Assembly (NCBI GenBank): GCA_003313425.1
Contig: NHZP01000085.1
Coordinates: forward strand, 1 to 64,000
Direction of reading: 5' to 3'
DNA from: Pseudopyrenochaeta lycopersici
Lineage: Eukaryota > Ascomycota > Dothideomycetes > Pleosporales > Pseudopyrenochaetaceae
DNA: 64,000 nt
In this document: in pieces, positions 1 through 64,000 of the stretch
Layout of the letters: every line of letters starts with the position of its first letter
How positions within the stretch are numbered: position 1 is the first letter of the stretch
Made by a program: the position numbers and the translations under genes
Notes under the pieces: model-generated
Seen by the model: the letters and a program-made list of their open reading frames with translations, nothing else
The model's database searches: none
Told to the model about the DNA's origin: nothing

Positions 1-33
1 TAGAAGTGGGATCTGGTGTCAGTAGGGGTGTAT

Positions 34-429
34 CTAAAGAAAGGCCCTCGCAGGTGAGGGCACTGGCGAAGATGGCCGGTTGCTCGATTCTATTATGCTC
101 GTAGGGCCCAAGTCAAAGGAATCGATAGCACGTTTATATCGTCCTGCAGTGCCGTACTCCGCGAAGGATAGACTGTCGTCCTCGCTACTTGACTCGTCCG
201 ACTTAGTGTCCAGTGAGAGACTGCTAGAGGGCGTCGAGTGCAATGATGAGGTATGTGAAGAGCTCAGCGAGGGTGCACGCAAGTCCTGCAGCAAGTATGC
301 AGTTCTACGAGGGACACTGAAGGCGTCGAGCGACAGCGATGTCGACGAGGTGGAGCGCGATATTGGCGGGGCGTGTTGGAAGGGCGCACCCTCTGGCGTC
401 GATAGCACCTCAGCCATAGCTGAGGCCAC
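34..429 (-). CDS. Serine-rich hypothetical protein (or first exon)
   Basis: A 131-codon open frame on the minus strand with an ATG at 429 and a TAG at 34-36. The product is dominated by Ser, Thr and Pro, with long serine runs in the middle and an acidic patch (SDESSSEDDSLSF) followed by a better-ordered stretch (GTAGRYKRAIDSFDLGP). It has no signal peptide or membrane segment. I recognise no family. Low-complexity, probably disordered regions like this are common in fungal regulatory proteins. The frame closes close to the window edge, so a splice to an exon outside the window is possible. The overlapping plus-strand frame (80-559) looks like its shadow. Coding status rests on composition only. 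Confidence 0.3.
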   Translation of the reverse strand: MASAMAEVLSTPEGAPFQHAPPISRSTSSTSLSLDAFSVPRRTAYLLQDLRAPSLSSSHTSSLHSTPSSSLSLDTKSDESSSEDDSLSFAEYGTAGRYKRAIDSFDLGPTSIIESSNRPSSPVPSPARAFL

Positions 430-1169
430 GCACGCTCAATGCCTTAATAGCAACCACAGTGAGATGCGGTGGTGGATTTCGTCAGCCAAACCCTCCTTCG
501 CGAGTTTCTCTCGGCTCGGTCTCGACATGCTGCCACTGCCATGGCGGCTCGTTCGTTAAGTAGAGTCGGAAGATGCGGGAGCTGTTGGGGTTGTCGCTGT
601 GCAAGAATGCCTCTGGGTGGACAACGCAAGGGAGAGCGGCAGCGCATGGAATGGCGTCTGTTATCGAGACGCGTGGGAGATGCAAATGATCGGAAGTTGC
701 AGCGTCGGGAGCAGAGACCAGAGACTAGACCCCGTTCGTTCTGTCCCCCATCAGTCGGCGAGCCACTCACACCGCGGGAAACTTTATATGGCCGCTTTCA
801 TCCAGTCCTGATACGCTGCTAAGCACCGCCGAAACGGTGAACCCCGCTGTCTCTCCACTTTCACAATAGCAGAAAGATGCCGTCACCGTCCAACAAAGAT
901 GGCAGCTTCGTCAATAGGCCTACACTGTTGCATCTGCCGCGACCGTTCGCCAATACGAAAGGTGGTAGACGTTCCGTTCCATGGCTATCTCCCTTTGGCT
1001 GCAGACGGGGATGTCCGATTGATCGGTTGTGCAGACCCAACAACGAACCTTGATGGAAGGAGCTGCACGCTCACTGCGGCCGTTGCGGGGAAGTGAGGGA
1101 CAGCAGCATTGAGCTGATATTGCCTAGCAGTCCAAGGTGCTGATAATGTCCAGGCGACAATGGATTCTA
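430..1169. other. Intergenic, no recognisable gene
   Basis: Several short frames overlap on both strands but none has a recognisable domain, a consistent codon pattern or intron signals that join them. I see nothing to annotate here. Confidence 0.4.
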
Positions 1170-1245
1170 TATAGCAATTTAATTGCAACACTAGAAAATC
1201 TCGTAATAATAGCTTTTGTGGGTGGCTCTATCGCCTCAATTACGC
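1170..1245 (+). mobile_element. Relic of the 3' end of a Fot1/pogo-like element
   Basis: This stretch resembles the sub-terminal 3' part of the Fot1-like element at 49205-51292. The clearest block, at about 1196-1243, matches 51202-51243 with scattered substitutions (shared core ATAATAGCT and GTGGCTCTA). A weaker match extends about 30 bases upstream (TTAATTGCAACA against AATTGATCGCAAGCATCA). The terminal inverted repeat is not preserved. It is best read as a decayed fragment. Confidence 0.4.
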
Positions 1246-1879
1246 TGCTGGCTATCTGGTCTGTGGAGCACGTTATCGATAAGGGCATCTCGATGTGGGT
1301 TGTGCCACAGTCCACCTTTCATTCGCGTGCATCCAACAATAAGCTGGACTGTGGAGCGTGGCTGGCATAAGAATGTCAGCTTGCGGATATTCTGTAGTGA
1401 TGGCAAAAGTGACATTGTCCAATAGCATTCATTCCGATTTGAGGGTAAGCCGTTCCAAGGAGCCACTCCACCATGTCGACCATCAAGATCGTACCGAGTG
1501 TCGGTCGCAGCTCCCTACCAATGATTGAAAGGCAGTAATCAGCGGCTGCGACGCCCTAGCGCAGTATCAGATAAATGTGCGCTGGAAACTGCAGCTGCAT
1601 ACTGTGCTGAAACTCAACAGGTATGCATTGCGAGAGAGTGACGTCGAAATTAAGGATATATTGTTGCAATGCCAGCAGTTACAATAAGAACTGCAGTTAT
1701 TGTGTCCCATCCCCACTCAACAGCATATAGAGCCGTACGTCCTGTCTTTGGACCTCGCTCTTCACCCTGATCGCTTCCCGTACGTTTGTGTCACATATCG
1801 CCAGAGTAGTATCCAGACCTCAAATAGTCCGCTTCCAGCAAACAATAGATTTGCTTCAATTCGCGCCCGCATTGCAACC
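1246..1879. other. Intergenic, upstream of hemerythrin-like gene
   Basis: No gene is visible. A 10-bp inverted repeat (CCACAGTCCA at 1305-1314 and its complement at 1345-1354) could form a hairpin, but nothing marks it as functional. The last about 150 bases before 1880 are C- and T-rich, as fungal leaders often are. Confidence 0.35.
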
Positions 1880-2532
1880 ATGTCGACCATCTCAGACGCC
1901 ATCATCAAGGACCACCGTGAGCTCGAGAAGTGCTATGACGAGGTCGTCAACAACCCGGATGATATTGACCATATAACCCAGTATGGCAATCAGTTTACCT
2001 GGGAGCTAGCTCGTCACTCGGTGGCTGAAGAGCTGCTCATCTACCCCGCTTTCGAAAAGTACATGGGCAGGGATGGCCATGAGAAAGCAGAGCACGATCG
2101 CAAAGAGCATCACCGGGTAAGCCGCACCCTGCCCAACGTTTTCCTAGTGTAGCAGTCAATCCTAATGCATCGCAGGTCAAAGAGCTCCTCAATGAATTCC
2201 AGGACATGACCGCCGCGAGTTCCGACTACATTCCTAAGCTCAAGGAGCTCTGGTCGGTGCTCAGCCAACATATCAGGGAGGAAGAGGGCGACGACCTGCC
2301 CGCCTTCGAAGAAGCTCTGAGCTCACCCGATAACCAGGGTGTCTCCGAGAGCCTGGCGAAGAATTTTGGCAGGACTAAGATGTTCGTTCCATCAAGGAGC
2401 CATCCCAGCGCTGGTGAGAACCCCTTGTTCGAAGGACCCATGGGCCTGCTTGCTGCGCCAATTGACCACGTCGCCGACATATTCCGTAAGTTTCCTGATA
2501 ATACTATCAGCCCGAACCCATCGAATAAATAA
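1880..2532 (+). CDS. Hemerythrin-like (HHE cation-binding) domain protein
   Basis: Two exons, 1880-2116 and 2176-2532, flank a 59-nt GT-AG intron (GTAAGC...CGCAG) that lies exactly between codons. The spliced product is 197 residues. HHE-domain proteins fold as a four-helix bundle that binds a di-iron or other metal centre and are linked to oxygen, NO or redox sensing. The expected ligands are visible: KDHRELEK in helix 1, ARHSVAEELLIYPAFE in helix 2, EHDRKEHHRVKELL across the splice, and HIREEEGDDLPAFEE in helix 4. Start chosen at the ATG of MSTISDAIIKDH, because the 60 in-frame codons upstream do not resemble the family. A second possible intron (2486-2551) would replace the last residues. 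I keep it unspliced because the C-terminal FRKFPD looks family-typical. Predicted cytosolic. Confidence 0.85.
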
Positions 2533-2737
2533 ATTGTTTGTACGCGTTCAGGTAATGAGCGATGCGTTCGAGGGCAGGAACTGGCGCATTGAGGGGGTGG
2601 ACGGCTTGTCGCTATGGAGATCGGCGCTCTAGGGATGTTAGAAAAATGTATAGTACTTAATCATGAGTTAACTCCAATCTGCATCTACCATATCGCTCTA
2701 CAATTCCTGCTCACTGTGATATTAGCAATGATCAGCT

Positions 2738-2824
2738 AGAGGCTACGAGCAGATTGTGAAGCTGCTGCTCGACAAAGGTGCCGACATCAACGCGCAGGGT
2801 CAAGAGTACGGCAATGTACTATAG
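2738..2824 (+). pseudogene. Ankyrin-repeat fragment
   Basis: About 28 codons spell one ankyrin repeat and a half: GYEQIVKLLLDKGADINAQG, then EYGN, ending in a TAG. This is the repeat style of the large NACHT/ankyrin proteins of filamentous fungi. No flanking repeats are found in any frame, so it is a remnant of a lost gene. Confidence 0.6.
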
Positions 2825-3218
2825 CGTAATTCCAGAAGCTGTAGATACGCTTCAGAAGAGCATCAGCCGACCTAACTAGGTGTCCTGCTACCTAAGCTAG
2901 TTGCGCTTCAGTAGAATGCCTGCGCAGGCAGGGCTAACGAAGATAGTAACTCGGGCTCTAGCAGGAGCGCACCAGGTAATATCCACCGCTCGACCGCAGC
3001 CGCATCCTTCGAACCTGTAAAACTGGTCATCGCACATTTTCGGAATCCACGGGTTGCAAGAAAGGTCGACGTTCTGTGGGGTGTTGGAGGATGACAGGCG
3101 AAGGCGAGGGGATGGTTCGGGCGGGAGGGGTCGCTTTGAGCTGACTAATAAGCAAGTCTCGAGCTCAGCTGGTAGAACCCCGACTTCACTCTCCACTCAA
3201 ACTGTCTTATCCGCACAC
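2825..3218. other. Intergenic
   Basis: No supported gene. A 46-codon minus-strand frame (3037-2897) begins with a short cysteine-containing peptide (MCDDQFYRFEGCGCG) reminiscent of small fungal Cys-motif proteins. It is too short and isolated to call. Confidence 0.3.
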
Positions 3219-3715
3219 ATGGAAGCTCAAACCCAGCAACAACTACCCCGAGAGGAAGCTATTCGACTTTGCTTCCGCTTCAAACCTCAAGACATACTAG
3301 GCGAACCAGGCGCCCGTTCAATAACTGTTGCTAATGCCTTCATGCAACAGAACTTCAATAGGAAATTCGACTGGGATCAGGACTATGTCTATACACCGGC
3401 AGGCATAGATGAGGACGGAGTAAGGAGGAAATTATTTATGTTTCTCGACGTCAATAAGAATGCAAACCGCGCATTTCAAACTTTGCTCTGCTACAGAGTC
3501 GCTAAAGGAAGCCCAATGTATATGGTCCTTTCCTGCCAGCGTATATGCTAGCTGACATATTCAGTAGTTCGAGGATGGGGCTACTCGAATTGAACGAGAC
3601 GGTTGGCTGGGGAACAATTCCTCTCGGACGAAGTGAGTCGGCCTGAACCATCTTAAAACGCAACGACAGTGTACTAATTGGGGGTGTAGGTGCGCTTTAT
3701 CGGTGGTTTTGGTAA
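3219..3715 (+). CDS. Hypothetical small protein, three exons
   Basis: The proposed exons are 3219-3517, 3565-3632 and 3690-3715. They are separated by introns of 47 nt (GTATAT...GCTGAC...TTCAG) and 57 nt (GTGAGT...GTACTAAT...TGTAG). Both introns have a branch-point-like element and both preserve the frame. The joined product is 130 residues ending in a tryptophan-rich tail (YRWFW). The first exon has a balanced composition (REEAIRLCFRFKPQDILG, ITVANAFMQQNFNRKFDWD) that looks like a folded protein. There is no signal peptide or membrane helix. I recognise no family. Two independent, well-formed introns are the main support. Without them the frame would stop at 3551. Confidence 0.5.
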
Positions 3716-3888
3716 TGTGAGGGTGCCTGTTTGCATCCTGATCAACTCCTAGCCGCCCGGTAGACCATGTTTTTCCAGCTCTCTTTTCGAGTCTTCAATT
3801 CGTCAATTCCACCTAGCTATTCGAACCCTTCGTTTCTCAGATACAGCCTATGATAGCTGTATTTCGGGTTTTATTTCATAACTCTTTT

Positions 3889-4086
3889 CAGCTCTTTAGT
3901 CGCGAGGGCGATCTCAGCCGACACTTCAAACGGAAGCACTTGCAGAATATCAAGGAAGGAGACCGTCTCAGCTGCGAACTATGTCAGGTAGACCTGGTAG
4001 ACAAGATGCATGCGCAGCGACATGGACTCGATGTTCGCGGCACTCGTGACCTAGAAAGAGACTGCTCAATCCGCTCGGGTTTGTAA
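3889..4086 (+). pseudogene. C2H2 zinc-finger protein fragment
   Basis: The frame reads LFSREGDLSRHFKRKH..., the second half of a C2H2 finger with its two histidines, then CELCQVDLVDKMHAQRHGL, which supplies a complete CX2C...H...H finger. This pattern occurs at the C-terminus of fungal FluG-domain and related zinc-finger proteins. Upstream and downstream exons are missing and the frame closes at 4086, so it is a relic. Confidence 0.5.
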
Positions 4087-4169
4087 GTCGCGTCTCGTCT
4101 GAGCATTTTCTAACTTACTATGCACGTGGCGTGAAACCTACATAACTTATAGGTTTAACTTAGAGAGAT

Positions 4170-4729
4170 CAGTGGTGTCAAGAATCAAAGAATTGAATCG
4201 GAGGGCTAGATTATTATTGATTATTAGTAGCAGACCTGTATTCATATTATGAATTCGATTATGAATCGGATTAGTAATCAGCAATTGTGAAGCAGAAGCA
4301 GTAGATTTCGGTGATGTGGTTGGAAATCTATACAATTTAGTTACCCATTATAGACTGTCGTACACGCTTGGAGGCGTTGTAATCCACTTTCTTAAGCGTC
4401 TTGCATCCCTTCCTCCTGCATCTGTAGCCATTCTTTGACTACCCTACTCTTGACCCATGACTTCAAACTCTTTCCTCGTTCAATTGCACCGCCGCCAAGT
4501 CGAAGTCACTGTGTAGCCCTCGCATTTATAGTTTCGCCGTAGTGATCGCTCTTGAAGAGTGTTCAGAGGTCTTTTCAGCCATTTGGAAGCGACCTGTACT
4601 AAATCGGCATGATTCATAAGGATTATTAATAACGTGAATGAATCACAGGCTTTGATTCATATTGATTATTAAGGAATTATTAATTCCGATTCGAATCGCC
4701 TAATAATCGATTGATTCTTGACACCACTG
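4170..4729. mobile_element. MITE-like element with 20-bp inverted ends
   Basis: The ends are inverted repeats: CAGTGGTGTCAAGAATCAA at the left and its complement at the right, 560 bp apart. The interior is AT-rich and built of repeated GATTATTA/GATTCAT motifs that are themselves partly palindromic. There is no coding frame of note. CAGTGGTG termini are typical of hAT-derived MITEs, but I cannot find a clean 8-bp target duplication (AGAGAGAT against ATACTTCA), so the superfamily is provisional. Confidence 0.6.
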
Positions 4730-5326
4730 ATACTTCATATAAACAGTAGGTTATACAGGTAGATAACTATATTTTAACAAACAAGGAACAGCGCGACATA
4801 TGGTCTAAATTAGATAACCTCAGGTATTTAGATATTCCGCGCGGCCTTCTATTGCTGATGCGCAAACTACGAATGAGAAGCTGGTGATGCAAAGGTTTGG
4901 AGGCGACCTAAGTTCGATTCGGGGTTAAACTGATTCGATGGGTTTGACCGGCATTGTGCTGAGTGCTGAAGCGCAGTTGAGAGGTTGAAGTGGCTTTGCG
5001 ACGTATTCTTCTATACTGCGTTTCCCACTGCTTCCCAGGCAGCGGGATCAGCAATGACACGAATATCGGATGACCCGACTGAGTTGTTACTCGATTCTTT
5101 TCTGGCATCAGGACAACATCGACGATGCCCTGCATGTAGCGCAATACGCCAAGCGCATCTACGAAGTGTTCGATACCTATCGGTTCCACATCTTGAACAA
5201 GCATTATCGTAAGTACAGGTCGCGCATAAGCCATTCAGTGTCCTTATCGCTTACCTTTCAATAGCTGTCTTCTAGCATCCACACTTACGATGTGACGCTA
5301 TGTAATTTCCAAGACGCTTTCAAGGA
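4730..5326. other. Possible decayed exon fragments
   Basis: A short plausible stretch at about 5100-5207 (DNIDDALHVAQYAKRIYEVF then YRFHILNKHY) ends at a GTAAGT donor-like site. It may be an exon of the broken gene that follows, but frames do not join cleanly. Nothing else is recognisable. Confidence 0.3.
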
Positions 5327-5955
5327 ATTTCGGCTAAAGCCGCGTTTTTCGACACTGGTCAAGTAGCGGTTTCAGCTGCTGCTATCACAATCTCCCTTGC
5401 CATAGGTCATCAGGTTGTTTGGCTTGAAGCAACACAGTTTAGTGCTCTTCAACACTATTCCGGCATAAACGTAAGTCTTTCAATTTAAACATCTCGCAAT
5501 TAATCTTACGCGGTAATCAGCTTGCCCATATCATACGCTGCTTGATTGCTCCTTGCTGGATCGTTCCACTCTTGTATGTGGTTTCTACATTATTTACAAT
5601 ACTCGAGTTTATCTACTCTGTTAGGTATGGCCTCTTTCTAAGTTGAGTTTTGGACCTTCTTCTTACATGGTTTAGGAAATAAGTCACATCACCCGCTTAT
5701 AATTCCTTTATGTATCTTGCCCTGCCGTCGGTCCTTGCGTCAGGAATGTCGAGCTGGAGACTGTACGAGCACAGGAGCTCAGGTGGGCATAACTCGAAGT
5801 ACATAAGGCTACTAGTTGCAGTTATTGCTTCGAATGCGACTGCAGCTCTCTGTCAGCTTTGTGGCGCAATGGTTTTCTATGCCTACTTGCTTAATGGCAG
5901 TAAGATGAGTACCCGATCGTATCAGAGCATACTTCTCGTATGTATAGATTCTTAG
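5327..5955 (+). pseudogene. Multi-pass membrane protein gene, broken
   Basis: Three blocks line up in one reading frame across two introns, 5471-5520 (GTAAGT...ATCAG) and 5625-5675 (GTATGG...TTTAG). Block 1 has a hydrophobic helix (AAAITISLAIGHQVVWLEA). Block 2 has a strongly hydrophobic segment (CWIVPLLYVVSTLFTILEF). Block 3 carries LLVAVIASNATAALCQLCGA followed by MVFYAYLL. The only lesion found is an in-frame TAA at 5680-5682 just after the second acceptor, which could be a CAA-to-TAA change. No start exon is visible. The general look is of a fungal polytopic membrane protein. I recognise no named family. Confidence 0.45.
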
Positions 5956-7013
5956 CTATGAAACAATCTAACATGCGCAGGCATGTTCATCTACGCAACT
6001 TCTTTGTCCTCTCATATTCTGTTGTGCCGGTATCGCCCGCCAAATATCCGAATGTATTGGCGTTGGAGAGGCATATCACGCTCAGCTGGCTTGAGTAACG
6101 GCGATGTTGAGGGAGCAATGAGACTGGACAGCCTATAGACTGCGAGCCGAAGTTGGGTTTTTGCTGGCTGAACCTGGATGTACTAGTTTTCGAGCGGACA
6201 CGCCAACGCCGCAAACGCATCATTGGTTCGTTGCGTTGATGTCCATCCCAAGTGGTTTGCTTCCGACAGAGTCACAGAGATAACCAAAGGCACCTAACCG
6301 ATTAGTCCTATTTCTAGCTAGAAATAGAAACACATTCCAACTCATGTGGCTCTGACCTTTTCGTAATATAATTTTTGTGCCTTTGGCATGGCACTGTAGA
6401 TTTAGTGGTGATTGGCCAGTCCGACGGCAAAGCAGGGACGAAAATAGCAGAGAGCACTTTCTCAATACCCCACCTCAACATCGACATTCACAAGTCCGTG
6501 CCCAACCCTGAGTCGCATCTCAAGTCTGTCTCCTCGTGCTAGAGCCATCTCCACATTGGCGAATCGCCATCTCTCTTTCGCTACGCTAAACACCGCCGTT
6601 CACCGACCCACCGACGATTGCAGAGACATTGATCAAGCGGCTAGTTTATTTACTTTGTCGGTCCACCTCACCATCAGGCTGCAGCATTCCTGAAACATGT
6701 TATGGACCTGACAGGTCTTTCGGCGTCAACACACGTATCTCATGCCTTACCAGACCTCGTGCTCTACGCTGAGCGATTTTCATCGATATGTCCACCTGTG
6801 TCGATTCGAAGATTAACTTCCTCAAAATTAAGGAGAAATAGCAGGCAAGATGGGACTCTCATGTAACAAAGATACAAGAAGAGTGGGATATAGATTTCCA
6901 AGAGAATGACTGAAACAGCAATATATGACAGGGGCCGTGGGCGTATATATATAAGAGTGAGGCACTACGCTTGTAGGAACAACAACAATGAACATGATCA
7001 CTTGCTTCAACAA
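5956..7013. other. Intergenic, no recognisable gene
   Basis: Short frames occur on both strands without domains or intron structure. No transposon ends are visible. Confidence 0.35.
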
Positions 7014-7105
7014 GACCACTCAGCACACTAGACCACTCAGCACTAGGCCACTCAGCACTAGGCCACTCAGCACTAGGCCACTCAGCACTAGACCACTCAG
7101 CACAC
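7014..7105. repeat. 15-bp minisatellite, six units
   Basis: Six tandem units of the form G(A/G)CCACTCAGCACTA occupy this stretch. The first unit is 17 bp through a CA duplication, and the three central units are identical. Degenerate copies of the CACCACTCAGCA core reappear at about 7490-7590, so the array may once have been longer or dispersed. Confidence 0.85.
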
Positions 7106-8009
7106 AACACACCAGAGCACTTAACACCGGCCGTATACTGAAGCGAGTTCCAAGTGTTGTGGCTCCTGGCATGTGGATGATTGGTGGGTGCGCGACGAGC
7201 TTGTGAACAACGTAAGCTGGTAGGGCAAGTTCACTTGGAAGATTGATGCAGCGCTTGAGAAATAGACGCATAGTTAGATAGTGGATCAAGCGTTGCGTTG
7301 GATTGAAATTCTTTAATTTCAACTGCTGCGTTCGATTGCTATCGTCAAAATAAGCAAATTCTGATCATTAAGAGTCTTTTGTAACGTGTTGACTTTGCGT
7401 CGATAAGTTTGAAGCGTGTCAGAGGATGAAATCCAAGTACACATCCTCTCCCAAGGATTCGTCCGGCACAGCACTGGTTACGTCACTATGCACACCACTC
7501 ACCATTGACACCACTCAGCACCACCAGTCAACGCTCACCACTCAGCATCCGCTACTCAGCACTCACTATGGACACCGCTCACCATCGTCACCAGCACTCA
7601 AAATTGGGAACCGTTACAAGGGCTCCAAAACAGGAGCCCCAGATCCAAACCTGCACTGCACGCGTAATGCAACCTGCTTCTGGGTACGAATTTGGTCCAG
7701 GGTTTGGTTGCATGACTAGTTTGAATATACTGGCCCAATCTTCGGTAGCACGGTGATGGCCTCTCAACAGCAATCGCAGCTACCAGCATGCGCCAAAGCA
7801 AGAAGAGCTTTAAACAATAGCTATTAGAAGCTATTAAAACCCTCTACGAAAAGTTGACGAAGTTATGCTTAGAATATCACACATATTTTGTTGGCGGGCA
7901 GCAGGCAGGAGGAACTAGGTTGATTCCTATCAAATGAGACACAAGGGAACTATATACCCTGTGGATGCTTATATAACAGAGCACGTGAGGAGCTAACCGT
8001 GTTGGCTAA
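7106..8009. other. Intergenic with degenerate CACTCAGCA repeats
   Basis: The stretch 7490-7590 contains scattered CAC(C/T)ACTCAGCA and CTCACCAT motifs related to the minisatellite. No gene or mobile-element end is recognised elsewhere. Confidence 0.35.
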
Positions 8010-8264
8010 CATATTTATTTTCTTGCCCATCGCAATGGCCGCTTCAACGTAATCATCTCTAGAGACAAGACTGGTCAGCCCTGGTTGCCGCCAAGTCAAG
8101 ATATTCTTGTAGGCTCCCCTTTATTGCAGCTATCAAGGACTAAGTTGTTTCAAGGACAGATTGTATCCTTCGCCGGTGATAAAGTTGCCGTCGCATTTCC
8201 ATCGACCTCGACGTGGACGAGCGTACGTTACCTCTCACGCAGCGGGTTCATATGCGCCGTGTGA
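8010..8264 (+). pseudogene. Open frame without start codon, unrecognised
   Basis: An 84-codon frame, open from a TAA at 8007-8009 to a TGA at 8262-8264 and lacking an early ATG, has a protein-like composition: RDKTGQPWLPPSQDILVGSP, then LFQGQIVSFAGDKVAVAFPS. This is more even and hydrophobic than chance frames nearby. It could be an exon of a lost gene or of a gene related to the membrane protein downstream, but no splice partner was found. Confidence 0.3.
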
Positions 8265-9074
8265 CCTCAGCACATCGGCAAATATGGAATGTGTTACAAG
8301 CAAAGCTAAGTTAGATGTAAATGTTAAGCGGGTGGAGCGGTCGTTTGTGCAATACGTTATTGATAGAAAGCATGTTCAGTAGCGTTCAAGGTCACGTGAT
8401 AGATCAACATCAGCACTTTTGGAGCCAGCACCGTCACGTCTACAAAGGCAAAAACCACCTAATTAACCCACCAACTTGGCGACACATAGCCTTGCCATGT
8501 ATGTCTGCTATTTTGGTCTTTCCAAGGTCGTCATGCAGCTATAAATGATCCTAACAGTAAAAAATAGTGTGCAGACATCATAACCTGTAACTGATCGTCT
8601 TCCGATTTAAGAATTAGGTGGGTGGCGAGTTTCTCAAAGCTCAGCTGGCGGGCATTGCCACCGCCGATGGCGTGCGGCTGGCGACGCTCTCGCCAAAACC
8701 ATGGTCCGGATTGGTCGGACGCGGCATAATCCGTGGTCACCAGCCCCAAGCTGAATGAGGTTACTCAATCATTCATAAGACCCCAGGTTCCTTGCTCACA
8801 TATTCTTAGCCTGGGCAGAATTGAACTGTCAGAGAATTTCGGTTCCACATACAGGTCCTGTAGAGTAAGGTAGCCCTCAAAGCTCTCGCTCATGCGATTT
8901 CTAGCACGTATCCGGGCCGTACATAGCGTTGCCCACCCTATATTCGATATCCGGATAGCTACCTGCCTTAACTAGATCTGTACGGCACGACCTAGGAGGC
9001 TCATGGTATCTTAACAATATACTTAGGGGAGAGCGGTGCTAGTCAATCAGCGAGATCAGCACACCTTATTGAAG
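8265..9074. other. Intergenic, upstream of membrane-protein gene
   Basis: One short GC-richer open stretch (about 8617-8755) sits here without a recognisable match. No other feature is visible. Confidence 0.3.
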
Positions 9075-11336
9075 ATGACTTTAGAGGGCTGCGAGACAGT
9101 AACTTGCGGATTCTGGATTAATTGGAGTCAGTTTGCGCCAGTGACTCTATATACAATTCCTGCTGACCTGTATAGACAAGGGAGCCATTCTTGGCTCAAC
9201 TTTCACACTTCCTAATAGATATGGCCTAATTTTAGTCGCATTCATTACCTTGTGCATAAAATTTGCCGGCGGTGCTACGTGGGGAATTGTTCGCTATCTG
9301 ATACATCAGATCAACGCGTCTCCACGGTCGCAAGATGACGTGTATCACCAGCTCCAGCTCATCTTACGGAATATAGAAAGCGAATTCCAGCTAATATTGG
9401 ACCTTTTCAAGGTCGGGTACGGCCACGAAAAGAATCGATTAAAAACATACAGGCGCGCTCTCCCTCTGATTTTCATTGCCACCGTCCACATGTTCGGCAT
9501 CTGGATAGCAGTTCTCATCACGCCGACAGTCCTTGTCCGCAACGATGAGGTCCGAGTAGCGACCCAAGCCTGCGGATTTCTGGAAGAAGTCTCGCAGTAC
9601 AACAATTTTACAGACCAAAAGACCTTTGAGACAGCTAACGCTCTCTTGTTGTGGGGACGGAACACCTATCGAAGAGCAGCTAGCTACTCGCAGATCTGCT
9701 ACAACCATGGCTACGTGGAAAACTCCACTGTCTGTGATATGCTGGTTCGTCCAACTATCCAGATGACATCGAAATTGGTCCCATGCCCATTCCAGGAAAG
9801 GATCTGTAATGGGAATGGCTCTCGAGCTGGATACTGGCTTCGTGCATTCTGACATTCACTTAGGCATCAATACACGGCCTAGAGACAGGGTTTCTGCCAA
9901 AAAAGGTGCTCACTTGTGTGCCTCTAGCTGGCGAGAGATATACGGACGGTTGGTTCAAAGTCTCGGAAGAGCAGACTTTAGAACTCACCGGCAGCCCCTT
10001 CGCCGAATTTATCGCGTACGAGTTTGGGCGTCACCGCGATGCTGACAATCTTGAGCCGCACCTCACCTTCTCTATGGACAGCTTGCTTTCTGCAAGGGGG
10101 GAGACACCGTACGGCACTGCGTAAGTAGCGCTTTACACCCGGTGCGAAGGATGTCCTCCATATACCTATATCACAAAGTCTAACCAAATCTCCAGCTTCC
10201 TCAGCTCAACTTTCAACAGCAACTCCACTGAACTTGAATTCGACCCAATCCCTGAACTCCAATCCCTAAACGCCGACCTCACGGTGATCTCCCTCGTAAA
10301 CCGCGTGCGCTACCGCAACGCAATCCAAGACCCCTGGTTCAACTCCAATATCTGCGCCAACGATACCCTCTTCGGCTCCTTCTGCATGTCGACCAACCCC
10401 ATCTCCTTCCTCGGCTGTCAAGAGCGGTATCAACTCTGTACCCACGACGCGAGGTACTGTTCGCCGCTAACCGGGATTTTGGGCATAATCCTGGACCCAA
10501 AGAACTCGCCCGCGCTTAATCCGACCCAGAAAGCCGTATTCAACTTCATGTGGCAGACGATACGCATCATGCGCCTCTACAACCAGCTCAGCCTCATCGG
10601 TCAGGAGAACCTCGTCGCGAACAGCTACCTCTGGGCATCGGGCGCCTTGTTTGGCGTGTCGGCCGCGCTGCCCGACAGGCAATGGCAGATCGAGGTTGCA
10701 AACTTGATGAACACAAGTCTCGCGGGAATGCAGCTGATGGCGCAGATGTATGCCCGGCCCACAGACTTCGATACTGGGTCTGGGATCGATTTGCTCAATC
10801 ACATTGTTCCACCAGGGGATAAGGAGCATAGGTTGCTTTGTGATAAGGTTAAGGTGAGGAGTCAGGCACATACGTCCTTTTCGGCGCTGGGGTTCTTTCT
10901 TACGGTTGCGCTGTCGCTGCTGTTTGTTGTAACAAACATAAGTCTCCCCAAGATCGTGGGATGTGTCCAGCGGAGGACCGGTAAGGGGTTGCATAGACGA
11001 TTGGATTGGATTGAGATGGGGGCGTTTCAGTTGCAGAGGATCGCGGCCGAAGGGCGCGGCATTGGGCCGTGGAATGGGAGGGAGAAGGAGGTTCCGACAC
11101 TGGGGGAGTTTGGGCATCTGTTCTCGTTGACGGGGCAGAGTTTGAAGAGTCGATGGAGTGGGGCGGATAATTGTGAGACTCGGGGAAGGGAGGCGGATGA
11201 CATGGAAACGAAGAATATACAACGATCATGGGATGGGAGGGCGAGGGAGACTAGTCCAAGAGTGGAGGTTAAGAGGGCTAGGAGCCCAGGGGAGGTAGAG
11301 GAGGTGATTGATAACAATCCGATTCCCAGTCCCTGA
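9075..11336 (+). pseudogene. Large fungal membrane protein gene with two frameshifts
   Basis: The exons are 9075-9126, 9176-10120 and 10196-11336. Intron 1 is 49 nt (GTCAGT...TGCTGAC...TATAG) and intron 2 is 75 nt (GTAAGT...TCCAG); both keep the frame. The product would be about 710 residues. It has an N-terminal membrane segment (YGLILVAFITLCIKFAGG), a second helix (LPLIFIATVHMFGIWIAVLI), a long Cys- and Asn-X-Thr/Ser-containing loop that should lie outside the membrane, a third helix near the C-terminus (LGFFLTVALSLLFVVTNISL) and a charged cytoplasmic tail. This is the plan of a widespread Pezizomycotina family with no assigned function. The frame slips by one base near 9827 (after NGNG) and again near 9903, after a run of six A. 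Each time the next block continues the expected protein. These could be sequencing errors or real inactivation. Confidence 0.6.
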
Positions 11337-11912
11337 TCACGTGACCACTTTCAACCGGGAAGAGGGAAATTTGGAAATGTTTATTTAAGTGCGTGTATTG
11401 TCAATACCAGTTTTCCATTGCTTTCGTTCGCACTGGGCCTAGCGAAGCTACTTAAAAAGAAAGCCACTAACAGCAGATTCAGTAAAAGGCAGAATGCCTT
11501 CAGTGCGCCACAAATTTTTCGAATGCTGGACGAGAAGGAAGACCCAGCGCGCAATATTTGGGAAGGAGAATATTCAAGCGTACCGATTCTTTTTATGCAG
11601 ACTACGGGCAAATTTCCATATAACAATATGAAACGGTCAGAAAAACGTTGCATCGACAGGCCAATTATAACGTGGGCAGAAAATCAGACAAGCGGAACGC
11701 CCAAAAATCGAGCGTCACATCAATCGCCAACCGCACAAATTTTGTCTCCACCTGCATTAAGCTCGCAAACGGTTCCTCTTCTGCTGCGTGGCCTTGAGCA
11801 TGACCACTCGAGCATGAGCGAGTTCGATCTACGAGAAAATTCAGCTTCAATACCACCGAGCAACTTCTCTGCCTTTGAAAATCAGCCGAGAGGGTTTATG
11901 TGATCAACCGCG
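11337..11912. other. Intergenic, no convincing gene
   Basis: A plus-strand frame to 11903 lacks a proper ATG start and any domain, so I do not call it. Confidence 0.35.
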
Positions 11913-12146
11913 GTGGCCAAACGGCAAGCTTGGCAGTCATACGGACAGGGCGATCCAGTTTACAACAACGTGTACACCATAACCTCTGCATATCACAACG
12001 GTACTCTCAAGATGTATACCAGCCACATCGGCCGGATCGTGGCACGTGCTTGCGGATCTTATGGAAGGGTAAATCCGCTCACTGTGATCGTTCCAGAGCC
12101 ATGCTCGTCAGCGTGTCGGGATGGTCTGCCCATCAAGAACGCATAA
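11913..12146 (+). pseudogene. Fragment of a fungal protein family of unknown function
   Basis: The segment reads AKRQAWQSYGQGDPVYNNVY, then TITSAYHNGTLKMYTSH. From memory, this matches the C-terminal part of a family seen repeatedly in Pleosporales genomes, without known function. After about 45 residues the similarity stops and the frame runs on into unrelated codons. It is a remnant next to another remnant (the ligase-like fragment), which suggests a decayed gene cluster. Confidence 0.35.
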
Positions 12147-12165
12147 TACCCTGGGTCCCAGCCCC

Positions 12166-12426
12166 GAAATAGTTGTTTCCTGGTTCAACAAGCATGATGA
12201 AATCATTCCGCGAGAACGACAAGGAGCCGTTGCCTTCTTATCATGTCTATTTCCAGATCGGAGGGCGGACCGTGTCTTCGTTCTGCGGGAAAATTGCCTC
12301 AAATTAATCATCAAGCAAGCTCAAGGGCTCGATGAGACACGTTTAAAGCAATTACAAAGTTGGAGGACTAGAGACGGTGCCGACTTTGCGTCTGGGCGCG
12401 ACTTTGCTCACCCTGCGCACGAATAA
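12166..12426 (+). pseudogene. ATP-dependent DNA ligase-domain protein, N-terminal fragment
   Basis: The frame reads VVSWFNKHDEIIPRERQGAV, then AFLSCLFPDRRADRVF and IIKQAQGLDETRLKQLQSWR, ending TRDGADFAS. I recognise this as the N-terminal region of a fungal protein family annotated with an ATP-dependent DNA ligase domain. The match ends at DFAS and the catalytic ligase domain is absent. The frame is then lost about 170 bp before a solo LTR. Assignment is from memory of the family. Coding function is excluded by truncation. Confidence 0.5.
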
Positions 12427-12596
12427 TGCGCAGTAGTCGCAAAAAGCTGAACACGTTGCAAATGGTGTTGCACTCGCTCCTTCTTCCGGCCTCGGAAGTT
12501 GTTGCAGCTGGGCCCCCAGTGCCAGCGACTGCAAGTCACCCCAAGCCCGCTCGGCGAGGAACCCTGCCCGTTCACAACATTCATTGGCCAACAGAG

Positions 12597-12839
12597 TATT
12601 AGTATGAGTACCCTAATAATGTGGCACATGTGATGCAATTCTCAATAGACTTAAAATTATCTCTATTTTGAGTTGTCTCCCCCTCTTCTACAGAGCGCAA
12701 CCTGCTCCTTTATATCTATGGCCTCAACTTCAGCTCTTCGGTCTGGCCGACGGTGAATCCGATATTCTCGGTCTCACCGAAAGTATGGAATTTCGGTCTC
12801 TCCGATCAGATATCACCGTACTTTCTAGACCTGTCAACA
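12597..12839 (-). repeat. Solo LTR with 5-bp target duplication
   Basis: A 243-bp repeat flanked by CAGAG on both sides (12592-12596 and 12840-12844). A second copy of its right 211 bp lies at 51295-51505. Read on the minus strand it starts TGTTGACAGG and has a TATA-like ATATAAAG, as an LTR promoter would. The minus-strand 3' end is less typical (it does not end in CA). No internal retrotransposon sequence accompanies either copy. Confidence 0.6.
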
Positions 12840-13050
12840 CAGAGGACCTCCGTAAGGCTTTTTTTTTAACAGTCAAGCAGGTATGCCTCTTCTAATGGAG
12901 TGTATACTCCTTATTGGAGAACGTCAAAGCAGCCACGGTCAGCCACCGCCCCTTGCCCTTTTTCGCATAAGCTATTTATGATGACCTGTCATCTAGCCGA
13001 AGGCTCCACATAAAAGGATTCGTTGCGATTGACCAGAATGCTTGAAGACT

Positions 13051-15208
13051 GATTGATTGATTCTTACGCCACAGGGTGCCCAGAAGGCCCATGGGCTGAC
13101 TATCCCATCTGACCTAATCGCTTAGACCTCGGTACGCCCACGCTTCATTCCAAGCCCAAAGCAGCTTCGTCCCTCTCGACTCTGACCTCTCTACTCCTTG
13201 TAGTTATACCGACCAGGACCTGCCTTACTCTTGTCCCCACGGTCCTTCGTATCCGAGAGCCGTTTCCCGACCGTCGACCTTCTCATTACCGGCTGGCCAA
13301 CTTCGAGTCCGCGAGGATATAACCTGTGGCCTGGAGGGTCCTACAGTATCGCGTTCACCCTAGATGTCCAATGGCAATAACAAACTCGACAGTCCTGTTG
13401 AGCACATTGGGGTTAGGTTTCCAAGACTCCGCCTTTCCATCCAGTGGTTCGCCCGAGGGTAGCCGTTGTTCCGACCGTCCTCCTAAGAAGAAGCACAGGT
13501 CGCCCCACCTGTTACCTGCGACTTTCCGTAGTGCCGGACGGAGCTCGTCCCATCGTGAACATTCGAAGAGGAAGTGGCGAACAGTTTCTGGGGTCTGTCT
13601 TTCACACTCGCATAAGGCTGAATTCGTGGCGCCTATTTTCGCAAGGTAACTCTTGAGCCGACTCTTTCCAGTACGTAGTTGGCACAGTATCGCTGCTTTC
13701 TTATATGTGAGGTTGTCGTACATGATTCGCGTGTGTCGGCCAGGTAGTGCTGCGTCTAGGGGTACCGGCTTATCCAGTTTTGTCCTTGGTAAGAGGGCGT
13801 GAGTCCTTTTCAGCGCCGACGGTAGTGTGAGTCCGGATATCGGCGGCAGGTCTTCACTTGTCGCTTTCTTTGCTAGGTCATCTGCTTTCTCACTTCCTTT
13901 GATTTTCGCGTGTGCGGGAACCCATTGGACACGAACATCTGGCCCTCCTCGTCCTCTTAAGTCTAGTACGGTGTTCACGATCAGCCGAATCACGGCTTGA
14001 CCACTCTGGCGAGAAGGTCGCTCCACTGCTCTAATGGCTGTCTGACTGTCGCTTACTATCACATAGGTGAGATCTCTGGCCCTGTCTCTGAATCGGGCAA
14101 TCATGTCGGGAGACCAAATGGCTGAGATGAGTTCGAGTGCGGCTTGAATTGCTATGAGCTCGACGTGGCTCGCTGTGTATCCGTCGTTTTGCCCGACTCT
14201 GATAGCCTCACCGTGTTCTGCAACTGTATTGTCCCGTCTTCTGGCCGAATGGTAGACGCCGACTCCGGCGTTGTTCCCTCGGAATGAGGCATCCACAAAG
14301 ATTTTTAAATCTTCAGATTCGTCTGCCCACTTCTTTGCTTCTTCTCTACTAAGGATGTTGGCTTTTAATCCTTGTTGCCACGGGGGTATGCAGAACGGAT
14401 CAATCCTCTCCAGCCCAATAAGATTAACTGACTCCAGTTTCGCTGCCACTTGCTGGAGCGGTGAAGGAAAGCGCTTGTTCTTCGTGTCTATACCCTTGCG
14501 TATCTTCCACCACGGATGATTTGCCGGGAGGGTGTGGCACTTGACGTAGAAGTTGTATTTCTGTCTGCACAGGCGCGTCTCGAGTTGTTCGATATCCGCT
14601 TCCACTTCGGCCCTGGTTAGCGCCACGGTACGAAAGGCTCCTATTATCGCTTGCGTTCCAATCCGCTGGATCTGGTTTAGCATCCTGATGGTCCGACTTG
14701 TCAGACTCATAGACCATATCGGGGACGCATAGTCGACCGTGGGTGTCACTGTTGCGGTGAACAGTTGCCTAGCTGCTCCTACCGTCATCCCTTTCATGCG
14801 CTTCAGAGCTAGAGCTGCCCTCACACCTCTCTTGGTGGCTCTGGCCGCATGTTGGTGAAACCGAAGTTTCTGATCGAAGACCACCCCAAGGATTTTGACC
14901 TCCGATTGTGGATGGATTGCTTCTCCATTGACGACGATCGGCCGGTTTGATGTTGCATTGTTCCTGCGTGTGAAGTGGATGAAGGCCGTTTTATCAGCTT
15001 CAAATGAGGCACCGCTCTTCCGCGCCCATTGCTCTGCTTTTGCTACTACTGTTTCTTGTAGCAAAGAGGTGTTTTCCTCTGCTGACGCCCCAGTGACCCA
15101 AGCAGTGTAGTCTACAAAAGCTATTGCCCCTTTATTGCGGTTTATCTTGGATGAGACCAAGCCCGCATTGAAGTAAAGGAACAAGATGGGAGATAGCGGG
15201 GATCCCTG
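13051..15208 (-). mobile_element. LINE (Tad1-like non-LTR retrotransposon), 3' half, copy 1
   Basis: On the minus strand it begins at the CAGGG target of a copia LTR (15204-15208) and runs through the second half of reverse transcriptase, RNase H and a 3' UTR. It ends in an ATCAATCAATC-type tail at 13051, as fungal LINEs do. The matching 5' half is not adjacent. Candidates are the inverted LINE-B 5' half at 38819-42370 or the LINE-A 5' half at 22030-25732. A nearly identical second copy of the RT part lies at 17927-18851 in the opposite orientation. Confidence 0.85.
13355..15208 (-). pseudogene. LINE ORF2 C-terminal half: RT thumb, RNase H, zinc motif
   Basis: The frame starts inside the conserved RT motif QGSPLSPILFLYFNAG and continues for about 610 residues without a stop. 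The RT active-site box should read FVDD but reads AFVDYTAWVTG here, so one catalytic aspartate is missing. RNase H follows with its acidic residues visible: IFVDAS, ASHVELIAIQAA, VIVSDSQTAIRAV and GSEKADDLAKKA. Near the C-terminus is a CCHC-like cluster (CECERQTPETVRHFLFEC), typical of Tad1-clade ORF2. It lacks the endonuclease and the RT fingers, which were separated from it by the LTR junction at 15208. It cannot encode an active enzyme. Confidence 0.85.
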
Positions 15209-15328
15209 AGTTGAAAATGTGATTCTTCAAGTGTATAGATTGACCTATGGGCCTGTGTGTACTTATATACATGTAGACTGTCCCTGTCTACATAGGCAGA
15301 CAAGCCACAGACTCCACCGTGGCGTATT

Positions 15329-15497
15329 AGTTGAAATGTGTTTCTTCAAGCGTGTATATTACTATATGACCTTATAAGTACTTATATACTTGTAGGCTTG
15401 GTCTGCCTGAATAGGCAGACCCGCCACAAGCTCCATTGTGGCTTGCTTGCCTATAAGGCATCCACGTCACCTTGTCACATGCTGTTTCAAAACAACT
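15329..15497 (-). repeat. Solo copia-2 LTR
   Basis: A 169-bp repeat, AGTTGAAATG...AAACAACT on the plus strand, differing from the two LTRs of the complete copia-2 (32436-32604, 38530-38698) at only a few positions. It is flanked by GTATT on both sides (15324-15328 and 15498-15502), a 5-bp target duplication. The target lies inside the solo copia-1 LTR. Confidence 0.9.
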
Positions 15498-15509
15498 GTA
15501 TTTGCCTAT

Positions 15510-17882
15510 CCCTTAAACCGCCGAGTTGTGCCTTTTTTTGATATAACCAATAAAAGCGTACGCACGTGCCCACCGGTAATACTTCGGCCCCATTAGCGTG
15601 CCAAGTCTTGCAACACCAAAGTTGTGTACGCCAACAATTTGTACGATTACAATTACAATAACTTCTTAAAATCACCGCCATAACGCTCTTTTTTTACGCA
15701 ATATGGCGCGCGGTACACGTTCATACGGCCGCCCTGATGATGATCTCGTTCCTACCGATTTTTCGCCGCCACAGAGATTCAGAAACAGGCCTCTAATGCC
15801 ACCAGAAACTCCACCGCCTGCATGGGAGCCTCTACACGTACAAAACGAGCATCAACGTGGTAAACCTAATTTACCTGGTGAAGTGAATCGCGAGAGCCCA
15901 ATTGAGCTCTTTCGGCTGTATTGGAACGATACAACAATCCAACAAATTTGTGACTACACAAACGAGATTGCCAGCCGGCGAGAACGTCCTCAGCCGGCTT
16001 TCGCACGTACATGGCGACCAGTTACTCCAAATGAGTTTTTTGGTTACTTAGCTATTGTAATCCACATGGGGATACACCAAGAGCCGTGTATTGAAGATTA
16101 TTGGCGAACTGACGTTGAGTTTGGAGTCCGCCATTACGTTCACGAAATTATGAGCCGTAACCGTTTCCAACAAATTGATCGTTACGTATATGTTTGCAAA
16201 CCTCGCAACGATGGCGACCCACCATTTTCTAATACATTTGAACGTGTATTTGGCCTCTCTGAACATTTTAGAAGGGTCTCACAACATTATTGGAGCCCCG
16301 GCCAGCACCTTGCCGTTGATGAGTCCATGACACGTTTTTATGGGCGTGCACGTGAGACTACAGTAATTGATTGTAAGGCACAATCAACCGGTTACAAGAT
16401 CTGGTTCCTGGCAGACTCTGGGTATTGTTTGAACTGGAGGTTTCACTCAAAAGGACAAGGTATGGGTGGTGGGCCATACAAACTTAGTCCACAATGGAGA
16501 ACAGAAGGGTTTCCGCCTACACAAGCCGTTGTTTTGGAGTTGGCCGTTGACCAGCTTGCTGGTGAGCCCAATCAACGATTGTTACCGCCAATGAGGCACG
16601 TAATTTGGATGGATAATTTGTTTACAACGATCAAATTATTGGAGCGTTTACGATTTGATGGAATTGGAGCTGCTGGTACGGTGCGAACCTCGAAGACCCC
16701 ACGTGAGATTAATGAGGCAATTGCTAACGTACAAAACGGCCCTCTTTCTCTCCAGGAACAACTCCCAATTACGCCTTCCTCGTCGCAATCTCAAATCCAA
16801 TTACCGTTACGATCGCAATCGCCGTTACAAACGCCGTTACAATCGCAGTCGCAATTACAATCAACGTTTACAAACGCCACAATCTATTTGAACGCCCCTG
16901 AAAGCTTTTCCAATCGTCTCATCAATGTACGGCCTTGGCGCGATCAGTTGGAGTGGGGAACAATACGATATGACGTAAGCGGAACAGGGAGAGTAGCCCA
17001 GTTCGCGTGGAGGGATAACAGCGTTGTTCTCTTTGCTTCAACGGTCGGCAGTTTGGTGGAGACTATCACCAGAGAGCGTCGTCGGCCAGCAGCTTCAAGA
17101 ACAGGTGCTTCTCAAACACGGAGACTGTTTGGGAACCAGATTCGGATGCCCTTGAGTATACCGGCGTTGATTGACGATTACAATCACTATATGAATGCAG
17201 TTGATCGTTTTGATCAACTCAGGAGCTACTACTCAATCCTACGTTCCCATCGGAAAACCTGGAGGCCTTTGTTTACTCTTCTGATTGACATCTCACTTGT
17301 CAACAGTTATAAGTGGTATACAGGTAACGAGAAGACTAACCGCAATGATCACAAGACGTGGCTTTCAAGGTTAGTGGTACAGTTGAGGGATTTAACGATA
17401 CAACCCACGCGTTTACGACGTTTTGATCAATTGAAAAGCACTCAGGGGCAGCACCAAATCGATTGCCTTTACCCTCAATACCGTAGTTGCGTAGTTTGTG
17501 CTGTTACAGGTAAGCGATCAACGCCTCGCCGCCCACTTGGTGAGTTACCAGTGAACCAAATTCGCCGTACTCGACCAAAACGGACTAAATGGGGCTGTAT
17601 TTACTGCCAAATACCTGTATGCAAGAAACCCTGCTGGTCTCAGCATGTGAATGAATCGCATAGGCGCGAAACCAACCTGCAGGCAACGCGTTTTTAGTTG
17701 AATAATCGATCAATTGTTCCAAAATTACGATCTCGAACTTGCGCATTTACGTGATCAAACGTACGAATTTCTCTCACCCAATTTCTTTGGTGAGGCTTCT
17801 TTGAGGTTCGGAAAATGGCGATTTTAGCCACCGATGCCGCCGATTGGCTGCGAAAAAAAGGCATAACTCGGCGGTTTAAGGG
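15510..17882 (+). mobile_element. PiggyBac-like DNA transposon
   Basis: A 2373-bp element with 30-bp terminal inverted repeats differing at one base: CCCTTAAACCGCCGAGTT at each end, followed by G/A and TGCCTTTTTTT. It carries one full-length transposase gene. It sits in the solo copia-1 LTR between GCCTAT and ATAGGC, where uninterrupted LTR copies read GCCTATAGGC. That implies a 2-bp (AT or TA) duplication rather than the TTAA usual for piggyBac, although TTAA is present inside each end. See the separate finding. Confidence 0.85.
15703..17697 (+). CDS. PiggyBac-type (PGBD, DDE_Tnp_1_7) transposase
   Basis: One uninterrupted 664-codon frame. The transposase cuts and pastes the surrounding element in the nucleus. 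Visible family features are the NEFFGYLAIVIHMGIHQEP region after an extended N-terminus; the first catalytic aspartate in HLAVDESMTRFYGR; the second in VIWMDNLFTTIKLLE; a C-terminal core (DDYNHYMNAVDRFDQLRSYY) with the third acidic residue; and a Cys/His-rich C-terminus (CVVCAVTG, then CIYCQIPVCKKPCWSQH) corresponding to the zinc finger that binds the terminal repeats. A Gln/Ser/Leu-rich repeat of low complexity (about residues 355-395) interrupts the core. Start is the only ATG near the first domain. The absence of stops and the near-identical repeats suggest a fairly young copy. Confidence 0.9.
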   Translation: MARGTRSYGRPDDDLVPTDFSPPQRFRNRPLMPPETPPPAWEPLHVQNEHQRGKPNLPGEVNRESPIELFRLYWNDTTIQQICDYTNEIASRRERPQPAFARTWRPVTPNEFFGYLAIVIHMGIHQEPCIEDYWRTDVEFGVRHYVHEIMSRNRFQQIDRYVYVCKPRNDGDPPFSNTFERVFGLSEHFRRVSQHYWSPGQHLAVDESMTRFYGRARETTVIDCKAQSTGYKIWFLADSGYCLNWRFHSKGQGMGGGPYKLSPQWRTEGFPPTQAVVLELAVDQLAGEPNQRLLPPMRHVIWMDNLFTTIKLLERLRFDGIGAAGTVRTSKTPREINEAIANVQNGPLSLQEQLPITPSSSQSQIQLPLRSQSPLQTPLQSQSQLQSTFTNATIYLNAPESFSNRLINVRPWRDQLEWGTIRYDVSGTGRVAQFAWRDNSVVLFASTVGSLVETITRERRRPAASRTGASQTRRLFGNQIRMPLSIPALIDDYNHYMNAVDRFDQLRSYYSILRSHRKTWRPLFTLLIDISLVNSYKWYTGNEKTNRNDHKTWLSRLVVQLRDLTIQPTRLRRFDQLKSTQGQHQIDCLYPQYRSCVVCAVTGKRSTPRRPLGELPVNQIRRTRPKRTKWGCIYCQIPVCKKPCWSQHVNESHRRETNLQATRF

Positions 17883-17926
17883 ATAGGCATATACGCCACC
17901 TCGTCACGTGCTGTTCAGAAACAACT

Positions 17927-18851
17927 CAGGGATCCCCGCTATCTCCCATCTTGTTCCTTTACTTCAATGCGGGCTTGGTCTCATCCAAGATAAACCGCAA
18001 TAAAGGGGCAATAGCTTTTGTAGACTACACTGCTTGGGTCACTGGGGCGTCAGCAGAGGAAAACACCTCTTTGCTACAAGAAACAGTAGTAGCAAAAGCA
18101 GAGCAATGGGCGCGGAAGAGCGGTGCCTCATTTGAAGCTGATAAAACGGCCTTCATCCACTTCACACGCAGGAACAATGCAACATCAAACCGGCCGATCG
18201 TCGTCAATGGAGAAGCAATCCATCCACAATCGGAGGTCAAAATCCTTGGGGTGGTCTTCGATCAGAAACTTCGGTTTCACCAACATGCGGCCAGAGCCAC
18301 CAAGAGAGGTGTGAGGGCAGCTCTAGCTCTGAAGCGCATGAAAGGGATGACGGTAGGAGCAGCTAGGCAACTGTTCACCGCAACAGTGACACCCACGGTC
18401 GACTATGCGTCCCCGATATGGTCTATGAGTCTGACAAGTCGGACCATCAGGATGCTAAACCAGATCCAGCGGATTGGAACGCAAGCGATAATAGGAGCCT
18501 TTCGTACCGTGGCGCTAACCAGGGCCGAAGTGGAAGCGGATATCGAACAACTCGAGACGCGCCTGTGCAGACAGAAATACAACTTCTACGTCAAGTGCCA
18601 CACCCTCCCGGCAAATCATCCGTGGTGGAAGATACGCAAGGGTATAGACACGAAGAACAAGCGCTTTCCTTCACCGCTCCAGCAAGTGGCAGCGAAACTG
18701 GAGTCAGTTAATCTTATTGGGCTGGAGAGGATTGATCCGTTCTGCATACCCCCGTGGCAACAAGGATTAAAAGCCAACATCCTTAGTAGAGAAGAAGAAG
18801 CAAAGAAGTGGGCAGACGAATCTGAAGATTTAAAAATCTTTGTGGATGCCT
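17927..18851 (+). pseudogene. LINE ORF2 fragment, copy 2 (3' half, truncated)
   Basis: It starts at CAGGG directly after the solo copia-1 LTR and matches the minus-strand copy at 13355-15208 residue for residue over about 300 codons, except one extra Glu in a GAA run (SREEEAKK). It carries the same defective RT box (FVDY in place of FVDD). The similarity stops at IFVDA, just before the RNase H domain would continue, and the next bases are TATCAATCAATC. That resembles the LINE 3' tail, so an internal deletion down to the tail is possible. Confidence 0.85.
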
Positions 18852-18895
18852 ATCAATCAATCGAGATAACTCTTACACCCCCAAAGTTTTGACAG

Positions 18896-19006
18896 TTGGA
18901 GGCGTGGGCAGCCGTCCCCGACTCACTGATCCGCAAGCTGATCACTAGCATGCCACACCGCCTTGACGCTGTAAGGCTTGCACAGGGCTACCAGACTAAA
19001 TATTAA
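18896..19006 (+). pseudogene. Tc1/mariner transposase C-terminal fragment
   Basis: The frame reads LEAWAAVPDSLIRKLITSMP, then HRLDAVRLAQGYQTKY and a TAA. This is the standard C-terminal signature of Tc1-type DDE transposases (W..IP...I..L..SMP.R...V....G..T.Y). The catalytic domain is absent, and no terminal repeats could be paired. Confidence 0.75.
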
Positions 19007-19757
19007 GTGTATTGCGATTAATTTGCGCTAATAATTGTCTAGTTTAGTCTACCCTACGTGATGTTATGGTGCTTTGAAGTTGAGGGCTTGAGTGGTGATG
19101 GGGACGCTAGCCTCCTTGACGAACAGACTTTTGTCCTGTGACTGTAACGTTAATAGTAAGCTATGTTGAATCCGCAGTAACCTGGAGCTTGGCGCATAGG
19201 TATGCAACGTTAGTACTGACACAGGTTGCGAAGGATGATCATCCCTAAGATTTTGCTCCTTCACTGTTACCACACGCTCTGCAGCGCTACTGCCTGCTTT
19301 ACCTGTCCGTCTACTTCATAAGCTCCTATAAGCATCTGTCATCCAGCTCCTCAATCCACCCACAACACTCTTCAAGCCACTTGACTGCTTATCGGAACCT
19401 GCCATCCACCCGCAGACACCGCACTACCAACAGGTTCATGAAACGTGGTTATATTCACTGGCACAAGAGCGTACCACCTCACTCAATTGTTGAGACCATC
19501 AGCTAGCTAAGAAGGGGTGGAAGGGGACAATGCTGTTAGCTGAGTGAATGGCGGTAAGCTAGTCCGCTGAAGAGAGCTAATCGACTAGCAACGCAGCGTA
19601 AGGAGCATAGAAGGGAGAGCATCCAGAACAAGAAGAATTAACAAGGGAGAGGAGAGGAGAGGAGATAGTTGCTCAAAGAGAGGCTAAATTACAAATTGCT
19701 CGTGAGCAAGAAAGGGTGCAATCAGGCTTCAACCGCGTGCGCTGCTCACTTGTATGT
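19007..19757. other. Intergenic, downstream of oxidoreductase gene
   Basis: A purine-rich stretch (GGAGAGGAGAGGAGAGGAG, about 19647-19667) is present. No gene or transposon end is recognised. Confidence 0.4.
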
Positions 19758-21475
19758 TCATGATCGGTGTTCGAAACCAACCAACCCCCTGAACTTTTGT
19801 TGTGGATCAAACCGACGCCTCAAATCAACAAGCTTGTTGTAATGCTTTCCGTATGTCTAGTATAGTTAGCTTGCACACTTTTGTAGAAGATTTTATTCAA
19901 ACTCACTATGAGAGGATCATAAAAGGGCTCCAACCCAGGCGGGGTAACCCGGAACTCTACGCCATCCCCCAGGATCTGCTTGGGAGCACCTGTTATCAAC
20001 TCACGCGCCAATGCTAGCTCTTCTGGGGGTGCATCAGCTCGTGTGCCGCATCCGATGAGCAAGATATGCTTCGTATCAGTGGGGCGGGGATAGCCGCAGT
20101 CTTCGGGACCCCCTTCTACGTATGGGCACTAAAGCAAGCTTAGTATAAGTCAGAGTAGCATGAAGAATTGCTCGTACCATTGTGAAACACTCGAAGAGCA
20201 CCATTGAGCAGTCAGCAATAGAGCCACCGTACTCTGGTAACTTGTCCGCCCAGGCAATCCCACGGTTAATCGTGTCCTCATCCAGAGTTGCTACAGCCAT
20301 AGTGTTCCAGTACAAGCTCAAAGCTCCGCGAGTCTTCGTCACATTTCCTTGGTATGCTTGTTAGCTTTGAGACAGGAAGAGAAATCTTGGGCCGACTCAC
20401 GTTGCATAGCCATTACTCCTGAAACACTCGTCTCTCGTGTATTTTCAATGGCTCCAGGTATGTCAAGCGCAAACTTGAACTCGTTGCGGGCGTGTTCCTC
20501 CCCATTTGCGTCATACACTTGCAATATCAGCGGGCCCCCGTGAACGCCTTCACCTTTGTTGTCATCGTCGGCATGCATAGACTCCAACACTTTGTCCTTT
20601 ACTAAACAAAGGAATATCGATACTCTTGGATCAGTGTTGTAGTTTATGTGATCGGTCACGCCGCGAAGTACCACCGGCAATGAAGAACGGGGCACAATGA
20701 TGTTGCCACTGTAGATCTTCTGCGTGTATGGACGGGCGCGGAGGACCACCTCTGTAACGACTGAAGGAAATGATTTTAGCAATTGTAGCCCAGGGCTTTC
20801 AAGATTACGGGGTACTTACCGCCATAACCAGCACCACCCCCACGGATGGCGAAAAACAGATCTGGGTCGTTCGAAGCCTTGACCACAGATCCATCGTGCA
20901 TCACAACCTCTGCATCGATCAAATTGAGTGGGTCGGAGATGCAGCCGTATTCGCCGGACATCCAACTGAACCCGCCAAGTTGGATACAGCCTCCTACTCC
21001 AATATATGGCGTACGGGCCGCAAGCACTAGTGAGGTGAGCGAGATTCTACAAAACCAAGTAATTCATGGGGAACTGACTGGTATGTGTAGGGTCTGCACG
21101 TTCCATCAACTCAACAACTTCGATCCATTGCAGGCCAGCACCGACACGGGCCAACTTTGTCTCTTTGTCGTATGAGAAGCTCTTGAATTTAGTCATGCTG
21201 ACAATGACATCTTGAGCAGAAGCTCCCTTCATACCATGACCGCGAATGTTGAAATCCAGATCCGACTTGTACAGACCGCGTATGATGCGGCTCAGGGCTT
21301 CTGTGGATGCAGGGGCGAGCACAACAGGAGGTTTGCCATCCTCATAAGCGCTGAACGGCTGAGCATTGGCAGAGTAATCTTCGTTGTCTCGCTTGATGAT
21401 CTCGGAGGGGTCGAGTTCTCCGATCAGTGGTCCGAGGACGCGAAGAATCTCTTCAGGCTGTTTTGTGCTCGACAT
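19758..21475 (-). CDS. FAD-linked oxidoreductase (PCMH/BBE type)
   Basis: Six exons on the minus strand (21475-21079, 21026-20820, 20760-20401, 20347-20178, 20128-19907, 19856-19758) are joined by introns of 49-59 nt with GT-AG ends. All phases agree, giving 484 residues. The family binds FAD, often covalently, and oxidises alcohols, sugars or secondary-metabolite intermediates. The FAD-binding PCMH domain is clear: FNIRGHGMKGASAQDVIVSM, with the His expected to carry FAD; VGAGLQWIEVVELM; and YIGVGGCIQLGGFSWMSGEY, then GCISDPLNLIDAEVV. The C-terminal BBE-like part ends YGKHYNKLVDLRRRFDPQQK. No secretion signal is evident, so it is probably cytosolic. No biosynthetic cluster partners are nearby because retrotransposons flank it on both sides. 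No lesion was found. The substrate cannot be inferred. Confidence 0.85.
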
Positions 21476-22029
21476 TGTGTGGTGGCAATCTGAATAGTGC
21501 TGTGAGTGCTTGTGGTGTAATCCGGCTGTTGGTTGACCGAGTACATTTATGTCTATGTCTTCAATTGAGCAAAAGATCAAAGCCGAAGTCCGTCGGCTTT
21601 GAACTCTATCAAGTGCCTAAGACCGAGCGTGTATGAAGGGATGGGAGTTGCAACACGTTTATGTTCTAGCTTTGTTGGTCTTTAGCTCCTTCGCTTATCC
21701 TAGTATAAAGTTCATGTTCGCTATTCGGCCTTGGGAAAGAGCGAGATCAGAACGCCCAGCATTTACGTCTGTAAGAATAGAGTTCGCTTTGTAGCTAATG
21801 TTAGTTCCCTCTTGTTGTCATATGCTCCGCACTTCTATAATTAGTGATTACACTCACCTTGAACAATTGGAGCGCAGAGCCGCTTGATGACGGTGATTGG
21901 TTGGCTTATATAATCTACGATACCCCGCATATTGTGCCTGCGGGTCAACCTTCCTTGCCCGAAAAACACGACAACAGCGAGTATTTCAATTTTTGGAATT
22001 AACGCAGTATATCGCACGTAAAAGTCCGC
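21476..22029. other. Oxidoreductase promoter region and LINE-A upstream boundary
   Basis: No coding sequence. Read on the minus strand, a TATA-like ACATAAATG lies about 70 bases upstream of the oxidoreductase ATG. The LINE-A element begins somewhere between about 21950 and 22089; its exact 5' end could not be fixed because no target duplication is visible. Confidence 0.35.
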
Positions 22030-22089
22030 TCAAGACGCCTAACGACTAGCCAGCACTTCAGAAGCAGCGCCCACTGCTACTGAGGCGTC

Positions 22090-23763
22090 ATGGCGACACC
22101 GTGGCCTCGAAGGGCGACATGGCCTTCCCCGCTTCGCGAGCATGCTACCGCCCTCAGCGCATTTCTTCACGATGTGCTGAACACTATCGAGCGCAATGGT
22201 AGCCAGACCGTGCCAGCGGACCTTGCTGGAGATGTCATTCGCGGGGCACTGACGTTCGTCTTGAAGACGCAGCACACGCCTGACCTTGGCACTATCTGCG
22301 ACGCCCTCAGGGTCGCACAAACTGAAGCTAAAGCTACTGCGGAACACACCGCACAAGCCCTCGATCAGATCAAGAGCGAGCTCAAGAACACTACAGAAAT
22401 CATGCAACAGACAGCTGCAAGTATACAGCAGAATGGTAACACAGCAGAGGAGGCGAGGGCCGCTGCGAAAGAAGCAACAGAAGTAGGGAAAGCGACCCTA
22501 GAGATGGCGAGAGAGATCAAGAATAAAGCACCACAACAGCAGACGAACGGGCCAGTGTCATACGCTGCAGCGGCAGCTAGAGGTCCCCCACTAGCAGGTA
22601 CATATAATACACAGAGTCGCAAAGCACCAATTGTGCAGACGCAACGTGAGGTCATCGTGAACATCAGAGATCCGCTCACCGTACAGGCCCTTCGGGCGAT
22701 GAACCCCCGCAACCTTAAAGCCCACGTGGAGCGTGCAATCGAGCAAAGCGGGAACGAGAACATTGCAAGCGTGAAGATTGTGTCATCTAACCAGCTTAAG
22801 AGCGGAGACCTGAGCGTCAAGGCAGCCACTAGTACTGAAGTCGAAGCACTCCGACAGTTCGCAGACGATTGGGCCATGCGCATCGGCAACGGGGCCAGCA
22901 TACAGATTCCGACGTACGGCGTCCTTGCTCACGGCATCCGCACTAACACGATGGATATGGACAAGTTCGAAGAGAACAGGAACCAGATTCTGCAGGACAA
23001 CAGACCGTTCATTCCCCAGGCTGAGATCCGACACATAGGATGGCTGACCAGAGACGCTGCCGTTAAGATCGCATCAACTATTACCATTGAATTCACCAAG
23101 CCAGAGGACGCAAACAAGATCATAGACGAGGGCCTAGTCTGGCAGGGCGAGGTCTTCCAGTGCGAGCGATACGAGAGACAGTGCCGCGTGAAGCAGTGCT
23201 TCAAGTGCCAAAAATACGGCCACATAGGAACCCAGTGCAAGGCACCAACAGCATGTGGCTACTGTGCGCAGGAACACGACACCCGGGACTGCCCAACCAA
23301 GTCGGACCGGAACGCGCCCAGGAAATGTACCCTCTGCCGTGGCGACCACGAAGCTTGGAGCCGCCAGTGCCCAACCAGGAAAGACGAGATTGCCAAAGCA
23401 AAAATGGCATACGAGATGCGGCCTCACTACCACTATGTACCCGAATCCAGAGGAAGGACCGTGCAGCTGGAGATGCCTGCTACTGTGCGTAGAAGCAGAT
23501 CCGGCCAGAACGCGGCATCAACACAGGTCGTCCAGCTCACCAGGAACCGATCGCAGCCCGGACGAGGACAGAAGCGAACCAATACTGGAACGACAATCAA
23601 CCTAATGGACCAGGAAAACATGCCGCCATCAGGAGCTGGCAGCCAGCGACCACAGAGGACCATCATGCCGAGCCGTAGAGCGCTAGAGGCGATTGGAGTC
23701 AACACACAACTGCCACAAAGCAGCACTCAGCATATGGAAATCGATTCTACGACTGAAGCATGA
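22090..23763 (+). CDS. LINE-A ORF1 (gag-like RNA-binding protein)
   Basis: An intact 557-codon frame. ORF1 proteins of Tad1-clade LINEs coat the element RNA for reverse transcription. The N-terminal half is alanine/glutamate-rich and predicted helical (about residues 75-160). The central domain (VNIRDPLTVQALRAMNPRNL, then a conserved block to about residue 350) is followed by three zinc knuckles: CFKCQKYGHIGTQC, CGYCAQEHDTRDC and CTLCRGDHEAWSRQC. The C-terminal tail is basic and polar. The stop overlaps the ORF2 start by four bases (ATGA at 23760-23763), an arrangement that fits termination-reinitiation. Confidence 0.85.
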   Translation: MATPWPRRATWPSPLREHATALSAFLHDVLNTIERNGSQTVPADLAGDVIRGALTFVLKTQHTPDLGTICDALRVAQTEAKATAEHTAQALDQIKSELKNTTEIMQQTAASIQQNGNTAEEARAAAKEATEVGKATLEMAREIKNKAPQQQTNGPVSYAAAAARGPPLAGTYNTQSRKAPIVQTQREVIVNIRDPLTVQALRAMNPRNLKAHVERAIEQSGNENIASVKIVSSNQLKSGDLSVKAATSTEVEALRQFADDWAMRIGNGASIQIPTYGVLAHGIRTNTMDMDKFEENRNQILQDNRPFIPQAEIRHIGWLTRDAAVKIASTITIEFTKPEDANKIIDEGLVWQGEVFQCERYERQCRVKQCFKCQKYGHIGTQCKAPTACGYCAQEHDTRDCPTKSDRNAPRKCTLCRGDHEAWSRQCPTRKDEIAKAKMAYEMRPHYHYVPESRGRTVQLEMPATVRRSRSGQNAASTQVVQLTRNRSQPGRGQKRTNTGTTINLMDQENMPPSGAGSQRPQRTIMPSRRALEAIGVNTQLPQSSTQHMEIDSTTEA

Positions 23764-25732
23764 ATCAGCACACCACATTAAGCATACTACAGTATAACGT
23801 GCGCAAATCGAGAGATACAGTGATGGCGACTCTGCTTCGAGATTCTAAAGTCCACGAGTACGACATTCTAGCCATCCAGGAGCCGTGGAGGAACCCGTTC
23901 ATGGCGACAACTCACCACCCAGCGAAGGACGTTTTCCATCTCTGCTACCCAGCAGCAGCCGAAGAAGGCCCAGCCAGAGTCTGCTTCTTCATAAACAAGA
24001 GAATAGACCATAAGCAGTGGCGATTCAAGGAGCACACGAAAGACATCTGTTCTCTTATTATTGAGCCTAGCGAAGCACGACAGGAGCAGCAACGACTGAC
24101 TATACACAATATATACAACCCTACAAGGAACAGTATTAACACCGGATCTACGCTGACGGATATTCGTACAGTCCTTAACGAGCACAGGGACAACGAGCAG
24201 ATACTTCTTGGCGACTTTAACCTGCATCATCCCCTGTGGGGAGGGTTGAACGTCAGACGCATAGATCTAGAGGCGGAAGAGTTAATAGCGATCATAGAAG
24301 ACTTTGACCTTAGCAATACACTGTCTCCGGGAACTATCACATACGAAGAAGCGGCTTGGCAATCTACCATCGACCTGTGCCTGGTCACCGTGGGCCTCAA
24401 CGACAGGGTGATCAGAAGCCAGGTCGATCGCGATCTCGACCACAACTCAGACCATCTACCGATATGCACCGTCTTGGATACGACTGTGCAGTACCTAGAC
24501 AAGGCATCTCAGAGGAACTGGAGGCGCATGGACGAGAAAGCATACACAAAAGCCCTGCAGCAAGCCCTGCCACCGACACGCAGACCCGCGACAAAGATGG
24601 CACTTGATAGCTACGTCCATGAAGTGATTACGGCGATCAGAAGCGCAATCGACAAAGCAGTTCCGCAAACATGCTTCTCACCCCGAGCAAGGGAGGGATG
24701 GACTGTGGAGTGCAAGGCGGTACTCGCAGAAGCGAAAAGACTAAAGAGACTACACAGCCAGTATAACACAGAGCAATCGTGGGAAGAGTACCGCGAAGCT
24801 AGAAACCGCAAAGCAAGAACGATCCGCAAAGCGATGACAAAGATGCATAGAGAACGAGTAGAAGACGCGGCACAGTCGCCAGACAAGCTCTGGAAGCTTG
24901 CTAGCTGGGCGAAGACCCGGGGCAACGTAGCGCCTCGGGTTACGCCTAGCATACGAAACCCGACAACACAGCGCGAGGTTACAGAGCCAGCGGACAAGGC
25001 AGACTTGTTCCGCGATGTCTTCTTTCCTCCACCACCAGAAGCAGACCTTGAAGACATCCGGGACGCTGAGTACAACGGCCAGATCGAGCTGCCACCCATC
25101 ACAGAGAAGGAAGTGAGGGACGCCATCCGTGCAGCGTCACCGCGCAAAGCTCCCGGTCCAGATGGTATCATCAATCGAGCCTTACAGGCAGGATCGAAAC
25201 TACTTACACCCCACCTGACGACCATCTTCAACCGCAGCCTACGTCTGGGATACTGCCCATCACATTTCCGCGAATCGACTACGGTCGTCCTGCGAAAGCC
25301 CGGCAAAGACAACTACACCGTGCCAAAAGCATACCGACCAATCGCGCTACTCAACACAGTTGGCAAAACGATGGATGCAGTGATCGCCCGGCGGCTCAGT
25401 CACCTAGTGGAAACACATTGTGTGCTCCCAGCGACACACATAGGCGGCAGGAAGATGCGCTCCACTGAGCACGCGCTCCATGCCGTCACGAGCAAGATAT
25501 ACAGTGCATGGAACAGAGGAGCTGGTCAAGTGGCCAGTCTCCTGCTGCTTGACGTCTCTGGAGCCTTCGACAACGTCTCACACACGCGGCTGCTGCACAA
25601 CCTGCGGAAGCGAAGAGTAGACGAGAAGACGGCCAGGTGGATTGCAAGCTTTCTCAGTAACAGACATACCCGTATAGCTATCGATGGCTTCAAGTCACAA
25701 GAGTATAGCATAAACACAGGCATACCACAGGG
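23760..25732 (+). pseudogene. LINE-A ORF2, truncated: endonuclease and RT N-terminal half
   Basis: The frame starts MNQHTTLSILQYNVRKSRD and encodes an APE-type endonuclease (AIQEPWRNPF, ILLGDFNLHHPLWGG, and DHNSDHLPI with the catalytic Asp/His). Reverse-transcriptase motifs follow (SPRKAPGPDGI, KAYRPIALLNTVGKTMD, LLLLDVSGAFDNVSH), up to INTGIPQG. At 25733 it runs into the copia-1 LTR and stops artificially at 25778. The YxDD box, RNase H and 3' UTR are missing. No premature stop is present up to the insertion, so the copy may have been functional before it was hit. Confidence 0.85.
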
Positions 25733-25901
25733 AGTTGTTTCTGAACAGCACATGACGAGGTGGCGTATATGCCTATAGGCAAATACGCCACGATGGAGCC
25801 TGTGGCTTGTCTGCCTATGTAGACGGGGACAGTCTACATGTATATAAGTACACACAAGCCCATAGGTCAATCTATACACTTGAAGAATCACATTTTCAAC
25901 T
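25733..25901 (+). repeat. Copia-1 5' LTR
   Basis: 169 bp, AGTTGTTTCTG...TTTTCAACT, with a TATATAAGTAC core about 60 bases before its end. The final T overlaps the primer-binding site. Target duplications at related insertions show that the true ends are AGTTG and CAACT rather than a bare TG...CA. Confidence 0.9.
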
Positions 25902-25982
25902 GGTTATGAGCCCGGTTGTGCATACTGCACCCTTTCAGTGATAGTCCGAATCCGGTCTTCAAGAAGTCAAACGTTTGCAGCC

Positions 25983-28900
25983 ATGGCTAGCATCAAACTC
26001 ACCAACGAATCCGTTGAAGCACGGGTCGAAGTACTTCAAGGCCAGGAAAATTACCTTGCATGGAAGCGCGACCTGAAGTTCATCGCCGAGGCAAATAATG
26101 TCTGGAATATCCTTACCGGAGAAGAGACTATCCAAGACAAGCCAACGCGACCAACCCTCTCTGGGGTTTCGACTCAAGCCAAACCAGGCAAGAAGTCGAA
26201 CGCCAAAGACGCTGACCCAATCGGCAGCAGTGTGGATGCTCAGACAAGCGATCAGCTGAGTCTGATCATCCAGTTCTACAAGCTCGATCTTGACGAATAC
26301 GAAAAACAGCAGAAACGTCTTCGATATGCACGAGGCCTCCTCTCCACCACCATCAACACAGCCCTTCGAGGATGCATCAAGGATGAAGAGAATCCACAGC
26401 TGGCAATGGAGAAGCTCAAGGGACTCTGCAAGATGAATGACGCTCGCGCCCTGGACATGACTCTAGGAAAAATCGAACAACTCAAGTTCAAGGGATCAGT
26501 ATCTGATCTTATCAACACTCTCAAAACCCTGCAACAAGACATCATCGACCTCGAGGGCACTTTCAGTGACGAACAACTCATGTCAAAGGTCGTACGCTCC
26601 CTGCCGAACCGTTTCAACAGATTCCTAGATACCTGGAACCTCTTGGCTGGAACAGCTGCTCTTCCACGCGACCTGGTAACTCTTCACGGACATCTTCTAG
26701 GAGTGGAGGCACAGCTGGCATCAGAAAAGGATAACAAAGAGAGTGATGCAAAGAACAAGGGAAGAGAGAGAAAAGACCGGCAACTCTGTGAAGGATGCAA
26801 CAAGTGGGGCACCCACAACGAATCAGAATGCTGGATCGCGCACCCCGAATTCAGGGAGAACAAATTCAACAAACACGAGGAAACCTCGAAACAGTTCAAA
26901 GGACAGGTTAATACCGTCAAAAATACGGGATCCAAGGATCACCACAAACCTCAGTCGCGACATGATCCCAAGCACCCAGGCAGAATTGTGGCCACTGCCA
27001 TGCTCCACCGCAGCAAATGGGAGGCAACATGTGCAAATGCCGGATCAAGCGACAAGATAACGAACCTGGACAAACATACTTCCATGAAGGACGAAGCCAA
27101 AGTCCCGGAATACAACAATCCAGGTGACTCTCTGTATCCAGGAAGGCCACGACTCATGGATGGTCTCAATCCACAAACGATGATGCTGCTCAAGGATGAC
27201 GCAGTGGAACGAAGCTCCAAATGGATTGTTGACTCAGGTGCAAATGTCTGCATTGCAAATGACAAAGCATGGTTTTCTGAATTCCAGAAAATCACATACA
27301 CCGTTGGAACTGCAAATAACGGTGGCCTGCATATCGAAGGAGCTGGAACTGTACTTCTCCAGCTAACTACCGATGGAAATGAACCAGTCGAACTAGAGCT
27401 GCACAATGTGGCCTATGCTCAGGACGCCAGATGCAACATTCTGTCACTCTCTTGGATCGCTGAAAGGGCAAAACTCACAGGAGTCTGGGGAATCAAAGGA
27501 ATATCCATCAGAACTGCTGAAGGTTTTGAAATTGGCCATGCCAGCCTGATTGATGGACTCTTTCACCTACAAATCGACCCACCGGAACACCCAAATGACC
27601 TCCAACCGAGTCAAGGGGAACCAATCTTACTACAAGCGAACAGCACAAGAGATGCTGAAGCAGTGGGAGAAGACTCTACGCGAACTCCGGACCAACAACT
27701 CCCACCAGGAGTTCAGCCACCTTTCGTTGTGTCTCTACTTGATTACGACGACCCAGTCTGGAAATGGCACAGAAGAATGGGACACCTCAGCGTTCAGAGC
27801 TTGAGGGCTCTCCTCAAAGTAAGCAATGGCATTGATCTGACTGACAAACAATTACGGGCAAAATTGGGTACCATCTGTCCTGTCTGCGCTACCACCAGAG
27901 CAGTAAACAGAATCCCTAGAGATCCGGCAACTCGACGAGCCACGAATCCAGGAGAAATAATGCACGCAGATGCCTGGGGACCATATCCCATTGGCGCGTG
28001 GGATGGCACCATATATATTTTGGCCATAACCGATGATGCAACTCGTTTCACCTGGTCAGCAAGATATGCAACCAAGGACAAGATTCCGGAAGTTTTCCGA
28101 CATCTTCATCGGACTATTGAAAAACGGAACAACATGACAATTCGCGCATACCGGCTCGACAACGAATTTCCACTATATGGAGAACTTCGAGACTGGTTCC
28201 AGCGACATGCAATCTCTCTGGAAAACTCAGTACCCTACACGCACCATATGAACGGTGTTGCGGAAAGAGGTTTCCGTACAGACAGAGAACGAGCTTCAGC
28301 AATGCTGCAAGAAGCAACAAACAGCGTCTCATCAACAATTTCCAGGATACTTGGTACACGCACAGAAGAAGCAATGAGGAACGTTTCCCTATCAGAAACA
28401 CTGTGGGTTGAAGCTTTCTCACATGCAATCTGGATCAAAAATAGATCACCATCACGGGCCCTCGAGGGGAAAATAACGCCGTGGGAGGCATTCTACAAAC
28501 TCAAACCAAACCTCGACATCGAACGGATCTTCGGCAGTCGGGTCTATGTCACCTATCCACCAGAGCATAGACAGAAAACCCTTCTCCAACCACGAGGATG
28601 GATTGGGTACTTCGTTGGTTTCGAAACTGAAGCCGTACTGAGAGTTTGGCACCCAGATAAGAAACGCGTCGTACGCATTACTGCACCACGTGTCGACGAT
28701 GGCCAAGGCCAGACCGACGACCATGACGGCGAAACCCTCTCCAATCGAATTCCAATCGGTGACATAACTTTGGATGACGATGCTTCAGACAACGAGTCGA
28801 TCCTGGAAACAACCTCCCAACCCCACGCAAGTAGCCCAGGGAGTTTTCCTAATTCTACACAAACCGGTCCAGAAGTCCCTCGCTACTCAACCCGAAGTGT

Positions 28901-30434
28901 TTCCAAAACCTCTCCCTACTTCGCACAGATTGGTCACAATACTGTGCGCCACCCTGAGGAAGACAGTAACGACCAGGTACATCCATATTCAGACAGTCTA
29001 TCTGAGACCCAAAGCCAGTCTTCAAGTACTTTTTCAGACATCGAACCAGACAATAACCAAGAAGAAGCACGCGAAATGGGCCCCATACATAAAGCGTTTT
29101 CAGAAGCTGGCATTGACTATGATACATGGGACGATGCTTACGCCGTTTACGACTCCCGAAATAGAATTATGCCGCAAGTGAACATACTCACCAGGCAAGG
29201 CACATACTTCTCTAATGGTAGCACTCATGTGCGACATGTAAAACCAAGCGCATCACTGAAGAAAAGGAAAAGATGCCCCCGAGGTCAACCGTCACAAGAC
29301 AAGTGCGAACGCTGTCGTAAGAACGGTCATGTTTGTAAACGATCCGATCCTACCTCGAGATGCGATCACTGCAACACATGCGGCCTCATCTGCTCTTTTG
29401 CGCCGGATGACGACAGGCGAAAGGGACAACCACCACAAGACAAATGTGACCAATGTCGACAAGTAAGAGCCGTCTGTAGACGATCCAATCCCCACTCCAG
29501 ATGCGATAAGTGCCAGTCGGTGAGCCGAGTTTGCTCTTTCGTGCCCGAGGACAACAAGGTACCAAGATGGTCAGACACATATCTTCCACCGGAGAAGAAA
29601 TGCTACGCATGTACCAAAGAACGCCGCCGGTGCCACCTTACAGAGGACCCCAATACTTGCAGGAACTGCCCGATGAGAGGGTACAAATGCTCTTTCAGTG
29701 GAAATGTCCCACGGGGTACACAGGACCCAAAGGACAAATGCAAGCAGTGCAGGAAGACGAAGAGATGGTGTGAGGGGGGCTCAGCAGAGACAAGATGCAT
29801 TCCCTGCCAAAAAGGCAGATTCAGGTGCTCCATGCTGGCTCCTCTAAACGATCCGGAATGTGTTGCCTGTCAGGGGAGCCGAAGATGGGGAAGTGCCAGA
29901 AGATGTCAGGCAATACCATGCCTACACTGTCGAACGTCCGGAAGGACATCCTGCAGTTTCCGTGTCAATCCGAATACTGCGGTGTATCACCCAATACTGC
30001 AGAACCTTCACCCCAAATCAATGTGGCACAGAATTCATGATCTTGGTATTTAGCATGAGTGCTGTGCCCGCTGCGCCGAACTTGGCCAAGACATTGACGC
30101 CATCTTTCATCCGGACTACGAGTTCCCATGCAACATATGTATCGCAAGGCAGGAGCTCCTCGGAACGAAGGAAGGCGCGACGTGTCTACAATTTAATGAT
30201 GATGACGGAGGATATAAACGTTATTTCTTTCGTGGCATTCTGCGGGGCCCTCCACCGCAACGTCTGAGATCACCGCCACCAATGACAGAGGCAGGCACGA
30301 CGATGGGGGAAGACGAAGAAGATTGGCAAACGCTGGATGACTCCCTTGACGAAGATCTCGAAATCCAGGATAGCGAAATGCTCATCGACCCTGCGCTATT
30401 GGAGCCACAAGCCAATCTCGTCATTGCATCCTGC
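25983..30434 (+). pseudogene. Copia-1 gag-protease-integrase with Zn2Cys6 array
   Basis: The start is the ATG of MASIKLTNESVEAR in a good context (GCCATGG). Order of domains: UBN2-type gag (about residues 20-240); one zinc knuckle (CEGCNKWGTHNESECW); aspartic protease (IVDSGANVCIAND); HHCC pre-integrase zinc site (WHRRMGHLS...CPVC); integrase core with D, D and E in HADAWGPYP, YRLDNEFP and GVAERGFRTDRERAS; and the copia GKK-like region. Then come five tandem cysteine clusters (codons at 29304-29954, residues about 1108-1324), the first four exactly CX2CX6CX8CX2CX6C as in fungal Zn(II)2Cys6 DNA-binding domains. An in-frame TAG at 30051-30053 ends the frame. The reading frame then continues open to the solo gypsy LTR at 30435. 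A CAG-to-TAG change would explain the stop. Confidence 0.85.
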
Positions 30435-30621
30435 TGTAACGGGCTAGGCCTATGTCCGAGGCTGCGCCATCGTGCACAGATATACGGCTCGTGCGGGTGG
30501 CTCGCGCTCGTGAACTTTATAACCTCGCGTGGCACTTAATCCTCCCCTTTTTCTTCCCATCTTGGTTGTAGATAGCATCTGGACTAGATAGCTGGAATCC
30601 AGTTACTAGAGACCGCTCACA
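30435..30621 (+). repeat. Solo gypsy LTR inside copia-1
   Basis: 187 bp, TGTAACGGGC...CCGCTCACA, nearly identical to the 3' LTR of the gypsy element at 59148-59334. A 5-bp duplication CCTGC flanks it (30430-30434 and 30622-30626), so it is a true insertion later reduced to one LTR. Together with its duplication it adds 192 bp, a multiple of three, to the copia-1 frame. Confidence 0.95.
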
Positions 30622-32375
30622 CCTGCCTCAAGAAAGGAAATCATTCTCTGTCGCCTTTGCGTCTCCACAGTAGCTCAACAACCTCCACGTTTTCGTCGCC
30701 CGTCTCCCTTCGGGAAACGGCCGACAAGGGGAAGATCACCATGGAGGAAGCCAGTAGGCCAACCATCTGTATGATGTCGGTCTCAGCCAACTTACTTGGT
30801 CCTGAACCACACAACAGGAAGACTGCCTTGGCCTCCACTGAATGGAACCAGTGGGAGCAAGCCATGCAAGAAGAGTACAACAGCTTGCTGGAAAACAAGA
30901 CATAGGAAGTGGTGGATCGACCGACAAACCGCAAAGTACTCACCGGTCGGTGGGTCTTCAAGCGGAAACTTGGCTCAGATGGAGAAGTTGCTCGACACAA
31001 AGCAAGATTTGTCGTGCGAGGCTTCTCACAGATATATGGCCTTGATTTCGATGAAACATACGCCTCTGTCGTTAAGTCAGCATCTTACCGAATACTCTTT
31101 GCACTTCAAGCTCGATATGGCTGGAAGTGCCACCAAATGGATATCAAGACAGCATTTCTCAATGGCGACCTTGAACACGAAATCTTCGTCGAACCACCGG
31201 AAGGCTATCCAGAAGCAAGCAATCATGTTCTTAAATTGTGCAAGTCCTTGTACGGACTAAAGCAGGCACCGAGACAGTGGTACTTCAAACTCAGGGCTTT
31301 CCTCGAAGAAAATGGGTGGAGAGTCTCAAACTTTGATCCTTCAGTCTTCATCAAAGACGACGAGAACCTGATCATGGAAGTTTATGTCGACGACATTAAC
31401 ATCTTCGGCCAAAATGAAGATCGTATCATAGCCATGAAACGTCAATTGGCTTCACGCTTTAACATGACAGACCTTGGCCTCTGTGCTTACTACCTGGGGA
31501 TGCACGTACATCAAGAGGCCAATGGAGATGTTCACCTGCATCAGGAATCATACATCCAGCAGATCCTCAATCGCTATGGATTGCAGGACATTCACCCACG
31601 AAAGACGCCCATGCGAACAAGCCCGAAACTAACCAAAAATGATGGTCCACCAAGAGCTCTTGACTTCCAAAGACGATACCAATCAAAAGTTGGAGCACTC
31701 AACTACGCAATGGTGGTCACGCGGCCGGACATTGCAGAAGCAGTGGGAGTTGTCTCCAGATTCTGTGCAAACCCAACCGAAGAGCATATGAAAGCCGTCG
31801 ATGCTATCTATGCGTACCTCAAATATACACCCAACCTCGGACTTCATTTCAAAAGGAACTGTGCAGATCGAGAACTGCATGCATATGTTGATGCCGACTG
31901 GGCCGGATGTCCAGACACTCGACGTTCTACTACCGGCTACGTTGTCAAACTTGCAGGGAGCCCTGTATCATGGTCGTCCAGAAGACAAAGGACTGTGGCA
32001 ATGTCAACCTGCGAAGCTGAATACGTGGCTGGATATAAGGCCACTCAAGAGATCATCTGGATCCAAAATATGGTCAACGACCTTCGCATCAAAGCCCTGG
32101 AAGCCACATCAACTCCGCTTCTGATTGACAACAATGCTGCACTCAAGCTGACTCGTAATCCTGAGTTACATGACCGCACAAAGCACATTGAACTGAAATA
32201 TCATTTTCTGCGAGAAATGACGCTCAGTGGGAGAATCAATACTCAAAGGGTCAACACCAAGGACAATCTGGCTGATCTCCTCACGAAGCCGCTCCCCAGG
32301 GATGCTCATGAAAATCTGGTGAATGGACTTGGGATGGACAAGAGCTCCTGTATTGGACTCGCCACCTGCAGTTAG
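30622..32375 (+). pseudogene. Copia-1 reverse transcriptase-RNase H
   Basis: The same frame as the upstream polyprotein continues after the solo LTR and is broken once, by a TAG at 30903-30905 in LLENKT*EVVDRP, where copia-2 has TGG (Trp). From 30909 the frame is open for 488 codons. RT motifs include ARHKARFVVRGFSQIYGLDF, QMDIKTAFLNGDL and the active site MEVYVDDINIFG. RNase H shows YVDADWAGCPDTRRSTTGY and ATQEIIWIQN, then LLIDNNAALKL. The C-terminus (DNLADLLTKPLPRD) is family-typical. The enzyme part is intact, but the element cannot make the full polyprotein. Confidence 0.85.
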
Positions 32376-32435
32376 TGGGAGAGTTGTTTCTGAACAGCAC
32401 GTGACGAGGTGGCGTATATGCCTATAGGCAAATAC

Positions 32436-32604
32436 AGTTGAAATGTGTTTCTTCAAGCGTGTATATTACTATATGACCTTGTAGGTACTTATATACTTGT
32501 AGGCTTGGTCTGCCTGAATAGGCAGACCCGCCACAAGCTCCATTGTGGCTTGCTTGCCTATAAGGCATCCACGTCACCTTGTCACATGCTGTTTCAAAAC
32601 AACT
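32436..32604 (-). repeat. Copia-2 LTR (3' LTR of the element)
   Basis: 169 bp with ends AGTTG...CAACT. It resembles the copia-1 LTR in length, ends, TATATAAGTAC core and several internal blocks, so the two are sibling families. Confidence 0.95.
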
Positions 32605-32610
32605 CTCCCA

Positions 32611-35600
32611 CTAACTGCGGGTGACGAGGTTAGTACAGCAGCCCTTGTCCATTCCAAGTCCCTTTACCAGATTTTCAAAAACATCCCTGGGAAGCGGCTT
32701 GGTAAGTAGGTCAGCCAGGTTATCCTTGCTGCTGACCCATTGAGTATTGATTCTCCCACTGAGCGTCATTTTCCGCAAGAAATGGTATTTGAGATCAATA
32801 TGCTTGGTGCGGTCATGAAGTTCCGGGTTTCGAGTCAGCCTGATTGCAGCATTGTTGTCGATCAGAAGCAAAGTTGATGCCACTTCTAGTCCTTCGATGC
32901 AAAAGTCGTTGATCATATTCTGAATCCAGATGATTTCCTGAGCAGCCTTGTATCCGGCTGTGTACTCAGCTTCGCAGGTTGACATTGCCGGCGTTCCCCT
33001 CTGTCTTCTAGACATCCAGGAAATAGGGCTGCCTGCCAGTATGATAACATAGCCGGTCGTAGACCTTCTGGTGTCCGGACATCCAGCCCAGTCTGCATCA
33101 ACGTATGCATGTAGTCCTTGGTTTGAGCAGTTCTTTTTGAAGTGGAGTCCAAGGTTAGGTGTGTGTTTCAGGTACGCGTAAATGTCATCAACAGCTTTCA
33201 TGTGCTGCTCAGTTGGGTTTGCACAAAACCTAGAGACAACTCCCACTGCTTCAGCAATGTCCGGACGCGTGACCACCATTGCGTAATTGAGTGCTCCAAC
33301 CTTGGATTGGTATCGTCTTTGGAAGTCTAGAGTTCTAGGTGGACCGTCATTTTTGGTTAGTTTCAGGTTCGTCCTCATGGGAGTCTTTCGTGGGTAGATG
33401 TCCTGCAGGCCATAGCGTTCGAGTATCTGTTGAACATATGATTCTTGGTGCAGGTGGACGTCACCGTTCGCTTCTTGATGTACATGCATTCCTAGGTAGT
33501 AGACACAAAGACCAAGATCCGTCATGTTGAAGCGTGAGGCCAATTGATGTTTCATGGCAACAATTCGATCTTCCTTCAGGCCGAAGATGTTGATGTCATC
33601 GACGTAAACTTCCATAATAAGGTTTTCGTCATCTTGGATAAAGACCGATGGGTCGAAGTTTGAGACTCTCCACCCATTTCCTTCAAGGAAGGCTCTGAGT
33701 TTGAAGTACCACTGTCTTGGTGCCTGCTTTAGTCCATACAGGGATTTGGACAGCTTGAGGACTTGGCCGCTTGCTTCTGGGTATCCCTCTGGTGGTTCAA
33801 CGAAGATTTCATGCTCAAGGTCGCCATTGAGGAAAGCTGTCTTGATGTCCATTTGGTGACACTTCCAGCCATATCGAGCTTGAAGCGCAAAGAGAATGCG
33901 ATATGATGCCGACTTCACTACCGAGGCATAAGTCTCGTCGAAATCAAGGCCATATATCTGTGAGAAGCCTCGGACGACAAATCTTGCTTTGTGTCGAGCG
34001 ACTTCTCCATCTGAACCAAGTTTCCGCTTGAAAACCCATCGGCCAGTGAGTACTTTACGGTCCGTTGGTCGGTCAACCACTTCCCAGGTCTGATTTTCCA
34101 GTAGGCTGTTGTATTCTTCTTGCATGGCCTGCTCCCACTGTTTCCGTTCAGCTGAGGCCAGAGCAGCCTTCCTGGTGTTTGGTTCAGGGCCAAAAGATTT
34201 GACCGACGCGGATAGCATGCAGACACTCGACTTGTGGGCCTCCCTCATGGTGATTTTCCCCTTGTCGGCCGTTTCCCGAAGGGAGACGGCCGACGAAATC
34301 GTGAAGGAGGGTGAAGTTGGGAAGGCACTTGGAATGCCGGTGGGTTGTCCATATAGGTAGGGTTCATCGGAAGAGGAAAAGGTTGAATCCGTTAGGTCGC
34401 AGTCGGCATCCCATTCATTCTCCATTTTTTGAAGCTCTTGTTGGAAGCAAACAGGAGCTTGTTGAGCGGAATAGAGCTGTTGGTGGAGGCGTAGGGGGCA
34501 CGGGGTGTGTTTTTCTCCTTCGCGACGAGGTGCAACGGCGAGGTTGGCTTGCGGTTCCAGCAGTGCAGGGTCCACAGTTACGTCGTCATATTCGTCCTCG
34601 ATATCTCCGTCAACTGTGAAATCGTCTAGCCCTTGCCACTCTTCCTCATCTGCCCCGATTTCTGTACCTACTTCTGTCATAGGTGGGGGAGAGACTAAAC
34701 GGTGTCGTTCCGGCTGTGTAGCTGTCCGTGGAGCACGACGGAAAAAATATCTTTTATACTCTCCATCATTGCTGAACTTGATACATGAGGTCCCGCGGCT
34801 TTCTTTGCTTCTGGTGGTGTTCCTTGTGACACACGTCTGGCAAGGGAAATCGTGCTTTAGGTCGAGGGCGACACTCTCCTTGCCAATCGTCGCGCAGTAG
34901 TGGCAACATTTGTTTTCCAAGGAGAGACGTTGCACCCTGTCCCAGATTGAGTCTGGACGAACTCTATCCGATATTGGGTGGTAGATGGACGTATGCTGGT
35001 CAATGTAGAACGTGCAGCACACTCTACTAGTGTCCTTTTGACAGGTAGTGCAAGGTCGTTGACAGCACCTTCTTCTGTCACCGTTTTCAATTCTTGATCT
35101 GCAAGTGATACATTCCGGGTCGTTCAAGAGTTCCTTCATGAAAGAGCATCTTGCTTTTCTTTTTTTGCATTGAGTACATTTTGTCGTAGCTGAGCCTCCT
35201 TTACATTTGGTGCGTCTTGTTTTGCAGAGTGTACATTTCTCCTGCGGATCCTGAATAGGTCCATTCCGGCAACTGAATGAACATCGTATTCCGAGATCTC
35301 GGCAGGAGGTACAGAATGTGGGATCGTCGTCCGTAGGAGCGCAAACTTTTCCTTGATTTACGCAGGAAACGCAGTTCTCCGAAGGACGCTGTACTTGGCG
35401 AGACCACCATCTTGGCTTATCGTCCGGAGTGAAAGAACAAAATCGTCTGTCTTGGAGACAGCGATCACACCTTGAACCAGAGATGGATTGTTTGCAGACA
35501 CTGTTCCTTTTCCGGCACTGTCCACATTTTTCTTGTGGTGGCTGTCGTCCGAAACGAACTGGCCGTCTGCCGTTTGGTCCCTTAGTGGCTGGAGTTCTGT

Positions 35601-38448
35601 TTGAAGGTTCGATGGGCTGTGCAACCAGCGTATGTACCTGTGGGTTGGCCCTAGTCCAAATGTGATGGACATGGTTTTCAAATGTCGTATCACCGTTACT
35701 GGTATTCTCAGTGGGTTGATTGGTGATAGACTGGTTCTCCGGAAGAGGAAACACGGGTCCTTCTGAATCGACATCATGATCCGATGGAGGGTCATTTATG
35801 TCGATATCCTCGACAGGAATACGATCTCGGAGAGTTTCAACCTCATGACTGTCGGTCTGCCCTTGTCCGTCATCAACACGGGCGGCAGTGACGCGGACGA
35901 CAGAGTTCTTCTCTGGAGCCCAGACTTTTAGCACAGCTTCGGTCTCAAAACCGACGAAATATCCCATCCATCCTCGCGCTTGGAGTAGGGACTTCCGTCT
36001 GTGTTCTGGTGGGAAAGTTACGTAGACTCGACTGCCGAAGATCCTTTCAATAGCAAGGTTTGGTCTGGTATTGTACAGGGCCTCCCAAGGGGTCTTCTTT
36101 CCTTCAAGCGCTCGAGATGGTGACCTGTTCTTGATCCAGATTGCGTGCATGAACGCTTCGATCCAGAGTGTTTCTGACAATGTTACATTTCTCATGGTCT
36201 CTTCTGTGCGTGTGCCGAGTACCTGTGAGATTGTTTTCGATACACTGTTGGTTGCTTCTTGCAACATTGCTGACGCTCGCTCTCTATGGGTTCTGAAAGC
36301 TCGTTCTGCAACTCCATTCATGTGGTGTGTGTAGGGCACAGTGGTTTCGAGGGAAATTGCTTGTCGTTGGAACCAGTCTCGAAGCGCTCCGTGAGATGGA
36401 AATTCGTTATCAAGCCGATAGGTGCGTATTTCCACATTGTGGCGTTTCTCAATTGTTCGATGAAGTTGTCTAAAAACTTCTGGAATTCTTTCTTTGACCG
36501 CATATCTGGCTGACCATGTGAATCGAGTTGCATCGTCAGTCATGGCCAAGACGTATACACTGCCATCCCATGCTTTGATAGGGTATGGTCCCCACGCATC
36601 TGCGTGCATTAGCTCTCCTGGATTGGTGGCTCGCCGAGTTGCTGGATCTCTGGGGACTTTGTTGATTGCTCTTGTGGTTGCGCAGATTGGACAGATGGCG
36701 CCCAGCTTCCCCTGTAGCTGTTTGTCGGTTAGATCGATGCCGTCGCTTACCTTGAGGAGATCCCTCAGGCTTTGAATGCTGAGGTGTCCCATTCGTCGAT
36801 GCCACTTCCAGACTGGATCATCATAGTCCAATAGAGACACGACGAATGGTGGCTGAACTCCTGGGGGGAGTTGTTGGTTTGGAATTGATATAGAATCTTC
36901 TTCTGTGTCATTGACTTGTAGTGAGATCGGTTCCCCTTGACTCAGTTGGAGGTCATTCGGGTACTCGGTCACCGGCGAGTCAACTTGCAGATGGAAGAGG
37001 CCGTCGATCAGGCTGGCACGGCCGATTTCGAAACCTTCAGCTGTCCTGATGGATATTCCATTTATACCCCAGGCTCCTCTGAGCTTGGCCTTTTCTGCAA
37101 TCCATGAGAGTGAAAGGATATTGCACCTGGCGTCCTGAGCATAGGCCACATTACTCAGCTCCAGCTCTACTGGCTCGTTACCATCGGTGATTAGATGGAG
37201 AGGCACTGTTCCTGCTCCCTCAATGCGCAGTCCGCCGTTGTTGGCAGTTCCAACAGTGTATGCCATTTTCTGGAAATCAGAGAACCAAGCTTTGTCATTT
37301 GCGATGCAGATGTTTGCTCCCGAGTCCACAATCCACTTGGAACTTCGTTCCACCGTCTCATTTTGAAGCAGCATCATCGTTTGTGGATTGATTGTTTTGT
37401 TGCCAGGCCCACTATTTGCACTTGTCGCTTCCCACTTGTTACGATGAACGATGGTAGTGGCGACGACTCTTGCTGGGCGTTTGGGTTTATGTTGTTGTGA
37501 CTCGGTCTTGGGAAGATCCCTGGGTCTTACATTTGTAACGGCATTGGCCTCTTTTTTGAATGGTGTAGAGTTCTGCCCACCCTTGTTGGCTCTGTTTTCC
37601 TTAAGTTCGGGGTGTGTGATCCAGCATTCAGATTCGCTGTGAGTGCCCCATCTGTTGCACCCTTCGCAGAGTTGCCGGTCCTTGTCCTTTCCCTTGCTCT
37701 TTATATTATTATCCTTTTCTGGCATCAGCTGTGATTCTACTCCCAGTAGGTGTCCATGGAGGGTTGCAAGGTCTCGAGGCAGCGCGGGTGTCCCCGCCAA
37801 GAGGTTCCAGGATTCCAAGAACCTGTTAAAACGGTTCGGCAAGGATCGCACAACCTTGGACATGAGCTGTTCATCGCTGAAAGTGCCATTAAGGTCAAGA
37901 ATATCTTGTTGATAGGTCTTGAGAGTGTTGATAAGTTCTGACACAGATCCCTTGAACTTGTACTGTTCGATTTTTCCCAGCGTCATGTCTAATGCTCGTG
38001 CGTCATTCATCTTGCAGAGTCCCTTGAGCTTTTCCATGGCTAGGTGTGGGTCTCCTTCATCTTTGATGCATCCTCGAAGGGCTGTGTTGATGGTAGTGGA
38101 GAGGAGACCACGTGCATATCGAATGCGTTTCTGCTGTTTTTCGTATTCGTCGAGATCAAGCTTGTAGAATTGGATGATGAGGCTCAGCTGGTCGCTTGCC
38201 TGAGTATCCAAACTGCTTTGTTCAGTGTCTCTGGACCTTGTTGCTGGCCCAGAGGAGGCCTGTCCATTGGACAGCGTTGGTCGCGTCGGCTTATCATGAA
38301 TAGCTTCTTCGCCATTGAGAATCTTCCATACATCATGTGCCTCTGCGATGAACTTCAGGTCGCGCTTCCATGCAAGGTAGTTCTCTTGTCCTTGCAGGAT
38401 TTCGACTCGTGCTTCAACGGATTCGTTGGTAAGTTTGATGCTAGCCAT
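32611..38448 (-). CDS. Copia-2 gag-pol polyprotein with Zn2Cys6 array
   Basis: One 1945-codon frame from the ATG of MASIKLTNESVEAR (38448) to 32611. An in-frame upstream ATG at 38550 lies within the LTR. Domains: UBN2 gag; zinc knuckle CEGCNRWGTHSESECW; protease IVDSGANICIAND; HHCC site WHRRMGHLSIQS...CPIC; integrase D-D-E in MHADAWGPYPI, YRLDNEFPS and GVAERAFRTHRERAS; then cysteine clusters (codons at 35526-35014, residues about 975-1145). These comprise three CX2CX6CX8-9CX2CX6C modules and a fourth with altered spacing. RT follows (YVDDINIFG) and RNase H (YVDADWAGCPDTRRSTTGY), ending DNLADLLTKPLPRD. All catalytic residues I can check are present. Cleavage sites cannot be placed. Known copia polyproteins are usually about 1300-1500 residues. 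The excess is mainly the linker holding the cysteine array. Confidence 0.95.
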   Translation of the reverse strand: MASIKLTNESVEARVEILQGQENYLAWKRDLKFIAEAHDVWKILNGEEAIHDKPTRPTLSNGQASSGPATRSRDTEQSSLDTQASDQLSLIIQFYKLDLDEYEKQQKRIRYARGLLSTTINTALRGCIKDEGDPHLAMEKLKGLCKMNDARALDMTLGKIEQYKFKGSVSELINTLKTYQQDILDLNGTFSDEQLMSKVVRSLPNRFNRFLESWNLLAGTPALPRDLATLHGHLLGVESQLMPEKDNNIKSKGKDKDRQLCEGCNRWGTHSESECWITHPELKENRANKGGQNSTPFKKEANAVTNVRPRDLPKTESQQHKPKRPARVVATTIVHRNKWEATSANSGPGNKTINPQTMMLLQNETVERSSKWIVDSGANICIANDKAWFSDFQKMAYTVGTANNGGLRIEGAGTVPLHLITDGNEPVELELSNVAYAQDARCNILSLSWIAEKAKLRGAWGINGISIRTAEGFEIGRASLIDGLFHLQVDSPVTEYPNDLQLSQGEPISLQVNDTEEDSISIPNQQLPPGVQPPFVVSLLDYDDPVWKWHRRMGHLSIQSLRDLLKVSDGIDLTDKQLQGKLGAICPICATTRAINKVPRDPATRRATNPGELMHADAWGPYPIKAWDGSVYVLAMTDDATRFTWSARYAVKERIPEVFRQLHRTIEKRHNVEIRTYRLDNEFPSHGALRDWFQRQAISLETTVPYTHHMNGVAERAFRTHRERASAMLQEATNSVSKTISQVLGTRTEETMRNVTLSETLWIEAFMHAIWIKNRSPSRALEGKKTPWEALYNTRPNLAIERIFGSRVYVTFPPEHRRKSLLQARGWMGYFVGFETEAVLKVWAPEKNSVVRVTAARVDDGQGQTDSHEVETLRDRIPVEDIDINDPPSDHDVDSEGPVFPLPENQSITNQPTENTSNGDTTFENHVHHIWTRANPQVHTLVAQPIEPSNRTPATKGPNGRRPVRFGRQPPQEKCGQCRKRNSVCKQSISGSRCDRCLQDRRFCSFTPDDKPRWWSRQVQRPSENCVSCVNQGKVCAPTDDDPTFCTSCRDLGIRCSFSCRNGPIQDPQEKCTLCKTRRTKCKGGSATTKCTQCKKRKARCSFMKELLNDPECITCRSRIENGDRRRCCQRPCTTCQKDTSRVCCTFYIDQHTSIYHPISDRVRPDSIWDRVQRLSLENKCCHYCATIGKESVALDLKHDFPCQTCVTRNTTRSKESRGTSCIKFSNDGEYKRYFFRRAPRTATQPERHRLVSPPPMTEVGTEIGADEEEWQGLDDFTVDGDIEDEYDDVTVDPALLEPQANLAVAPRREGEKHTPCPLRLHQQLYSAQQAPVCFQQELQKMENEWDADCDLTDSTFSSSDEPYLYGQPTGIPSAFPTSPSFTISSAVSLRETADKGKITMREAHKSSVCMLSASVKSFGPEPNTRKAALASAERKQWEQAMQEEYNSLLENQTWEVVDRPTDRKVLTGRWVFKRKLGSDGEVARHKARFVVRGFSQIYGLDFDETYASVVKSASYRILFALQARYGWKCHQMDIKTAFLNGDLEHEIFVEPPEGYPEASGQVLKLSKSLYGLKQAPRQWYFKLRAFLEGNGWRVSNFDPSVFIQDDENLIMEVYVDDINIFGLKEDRIVAMKHQLASRFNMTDLGLCVYYLGMHVHQEANGDVHLHQESYVQQILERYGLQDIYPRKTPMRTNLKLTKNDGPPRTLDFQRRYQSKVGALNYAMVVTRPDIAEAVGVVSRFCANPTEQHMKAVDDIYAYLKHTPNLGLHFKKNCSNQGLHAYVDADWAGCPDTRRSTTGYVIILAGSPISWMSRRQRGTPAMSTCEAEYTAGYKAAQEIIWIQNMINDFCIEGLEVASTLLLIDNNAAIRLTRNPELHDRTKHIDLKYHFLRKMTLSGRINTQWVSSKDNLADLLTKPLPRDVFENLVKGLGMDKGCCTNLVTRS

Positions 38449-38529
38449 GGCTGCAAGGGTTTGACTTCTTGAAGACCGGAGTCGGACTAACACTGAAAGG
38501 TTGCGGTGTGCAAAACCGGGCTCATAACC

Positions 38530-38698
38530 AGTTGAAATGTGTTTCTTCAAGCGTGTATATTACTATATGACCTTGTAGGTACTTATATACTTGTAGGCTT
38601 GGTCTGCCTGAATAGGCAGACCCGCCACAAGCTCCATTGTGGCTTGCTTGCCTATAAGGCATCCACGTCACCTTGTCACATGCTGTTTCAAAACAACT
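38530..38698 (-). repeat. Copia-2 LTR (5' LTR of the element)
   Basis: 169 bp, identical to the partner LTR at 32436-32604. AATAC follows immediately, then the remainder of the copia-1 3' LTR resumes at GCCACGG. Confidence 0.95.
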
Positions 38699-38818
38699 AA
38701 TACGCCACGGTGGAGTCTGTGGCTTGTCTGCCTATGTAGACGGGGACAGTCTACATGTATATAAGTACACAGAAGCCCATAGGTCAATCTATACACTTGA
38801 AGAATCACATTTTCAACT

Positions 38819-40797
38819 CCCTGGGGTAGCCCTGCCTGCGGTAGGTCCATTATCTCCGTAGTATCGCCATTCACTACCACTGACGCTTTTCGTTGGCTGC
38901 AGAAGTTGACGATCCAGTCCACTAATCGGCCAGGGATTCTCCTGTCCTGTAGTCTTCTAGCAAGCACAGTAACATCAACGCCATTGTAAGCGCCCTTTAC
39001 ATCGAAACTAACTAAGCTCAGAACTCTTCTGTCTCTCCAGGCTTGGAAGACGCTTTCTTGGAGAATAGTCAAGGCTTGAGCTGTCGATCTTCCTTTTCTT
39101 GCCCCAAAATGGCTCTTCGGAAGCAGACGATGCGTCTCCGCTAGGAACGACAATCTTTCTGCTACCACTGCTTCTAGGTTCTTCCCCAAGGTAGTGAGGA
39201 GGGAGATAGGTCGGTATGCCTTTGCTACCGTATAGTCCGATTTGTTTGGCTTCCGCAGAGGCACAATCTTCGCAATCTTCCATGTCCTAGGGAGTGTCGC
39301 GGTCTCGAGGGATACTCTGAACAACGCTACTATGTGGTGTTTGAGGACTGGCCACAGTTGTTGCCACACAATGGCTGGAAAGTCGTCAGGTCCTGGTGCC
39401 TTGTATGGACTGGACGCGAATATTGCCCTGTGCACTTCGGTTTCCGACAGTGGTTCCATTGGCAGGGTCTCGCCGGATCCCTCTTCCTCCTGGTCCTCCA
39501 CGATATCCGCTGGAGGTTTGAAGAACTCTCCTAGTAAACATCTTGCGATGTCACTGTTAGATGTGCTGAGCCCAACGTCTGTCCTAAGAGATGGTATCCT
39601 TGCAAAGGCAGTGCTATGTGATGGATCCAAGTAACGGGCTATGTCCCAGATGTTCCGAGATTCAGCAACAAAGTCCTGCCAGTGAGTCTTCCTTTGATTT
39701 CTGATGGCGTCGTGGTATCTCTTCCGATAGGTTTCTGTCATGTGTTGGAGGTGTGGGTCAACCATGTTCGCTCTCCGTGCTGCTCTTGCCCTATTACGCC
39801 AGTAGGTGTAGCTTTTCCTAAGCTCCGTCAAGTCTTCCGTCCACCATCTCTTCGTATATTGTGATGGCCTGGCTACTGGGACGTGTTTCTCGATTGTTGG
39901 CCCCACGCATTCAGTGATGAACTGGCAGTATTCGTCGACGTCACTGGGGTTTTGTGGCTGTGGGCGAAGCTTTAGCGCTTCAGTGACTCCTTTCCTTATT
40001 AAGTCCCATCGTGCTTTCTTCCAGAGCTTCCTTGGTGGTCCTCTCCTGTGTACAAGATCAATGGAGAATTCCGTGCAGATGGCCATGTGGTCAGAACCAT
40101 GTGCCGTCATGTCCGTCGTGCACCCCTGTACTTCTGACGCGAGTTCCTGGGTCACGAGGATCAAGTCAATTGTTGAATTGTGCTCTCCACTGTAGGAGAG
40201 CCATGTTTCGGTTCCCCTAGGGAGTGGACATTGAAGATCAAATTCGGACATGAGTTGGATGATGGGTTCACCTTCTCCTTGACGGGGAGAAGTTGCCACC
40301 GCATCACCACCCCAGAGCTGGTCGTGCCTGTTAAAGTCCCCAGCGATTAGCAGTTCGACCCGTCTACCATGATTGCGGCGGACGGTCTCGATCGTCGTCC
40401 GAATTATGTTGAGCCTGCTGTTTAGTTCGTCGTCCTCCGGGTCCGATTTAATCGGGACATAGACTGAAATAGCAAGTAGGGGTCCAGTCTCCAACTCGAT
40501 TAGAAGTGCCGCTATATCGGTGGATCCGGTCGATACCGGTCGTGCAGTGATGTTTTTGTGTACCCAGAGCATGGCTCTAGGTCGTGGGTTCCCTTCAGAG
40601 TGCTCTGGAAGGAATGGTGTCCAGTATGGGTGGGATTGAGGGGCCGTCTTGTATTCTCCGTCTTGGTTATGGAACAAGTATGGTTCTGAAATGAGAAGTA
40701 GGCTGAAGCCTTCGAGGTCGTGATCGTTCATGATGCTGTGTTGCGCTTCGCTCATTTTCCTTACGTTTGCTTGAAGTACTTTGAACTTTCTAGACAT
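38819..40797 (-). pseudogene. LINE-B ORF2, truncated: endonuclease and RT N-terminal half
   Basis: Start placed at the ATG of MSRKFKVLQANVRKM (40797), which overlaps the ORF1 stop by eight bases (ATGTCTAG). The longer in-frame extension runs back over ORF1 zinc-knuckle codons and is not credible as N-terminus. The APE endonuclease is visible (LLISEPYLFHN, ELLIAGDFNRHDQLWGG, TAHGSDHMAI). RT follows (SPYKAPGPDDFPAIVWQQLW, KAYRPISLLTTLGKNLEAV, LVSFDVKGAYNGVD), ending at LPQAGLPQG. The active-site half is absent. The frame is free of stops up to the junction. Confidence 0.85.
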
Positions 40798-42325
40798 GTC
40801 GGGGAGGGTTCGCTTCATCCAGCAGTCTCTTGTATTCAGGGCAGCCTCTATCACTGGCTTTGTGTGGGCCGGCGCAGTTGGCGCATTTTGGGGTTTCGGA
40901 GGCGCAGTCACTTTCCACATGGCCAGCTCTGGCACATAGCCCGCATGTTGGCTCCCTGGCTGGGCACCTCCGTGCTTCATGGTTGCCAAATTTCTGGCAT
41001 TTGAAACAGCGTAGGGGTTTGGCAACTTGTTCATACTTTTTGGTGTGTGCTACTTCCCCTTCGACCTCTAGATACTTGCGGTGTACGAGTTCGTCCGCTT
41101 CCTGCTTGCCGCTGAGGTAGAGGGCGATGGAGCAGTGGAGTTTGTCCGGGTTCGGACGGCCCACGAAGCGTATCTTCTTGATGGACACTCCGTTCTCGGC
41201 GCCTAATTTTGCACAGGCATCATCGCGGAAGTTTATCCGCGAGTCATCACAGATACTGTTCTTACTAACCCTATCTACTTTGACCGGGTACCATTGTCCA
41301 CCCTGTATCCGGGCTCCGCGGAAGTGGGACTGGACCCATTCGTCATGCTTCTTAGCTTTGGCGGCTTCCTCGTGGGTTCTCAAACATATCCTGACTTTGT
41401 ATGGGTCTGTTACCGTTTTCGCAATTCCGACTCAGTTAATGTCTTTAGTATTGGCGTGGCTGTTGAAGGCTTGCCTCACTCGGTCTCTGATTTCTTTAAC
41501 GTTGGCAACCTGAAGTTGCGTGTTGACTAGCCCGGAGAGGTCGAGGGTGATTCCCGGGAGCTTTTGCTGGTCTGATGGTTGGGTCGGACTAGGAGTCGCC
41601 GTTGGAGATCTGTTTGGTGTTATTCCACGAGCTGCTACTGCAGCCCATGATGAGCGATTTGCTCTAAGCATTTGCAACTCACTTCTAAGAGCGGTAATTT
41701 CTTCCCGCAATGTTGCATTCTGGTCATTCTGCACGTTGTTCTGGCTTATTAGCTCCTCGACCTTCGTACCCAGTATGGCATTCTGGACTCGCAGCGTTTC
41801 GTTCTGCTTTTCTAGCGCGACCTGATTGGTTCTAATCTCCTCCATCTTCACTTCTTGCCTCATGATGGTGTCCCGGAGGCTCGCGATAAGCCAAGTCACC
41901 TCTTCCCATCTAGTGTGTGACGGCTCGGGTGACCTTCTCTGCCTCGCTCGCAGTCTGGTTACACGGTTTGTATTGCTCGGGGTCGCGTTCGTCGGTCGAT
42001 CGGACTGGATTGGGCATGTGCTTGCGTTTGAGCTGGGAACGACGGGGTCGGCTGTCGCTCCTCCCCATGTTGTTCCATCAAAGAAGGTGACGGGTTGAGA
42101 TCTGCGTTGTGGACGAGCTGTTTGGCTATTGTCGGTGGTGTTGGTTCGGGGTTCATCGGTCGACGCGTCGAGACGCGTCGGCGTCTGATCTGGCGGGTCA
42201 GGTGGATGCTCTTGCAGGAAGACGTTGTATTCTGGCGGAGATGTCTGTCTTTCCATCCGGGTTTTGAAACTCGTTCTTATTAACGTGGAGGTTTCCCTTT
42301 CTTTCGGGCCCTGTTTCCTTTTCAA
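40790..42325 (-). pseudogene. LINE-B ORF1 (gag-like) with one in-frame stop
   Basis: About 511 codons on the minus strand. The N-terminal part (Ser/Thr/Pro-rich) is followed by a long coiled-coil-like stretch (about residues 140-220, EEIRTNQVALEKQNETLRVQ and onward). Then come a central domain and three zinc knuckles: CFKCQKFGNHEARRC, CGLCARAGHVESDC and CANCAGPHKASDRGC. A single TGA at 41432-41434 interrupts the frame after NTKDIN; downstream codons continue the family pattern (VGIAKTVTDPYKVRI). The protein would bind element RNA. Loss by one transition is the simplest reading. Confidence 0.8.
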
Positions 42326-42530
42326 TTAGTGCTCAAGGGCAAGCTGTGCTTTAAGCTAAAACTTTCTGGAGGGGCTGAGCTTGATTTTAACTCGCCGCTC
42401 CTCACGTGTGATTTTCCTCTAGCGTCGCACTAGCGTCGCACCTCATTGTGCGCACATCTGATCCAACCACCGCTAGATATGTGCCTCATATCTGACAATT
42501 TTACAGAATTTAGGTGTAAAAAGTGTTGCG

Positions 42531-42980
42531 TTACGTGGGGTGTTTCGTTACGGGGTGAACCTCGGTAGTCATGTGAGTGCCGGCGAACAGTAGCCTGACA
42601 AAGCGATCGCGCCGCTTGAGATAAGCAACTGCTCGTTCACGCCCATCGCCCTGCGGGGCGAATCCTCCTTTGTCTGCAGAAAAAGCTCGACGACTCAGAT
42701 ACTTAAAACTCGACTGTAACTTATTGCCAGGCTCCTGCAAGAAGGGGTAGCCAGGTCGGTGCTTTGCGATGTCGTCCTGCATATTGTGCAGGTTGACCTT
42801 AGGCCACCAGTCAAACATCAGCGTATGTGCTTCCTGCTCTATCCGAACGAGGAGAAAATGGATTGTTTGGCGGAATTCATGCATACTGATCTTGGACCCA
42901 GCGATCTCGAGCGTTTGACTATCGAGTGACCAGGAGATGTTTGTCCTTGCGCCCTCATGCTTTGCAATTGCCCTGCCATG
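42531..42980 (-). pseudogene. Relic of a helicase-associated (RecQ/TLH-type) fungal protein
   Basis: The best frame (42884-42531) reads MHEFRQTIHFLLVRIEQEAH, then FDWWPKVNLHNMQDDIAKHR, PGYPFLQEPGNKLQSSFKYL and RRDRFVRLLFAGTHMTT. From memory this matches the region preceding the helicase domain in large RecQ-like proteins that are multicopy and often subtelomeric in filamentous fungi. Upstream (to about 42980) further family-like words occur with stops between them. No helicase motif is present. The assignment is tentative. Confidence 0.4.
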
Positions 42981-43079
42981 TTGGAGACGCTCTATCAGAT
43001 ATCCTATTGGAGAAAATCTGCCACGTTAGAGGTACTTCGGCCGGATCTCGACACATAGCCTTCTCCCCTGGTCGGGATA

Positions 43080-43554
43080 CAGTCACATGAAAAAAGTCTC
43101 TTCCGCTAAGCGATTTTACACAAAAACTACCACTTTTTATACTAAATTAACTTGCGATCTGCATGTTTAATCCTTTTAAAAGTAGTAATATCTATAAAAC
43201 CCTACTAAAACTTTAGTTTAGTTAAGAGTAAAATTTTAAATAAAATTGTTTTATGATATAATATATCTTTAAACATGAGAAAAATTATTTTTTCTTCAAT
43301 TTGTATTTAAAAAGCAACTTTTTCTTCTTTTTTTCTACTCTATCTTAGAAATAACTATGCATACTATATATATAAATATATATTCTAATATTTATAATTT
43401 TTAATAAAATAGTCAGATATTATCTATTTTAATTTGCAATTTTAATATATTTTAGTAAAAATTAAAGAAGTTAGGGTTATCTTATAATCAATAACTTTTT
43501 GGTGTAGCTTGGTGGGGAAAAAACTTAGCGGAAGAAACTTTATTCATGTGACTG
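43080..43554. mobile_element. AT-rich MITE with CAGTCACATGAA ends
   Basis: Inverted termini of about 30 bp with two mismatches: CAGTCACATGAAAAAAGT at the left against CAGTCACATGAATAAAGT read from the right, both followed by (C/T)TCTTCCGCTAAG. The 475-bp element has no coding capacity, and its interior (43110-43500) is almost purely A and T. No clear target duplication flanks it. The superfamily is not assigned. Confidence 0.8.
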
Positions 43555-44400
43555 AAGCATCCAACCAATCAATCTCGCGACACAAACCTCCACATCAGCG
43601 CCAGCTTTAGCATCCTATGATGCATTTCTGGTTCTGGGCCAGGTACAAGAAGCGGCAGGGCTTCCGAACCTTTTCACCCTAGTCGCAAGAATGACGTGAG
43701 GCAGCGCGAATTAAATTCCGCACCATGACGGCTTTCCGCTGAGCTTGGCATGCGGGTACGGCCCCGTCTGTCTTTCCACCACAACGGTTCCTGGTGTCTA
43801 GAACACAACTGTTCGGGCAAGGTCGCGCATAGGCAAGTCTGTAAACGAAACAGCGCTACCGTTTGACAGGGAGGAGACTAGCGGCTACCGATGTGAGGCT
43901 GAAACCTGGTTCATCAAAACTTTTGAACACGAGCTTGGCAGGACGCCGAGTCATGTTTCACCGACTCCAAGAGCTTGAGAGATGCTTTTTCAGCTCACGC
44001 TGTAAGCACGCGCATATTCATTTCAGTAGCGCAATGCGCTGTGGATGTAAGATAGCAAGCAGGGACAAGGTCGAGACGGCGAACAGTACACCCAGCGACT
44101 TCAACGTAAGTTTTGCTAGAGCAAGCGCTTGAGCGGACGGCTCGAGATAGATGTGGATGAAACCAATTTCATATCGCAGGGCGGTCTCCGCTCCTCTATG
44201 TCACTAGACGGCACGCGTACCTGATCACATTGTTTGGTAAAACAAATACATTACGCGGTGGTTTTCAAGCCGCATCCCGGCAAGCCTGACGCCTTCAGCA
44301 GCTTACTAGTTATCTCCTTTCTTCATCTCGGTAGGAGAATTGATCTCGGAGCAAGCGCCAGGCCTGCAAGGGCCCGCCGATAGGGCACGCACAGGAAACA
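43555..44400. other. Intergenic, upstream of AA9 gene
   Basis: No gene is recognised. One plus-strand frame (43863-44132) has no domain and looks like chance. Confidence 0.4.
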
Positions 44401-44415
44401 CACCATGGACGACGT

Positions 44416-44421
44416 TATAAA
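44416..44421 (+). promoter_or_regulatory. TATA box of the AA9 gene
   Basis: TATAAA lies about 145 bases before the start codon. It is followed by a pyrimidine-rich leader (CTTTTTTACCCTTCGCTTCTC region), a common layout for strongly expressed fungal secretory genes. Confidence 0.55.
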
Positions 44422-44564
44422 GCCCAACGAGGTTGACGACATTCAGCACCCAGCCTCATCGAGCAGCTTTCCATTCGTTCACTTGCTTTCAGCATCCATT
44501 CATTCGTTCTTTTTTACCCTTCGCTTCTCTTCGAATTCAAGACATTTCTTCCTGCTAGTTCAGA

Positions 44565-45533
44565 ATGAAGGTCTCTGTTATCCTCCTCAGCACTATCGCC
44601 CAGGTGGCATCGGCGCATTACTTCTTCGACACCGCCATTGTGAGCGGAGCCGCGCAGAGCAAGTATGTTCGCACGTCGACTCGCGCCACCAAGTACAACC
44701 CGATCAAATTCTCTTCCAACCCAGCGGCCGACATCCGCGACAACTCCCTGGCAGATGGACCTGACATTGTCTGCAATCAAGGTGCCTTCTCCTCCGCTGG
44801 CCGTACCGAAGTCTTGACTGTCAACGCGGGTGACAAGGTCACACTCAAACTGGGTGTTGGCGCAAAGATGGAGCATCCTGGCCCTGGTCTAGTCTACATG
44901 TCGAAGGCTCCTGGCAACGTCAAGGAGTACTCTGGCATTGACGGCAACTGGTTCAAGATCTTCCAAGAGGGTGTCTGCACCAACGGCGACTTCACTAAAG
45001 ACGCATGGTGCACTTGGGGCCGTGATACCATCGGCGCGACAATCCCCAAGGACACACCCAACGGCGAGTACCTTGTGCGCTTTGAGCACATCGGCGTCCA
45101 CCGCTCTCATGTCAACCAGCCCGAACACTACGTCTCTTGTCTCCAGGTCAAGGTCCAGGGTGGTGGCAGTGGCACACCTGGTCCCTTGGTCAAATTCCCT
45201 GGGGCCTACAAGGACTCCGACGCTTATGCCAACTTCAGCATCTACAATGGCAAGAAGGACTTCCCTTTCCCTGGCCCCGCAGTCTGGGCTGGTGGTGCTA
45301 GCACCGGGTCTAGTGGTTCCAGCCCTGCTGCGCCCGTTACCACGACTGCTAAGCCGGCCGCTACCGCTGCTCCTACCACCATGGCCACCATTGCTAAGCC
45401 TGCTGCCACCCCTGCATCTGGCTGTGCTGCGCTGTATGGACAGTGCGGCGGACAAGGCTTCAGCGGCTCCAAGTGCTGTTCCGCTGGTACTTGCAAGGCC
45501 GCCAACCAGTGGTACTCTCAATGCCTGAACTAA
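44565..45533 (+). CDS. AA9 lytic polysaccharide monooxygenase with CBM1
   Basis: An intronless 322-codon gene. AA9 enzymes are secreted copper monooxygenases that cleave crystalline cellulose oxidatively. The signal peptide (about 17 residues, [17 protein letters not shown]) ends directly before the N-terminal His of the copper brace (HYFFDTAIV). The second brace His is in [15 protein letters not shown] and the axial Tyr in [11 protein letters not shown]. The catalytic domain (to about residue 235) is followed by a Ser/Thr/Pro/Ala linker. A C-terminal cellulose-binding CBM1 follows, with its cysteines and aromatic face ([23 protein letters not shown]). Length and domain order are normal. Transposon relics lie on both sides, but the gene shows no lesion. 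It is likely induced by plant cell wall material, as the family usually is; the sequence alone does not prove this. Confidence 0.96.
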
Positions 45534-46197
45534 GAATTGAAACTCTACAAGGCATGCAGGCTTGTACATAACTTCTCTTCGCTGCGACAGGACTCAGGGA
45601 TTGTTTACACATGCGTCGACATCTATGGGTCCTTGCTCGTCTATATTTCTGCTCGTAGTGTTTGTGTCGAATGTTGTAGTATAGCATCGAGTATTGTTAC
45701 TTTATATGATGTAGAGCCTTTGGGGTACACACCCTCTTGGCTATCGTCAATTCCATACATATCAGCTGGTCAGCAAGCAAATGTTCATTGAGTCTCACGA
45801 TTTGTGATAGCACGAACATCTAATTATTGGTGTACACTATGCGCTATTGCCAATCGTGCGTCACTGTGCATTCCTCTTCTCCTTGCAAGCATAAGACGAC
45901 ACTCCCAGCTCGTTCATGTCATGCGACTTCTCCAACCTATATCCATGCAGACTGTCATCGATAATGACCCTTATATCTCTCCGCAATGCCATCCAGTGCG
46001 GACGTTCATGGCGTGTGTGTGTGTGTGTGTGTGTGTTCTATTATGGCCATGCACCCTAAGGGTAACGTGTTCTACCAGTCCGTAGCCAACACCAGTCGGT
46101 GGCCCGCCTCATCAACACTAACGCGATTGCTCTCAAAACAACCACCATGACTATTCAACGACCGCCTCACGCAGCTCAAAAGGAGGGCCGTGTCCTT
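45534..46197. other. Intergenic with (GT)n microsatellite
   Basis: A GT dinucleotide run of about 12 repeats lies at 46012-46036. The remainder shows no gene. Confidence 0.6.
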
Positions 46198-46663
46198 CTT
46201 GCGTCTAAAGCGATTAATTTAAAAAAAAATTACAAGTGCGCACAAGGCCGCGCAGCTGTATGATGTTCCTCGAACGACGCTTCGAGGCCGCCTCAAAGGC
46301 CGCCTGCCTACCTTAACGATTAACGCACGCAAACGTAAGCTATTACCTACTGAGGAGGAGTCTCTCGTTCAGTAGATACTAGACCTTGATCGACGAGGCT
46401 TTCCGCCTCAGATCATTGACGTACGACGAATGGCAGACTCCCTACTCGCCGCACGCGGCAGGCAGCCTCCACTACCACCTCTTGGCAAGAACTAGGTGTC
46501 ACGCTTTATCAACGCGCAGTCAGAGCTTCAGACAAAGTGGAACCAAAAATTTCACTCACAACGCGCGAAATGCGAGGATCCCATGAAAATAAACGAGTGG
46601 TTCAGTCTCGTACAGGACACGCGCGAGACCTACGGGATAGTAGACGCAGATACCTACAGTAGC
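46198..46663 (+). pseudogene. Fot1/pogo transposase N-terminal fragment
   Basis: The frame reads SAHKAAQLYDVPRTTLRGRL (psq-type helix-turn-helix), then RGFPPQIIDVRRMADSLLAA and VSRFINAQSELQTKWNQKF (CENP-B-type helix-turn-helix), and then INEWFSLVQDTRETYGI. These are the DNA-binding regions of DDE_1 transposases. Two in-frame TAGs replace expected Trp codons (LVQ*ILDLDRRGF and GKN*VSRFI), a RIP-type change. The catalytic domain is missing, because at about 46664 the sequence switches without a gap into a LINE-A fragment. Confidence 0.75.
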
Positions 46664-48090
46664 AGCAGCGAGGTCGAGGCACTGAGACAGTTTGCGGATG
46701 ACTGGGCCGACCGCATCGGGAGTGGGGCCACAGTCCAGATTCCGACGTACGGTGTCCTCGTACATGGCATCCGCACCCGCACAATGGACATGGACAAGTT
46801 CGAAGATAACAGAGCCCAAATTCTACAGGATAACAGGCCGTTCATACCCCAGGCAGAGATCAGACACATAGGATGGCTAACTAGAGACGCGTCTGCAAAG
46901 ACTGCATCAACTATCACCATTGAGTTCACCAAGCCAGAGGATGCAAACAAGATCATAGACGAGGGCCTGATCTGGCAGGGGGAGGTTTTCCAATGCGAGC
47001 GATACGAGCGACAGTGCCGAGTGAAGCAATGCTTCAAGTGCCAAAAATACGGCCACATAGGAACCCAGTGCAAGGTATCAACAGCATGTGGCTACTGTGC
47101 GCAGGAGCACGATACCCGGAACTGCCCATCGAAATCGGACCGGAGCGCACCAACGAAATGTGCGAACTGCGGTGGCGAGCACGAATCGTGGAACCGCCAG
47201 TGCCCAACTAGGAAGGACGAGATAGCCAAGGCCAAGATAGCATATGAGATGCGACCCCGATACCATCATGTTGTAGAAACGAGTAGCCGAACAGCTCAAC
47301 TAGAGATACCGGCCACTGCGCGAAGGAGCCGGCCCAGCCAGAATGCGACACTCCCGCCAGCCATCCAGATCGCTAGGAACCGATCGCAATCCGGAAGAGG
47401 ACAGAAGAGAACCAACACCGGAACCACAATCGACCCAATCGACCCAATCGACCAAGAAAATCAACCGCCGCAAGGAACGAGCAGCCAGAGGCCACAAAGA
47501 AACATTGTACCCAGCAGGAGAGCACTGGAATCGATTCGCAACAACACACGGTCGACACAAGAGAATACACAGCAGATGGACATCGATTCCAATACCGAAG
47601 CATGAATCAGTACACCACACTAAGCATACTACAGTACAACGTTCACAAATCAAGAGGCATGGTAATGGCAGCCCTACTTCGGGATCCCCGGGTCCACGAA
47701 TACGACATCTTGGCCATTCAGGAGCCTTGGAGGAACCCGTTCCTAGCCACAACCCACCATCCAGCAAAAGACGTTTTCCATCTCTGCTGTCCAGCAGGAG
47801 ATGAAGAAGGCCCAGCTAGAGTCTGCTTCTTCGTAAACAAGAGAATAGACCATAAAAGGTGGCGATTTAAAGAATTTACAAGAGACGTTTGCTCTCTTAT
47901 CCTTGACCCTAGCGGAGAGGGAGAAGAGCAGCAGCCACTGGCCCTACATAACATATACAACCCAGCAAGCCATACCACGAACGGGAGGACCTCACTAACA
48001 GACATACGCACAGTCCTCAGTGAGCACCAGACGAAAGAGCAAATAGTTCTGGGCGATTTCAATCTGCATCATCCCCTATGGGGAAGGTTG
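46664..48090 (+). pseudogene. LINE-A fragment (ORF1 C-terminal part and ORF2 endonuclease)
   Basis: A 5'- and 3'-truncated second copy of LINE-A. ORF1 resumes at SEVEALRQFADDWADRIG and keeps its three zinc knuckles (CFKCQKYGHIGTQC and two more). It ends in the same ATGA overlap (47602-47605) with ORF2, whose endonuclease begins MNQYTTLSILQYNVHKSRGM and reaches LGDFNLHHPLWG, where it stops at about 48090. It is clearly similar to 22830-24240 but diverged. Both ends are abrupt: Fot1 sequence on the left, MULE on the right. Confidence 0.85.
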
Positions 48091-48097
48091 CACACTT

Positions 48098-49034
48098 GTC
48101 TCTGACAGAGACAAGGGCCTGCTGGAGGCGGAGGTAGTACTTGGGAGTCAAGTAATAAAAGCCTATTGCTGTCATCACTTGAAGGAGAATTTTACAGCAA
48201 AGTTCGGATGAAGCCTCGGGCTACTGTTTTGGCAAGCGGCGCGGGTGCGAACAACTTCTTCTTTCGAAGCGAAATTAGCAAAGATTGGGGAGGTGAAAAA
48301 GGATACGGAAGCATATCTTCGCAACTTGGATCCGAAACTCTGGGCAGAGGCCCACTTCCCGGGGCGCCGCTACCGATAGGGAGCTTGATAATATTCGGCA
48401 TCGGGTAATGGAACAACGCGCCGGACGCCTTGCAAAGGCACAAAAGTGTATTGAGGCTGGGGCGCAATACACTCCTTTTGTGACAACAGCAGTGCAAGAG
48501 GGCAGGAAATGGGCACAGAGTTATCGAGTAAGTTGTTCTTTCAGTGCTTATACTATACTAATTACTATCCAGGTTCAACTCTCTTCCCCAGTTGAAGGGC
48601 GAGTGGTGCAGCCGGACAATACGATCCACCTCGTCAACCTCCAAACAAGGACATGCTCCTGCCGACGATACCAGGCTAATGGCATTCCTTGCGGGCATGC
48701 CATGGCCCGTATATTTGCACAAGGGCTCACGCTTGAGCCTTTCCTTCCCGCAGCGTTGTCTACGGCAACATGGGCAGCGACATTTATTACTCCACTTCCG
48801 CCAGTCGATATTTCAGAGCTAGTGGTAAATGATGGGGAGGAATGTAATCCTCCAGTAACAAAGGTGCCTCGTGGTAGGCCAAAGAAGGAGAGATATCGGA
48901 AGGAAGAGGCACGAGCGCCCCGGGGACTAGGGATGGAGGCTATTGTTGCTCCCTCGGAGCACTTGTTACACAGATGTGGGACCTGCGGAGAGAATGGCCA
49001 TAATGCGAGGACTTGTCGTTGTTCTCATCAATAG
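48098..49034 (+). pseudogene. MULE transposase C-terminal part
   Basis: It begins within the core at VSDRDKGLLEAEVVLGSQ, the third catalytic region (CCHHLKENF), then shifts frame near 48210. It continues EVKKDTEAYLRNLDPKLWAE and AGRLAKAQKCIEAGAQYTPF. The SWIM zinc finger (TCSCRRYQANGIPCGHAMA) and a C-terminal CCHC-like knuckle (CGTCGENGHNARTCRC) follow. A GT-AG segment of exactly 45 nt (48530-48574, GTAAGT...CTAATTAC...TCCAG) sits in frame and looks like an intron. The N-terminal half is missing, so the copy is inactive. Confidence 0.8.
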
Positions 49035-49204
49035 AGCGAGGGTATATTATTCTTTAATTTTAGTTGCAGGGTAGAGAATTCTTTTCTTTCGAAATGCAGA
49101 GTATATAATTCTTTTATCCTTAAAAGAATGTTCGAGATAAGTATCCTCCTCTTTCAACAATTCACGCCTCTTCCTGCGATTTACGCGAACAAACTTTTGT
49201 CCTA

Positions 49205-51292
49205 CCGTGTCCGTGCGCGCAACGCCCGATCAACAACAAAGTACCCCATACTCTGACGCGTAACAACACAACAACGATGACTGCAATCGATAATGCGCTT
49301 GCAGAGATTAATGCTCTAAAGTCCGGCGAAAATCTTTGCTATCAAAAAATAGCTACTAACCATGGTGTTGATCGGTCAACGTTGTCGCGGAGGCACAAGC
49401 AGATTCAGGCACCACGCGCAATTAAGGACACCAACCAACAGAAGCTCAACCTACAACAAGAGGAGGAGCTTATGAAGTATATAGAAGGACTTACAGTACG
49501 TCGCCTACCACCTACAAGAGATATTATACGAAATTTCGCCTTAACAATTACGCGAGAGGCAGTCTCTGATAGCTGGGTTACGCGCTTTATAAACAGGCAC
49601 AAAGATCGCCTCACACCACAATAGACGACGGCTATGGACTCTGTTCGCCACGCCGCTGATTCTGGTGATAAGTACAAGCTGTACTTTGATCTACTGCAGC
49701 ACAAAATAACAGAGTATGATGTTGACGCTGAGCACACGTATAATATGGATGAAAAGGGCTTCATAATTAGAGTCGTTGGCAGGTCAAAGAGGATCTTTAG
49801 TAAGAGGAGATAGGAGAAGAAGGAGGTCAGGGCATCACTCCAAGATGGCAATCGTGAGTAGATTACACTTCTGGCATGTGTGTGTGCCGATAGACCTGCG
49901 TTGCCGCTAGGCCTTATCTATCAGGCTGCCGGCAAGGCTGTACAATCGAGCTGGGTACAGAGTATAGACCCAAGAAAGCACTCAGTACACTTCACTACGT
50001 CCCCCTCTGGCTGGGCGAACGATGGCGTAGGCCTGGCTTAGCTTAAACAGGTGTTTAATCGCTACACCAAGAAGAAAGCTCGAAGAAAGTACCGGCTATT
50101 AATCGTTGATGGCCATGGGTCTCACCTGACGATAGATTTCATTAGGTACTGCGACGACAACAAGATACTATTAGCTATCTTTCCTCCACATTTAACCTAC
50201 ACGCTTCATCCGCTAGATGTAGTCTGCTTTAAGCCTCTTTCATCAAACTACACAAATGAGCTGACTCAACACACTCACCGAAGCATGGGATGGCTCCCCA
50301 TTAAAAAAGGCGACTTCTTCCCTCTATTCTAGAAGGCCTAGGTGAGCAGCTTTACTGTAGCGACTGTACTCAGATCCTTTAAAGTTACAGGTATAGCACC
50401 TATTAACCCTAACAAAATCCTTAATAGATTCACCGACGACGCCTTAGAGGCCTCAATATCACAAGAGTCCTCTACTTCGTGCTACAGCAGAGAGGATTAG
50501 CTTAAAGTACAGTCGCTCATTCGCTCTGCAGTAAAGGATGAGCGCAGTAAGGAGTCACGGAAGCTTGGCCGCTCACTCCACCATCTCTCAGTTCAAAATG
50601 AGCTATTCCACCATAAGATGAAGGGCCTCAAGGAGGCGTTAACTACTAAGAAGAAGCATAAGAAGAAGCAACAGGTCTTACCTCTCCAACAGCGCGAGGA
50701 GTACCATGGTAGAGCTGTTTTCTGGTCACCAAGTAAGAGGCGTGAGGCTGAGTTTCGTCAGAGAGTGATGGAGCGTGAGGAGAAGGAGGAACAACTCAAA
50801 AAAGCTGAGATGAAGGAGTTGAAGCAGTCCAATAAGCTGTACAAGGAGAAGCTTGAACAGGAGAAGCGTGTTGCGCGAGAGGCACTCAAGATAGAGAGGG
50901 AGAAGGCGAAGGCTGAGAAGGCTGAACAAGCAGCTGAACGCGCACGTCAGCGAGCAGCGCGCACCGCTGAAGAAGCTCTACAATTATCCCAAAAGGGTAA
51001 GAGGAAGGCTTCATGGCCACCCACACAGAAGAACAAGCGTCAGAAACGTGTGGTTGATGCTGTGGGTGGCGGCGCAGCTACAGATGCTGTTCCTCCCGCC
51101 CTAGCTGTCACCACGCGCCTCGGCCGCAGAGTCAACCTTCCAGAAAGATTTGAATAGGCTAAATTGATCGCAAGCATCACTATACTACTCCGCCACAAAA
51201 TTTCGTGATAATAGCTATTGTGTGTGGCTCTACAGCCTCATTTTTGGGTGACCTGTTGGGGTGGTTGGCGGGCGTTGCGCGCACGGACACGG
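49205..51292 (+). mobile_element. Fot1/pogo-like DNA transposon, RIP-damaged
   Basis: A 2088-bp element with perfect 24-bp terminal inverted repeats (CCGTGTCCGTGCGCGCAACG then CCCG), flanked by TA on both sides (49203-49204 and 51293-51294), the target duplication of the Tc1/mariner-pogo group. The single transposase gene is broken by several TAG stops. Confidence 0.95.
49277..51157 (+). pseudogene. Fot1/pogo (DDE_1) transposase with multiple TAG stops
   Basis: Reading through stops gives about 626 codons. The N-terminal helix-turn-helix pair comes first (NHGVDRSTLSRRHKQI; SDSWVTRFINRHKDRL), then the DDE core with D residues in TYNMDEKGFI and LLIVDGHGSHLTIDF and the third acidic site in YTLHPLDVVCFKPL. 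A long charged coiled coil (about residues 440-590, rich in KKAEMKELKQ-type repeats) and a basic tail follow. The in-frame stops are all TAG. At least four fall where Trp is expected (for example LTPQ*TTAMD, NRE*ITLLACV, GLA*LKQVFN, LF*KA*), and one where Gln is likely (KRR*EKKE). TGG-to-TAG and CAG-to-TAG are both CpA-to-TpA changes, one on each strand, as RIP makes. The protein cannot be made. Confidence 0.85.
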
Positions 51293-51294
51293 TA

Positions 51295-51505
51295 TGTGAT
51301 GCATTTCTCAATAGACTTGAAATTATCTCTATTTTGAGTTGTTTCTCTCTCTTTCTTCAAAGCGCAGCCTAGTCTTTATATCTACGGCCTCTACTTCAGC
51401 TCTTCGGTCTGGCCGACGGTCAATCCTATATTCTCGGTCTCACCGAAAGTCTAGAATTTCGGTCTCTCCAATCAGATATCACCGTACTTTCTAGACCTGT
51501 CAACA
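51295..51505 (-). repeat. Partial solo LTR, second copy
   Basis: It matches 12629-12839 along its full length with about a dozen differences. It starts exactly beside the TA duplication of the Fot1 element, so its left end was lost or displaced there, and ends CCTGTCAACA like copy 1. No internal element sequence is attached. Confidence 0.75.
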
Positions 51506-52992
51506 TGATGGTAGATCACTCAGGACTTGCTATAGGCTGCTTTATCTTGGCTCGGAAGTTCAAGTGCAATTAGCCCGAATATACATGTGCATGGATGATT
51601 CTCTATTTTCAATCACAAGGGCTCATAAGCACACGTGAGATACTGGTCTTGCACACATTACTATAAGTATAGATGTGATGTAGAGATATTAGAATGAGTC
51701 ATCAAAAAGCAGCCTCATCACTTTCAGCCATATCAATGAGACAGATCTCACACCGGAGAACGGTAAGGTGCACCTAAGTTTACTAGAGACGGCACAGGCA
51801 AAGTAAGAATGATATTAGTTTACACTCGTGACGTGAATTCGAGCATTGTTCGGCAACTGCAAAGAGACATTACATATTATCCGTATCTGGCTGTTCTATC
51901 CAGCCACCTGACAAGCTTACGTTACGGTCTATCACGGCCTTCCTCTCTCTTTGCTGAGTCTTCACTGATTCGACACTCTTTCGATAATCTATTGTGTAGC
52001 TTCGCTCAACGCAGAAGGCCTCGCATTTCTTTTTAAGATCCTATAAACTGAACCCGAAAGTGCCCACAGCATATACGCTGCATCCTTCCCACAATTGGAC
52101 TCTCCATGCTTGCAAATTGAGAAGTTCACATAGATCCTTCAAGAGCGAAATAGATTGAGACATCTGTTTCCAGATACGCGACTCTAGAATTCTTCCACGT
52201 ATCGACATACGCGACAATCGACACAATATGTTGGACATCGAATCCTGCTATGAAACGACGCGACATCTTGAGCTAGCGCATGCGCCGACTTGACAGCAGG
52301 GCATCCAAACTTCACCTGATAGGGACAATTTATGGGGGCTTATGGCTTCGTCTGGTCAACAGAGGGATTCTTCTAGGAATAGATTTGCCCGAACATGAAG
52401 ACTTCAGCTGCATGTGCCCATCCTCTAAGATATGATAGGTTTAGACGGTAAGCAGTGATATCGCGGTGGAGATTCTTAGTCACAGGATTCACAACATGCC
52501 AGCTGAATATCGCCACATTGCAGTTTGAAAGGATTGTTCGTGTCAGACAGTCTGAAAAATTTGCGAATTTCTTTCCTGATGTGCTTTCTGCATAAGAGCT
52601 CTCAGAATCGAGACCGATGCAGACTCTCCTGGTTCGGGCCAAGGGCTATTCCTGAGAGAAACTCCGGAGTTGTCATGCAGATCCAAAAGATTCAGTCAAC
52701 TTTTGGAATCATAAAAGAAAAATTAGATTCTGGTACATACACTGCGTACAATTCGGCCCTTTTTTCATCTACATTTTGTCTGTTAGGGAAGGTGTGCGCA
52801 CCCACCACCGTCAGCTTACCTGTCGTACGATGGACCAAACAAGCAATTTCTGTACATTACAAGCCTAGAGCAGAATAGATTGTTTTTTGGTCCGTACCTC
52901 ATGGCATGCCTTACATAGTGTCGCTAGACTCTTCTCAGTATGTTCGACGCATATTGTCGCCGAGGGTCCAATACTTGCGCCGGTCAATGGTA
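51506..52992. other. Intergenic, no recognisable gene
   Basis: Short frames without domains. No mobile-element ends are seen. Confidence 0.4.
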
Positions 52993-53000
52993 CATAAAAG
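52993..53000 (+). promoter_or_regulatory. TATA-like element of the small secreted protein gene
   Basis: CATAAAAG lies about 130 bases upstream of the ATG at 53125, a normal fungal spacing. The leader between them is A- and C-rich. Confidence 0.4.
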
Positions 53001-53124
53001 GCGTGTCCTCTAGCTAACGAGAGAGGCATCAAGCAAGAACTCACGCTCATCCTGCTATCGCATCAAACTTTTGCCCAAATATCTCAATTCGCCCCAAAAA
53101 CAATCAACTTTTAAGTTACTCAAG

Positions 53125-53547
53125 ATGCGCTTCACAGCAGCCTCCTTTATCACACTCACTGCTTTGCTGCTACCGGCGAGCGCCAATCTGGTGCCACGTG
53201 CTAAAGGCGACATTCATTGCACGCCACACGGTACCAACGGAGACGGTGTTCTTGAATCCTTCGACAACATGGCTCGCCTGGCCCCTTACGAGAACTGCGG
53301 CGGCAGAAACGAAAAGACAATCCACGTCGAGAAGAATATGGAATATGCACTTAGCTGGAATGGACGTGACAAGTTCTACGTCTGCAACAAGAGCAACAAA
53401 GCAAGATGTATCACTCTAGGCTCCGATAAGAGAAATTCCTTGGTAAACGCTAAGAACAAATGTCGCGGAAAGGGATTCTGGGTTGAAGATCAGGACGGCT
53501 GGAGCTTTGGAGGTGATCCTAAGGGAATCAGGGAGTGCGGATTCTAG
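53125..53547 (+). CDS. Small secreted cysteine-rich protein, effector candidate
   Basis: 140 codons, intronless. The start is the ATG of MRFTAASFITL; in-frame codons upstream lack an ATG. A signal peptide of about 20 residues (hydrophobic core ITLTALLLPASA) is followed by LVPRAKGD, which could include a propeptide boundary. The mature part has six cysteines (three possible disulfides), many Lys, Arg, Asn and Gly, and ends in RECGF. I recognise no family. Size, secretion signal, even cysteine number and position in a gene-poor, transposon-rich stretch are what fungal effectors show, but also other secreted small proteins such as antimicrobial peptides. Function cannot be read from the sequence. 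Confidence 0.8.
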   Translation: MRFTAASFITLTALLLPASANLVPRAKGDIHCTPHGTNGDGVLESFDNMARLAPYENCGGRNEKTIHVEKNMEYALSWNGRDKFYVCNKSNKARCITLGSDKRNSLVNAKNKCRGKGFWVEDQDGWSFGGDPKGIRECGF

Positions 53548-54250
53548 ACATTAGTTTGCGCGGGATTTCTAGCGCAGTCGTGGTGGAGATGCGGTTATAA
53601 CAGCGGACGAATAGTTTTCTTTCTAGACACTCATTTTATTATATTAGCCAACTGGAACACGAAGAATGCAAAGGTCGCAGAGAATATATAGGGTATGAAG
53701 TTATAAGATTCTTATAGTGCACTACTCGTTAGTCTAAGCTAGAAGTGTCAGATAACATGCGTTATCTGGTGCGATAGATTATAATTGAACGAGATAATCG
53801 ATTGGTGGTCAAAAATATGATTATTGTATGTGTCTCGTTCTGTTCCTTGCTATTTTTCCTTTTTTATGTAGTGTGTGTGTGCCAAGTGGTTACACCCGAG
53901 CTTTGTACTACAATGCAGTATCGCGTACCCTCGCTGCTTGTATCTGACATCTGTTCTCTCTCCTTTTTAAACACAGACCTGATACATCGGTGATACATCG
54001 GTGATACCGTCCACGATGCAGTATTCGTGTACTTTAACTTTTTATGCGTATTATCTGACAAGAAGACTAACGTACTTTATTATACTATTGTCAGATGTAA
54101 GGCCCGATAGGGTGTTAGATGTCACGTGTGGATCTCCAAGTTGCGAGATCCTAGATGGTAGCACAAACTCTCGGGTGTAACCACTTGGCAGAGGGGCACA
54201 CAAAAGCAGAAAACAGAGAGCACACAATAAATCAATCACGATCATCATCA
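53548..54250. repeat. Two facing copies of an LTR-like repeat
   Basis: A 20-bp perfect inverted repeat (GCCAAGTGGTTACACCCGAG at 53881-53900 and its complement at 54170-54189) marks two diverged copies of one sequence in opposite orientation. Read outward from their starts both begin TGTCAGAT and end in a CA-rich tail. A 13-bp tandem (ATACATCGGTGAT) lies between, at about 53981-54005. They resemble old solo LTRs. Neither internal region nor target duplication is visible. Confidence 0.4.
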
Positions 54251-54800
54251 AAATTCATCAAAGATCAAGCCAAATAGTCCTTGAATCTGACAACTCGCTG
54301 TCTAGGCTAGTGCGCCTAGCACGCCCGTTATCCTGTATAAATTGGCACAAGGAACGAGGCATTACAACGTAGATAACTACACGCACGCCTAGAGCATTAA
54401 AGCTAAGACTAAGCATAGTTATTACTGTGCAGAGCTTCTTAGAGCTAGACGTAAAGCTCCGCACTTAACAGGCCTTCTCTTTATCTATACCTATCTCGCG
54501 GTAGTACGCTAGACACGTCAGGACCTTAGCTAGTCGCTTAGTCTCCTTAACGCCTACGCAGTACACTAGAATCTATGCTGCTAGGCTGTACTAGTCCTTC
54601 TTAGCCTACACTAATTCTATAAGTACTTAGTCTAGCTCCTCACGTGCGTACTCTAGCGCATTATATGCAATATTACAAGGCAACGTACTTATATCTTAAT
54701 AAATAGTAAGCGTGCTAACATCTAGGCCAGTAATTTGCAGAAAAGCAGGCTGTAGTATAGGCGGTAAGTTTGCAGTTAGATACAGTACCTAGGTGCCTTT
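54251..54800. repeat. Decayed repeat with TpA-rich, RIP-like composition
   Basis: The stretch is crowded with CTA, TAG, TAC and TTA and poor in CA/TG, compared with neighbours. That is the composition left by RIP on an old repeat. No family can be recognised. Confidence 0.4.
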
Positions 54801-54973
54801 TGTAACGGGCTAGGCCAGTGCTCGAGGCTGCGCCGTCGTGCACGGATATACGGCTCGTGCACGGAAAACTTTGTACCTCGCGTGGCACCCAATTCTCCTC
54901 TTTTCTTCCTATCTTGGTTGTAGATAGCATCTGGACTAGATAGCTGGAATCCAGTTACTAGAGACCGCTCACA
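54801..54973 (+). repeat. Gypsy 5' LTR
   Basis: 173 bp, shorter and more diverged than the 3' LTR and than the solo copy at 30435-30621, mainly in the middle (ACGGAAAACTTTGTACC region). Confidence 0.9.
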
Positions 54974-55017
54974 TACAACCAAGATCTCGCAGCTGACGAG
55001 GACACTGAAAAAGCATT

Positions 55018-56172
55018 ATGCAGGACCCTACCGAAGAAGTCAATATGCGGCTTAATAACATGGACCAACTAGTCCAGCAGTTGTTCGCCAAACTCGACGA
55101 TATAAGCATCCGATTGGAAACGCAGTTACAGCAGCCATCTAATACGCCTGAACTTACACCACGCGCCACTGCCGCCCCAACGCCGTCGCCCGAACCTACC
55201 CCGGTAACTGTGAAGTCACGCCTTCCCCACCCTCCAATGTTCAGCGGCAACAAATCACAATGGCGAGGATGGAAGCTAGAGATGGAAGCTAAGATTGAAG
55301 AAGATGCGCGAGCTATAGGGAGCTCGAAGGCTCAACTACGCTATATCTATGCACGCCTTGAAGGAACAGCAAAAATCAACGTTACTACATACTACGAGAT
55401 GGCAAACAAACAAGAGTCTCCAAATCCTCGCGAACTTCTTCACCGTCTTGACCTCCTCTACGGTGAGCGCAACCGGAAAGAAAAAGCAATCCAGAACCTA
55501 CATTCCATTCGCCAGAAAGAAGACGAGACCTTCATATCCTTCTACCCCCGGTTCGAAAGGGAGATAGCCAACGCTGACGCAGAGGGATGGGACGACGTCG
55601 CTAAGACATCCTATCTGCGCAACGCGCTCAACAACAAGATGAGAGACAAGCTAGTAGGTACATCAGGAGGCGACACCCATACATATATGGGATTTGTCCA
55701 AAAGTGCGCAAACCTAAGTAATGACATGGAGCTATATGGCCAGTGGACGAAGAAGAGAAGCGTTATCAGAGACGCCCAAGTACCTACGTTGCCAACAACT
55801 ACTAGTAGCAAGGCCGCCATGCAATTCAACCGCGAAGACATGATGGAATGGGAACCAACACCACCTACTCCAACCCAAGTGAACACTGTCCGCCTCCGCG
55901 ACCAAGGCAACGTAAACGGATACCCTTCAAAGCGTCCGGAAGACCAAGAGCTACTTGGGAAACGAGCAAAGTGGGTTGGCCAGGAAGAGATTGACGCTCG
56001 ACGCCGTGAAGGGCGTTGCCTTCGATGCGGCCGCAGCCGGTGCCGAATAGTAACATGCCCGCTAGCAGCCGCTATCCGACCAATGTACACCAGCGTCAAA
56101 GCCGCGTTAAGCGCCGCGGTTACAAGCGCTGCTATTGAAGACGAGCTAGACGAAGCTGACAAAGAGCAATAG
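55018..56172 (+). CDS. Gypsy gag protein
   Basis: 384 codons from the ATG of MQDPTEEVNMRL. An N-terminal coiled-coil-like segment and a Pro-rich spacer are followed by the retrotransposon gag domain (LPHPPMFSGNKSQWRGWKLE, then LRYIYARLEGTAKINV and DETFISFYPRFEREIA). Near the end is a zinc-knuckle-like CLRCGRSRCRIVTC in which the usual His is Cys (CX2CX4CX4C). It ends in a TAG at 56170-56172, in the same frame as pol. The next in-frame codons (DYVAAQREW) continue without interruption, so gag and pol were probably one frame or are linked by stop readthrough. Confidence 0.85.
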   Translation: MQDPTEEVNMRLNNMDQLVQQLFAKLDDISIRLETQLQQPSNTPELTPRATAAPTPSPEPTPVTVKSRLPHPPMFSGNKSQWRGWKLEMEAKIEEDARAIGSSKAQLRYIYARLEGTAKINVTTYYEMANKQESPNPRELLHRLDLLYGERNRKEKAIQNLHSIRQKEDETFISFYPRFEREIANADAEGWDDVAKTSYLRNALNNKMRDKLVGTSGGDTHTYMGFVQKCANLSNDMELYGQWTKKRSVIRDAQVPTLPTTTSSKAAMQFNREDMMEWEPTPPTPTQVNTVRLRDQGNVNGYPSKRPEDQELLGKRAKWVGQEEIDARRREGRCLRCGRSRCRIVTCPLAAAIRPMYTSVKAALSAAVTSAAIEDELDEADKEQ

Positions 56173-58779
56173 GACTACGTGGCAGCTCAGAGAGAATGGA
56201 AAGAGGAAGGAAGAGCAAAGATGGACGGTGACCCCTTTTTAGTGGACGTTAGACTTAACGGAACTGACTTCGTTACCGGTCTCGTAGACTCAGGCTGCCT
56301 TTGCTACTCCGCTATAAGTGAACGACTCTTTCAATCTCTGAGACTGCCATCGTTGAAGATAGCACCGCGCCGGTTAGAAGGAGCCGCAGGGAAGAACGCA
56401 GAATCAACGACAATCCTGAACACTATCACCTACGCCTCAATCGATATAGATGGACACCAGCAGGAGCGCATCTTCTTTTACGTAGTCCCTGGCCTCACGT
56501 ACGACCTAATCCTCGGAAACCCATGGCTAGAAGATGCTGATGTCACTATCTCTACAAGACGGGGCTGCTTGGACATCGGCGTGTCTGGCATCCGCGTTTG
56601 GAACCGCAAGAAGACGTTGCGCAGGCCGCCCCAGTTCAAGGCCGCACAACTTATAGCTAGTGCGTTTCTGGCTGAAGTAAGAAGAAATCGTAGGAAGAAC
56701 CGACAGGAAGGTATCAATCTTGATACAGGAGTATACGCTGTCTCGATCGCAGATATCGAGAAAGCTCTGAAGCCACGCAAACGATCGGACCCTAAGGTCA
56801 AACTGCCACCTCATTACCAGAAGTGGTTGAAGGCTTTTGATCAGCACCTAGCGGAGAAGCTACCACCTCACAGGGAGGGTGTCGATCTGCACATTGAGAT
56901 TGAGAAAGACCAGAACGGATCTGAAAAAACGATTCCTTGGGGACCTCTCTACGGCATGGGCCGAGAAGAACTGCTCGTATTAAGGAAGACTCTCACTGAG
57001 CTGTTAGATAAAGAGTTCATTCGAGCCAGCAACTCGCCGGCTGCCGCGCCAGTGTTAATGGTCAAAAAGCCCGGAGGAGGAGTCCGATTCTGCGTAGACT
57101 ATCGTGGCCTGAACAACATCACTAAGAAGGACCGCTACCCACTCCCGTTGTTCACTGAAACATTGAGAAACGTAGCGAAGGCGCGATGGTTCACGAAGCT
57201 TGACGTCATTGCAGCATTCCACAAGATACGACTAGCGAAAGGAGAAGAATGGAAAACGGCCTTTCGGACGAGATACGGACTGTTTGAATGGCGCGTAGTT
57301 CCTTTTGGATTAACAGGAGCACCCGCTGCCTTTCAGCGGTATATAAATAGTGTTCTGCAGGATTACTTGGACGACTTTGTATCTGCCTACATCGACGACA
57401 TCCTGATTTACTCTTCAGGGTCCCTCCAAGACCACCGGCAGAAGGTTGGAAAGGTCCTCCAACGTTTGATGAATGCCGGACTCCAGATTGATATCGACAA
57501 GTGCGAGTTTGAGACTAAGAGAGTCAAATACCTCGGATACGTTATTGAAGCAGAAATTGGAATACGAGTCGACCCTGACAAGATTGCCGCCATACGTGAT
57601 TGGGCCACACCATCATCTGTGAAGGCCGTACGAGGGTTTATCGGATTCGCCAACTTCTACCGAGTTTTTATACCAGAGTTCTCTGATATCACTGAACCCC
57701 TCACTAATCTAACAAGAAAGGGCGCCCTCTTCCGATGGGACGAAGCGTGTCAAGAAGCATTTGAAAAGGTCAAAGAGCTCCTTATCACAGCACCAATATT
57801 GGCTCATTTTGATCCAGAAAAGGAGACCTTGTTGGAAGCAGATTCGTCCGGACACGCTACTGGTGGCTTACTCTTACAGAAGGACAAGAACAGCAATTGG
57901 CAACCAGTTGCTTATTATTCTAAGAAGCACTCAGCGACAGAAGCTAATTACCCAATCCACGATAAGGAGCTCCTTGCTATCGTCCGTTGTTTGGAAGCCT
58001 GGGAGCCAGAGTTGCACATGGTTAAGCACTTCACTATCTTAACTGATCACAAGAACCTGAAATACTTTTACACTGAGAGACAACTATCAGAGAGACAAGT
58101 GCGCTGGTCAGAATTCCTCTCAAGGTTCAACTTCACCCTCGAATGGAAGCCCGGGAAGATGATGGGAAAGCCCGACGCATTGTCACGACGAGAACAGGAC
58201 CTGCCCGCCAACTATGACGACGAACGCCTCCGATCTCGGTTCAAACGGCTCTTTCAGAATAAGCACCTCAGGAACACTCAAGTCCTATCTCTCGCCTCAT
58301 CACTAACCAATATCGATTTTGCGAAGAGTGTACGACTGTTCGAAGATGACCAAATGCAAGAACTATGGCATAAGAGTCGACAGCAGGACAAACTCTACCG
58401 AGAGCTCACTACCCTGGTAATACGCAAAGAGAGAAACCTTCCAGTAGATCTGCAGAAAGAGAAATCCGTAAGCATGGCGGAATGCTCCGTGGACGAGAGA
58501 GGCTTGCTACGATTTCGAGGAAGGATCTGGATTCCAAATTGCGAACCACTACGCACCCAGATCATTCAAAATATCCACGACTCGCATATTACTGGACACC
58601 CTGGGAGAGATCTCACCTACGCAATCCTATCAAGGCAGTTCTTTTGGTCGGGTGCTGCGAGTGACGTGCGACAATTTGTTCGAAACTGCGAAGTGTGCGG
58701 GAGAAACATTACAAGGAGGGAGACTGGGTATTTCTCAACCTTAGGAATGTCAAAACAACAAGACCCTCGAAGAAGCTAG
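56173..58779 (+). pseudogene. Gypsy pol: protease, RT, RNase H, integrase zinc site
   Basis: The frame is open from the gag TAG onward; no ATG marks a start. Protease (FVTGLVDSGCLCYSAIS, D-S-G), reverse transcriptase (KPGGGVRFCVDYRGLNNITK, FTKLDVIAAFHKIRLAKGE, active site AYIDDILIYS) and RNase H (LLEADSSGHATGGLLLQ, ILTDHKNLKYF) are complete. The integrase begins with the HHCC zinc site (HDSHITGHPGRD...FVRNCEVCGR) and then jumps at about 58700 into the chromodomain-side sequence in another frame, so the D-D-E core is lost. The last 20 or so residues are out-of-frame translation of that part. Confidence 0.85.
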
Positions 58780-59147
58780 ATTGGTTGCACGGCAAGTACC
58801 GAGTGGTACGACAAGTTAACTCCCACTCATATCAGCTCGATGTCCCTGGTAGGATACATCCCGTTTTCCACGTCGACCTACTACGACCTGTACCAAATGA
58901 TCCCCTTCCATCTCAGAAGGTCGGGGACAGCCAACCAGGCCCCTTACTTATCGATGGGGAGGAAGCCTGGCTAGTTGAGCGAATACTAGACGAAAGGACT
59001 ACAAAACGGGGCCGGAGATACTTCAAGGAAGCACGTGTGAAGTGGGTTGACTATACGAATCCAACCTGGGAGCCAGTCGAGAATGTGCGCATGACTGATG
59101 CTTGGAAGCTATGGACGAAGACGCGCAAAAAGGGAGGAGGGGAGTAA
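58695..59147 (+). pseudogene. Gypsy integrase C-terminus with chromodomain
   Basis: A frame shifted relative to pol encodes KHYKEGDWVFLNLRNVKT and GKYRVVRQVNSHSYQLDVPG, which is the GPY/F-like integrase C-terminal region. A chromodomain follows (WLVERILDERTTKRGRRYFK, VKWVDYTNPTWEPVENV), ending at a TAA directly against the 3' LTR. Chromodomains of this group steer integration to heterochromatin. It is separated from the zinc site by the core deletion and frameshift. Confidence 0.8.
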
Positions 59148-59334
59148 TGTAACGGGCTAGGCCTATGTCCGAGGCTGCGCCATCGTGCACAGATATACGG
59201 CTCGTGCGGGTGGCTCGCGCTCGTGAACTTTATAACCTCGCATGGCACTTAATCCTCCCCTTTTTCTTCCCATCTTGGTTGTAGATAGCATCTGGACTAG
59301 ATAGCTGGAATCCAGTTACTAGAGACCGCTCACA
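59148..59334 (+). repeat. Gypsy 3' LTR
   Basis: 187 bp, starting immediately after the pol stop codon. It matches the solo LTR in copia-1 (30435-30621) with a single noticed difference. Confidence 0.95.
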
Positions 59335-59643
59335 GGTATCAATTAGGGGAGTGGGACAACGACTATAATAGCTAAAAATCTACTCCTTCTGTACATAAAA
59401 ACACCAATCAGTTCAATCACCAGGTCAACTTGGGTCCCCAACGCCCACCAGGCCAATCAGGTAAGTCTCAGGAACTTATCCCTCTCAGTTAGGCCAGGTA
59501 CGACTCCCCAGACTGACTGACCTGATTGTTGCCATTACTGTTTATTTGGCGGCCATCGCGGCCCTCAGGCAGTCAGCGACTTCACATAAGAAGAGATAGG
59601 TCCGGGATTGTATTATGATAGATCTAGAACCCTATTTATATGC
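59335..59643. other. 3' flank of the MULE transposase gene
   Basis: Non-coding. It probably includes the 3' untranslated part and end of the MULE element, but I could not pair terminal inverted repeats with the other side. Confidence 0.4.
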
Positions 59644-62205
59644 TTACAATTGGTCTGTTCGAGCTCGTTTTCTTGACCGCGTTGATAGAGCAGGAGGCTC
59701 TTCCCTCTCGATATTATTCTCTTCTTCGTTCCTACTTACTATAGGTCTTTTGTTTCCCCCTGGTGGACTTGCTGTGACGTTGATGGTAATGTTGGGGACA
59801 GAGCTGGATGCTCCAAACGTAAAGTTATTATTCGTAACAGTAGAGTCAATGTATGTGACTTGTGAAGCGGCTGCATCATCCTGTGAGGTGCCGCTTCTTT
59901 GCAGCTCATCAGTATCTGGCGACGGCCGGTCTCTATTTGATTGCGAGGCCGGTAGATCTGTAGAGGACTGAGATTGCAAGGTTGGTTGTTCTGCGTACGT
60001 CGTCGGTATCTGCGCCGTAGGAGGCTGGTTATGGTTATTGTTTCTGTTCTCGTTTACTGCTTGTCTAACAGCTCCAATCTGAGCCCCAATCTGAGCCCGG
60101 TAGCGTTCTCCTATAGCTTCAGTTTCGCTAAGGCGCGCGTTTATAGCCCTGATCCGTTGCCAGAGGGTATCCTGATTTCTTGAGTCTGGTGGTTGCGCAA
60201 TCGAGAATTGGTTAGGGAAATTATGGTGATGATTAAGGATAGGGTAGGGGAGTTGAGATGAGACGCTTTGATTAGATGCAGTAAGGTGCTGGGAAGACGC
60301 GATCTGGCTAGGACGGTGATAGGATACTCTAGGTTGACTAAGAGGGTTGGGAGCCTGGCCCGTCCTTCGTTCCTGGAAATACGTTGTGCCTGATTGATAC
60401 CGGTTTCGAGCTTCATCCTGTTGTTCCCTCTGGCCGCTTGACGATACTAAATTTCCTCGTCTCCGAGCCTCTGTCTCTCGCGTAGTTCGTTTCATTCTCT
60501 TCTTAACTGGACGACCTCGGGAGGTACCGATAACAGGTGGCTTTGTAAACCCATCAGGTTCGAGATCATCTAGTAGAACCGGCAATAGGGAGCACTTGTA
60601 CTGCTCACGATACTCAGAAATCTCGTAGAATTTGGCGATATAATCCTCGGGTTTAATATTGAAGAATCGACACACAGCAATTGCATGTCTACAAGGAATT
60701 TTATGATCTTGAAAAGCGAGACAAGAACATTTCTGAGCTTTAAGCTGAACAAGACGAGTATTCCGGTCTCCTGGATTTGCTCGGTATACAATAGCTACCA
60801 AGTTCTCGCGCTCCTGAGGAGTTACAAGATACTGGTCGCTATCCTCAAGCTCTTTCTGGAAATATGCAAAGGCATAGTTAGTGTACTTTATATCTTTCTG
60901 GGGCTTATGACGTCTTTCGTAGAACTTTGACATCATGTATGTCCATAGATGGTGGAGTGAATGGAGTATTGGTAGGTTACGAGCCTCCATCCATGCGCTG
61001 TTTACTGACTCGGAGATGTTGGAACATGTTTGCCCAAACCGTGGGAAGTCGACCAGTGGTGCGTATGATGTTGCGTAATGCTCTCTATCGATATGATCGA
61101 GGTAGTGACGCGCGGGAGCTGACAGAGACTCAATTTGGTCAAGACAAGCTTTAAACTTCGCCTTAGTGTCGACTAGGCAAGCAGCTCGGAATATCCTCTC
61201 GACTTTCTTTCCGTATTCGTTTCCGACGTTCTCCGCAAGATGTTGTATGCAGCAATAATGGAAAGCTTTGGGGAATACCTCCGAGATAGCTGGAATTAGA
61301 CCCTTTGCCCGGTCGCTGACGATTGTAAGATATTCAAAATTGGTACGTTCTTGCTCAGTCGTCTCAAGGTTGTCCAGAAAATATTCCCTAAAACCATGGA
61401 GAAAGTTGAGCCACGATTCTTTAGACTCGCTTCTGGCGAACCCCCACATTAATGGCAGGATCTCCTCATTAGAGTCAAGCATTGTTATAACAAGAAGAAC
61501 TAGGTTGTTGTCCGATTTCATATGGGCACCATCAACACAAATGAACTTCCGGGAGTGCCAAAATGCATGAATACAAGCTCGTGGTGCCACGTGGCACCAT
61601 TCAAAGGTTCCATCGTCATCCCTAGATATGGCAGCGTTCGCCCTTGAAGTGGCGTAGTTTCCTTCGTCGTCCAGCTCCGTATTCGAGTCTAAGCCGCTAT
61701 CCGTAATGGCCTCAAGGAATGGAAGGATAAGCTGGAAGGACTTCTCTGTGTCCATAAAGGTACTCTTTTGGATCTTCTTCTTTGCGCGCCACGCCTGCTT
61801 ATACGATATCTGATTTGAGTGCTGAAGTCTTTCAGCATTCTGGATCTGGCGCGGCTTTGTTTGAAAATCGCTCTTAACCATATCCCCATGCCGGTGGGCA
61901 ATAAGCCTCGCAGAGCTTGATGCTTTCCAGTCGTGATGGGAGCTAAGGCCGCAGGTATGAGGGACGAACTTTCGAAGCTCAAAGTGGTCGGATCGGTTCA
62001 TATAGGCGATTCGAATGAAGAATTTGCACCCTGTGTCGCTGCTAGAACGGCAACTAGCGTGGAATCTCGTTGGGTCGCTGGATGTTACTTTAAAAGAGAG
62101 CCTCTGGGAGGCCATAACGTGAAAAACTGCCTCTTTTGCGGCCTGGATTGATATAAACGTCTGCCCAACATATAGCGTATTAGGAAGCCCCTGGGAGGTC
62201 TCCAT
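59644..62205 (-). CDS. MULE (Mutator-like) transposase, full length
   Basis: An unbroken 853-codon gene starting METSQGLPNTLYVGQ. Order: MuDR/FAR1-like N-terminal zinc region (FKVTSSDPTRFHASC...CKFF, ...FVPHTC); DDE core with the first Asp in HSRKFICVDGAHMKSDNNLV, the second in YLTIVSDRAKGLIPAI and CCIQHLAENV between the second and third; a SWIM zinc finger (CSCLAFQDHKIPCRHAIA, about residues 540-560); then a basic segment with an AT-hook-like RGRPVKKRMKR. The long Gln/Asn/Ser-rich tail (about residues 590-853) is probably disordered. It binds element ends and catalyses cut-and-paste transposition in the nucleus. No stop or frameshift was seen, so it may be active or domesticated. Terminal repeats were not found by eye. 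Confidence 0.9.
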   Translation of the reverse strand: METSQGLPNTLYVGQTFISIQAAKEAVFHVMASQRLSFKVTSSDPTRFHASCRSSSDTGCKFFIRIAYMNRSDHFELRKFVPHTCGLSSHHDWKASSSARLIAHRHGDMVKSDFQTKPRQIQNAERLQHSNQISYKQAWRAKKKIQKSTFMDTEKSFQLILPFLEAITDSGLDSNTELDDEGNYATSRANAAISRDDDGTFEWCHVAPRACIHAFWHSRKFICVDGAHMKSDNNLVLLVITMLDSNEEILPLMWGFARSESKESWLNFLHGFREYFLDNLETTEQERTNFEYLTIVSDRAKGLIPAISEVFPKAFHYCCIQHLAENVGNEYGKKVERIFRAACLVDTKAKFKACLDQIESLSAPARHYLDHIDREHYATSYAPLVDFPRFGQTCSNISESVNSAWMEARNLPILHSLHHLWTYMMSKFYERRHKPQKDIKYTNYAFAYFQKELEDSDQYLVTPQERENLVAIVYRANPGDRNTRLVQLKAQKCSCLAFQDHKIPCRHAIAVCRFFNIKPEDYIAKFYEISEYREQYKCSLLPVLLDDLEPDGFTKPPVIGTSRGRPVKKRMKRTTRETEARRRGNLVSSSGQREQQDEARNRYQSGTTYFQERRTGQAPNPLSQPRVSYHRPSQIASSQHLTASNQSVSSQLPYPILNHHHNFPNQFSIAQPPDSRNQDTLWQRIRAINARLSETEAIGERYRAQIGAQIGAVRQAVNENRNNNHNQPPTAQIPTTYAEQPTLQSQSSTDLPASQSNRDRPSPDTDELQRSGTSQDDAAASQVTYIDSTVTNNNFTFGASSSVPNITINVTASPPGGNKRPIVSRNEEENNIEREEPPALSTRSRKRARTDQL

Positions 62206-62638
62206 TGTAACTCTTCGTAATTATTTTGTCGCAACAACGCGCGATTTTACGATAAAACGCGTCCATTTTAAATCGCGTCGGACGCGTTCTAAGCTACTCA
62301 AGCGCTAATGTAAGAGGTGAGGCTACTAACGAAATAGTGGCATTTGGGGAAGAAATGGGGAAGAAACAGTGGTATTTCGGTCCTTTTTTAGCCGAGGTCA
62401 CATGTGTGGTAGTGTATTGAAAACAGTGGTAGATGGGGAATTATAAACGATGCGCGAGAGCTCGCGAGAGGCTTGGCTCTCGCAACCCCTCACCAAGAAC
62501 CCTGGTTCTACGGCCCGACTACCCCCCCAAGAACCCATAGTTATTTGAAGGCCCCCCCGGTCGCGATTATTACCCAGTTATCCACGGACCCCCTTGACTT
62601 TGGCTTTGGAACGCGCGATCACGTGCCACCGCGTCAGC
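62206..62638. other. MULE 5' flank and upstream region of Crypton
   Basis: It contains CG-rich words (AACGCGCGATTTTACGATAAAACGCG, 62249-62274, partly palindromic around CGCG) and repeated GTGGTA(G/T)(T/A)T motifs (about 62332-62440) that may belong to the MULE end. No gene. Confidence 0.35.
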
Positions 62639-64000
62639 ATGCCTTCGACTCCCTTCTGCTTTCCCCCTCCCATAACGGAAGTTTTAGCTTCGGAAGTGGC
62701 CCTGATGGCGGCCGCGACGGCCGCGACGGCCGTGACGACCTTCCTTCCTGTCCCTGCTGCCCCTGCTAGTGCTGTAGAGCATCGCGCGGCCCTTGATGTC
62801 GAGCTCTTTGCGCAGGGCGCGCGCGCGCTCGCGCAGGCGCGTGAGACTCGGCCTAGGAATACAAACAAGACGTACGATCCGAAGCAGAAGGAGTGGCAGC
62901 AATTCTGCGCGGAGAAAGGATTCGAAGATGGTGAGCTTGTGTGCGAAAACAAGTTGATCTGGTTCCTGAACGAGCGCGTCCTGGACCGAGAGCTTCGGAC
63001 CTCGCGATACACGAAGAAGGTGAACCGTACGACTACGGACGGCGAGCTGGTCCGGCAGACACTGGGGCCCAGCGCTATCAAGTCGTACGTAGCTGCCATC
63101 AGTCGACCTGTGGTCCTTCCAGAAGAGTAAAGGCATAAACACGCACCCGACTCCGCGCGGGGAGGGCCTGAACGGCCTGCTAAGGGCTCGCCAGCGCGCC
63201 GAGCATAAACGGCGCCGGCTCGAATTTACCGACAGGGCTGCGGGGACGCTGCAGGACGGCTATACAGAGGCGAAGATGATCGATGCTATACGGTTCTGTT
63301 GGGAGGGCTACCGCCAGAGGAAGCAGCAGTCGAAGCAGTCGACAGAGCCGTACCTGCGCACTGCCGTCGATTTTCTGCTCGCCCACAACATGCTGCTGCG
63401 GAGCGAGGCCCGCCTGCAAGCCGAACTCCCTGATTTCTTCACAGTCTCGCTACGGGATGAAGGCCCGACACCTTGCTACCCAATGATTATGATTATGGAT
63501 AATGGCAAGACGAACCCAATGGGGCGACTGGAGTACGGGGCCGTCATGAGGCACCGGAATCCGCTGCTCTGCACTATGGCACACACAGCCTTTTACTTCT
63601 TCTACCGCTGGAACGTTGCAGGCGAGCCGCCTCCTAGCTTCCGTCGGCGCGAGCTATGGTACAGCCTGCACCTAATCAAGGGGGAGCATACAGCAAAGAT
63701 GATGACGTACGATACGCAGCTAGGTTGGATTAACAAGATGTTTGCTGGAGCGAACGTTATGTCGCTGAAGAAAACGCACGCGGGCCGATCACAAGGGGCG
63801 AGGCATGCTGAGCTTAAGGGCGTCAGCGAGGGCCAGATCCGCCGCGCGGGGCGGTGGAACAGTGACTCATTAACGAACTGCTATCTTACCCAACTTCCGC
63901 GCAAGTTTATACGGAGCATGGCTGGCTTTAGCCCGTCTGCGCAGGGCAGCTTCTACCTGCCACGAGCGAAGGTACTGCCTCCGCGATCACTTGAGCAGGC
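62639..64000 (+). pseudogene. Crypton-type tyrosine recombinase (cut by window end)
   Basis: The frame starts MPSTPFCFPPPITEVLAS, passes an Ala-rich stretch and enters a recombinase N-terminal domain (NTNKTYDPKQKEWQQFCAEK, ENKLIWFLNERV). One extra base at about 63101 shifts the frame, after which VDLWSFQKSKGINTHPTPRG and the rest continue to the window edge. The catalytic part shows the H-X-X-R box (KKTHAGRSQGARHAELKG), QIRRAGRWNSDSLTNCYLTQ with the likely nucleophile Tyr, and LPRKFIRSMAGFSP. Cryptons move by YR recombination as circles and lack inverted repeats. A C-terminal GCR1-like DNA-binding domain would lie outside the window. The frameshift could be an assembly error; otherwise the copy is dead. 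Confidence 0.8.

What the first reader, a model, noticed from the sequence alone, without database searches (positions are those of the whole stretch)
29304..29954. Copia-1 polyprotein carries a tandem array of Zn(II)2Cys6-type DNA-binding modules
Between integrase and reverse transcriptase there are five cysteine clusters in a row. The first four have exactly the spacing CX2CX6CX8CX2CX6C, and residues between Cys2 and Cys3 are mostly basic (RKNGHV, RQVRAV, TKERRR, RKTKRW). That is the signature of fungal binuclear zinc clusters (Gal4-type, PF00172), otherwise found singly at the N-terminus of transcription factors. I know of no described copia element with such an array. Its position, C-terminal to the integrase core, is where Ty1 and Ty5 integrases carry their targeting determinants. 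Hypothesis: captured or convergent DNA-binding modules that guide integration.
Basis: partly seen in the sequence, partly recalled or inferred. Interest (0 to 1): 0.92.

Follow-up and report, generated by a model that had tools for sequence, protein, structure and literature searches.

The report
Site-specific copia elements with zinc-cluster arrays
Two related copia retrotransposons in a fungal genome were each found at one exact DNA site inside other mobile elements, and their polyproteins carry an unusual row of zinc-cluster-like modules beside the integrase that may be the part that finds the site.

Summary
The cysteine array is real. Four copia-1 clusters have exactly CX2CX6CX8CX2CX6C spacing; the nested copia-2 has its own array; the own genome holds nine array loci; 12 other copia elements sampled lack it. 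The modules look like Zn(II)2Cys6 domains: a seven-module profile ranks LAC9 and LEU3 first in the PDB, and all five Foldseek matches of a modest model are Zn2Cys6 domains. Pfam PF00172 stays below threshold and 3 of 20 Cys-fixed shuffles also hit it, so the assignment is likely, not proven.

The larger result lies outside the coordinates. All 22 copia-1-family insertion loci found sit at one base-exact site, the Gln-Gly codons of the PQG^SPLSP motif of LINE reverse transcriptases, in several dissimilar LINEs and both orientations. All five full-length copia-2-type LTR loci sit at one AATAC of the copia-1 LTR. Eight elements of an array-less copia family sit at eight different sites. The families are 77-93% identical in Gag, protease, integrase, RT and RNase H, but 40% in the array (its flanking linkers diverge too). 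Best reading: the arrays are sequence-specific targeting domains of site-specific LTR retrotransposons; that they bind DNA is inference.

The parts
25733..25901 (+). copia-1 5' LTR (169 nt, AGTTG...CAACT ends)
   Evidence: boundaries from LTR comparison and flank analysis
25728..25732 (.). CAGGG, LINE target-site bases (GIPQG codons) at the left end
   Evidence: empty sites of this LINE type L082, L083, L085
25902..25915 (+). primer-binding site GGTTATGAGCCCGG, looks like the half-tRNA-iMet (anticodon arm) type (recalled)
   Evidence: sequence directly; tRNA assignment recalled, not tested
25983..30053 (+). copia-1 polyprotein, Gag to array; ends at a stop inside the array region
27942..28241 (+). 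integrase core (rve)
   Evidence: E=2.9e-8
28497..28676 (+). SH3-like domain after the integrase core
   Evidence: E=3.3e-11
29304..29954 (+). cysteine array of copia-1: four exact modules (first Cys at 29304, 29445, 29601, 29739) and a fifth variant module
30060..30185 (+). sixth, looser cysteine cluster, beyond the stop
30435..30621 (.). 187-bp repeat inside copia-1 (99.5% identical to 59148-59334)
30909..32372 (+). copia-1 reverse transcriptase / RNase H
   Evidence: RVT_2 E=4.2e-67
32382..32435 (+). copia-1 3' LTR, first part (positions 1-54)
32431..32435 (.). AATAC, target duplication of copia-2 (left copy)
32436..32604 (-). copia-2 3' LTR, identical to its 5' LTR
32614..38448 (-). copia-2 polyprotein, one open frame of 1945 aa from ATG
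34783..35526 (-). cysteine array of copia-2 (three motifs of the strict type, two looser clusters)
38530..38698 (-). copia-2 5' LTR
38699..38818 (+). copia-1-type 3' LTR, second part (positions 50-169), starts with the second AATAC copy
38819..38823 (.). CCCTG, LINE target-site bases on the right side (a different, minus-strand LINE)
22090..25732 (+). LINE (22090-23760 first frame with a weak zinc knuckle; endonuclease/RT frame from 23760) cut at GIPQG
38819..41034 (-). second LINE (endonuclease/RT) cut at GLPQG
15209..15497 (-). older footprint: copia-1 LTR second part (15209-15328) with a copia-2-type LTR (15329-15497) at the same AATAC; the first 44 bases of that copia-1 LTR are at 17883-17926

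Best explanation
Copia-1 and copia-2 are two families of one copia (Ty1-like) lineage that integrate at one DNA sequence each. Copia-1 goes into the conserved PQG^SPLSP codons of LINE reverse-transcriptase genes; copia-2 goes into one position of the copia-1 LTR. The cysteine array that follows the integrase and its SH3-like domain is a row of Zn2Cys6-like DNA-binding modules that, carried on the integrase, docks the integration complex on that sequence so that strand transfer happens at a fixed 5-bp stagger. Shown: the array, its absence from the 12 other copia elements sampled, base-exact targeting, 5-bp duplications, strong array divergence between families with different targets. Inferred: zinc binding, DNA binding by the modules, retention of the array on mature integrase, and that the array (not a host factor or another integrase part) chooses the site.
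For: Site: 22 of 22 loci found with copia-1-family LTRs have their visible outer flank(s) at the LINE site (C3 in L095; the search gives lower bounds). Of the 15 with two usable flanks, 11 have perfect 5-bp duplications, which follow the host LINE's own variant (CCCTG/CAGGG or CCTTG/CAAGG); 13 lie antisense and 2 sense to the LINE. Among 12 loci compared, the LINE flanks fall in groups with no or about 73-76% nucleotide similarity, and one LINE type is hit in both orientations. Copia-2: 5 of 5 full-length copia-2-type LTR loci at the AATAC of copia-1 LTR position 50-54. Empty sites exist. Array type and target agree in 9 of 9 array-coding loci. 0 of 12 sampled other copia elements have the motif. 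Control array-less family: 8 examined elements, 8 different flanks. Identity by domain: Gag 80, protease part 77, IN core 82, SH3 80, RT 93, RNase H 84, array 40%. Zn2Cys6-like. The integrase C-terminus is where Ty1 and Ty5 bind their targeting partners (PMC5911963, passages).
Against: PF00172 is never above threshold, and 3 of 20 Cys-fixed shuffles of the copia-1 modules also hit it, the best at 17.0 bits against 17.9 for the best real module. AF2 of the array failed; the module model has pLDDT 61.5 and Foldseek E-values are 1.2-7.3. The linkers beside the array also diverge (39% before, 59% after), so divergence does not single out the cysteine modules. No CGG triplet, the usual Zn2Cys6 half-site (recalled), is common to all target variants. 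The link of array and target rests on two families. Two partial, diverged copia-2-like LTRs (C76:114042, C27:14306) lie elsewhere. Three partial RT matches of 80-92% identity (C37:217974, C5:2106098, C23:134306) came with no array match; I did not examine whether they are truncated.
Confidence: 0.7

Rival explanations
1. The elements are truly site-specific, but the site is chosen by the integrase core/SH3 domain itself or through a host protein bound there; the cysteine array does something else (RNA binding, packaging, multimerisation).
For: ZAM, an LTR retrotransposon of Drosophila, has a site-specific integrase that binds DNA directly and needs its basic C-terminal part for LTR binding (PMC2527525, abstract and passages); Ty1, Ty3 and Ty5 use host proteins (passages). 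The linkers beside the array diverge too.
Against: IN core and SH3 are 80-82% identical between two families with unrelated targets while the array is 40%; targets are base-exact in dissimilar sequence contexts and in both orientations, which suits DNA reading better than a chromatin or transcription-factor tether.
Confidence: 0.2
2. The shared position is inherited, not chosen: one ancestral insertion spread by LINE copying, segmental duplication, gene conversion or recombination between LTRs.
For: Several solo LTRs lie in almost identical LINE copies (98-100% flanks). Four loci are rearranged: C85:25733, C5:1807783 and C3:2287234 join flanks of different LINEs, and C85:15209-17926 has the same LINE half on both sides.
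Against: Same codons hit in LINEs with no blastn similarity over 600 bp beyond pieces of about 40-50 bp; duplications follow each LINE's own bases; both orientations occur in one LINE type; the two copia-1-type full copies tested (C28, C36) have identical LTR pairs; a second family repeats the pattern in a different target, in five different copia-1 LTR copies.
Confidence: 0.03
3. The array is not Zn2Cys6 but another small zinc module that evolved inside the element and binds DNA or RNA in its own way. (This concerns the fold and can be true together with the best explanation's targeting role.)
For: PF00172 subthreshold; clusters 5 and 6 have other spacings; some shuffles reach similar PF00172 scores.
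Against: First PDB profile hits and all five Foldseek matches are Zn2Cys6 domains; predicted helices 7-12 and 26-30 follow Cys1 and Cys4 as in that fold (comparison recalled); two scrambled profiles lose the match.
Confidence: 0.25

Closest known systems
Fungal Zn(II)2Cys6 (Gal4-type, PF00172) DNA-binding domain
   Same: Six cysteines at CX2CX6C..CX2CX6C, mostly basic residues after Cys2, helix after each CX2C in the model, PDB/Foldseek matches to LAC9, LEU3, PUT3, Pho7
   Different: Tandem modules inside a retrotransposon polyprotein; below the Pfam threshold; no CGG common to the targets
Ty5 and Ty1 (copia) targeted integration
   Same: Copia elements whose targeting contact is at the integrase C-terminus (PMC5911963 passages)
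   Different: They target regions through Sir4 or Pol III subunits; here the site is one exact sequence and the candidate reader is an array of DNA-binding-like modules
ZAM (Drosophila LTR retrotransposon)
   Same: Sequence-specific LTR retrotransposon; integrase binds target DNA directly (PMC2527525 abstract and passages)
   Different: Gypsy group (recalled), short CGCGCg target, no zinc-cluster array mentioned in the passages seen
R1/R2 and other target-specific non-LTR retrotransposons
   Same: Strict single-site insertion in a conserved multicopy gene (PMC3706591 introduction)
   Different: No integrase (recalled); here the prey is another transposon's RT gene
Chromoviruses (gypsy with chromodomain on integrase)
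   Same: Accessory module at the integrase C-terminus (abstract start of PMC3605345 in the listing)
   Different: Chromodomain instead of cysteine modules, gypsy superfamily; no chromodomain found here
Nested plant LTR retrotransposons
   Same: LTR elements inserting in other elements
   Different: Only weak motif and region preferences there (PMC6911290 abstract and section 8)

Membership tests
Ty1/copia (Pseudoviridae) LTR retrotransposons | Gag - protease - integrase - RT/RNase H order with copia-type RT | tested here: met
   Retrotran_gag_2 and gag_pre-integrs (both just under cut-off), Pol_BBD, rve, SH3_retrovirus, RVT_2 in that order
Ty1/copia (Pseudoviridae) LTR retrotransposons | LTRs and 5-bp target duplication | tested here: met
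   169-nt LTRs, 5-bp duplications; ends are AG..CT, not the usual TG..CA (recalled)
Zn(II)2Cys6 family PF00172 | Six-cysteine spacing CX2CX6CX5-12CX2CX6-8C (recalled) | tested here: met
   4 motifs in copia-1, 3 in copia-2
Zn(II)2Cys6 family PF00172 | Score above Pfam gathering threshold (21 bits) | tested here: not met
   best module 17.9 bits, 4 of 10 pieces listed at all; none in the whole polyprotein; 3 of 20 shuffles also hit
Zn(II)2Cys6 family PF00172 | Zn2Cys6 fold | tested here: inconclusive
Zn(II)2Cys6 family PF00172 | Binds two zinc ions and DNA | not testable with these tools
   needs biochemistry
Site-specific retrotransposons | Independent insertions at one exact position | tested here: met
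   22 of 22 and 5 of 5 loci found (L095); independence from duplications, flanks and orientation
Chromoviruses | Chromodomain at integrase C-terminus, gypsy RT | tested here: not met
   no chromodomain match at E up to 10, copia-type RT

The most novel reading that the evidence does not exclude
A lineage of LTR retrotransposons with an evolvable DNA-reading code on its integrase: tandem Zn2Cys6-like modules, gained or lost and diverging between families, each array choosing one genomic word. The families form a food chain: copia-1 preys on LINE RT genes, copia-2 preys on copia-1, and a short AGTTG..CAACT element without a known coding copy sits at both kinds of site, as if moved by both integrases.
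Probability: 0.4. Interest if true: 0.95.

Novelty: new variant of a known kind. Interest (0 to 1): 0.86.

Why it matters
Integrases of LTR retrotransposons and retroviruses seldom choose an exact sequence (PMC2527525 says few retroviruses do); engineered fusions of integrase to zinc-finger proteins were built to do that (recalled). Here nature may have done it with fungal-type zinc clusters.

Tried and rejected
Whole-polyprotein Pfam scan: no PF00172. Single modules: 4 of 10 pieces reach PF00172 at E 0.003-0.011, below threshold; shuffles keeping the six cysteines hit it in 3 of 20, at E 0.0064, 0.0097 and 0.52, so I do not use Pfam as proof. AF2 on the two-row array alignment: pLDDT 36, not used. 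Search of viral contigs with copia-2: 13 pattern matches, none a relative. LTRs of the nearest array-less relatives (about 50% RT identity, C54:311981) were not found in the pieces fetched, so the insertion-site control is a more distant array-less family (33% RT identity). dS is saturated in the array, so no claim of positive selection. CGG triplets in the targets: not common to all. Copying or recombination as the cause of the shared site: rejected as a general explanation. The host species was not identified. Relatives in other fungi could not be searched: the protein database query did not complete and no fungal collection is held.

Rows left out of counts. The 15-row duplication count omits 7 of the 22 copia-1-family loci, because one outer flank was not seen or the locus is rearranged (C37:217111, C5:1959834, C54:206311, C85:15209-17926, C85:25733, C95:54394, C3:2287234); the LINE flanks that are visible there are at the same site. 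C5:2085815 with 2095342, and C5:2102485 with 2123891, were paired as two decayed elements by me. One search also lists two rows of the 125-bp element, not counted among the 15. Two partial copia-2-like LTR matches are not in the 5 of 5. The 12 array-less copia are 12 of 128 RT matches, chosen to cover different families; one of them (L073) has a single loose CX2CX4-12C match in one of three frames. The control family had 40 scored LTR matches out of 218 candidates, of which I examined 8 elements. One search compared 12 of the 22 loci.

Full report
What was checked. The window is C85:1-64000 of an unnamed 62.7-Mb genome; an AA9/CBM1 gene points to a filamentous fungus (inference). Copia-1 (+) starts with a 169-nt LTR at 25733; its 3' LTR starts at 32382 and is interrupted after position 54 by copia-2 (-, 32436-38698, one open frame of 1945 aa, LTRs identical); a copia-1-type LTR continues at 38699-38818. 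Copia-2 has its own array in the same place of its polyprotein. The copia-1 copy here is broken by a stop in the array region and carries a 187-bp repeat further on.

Who has it. In the own genome array searches give nine loci, seven of copia-1 type and two of copia-2 type. RT searching gives 128 copia matches. The integrase-RT gap of 12 other copia elements (32-50% RT identity) has no strict six-Cys motif in any of three frames. Three partial RT matches closer to the array lineage (C37:217974, C5:2106098, C23:134306; 80-92%) came with no array match and were not examined.

Where the elements sit. Searching the genome with the copia-1 LTR, without using flanks, gave 59 matches, which I assign to 22 insertion loci, cross-matches to copia-2 LTRs and self-matches of an internal inverted repeat. 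The visible outer flank(s) of all 22 are at one position (C3 in L095). Read on the LINE strand this is G-L/I-P-Q-G^S-P-L-S-P of the reverse transcriptase; the duplicated five bases are the CAR GG of Gln-Gly. Of the 15 with two usable flanks, 11 have identical duplications; three differ by one transition and one joins flanks of two LINEs. Among 12 loci compared, LINE flanks fall into an A group 98-100% alike (with one further member at about 89% on one side), an x group 99-100% alike that is hit in both orientations, others 72-76% to x, and two (C27, C49) with no blastn similarity to the rest beyond pieces of about 40-50 bp. So at least five flank groups were hit independently, and C62:162965 has yet another flank by its first 30 bases. 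The 22-bp pattern GATAGCGGNGANCCCTGNGGTA occurs uninterrupted 5 times, all at empty LINE sites that I had read (C46, C51, C54, C78, C86); 9 of the 15 rejoined filled sites match the same pattern. So a large share of the available sites of this exact type is filled; with no mismatch allowed this is a rough figure.

Copia-2. All five full-length copia-2-type LTR loci (C85:32436, C37:172400-178663, C37:217230, C5:1959887, C85:15329) abut the AATAC of copia-1 LTR position 50-54 on at least one side. They lie in different copia-1 LTR copies. Two partial diverged matches lie elsewhere.

A third element. A 125-bp sequence with the same AGTTG..CAACT ends has 12 matches at 11 loci. Four are at the LINE site (C34, two on C37, C32:101211; one with a perfect duplication CCTTG, the C34 one flanked by CCCTG on both sides), two at the AATAC site (C62:163019, C3:2287289), and five elsewhere, two of them (C25, C6) in a shared other repeat. 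Since it sits at both targets, it may be moved by both integrases; that is an inference, and I found no coding copy.

Control. An array-less copia family with 174-nt LTRs has 8 examined elements with 8 different 18-nt flanks; the 7 fetched each have their own 5-bp duplication, the eighth (C88:30018) has none. So exact targeting is not a general property of copia elements in this genome.

Link of array and target. Aligning an intact copia-1-type frame (C36) with copia-2, identity is 80% Gag, 77% protease part, 82% integrase core, 80% SH3, 93% RT, 84% RNase H, but 39% in the linker before the array, 40% in the array (copia-1 has one more module) and 59% after it. dN is 0.54 in the array and 0.59 and 0.27 in the linkers, against 0.03-0.13 in the other domains. 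The array type agrees with the target in 9 of 9 array-coding loci. This is what a specificity domain would look like, but the flanking linkers diverge as well, so the correlation does not single out the cysteine modules.

Mechanism. Shown by sequence: base-exact, repeated integration of array-bearing elements with 5-bp duplications. Inferred: the array stays on the integrase, binds zinc, reads a site of perhaps 20 bp and positions strand transfer. Most insertions are antisense to the LINE (13 of 15), which fits oriented docking but could also reflect survival.

Literature. The titles and abstract starts listed by nine searches (11 to 25 rows each, capped lists of openly licensed papers) showed no paper on a copia element with Zn2Cys6 modules or on LTR elements confined to a LINE codon. 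Seen in part: PMC2527525 (abstract, passages), PMC5911963 (passages), PMC6911290 (abstract, section 8), PMC3706591 (introduction), PMC5445492 (passages; the term zinc finger does not occur), PMC12810828 (passages), PMC6338049 (passages; it names chromodomain and DnaQ-like exonuclease as well-known accessory domains of LTR elements, and the word zinc does not occur). PMC3706591 states that strict specificity for multicopy genes had been seen only in non-LTR retrotransposons before its Dada transposons; ZAM is a site-specific LTR element with a short target. So sequence-specific LTR integration has a precedent, but I found this architecture and this target described nowhere in what I could search.

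Verdict.

Noticed in passing
15703-17694 (+): A transposase gene of the DDE_Tnp_1_7 (piggyBac-like, recalled) family lies between the two pieces of a decayed copia-1 LTR, next to a 930-bp inverted repeat (14287-15213 / 17922-18851, 99.7%).
   Followed up: partly
25728-25732 and 38819-38823: The two flanks of the window's copia-1 are the same half of two different LINEs in inverted arrangement, so the locus looks like a recombinant between two insertions at the same target.
   Followed up: partly
L106 (C51:107310), L101-L105, L107, L090, L095, L096: A 125-bp LTR-like element with AGTTG..CAACT ends sits at the LINE site, at the copia-1 LTR site and in another repeat; one copy (L106) is followed by the same primer-binding site.
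   Followed up: partly
30435-30621, 54801-54973, 59148-59334: A 187-bp dispersed repeat (84-99.5% identical), one copy of which lies inside copia-1.
   Followed up: no
25733-25901 and 38530-38698: LTR ends are AG..CT with 5-bp inverted ends AGTTG/CAACT, not the usual TG..CA; the copia-1 LTR holds a near-palindrome GTGGCGTATATGCC..GGCAAATACGCCAC, and copia-2 inserts in its second arm.
   Followed up: no
C54:200164 (L062): A copia-1 copy with a long open frame is cut off at its 5' end, with no 5' LTR found in the stretch fetched; its 3' LTR is at the LINE site.
   Followed up: no
C37:217974, C5:2106098, C23:134306: Partial RT matches of 80-92% identity without an array match, perhaps remnants of further families of this lineage.
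   Followed up: no
44565-45530 (+): AA9 (GH61) protein with a CBM1 domain, a host gene.
   Followed up: no
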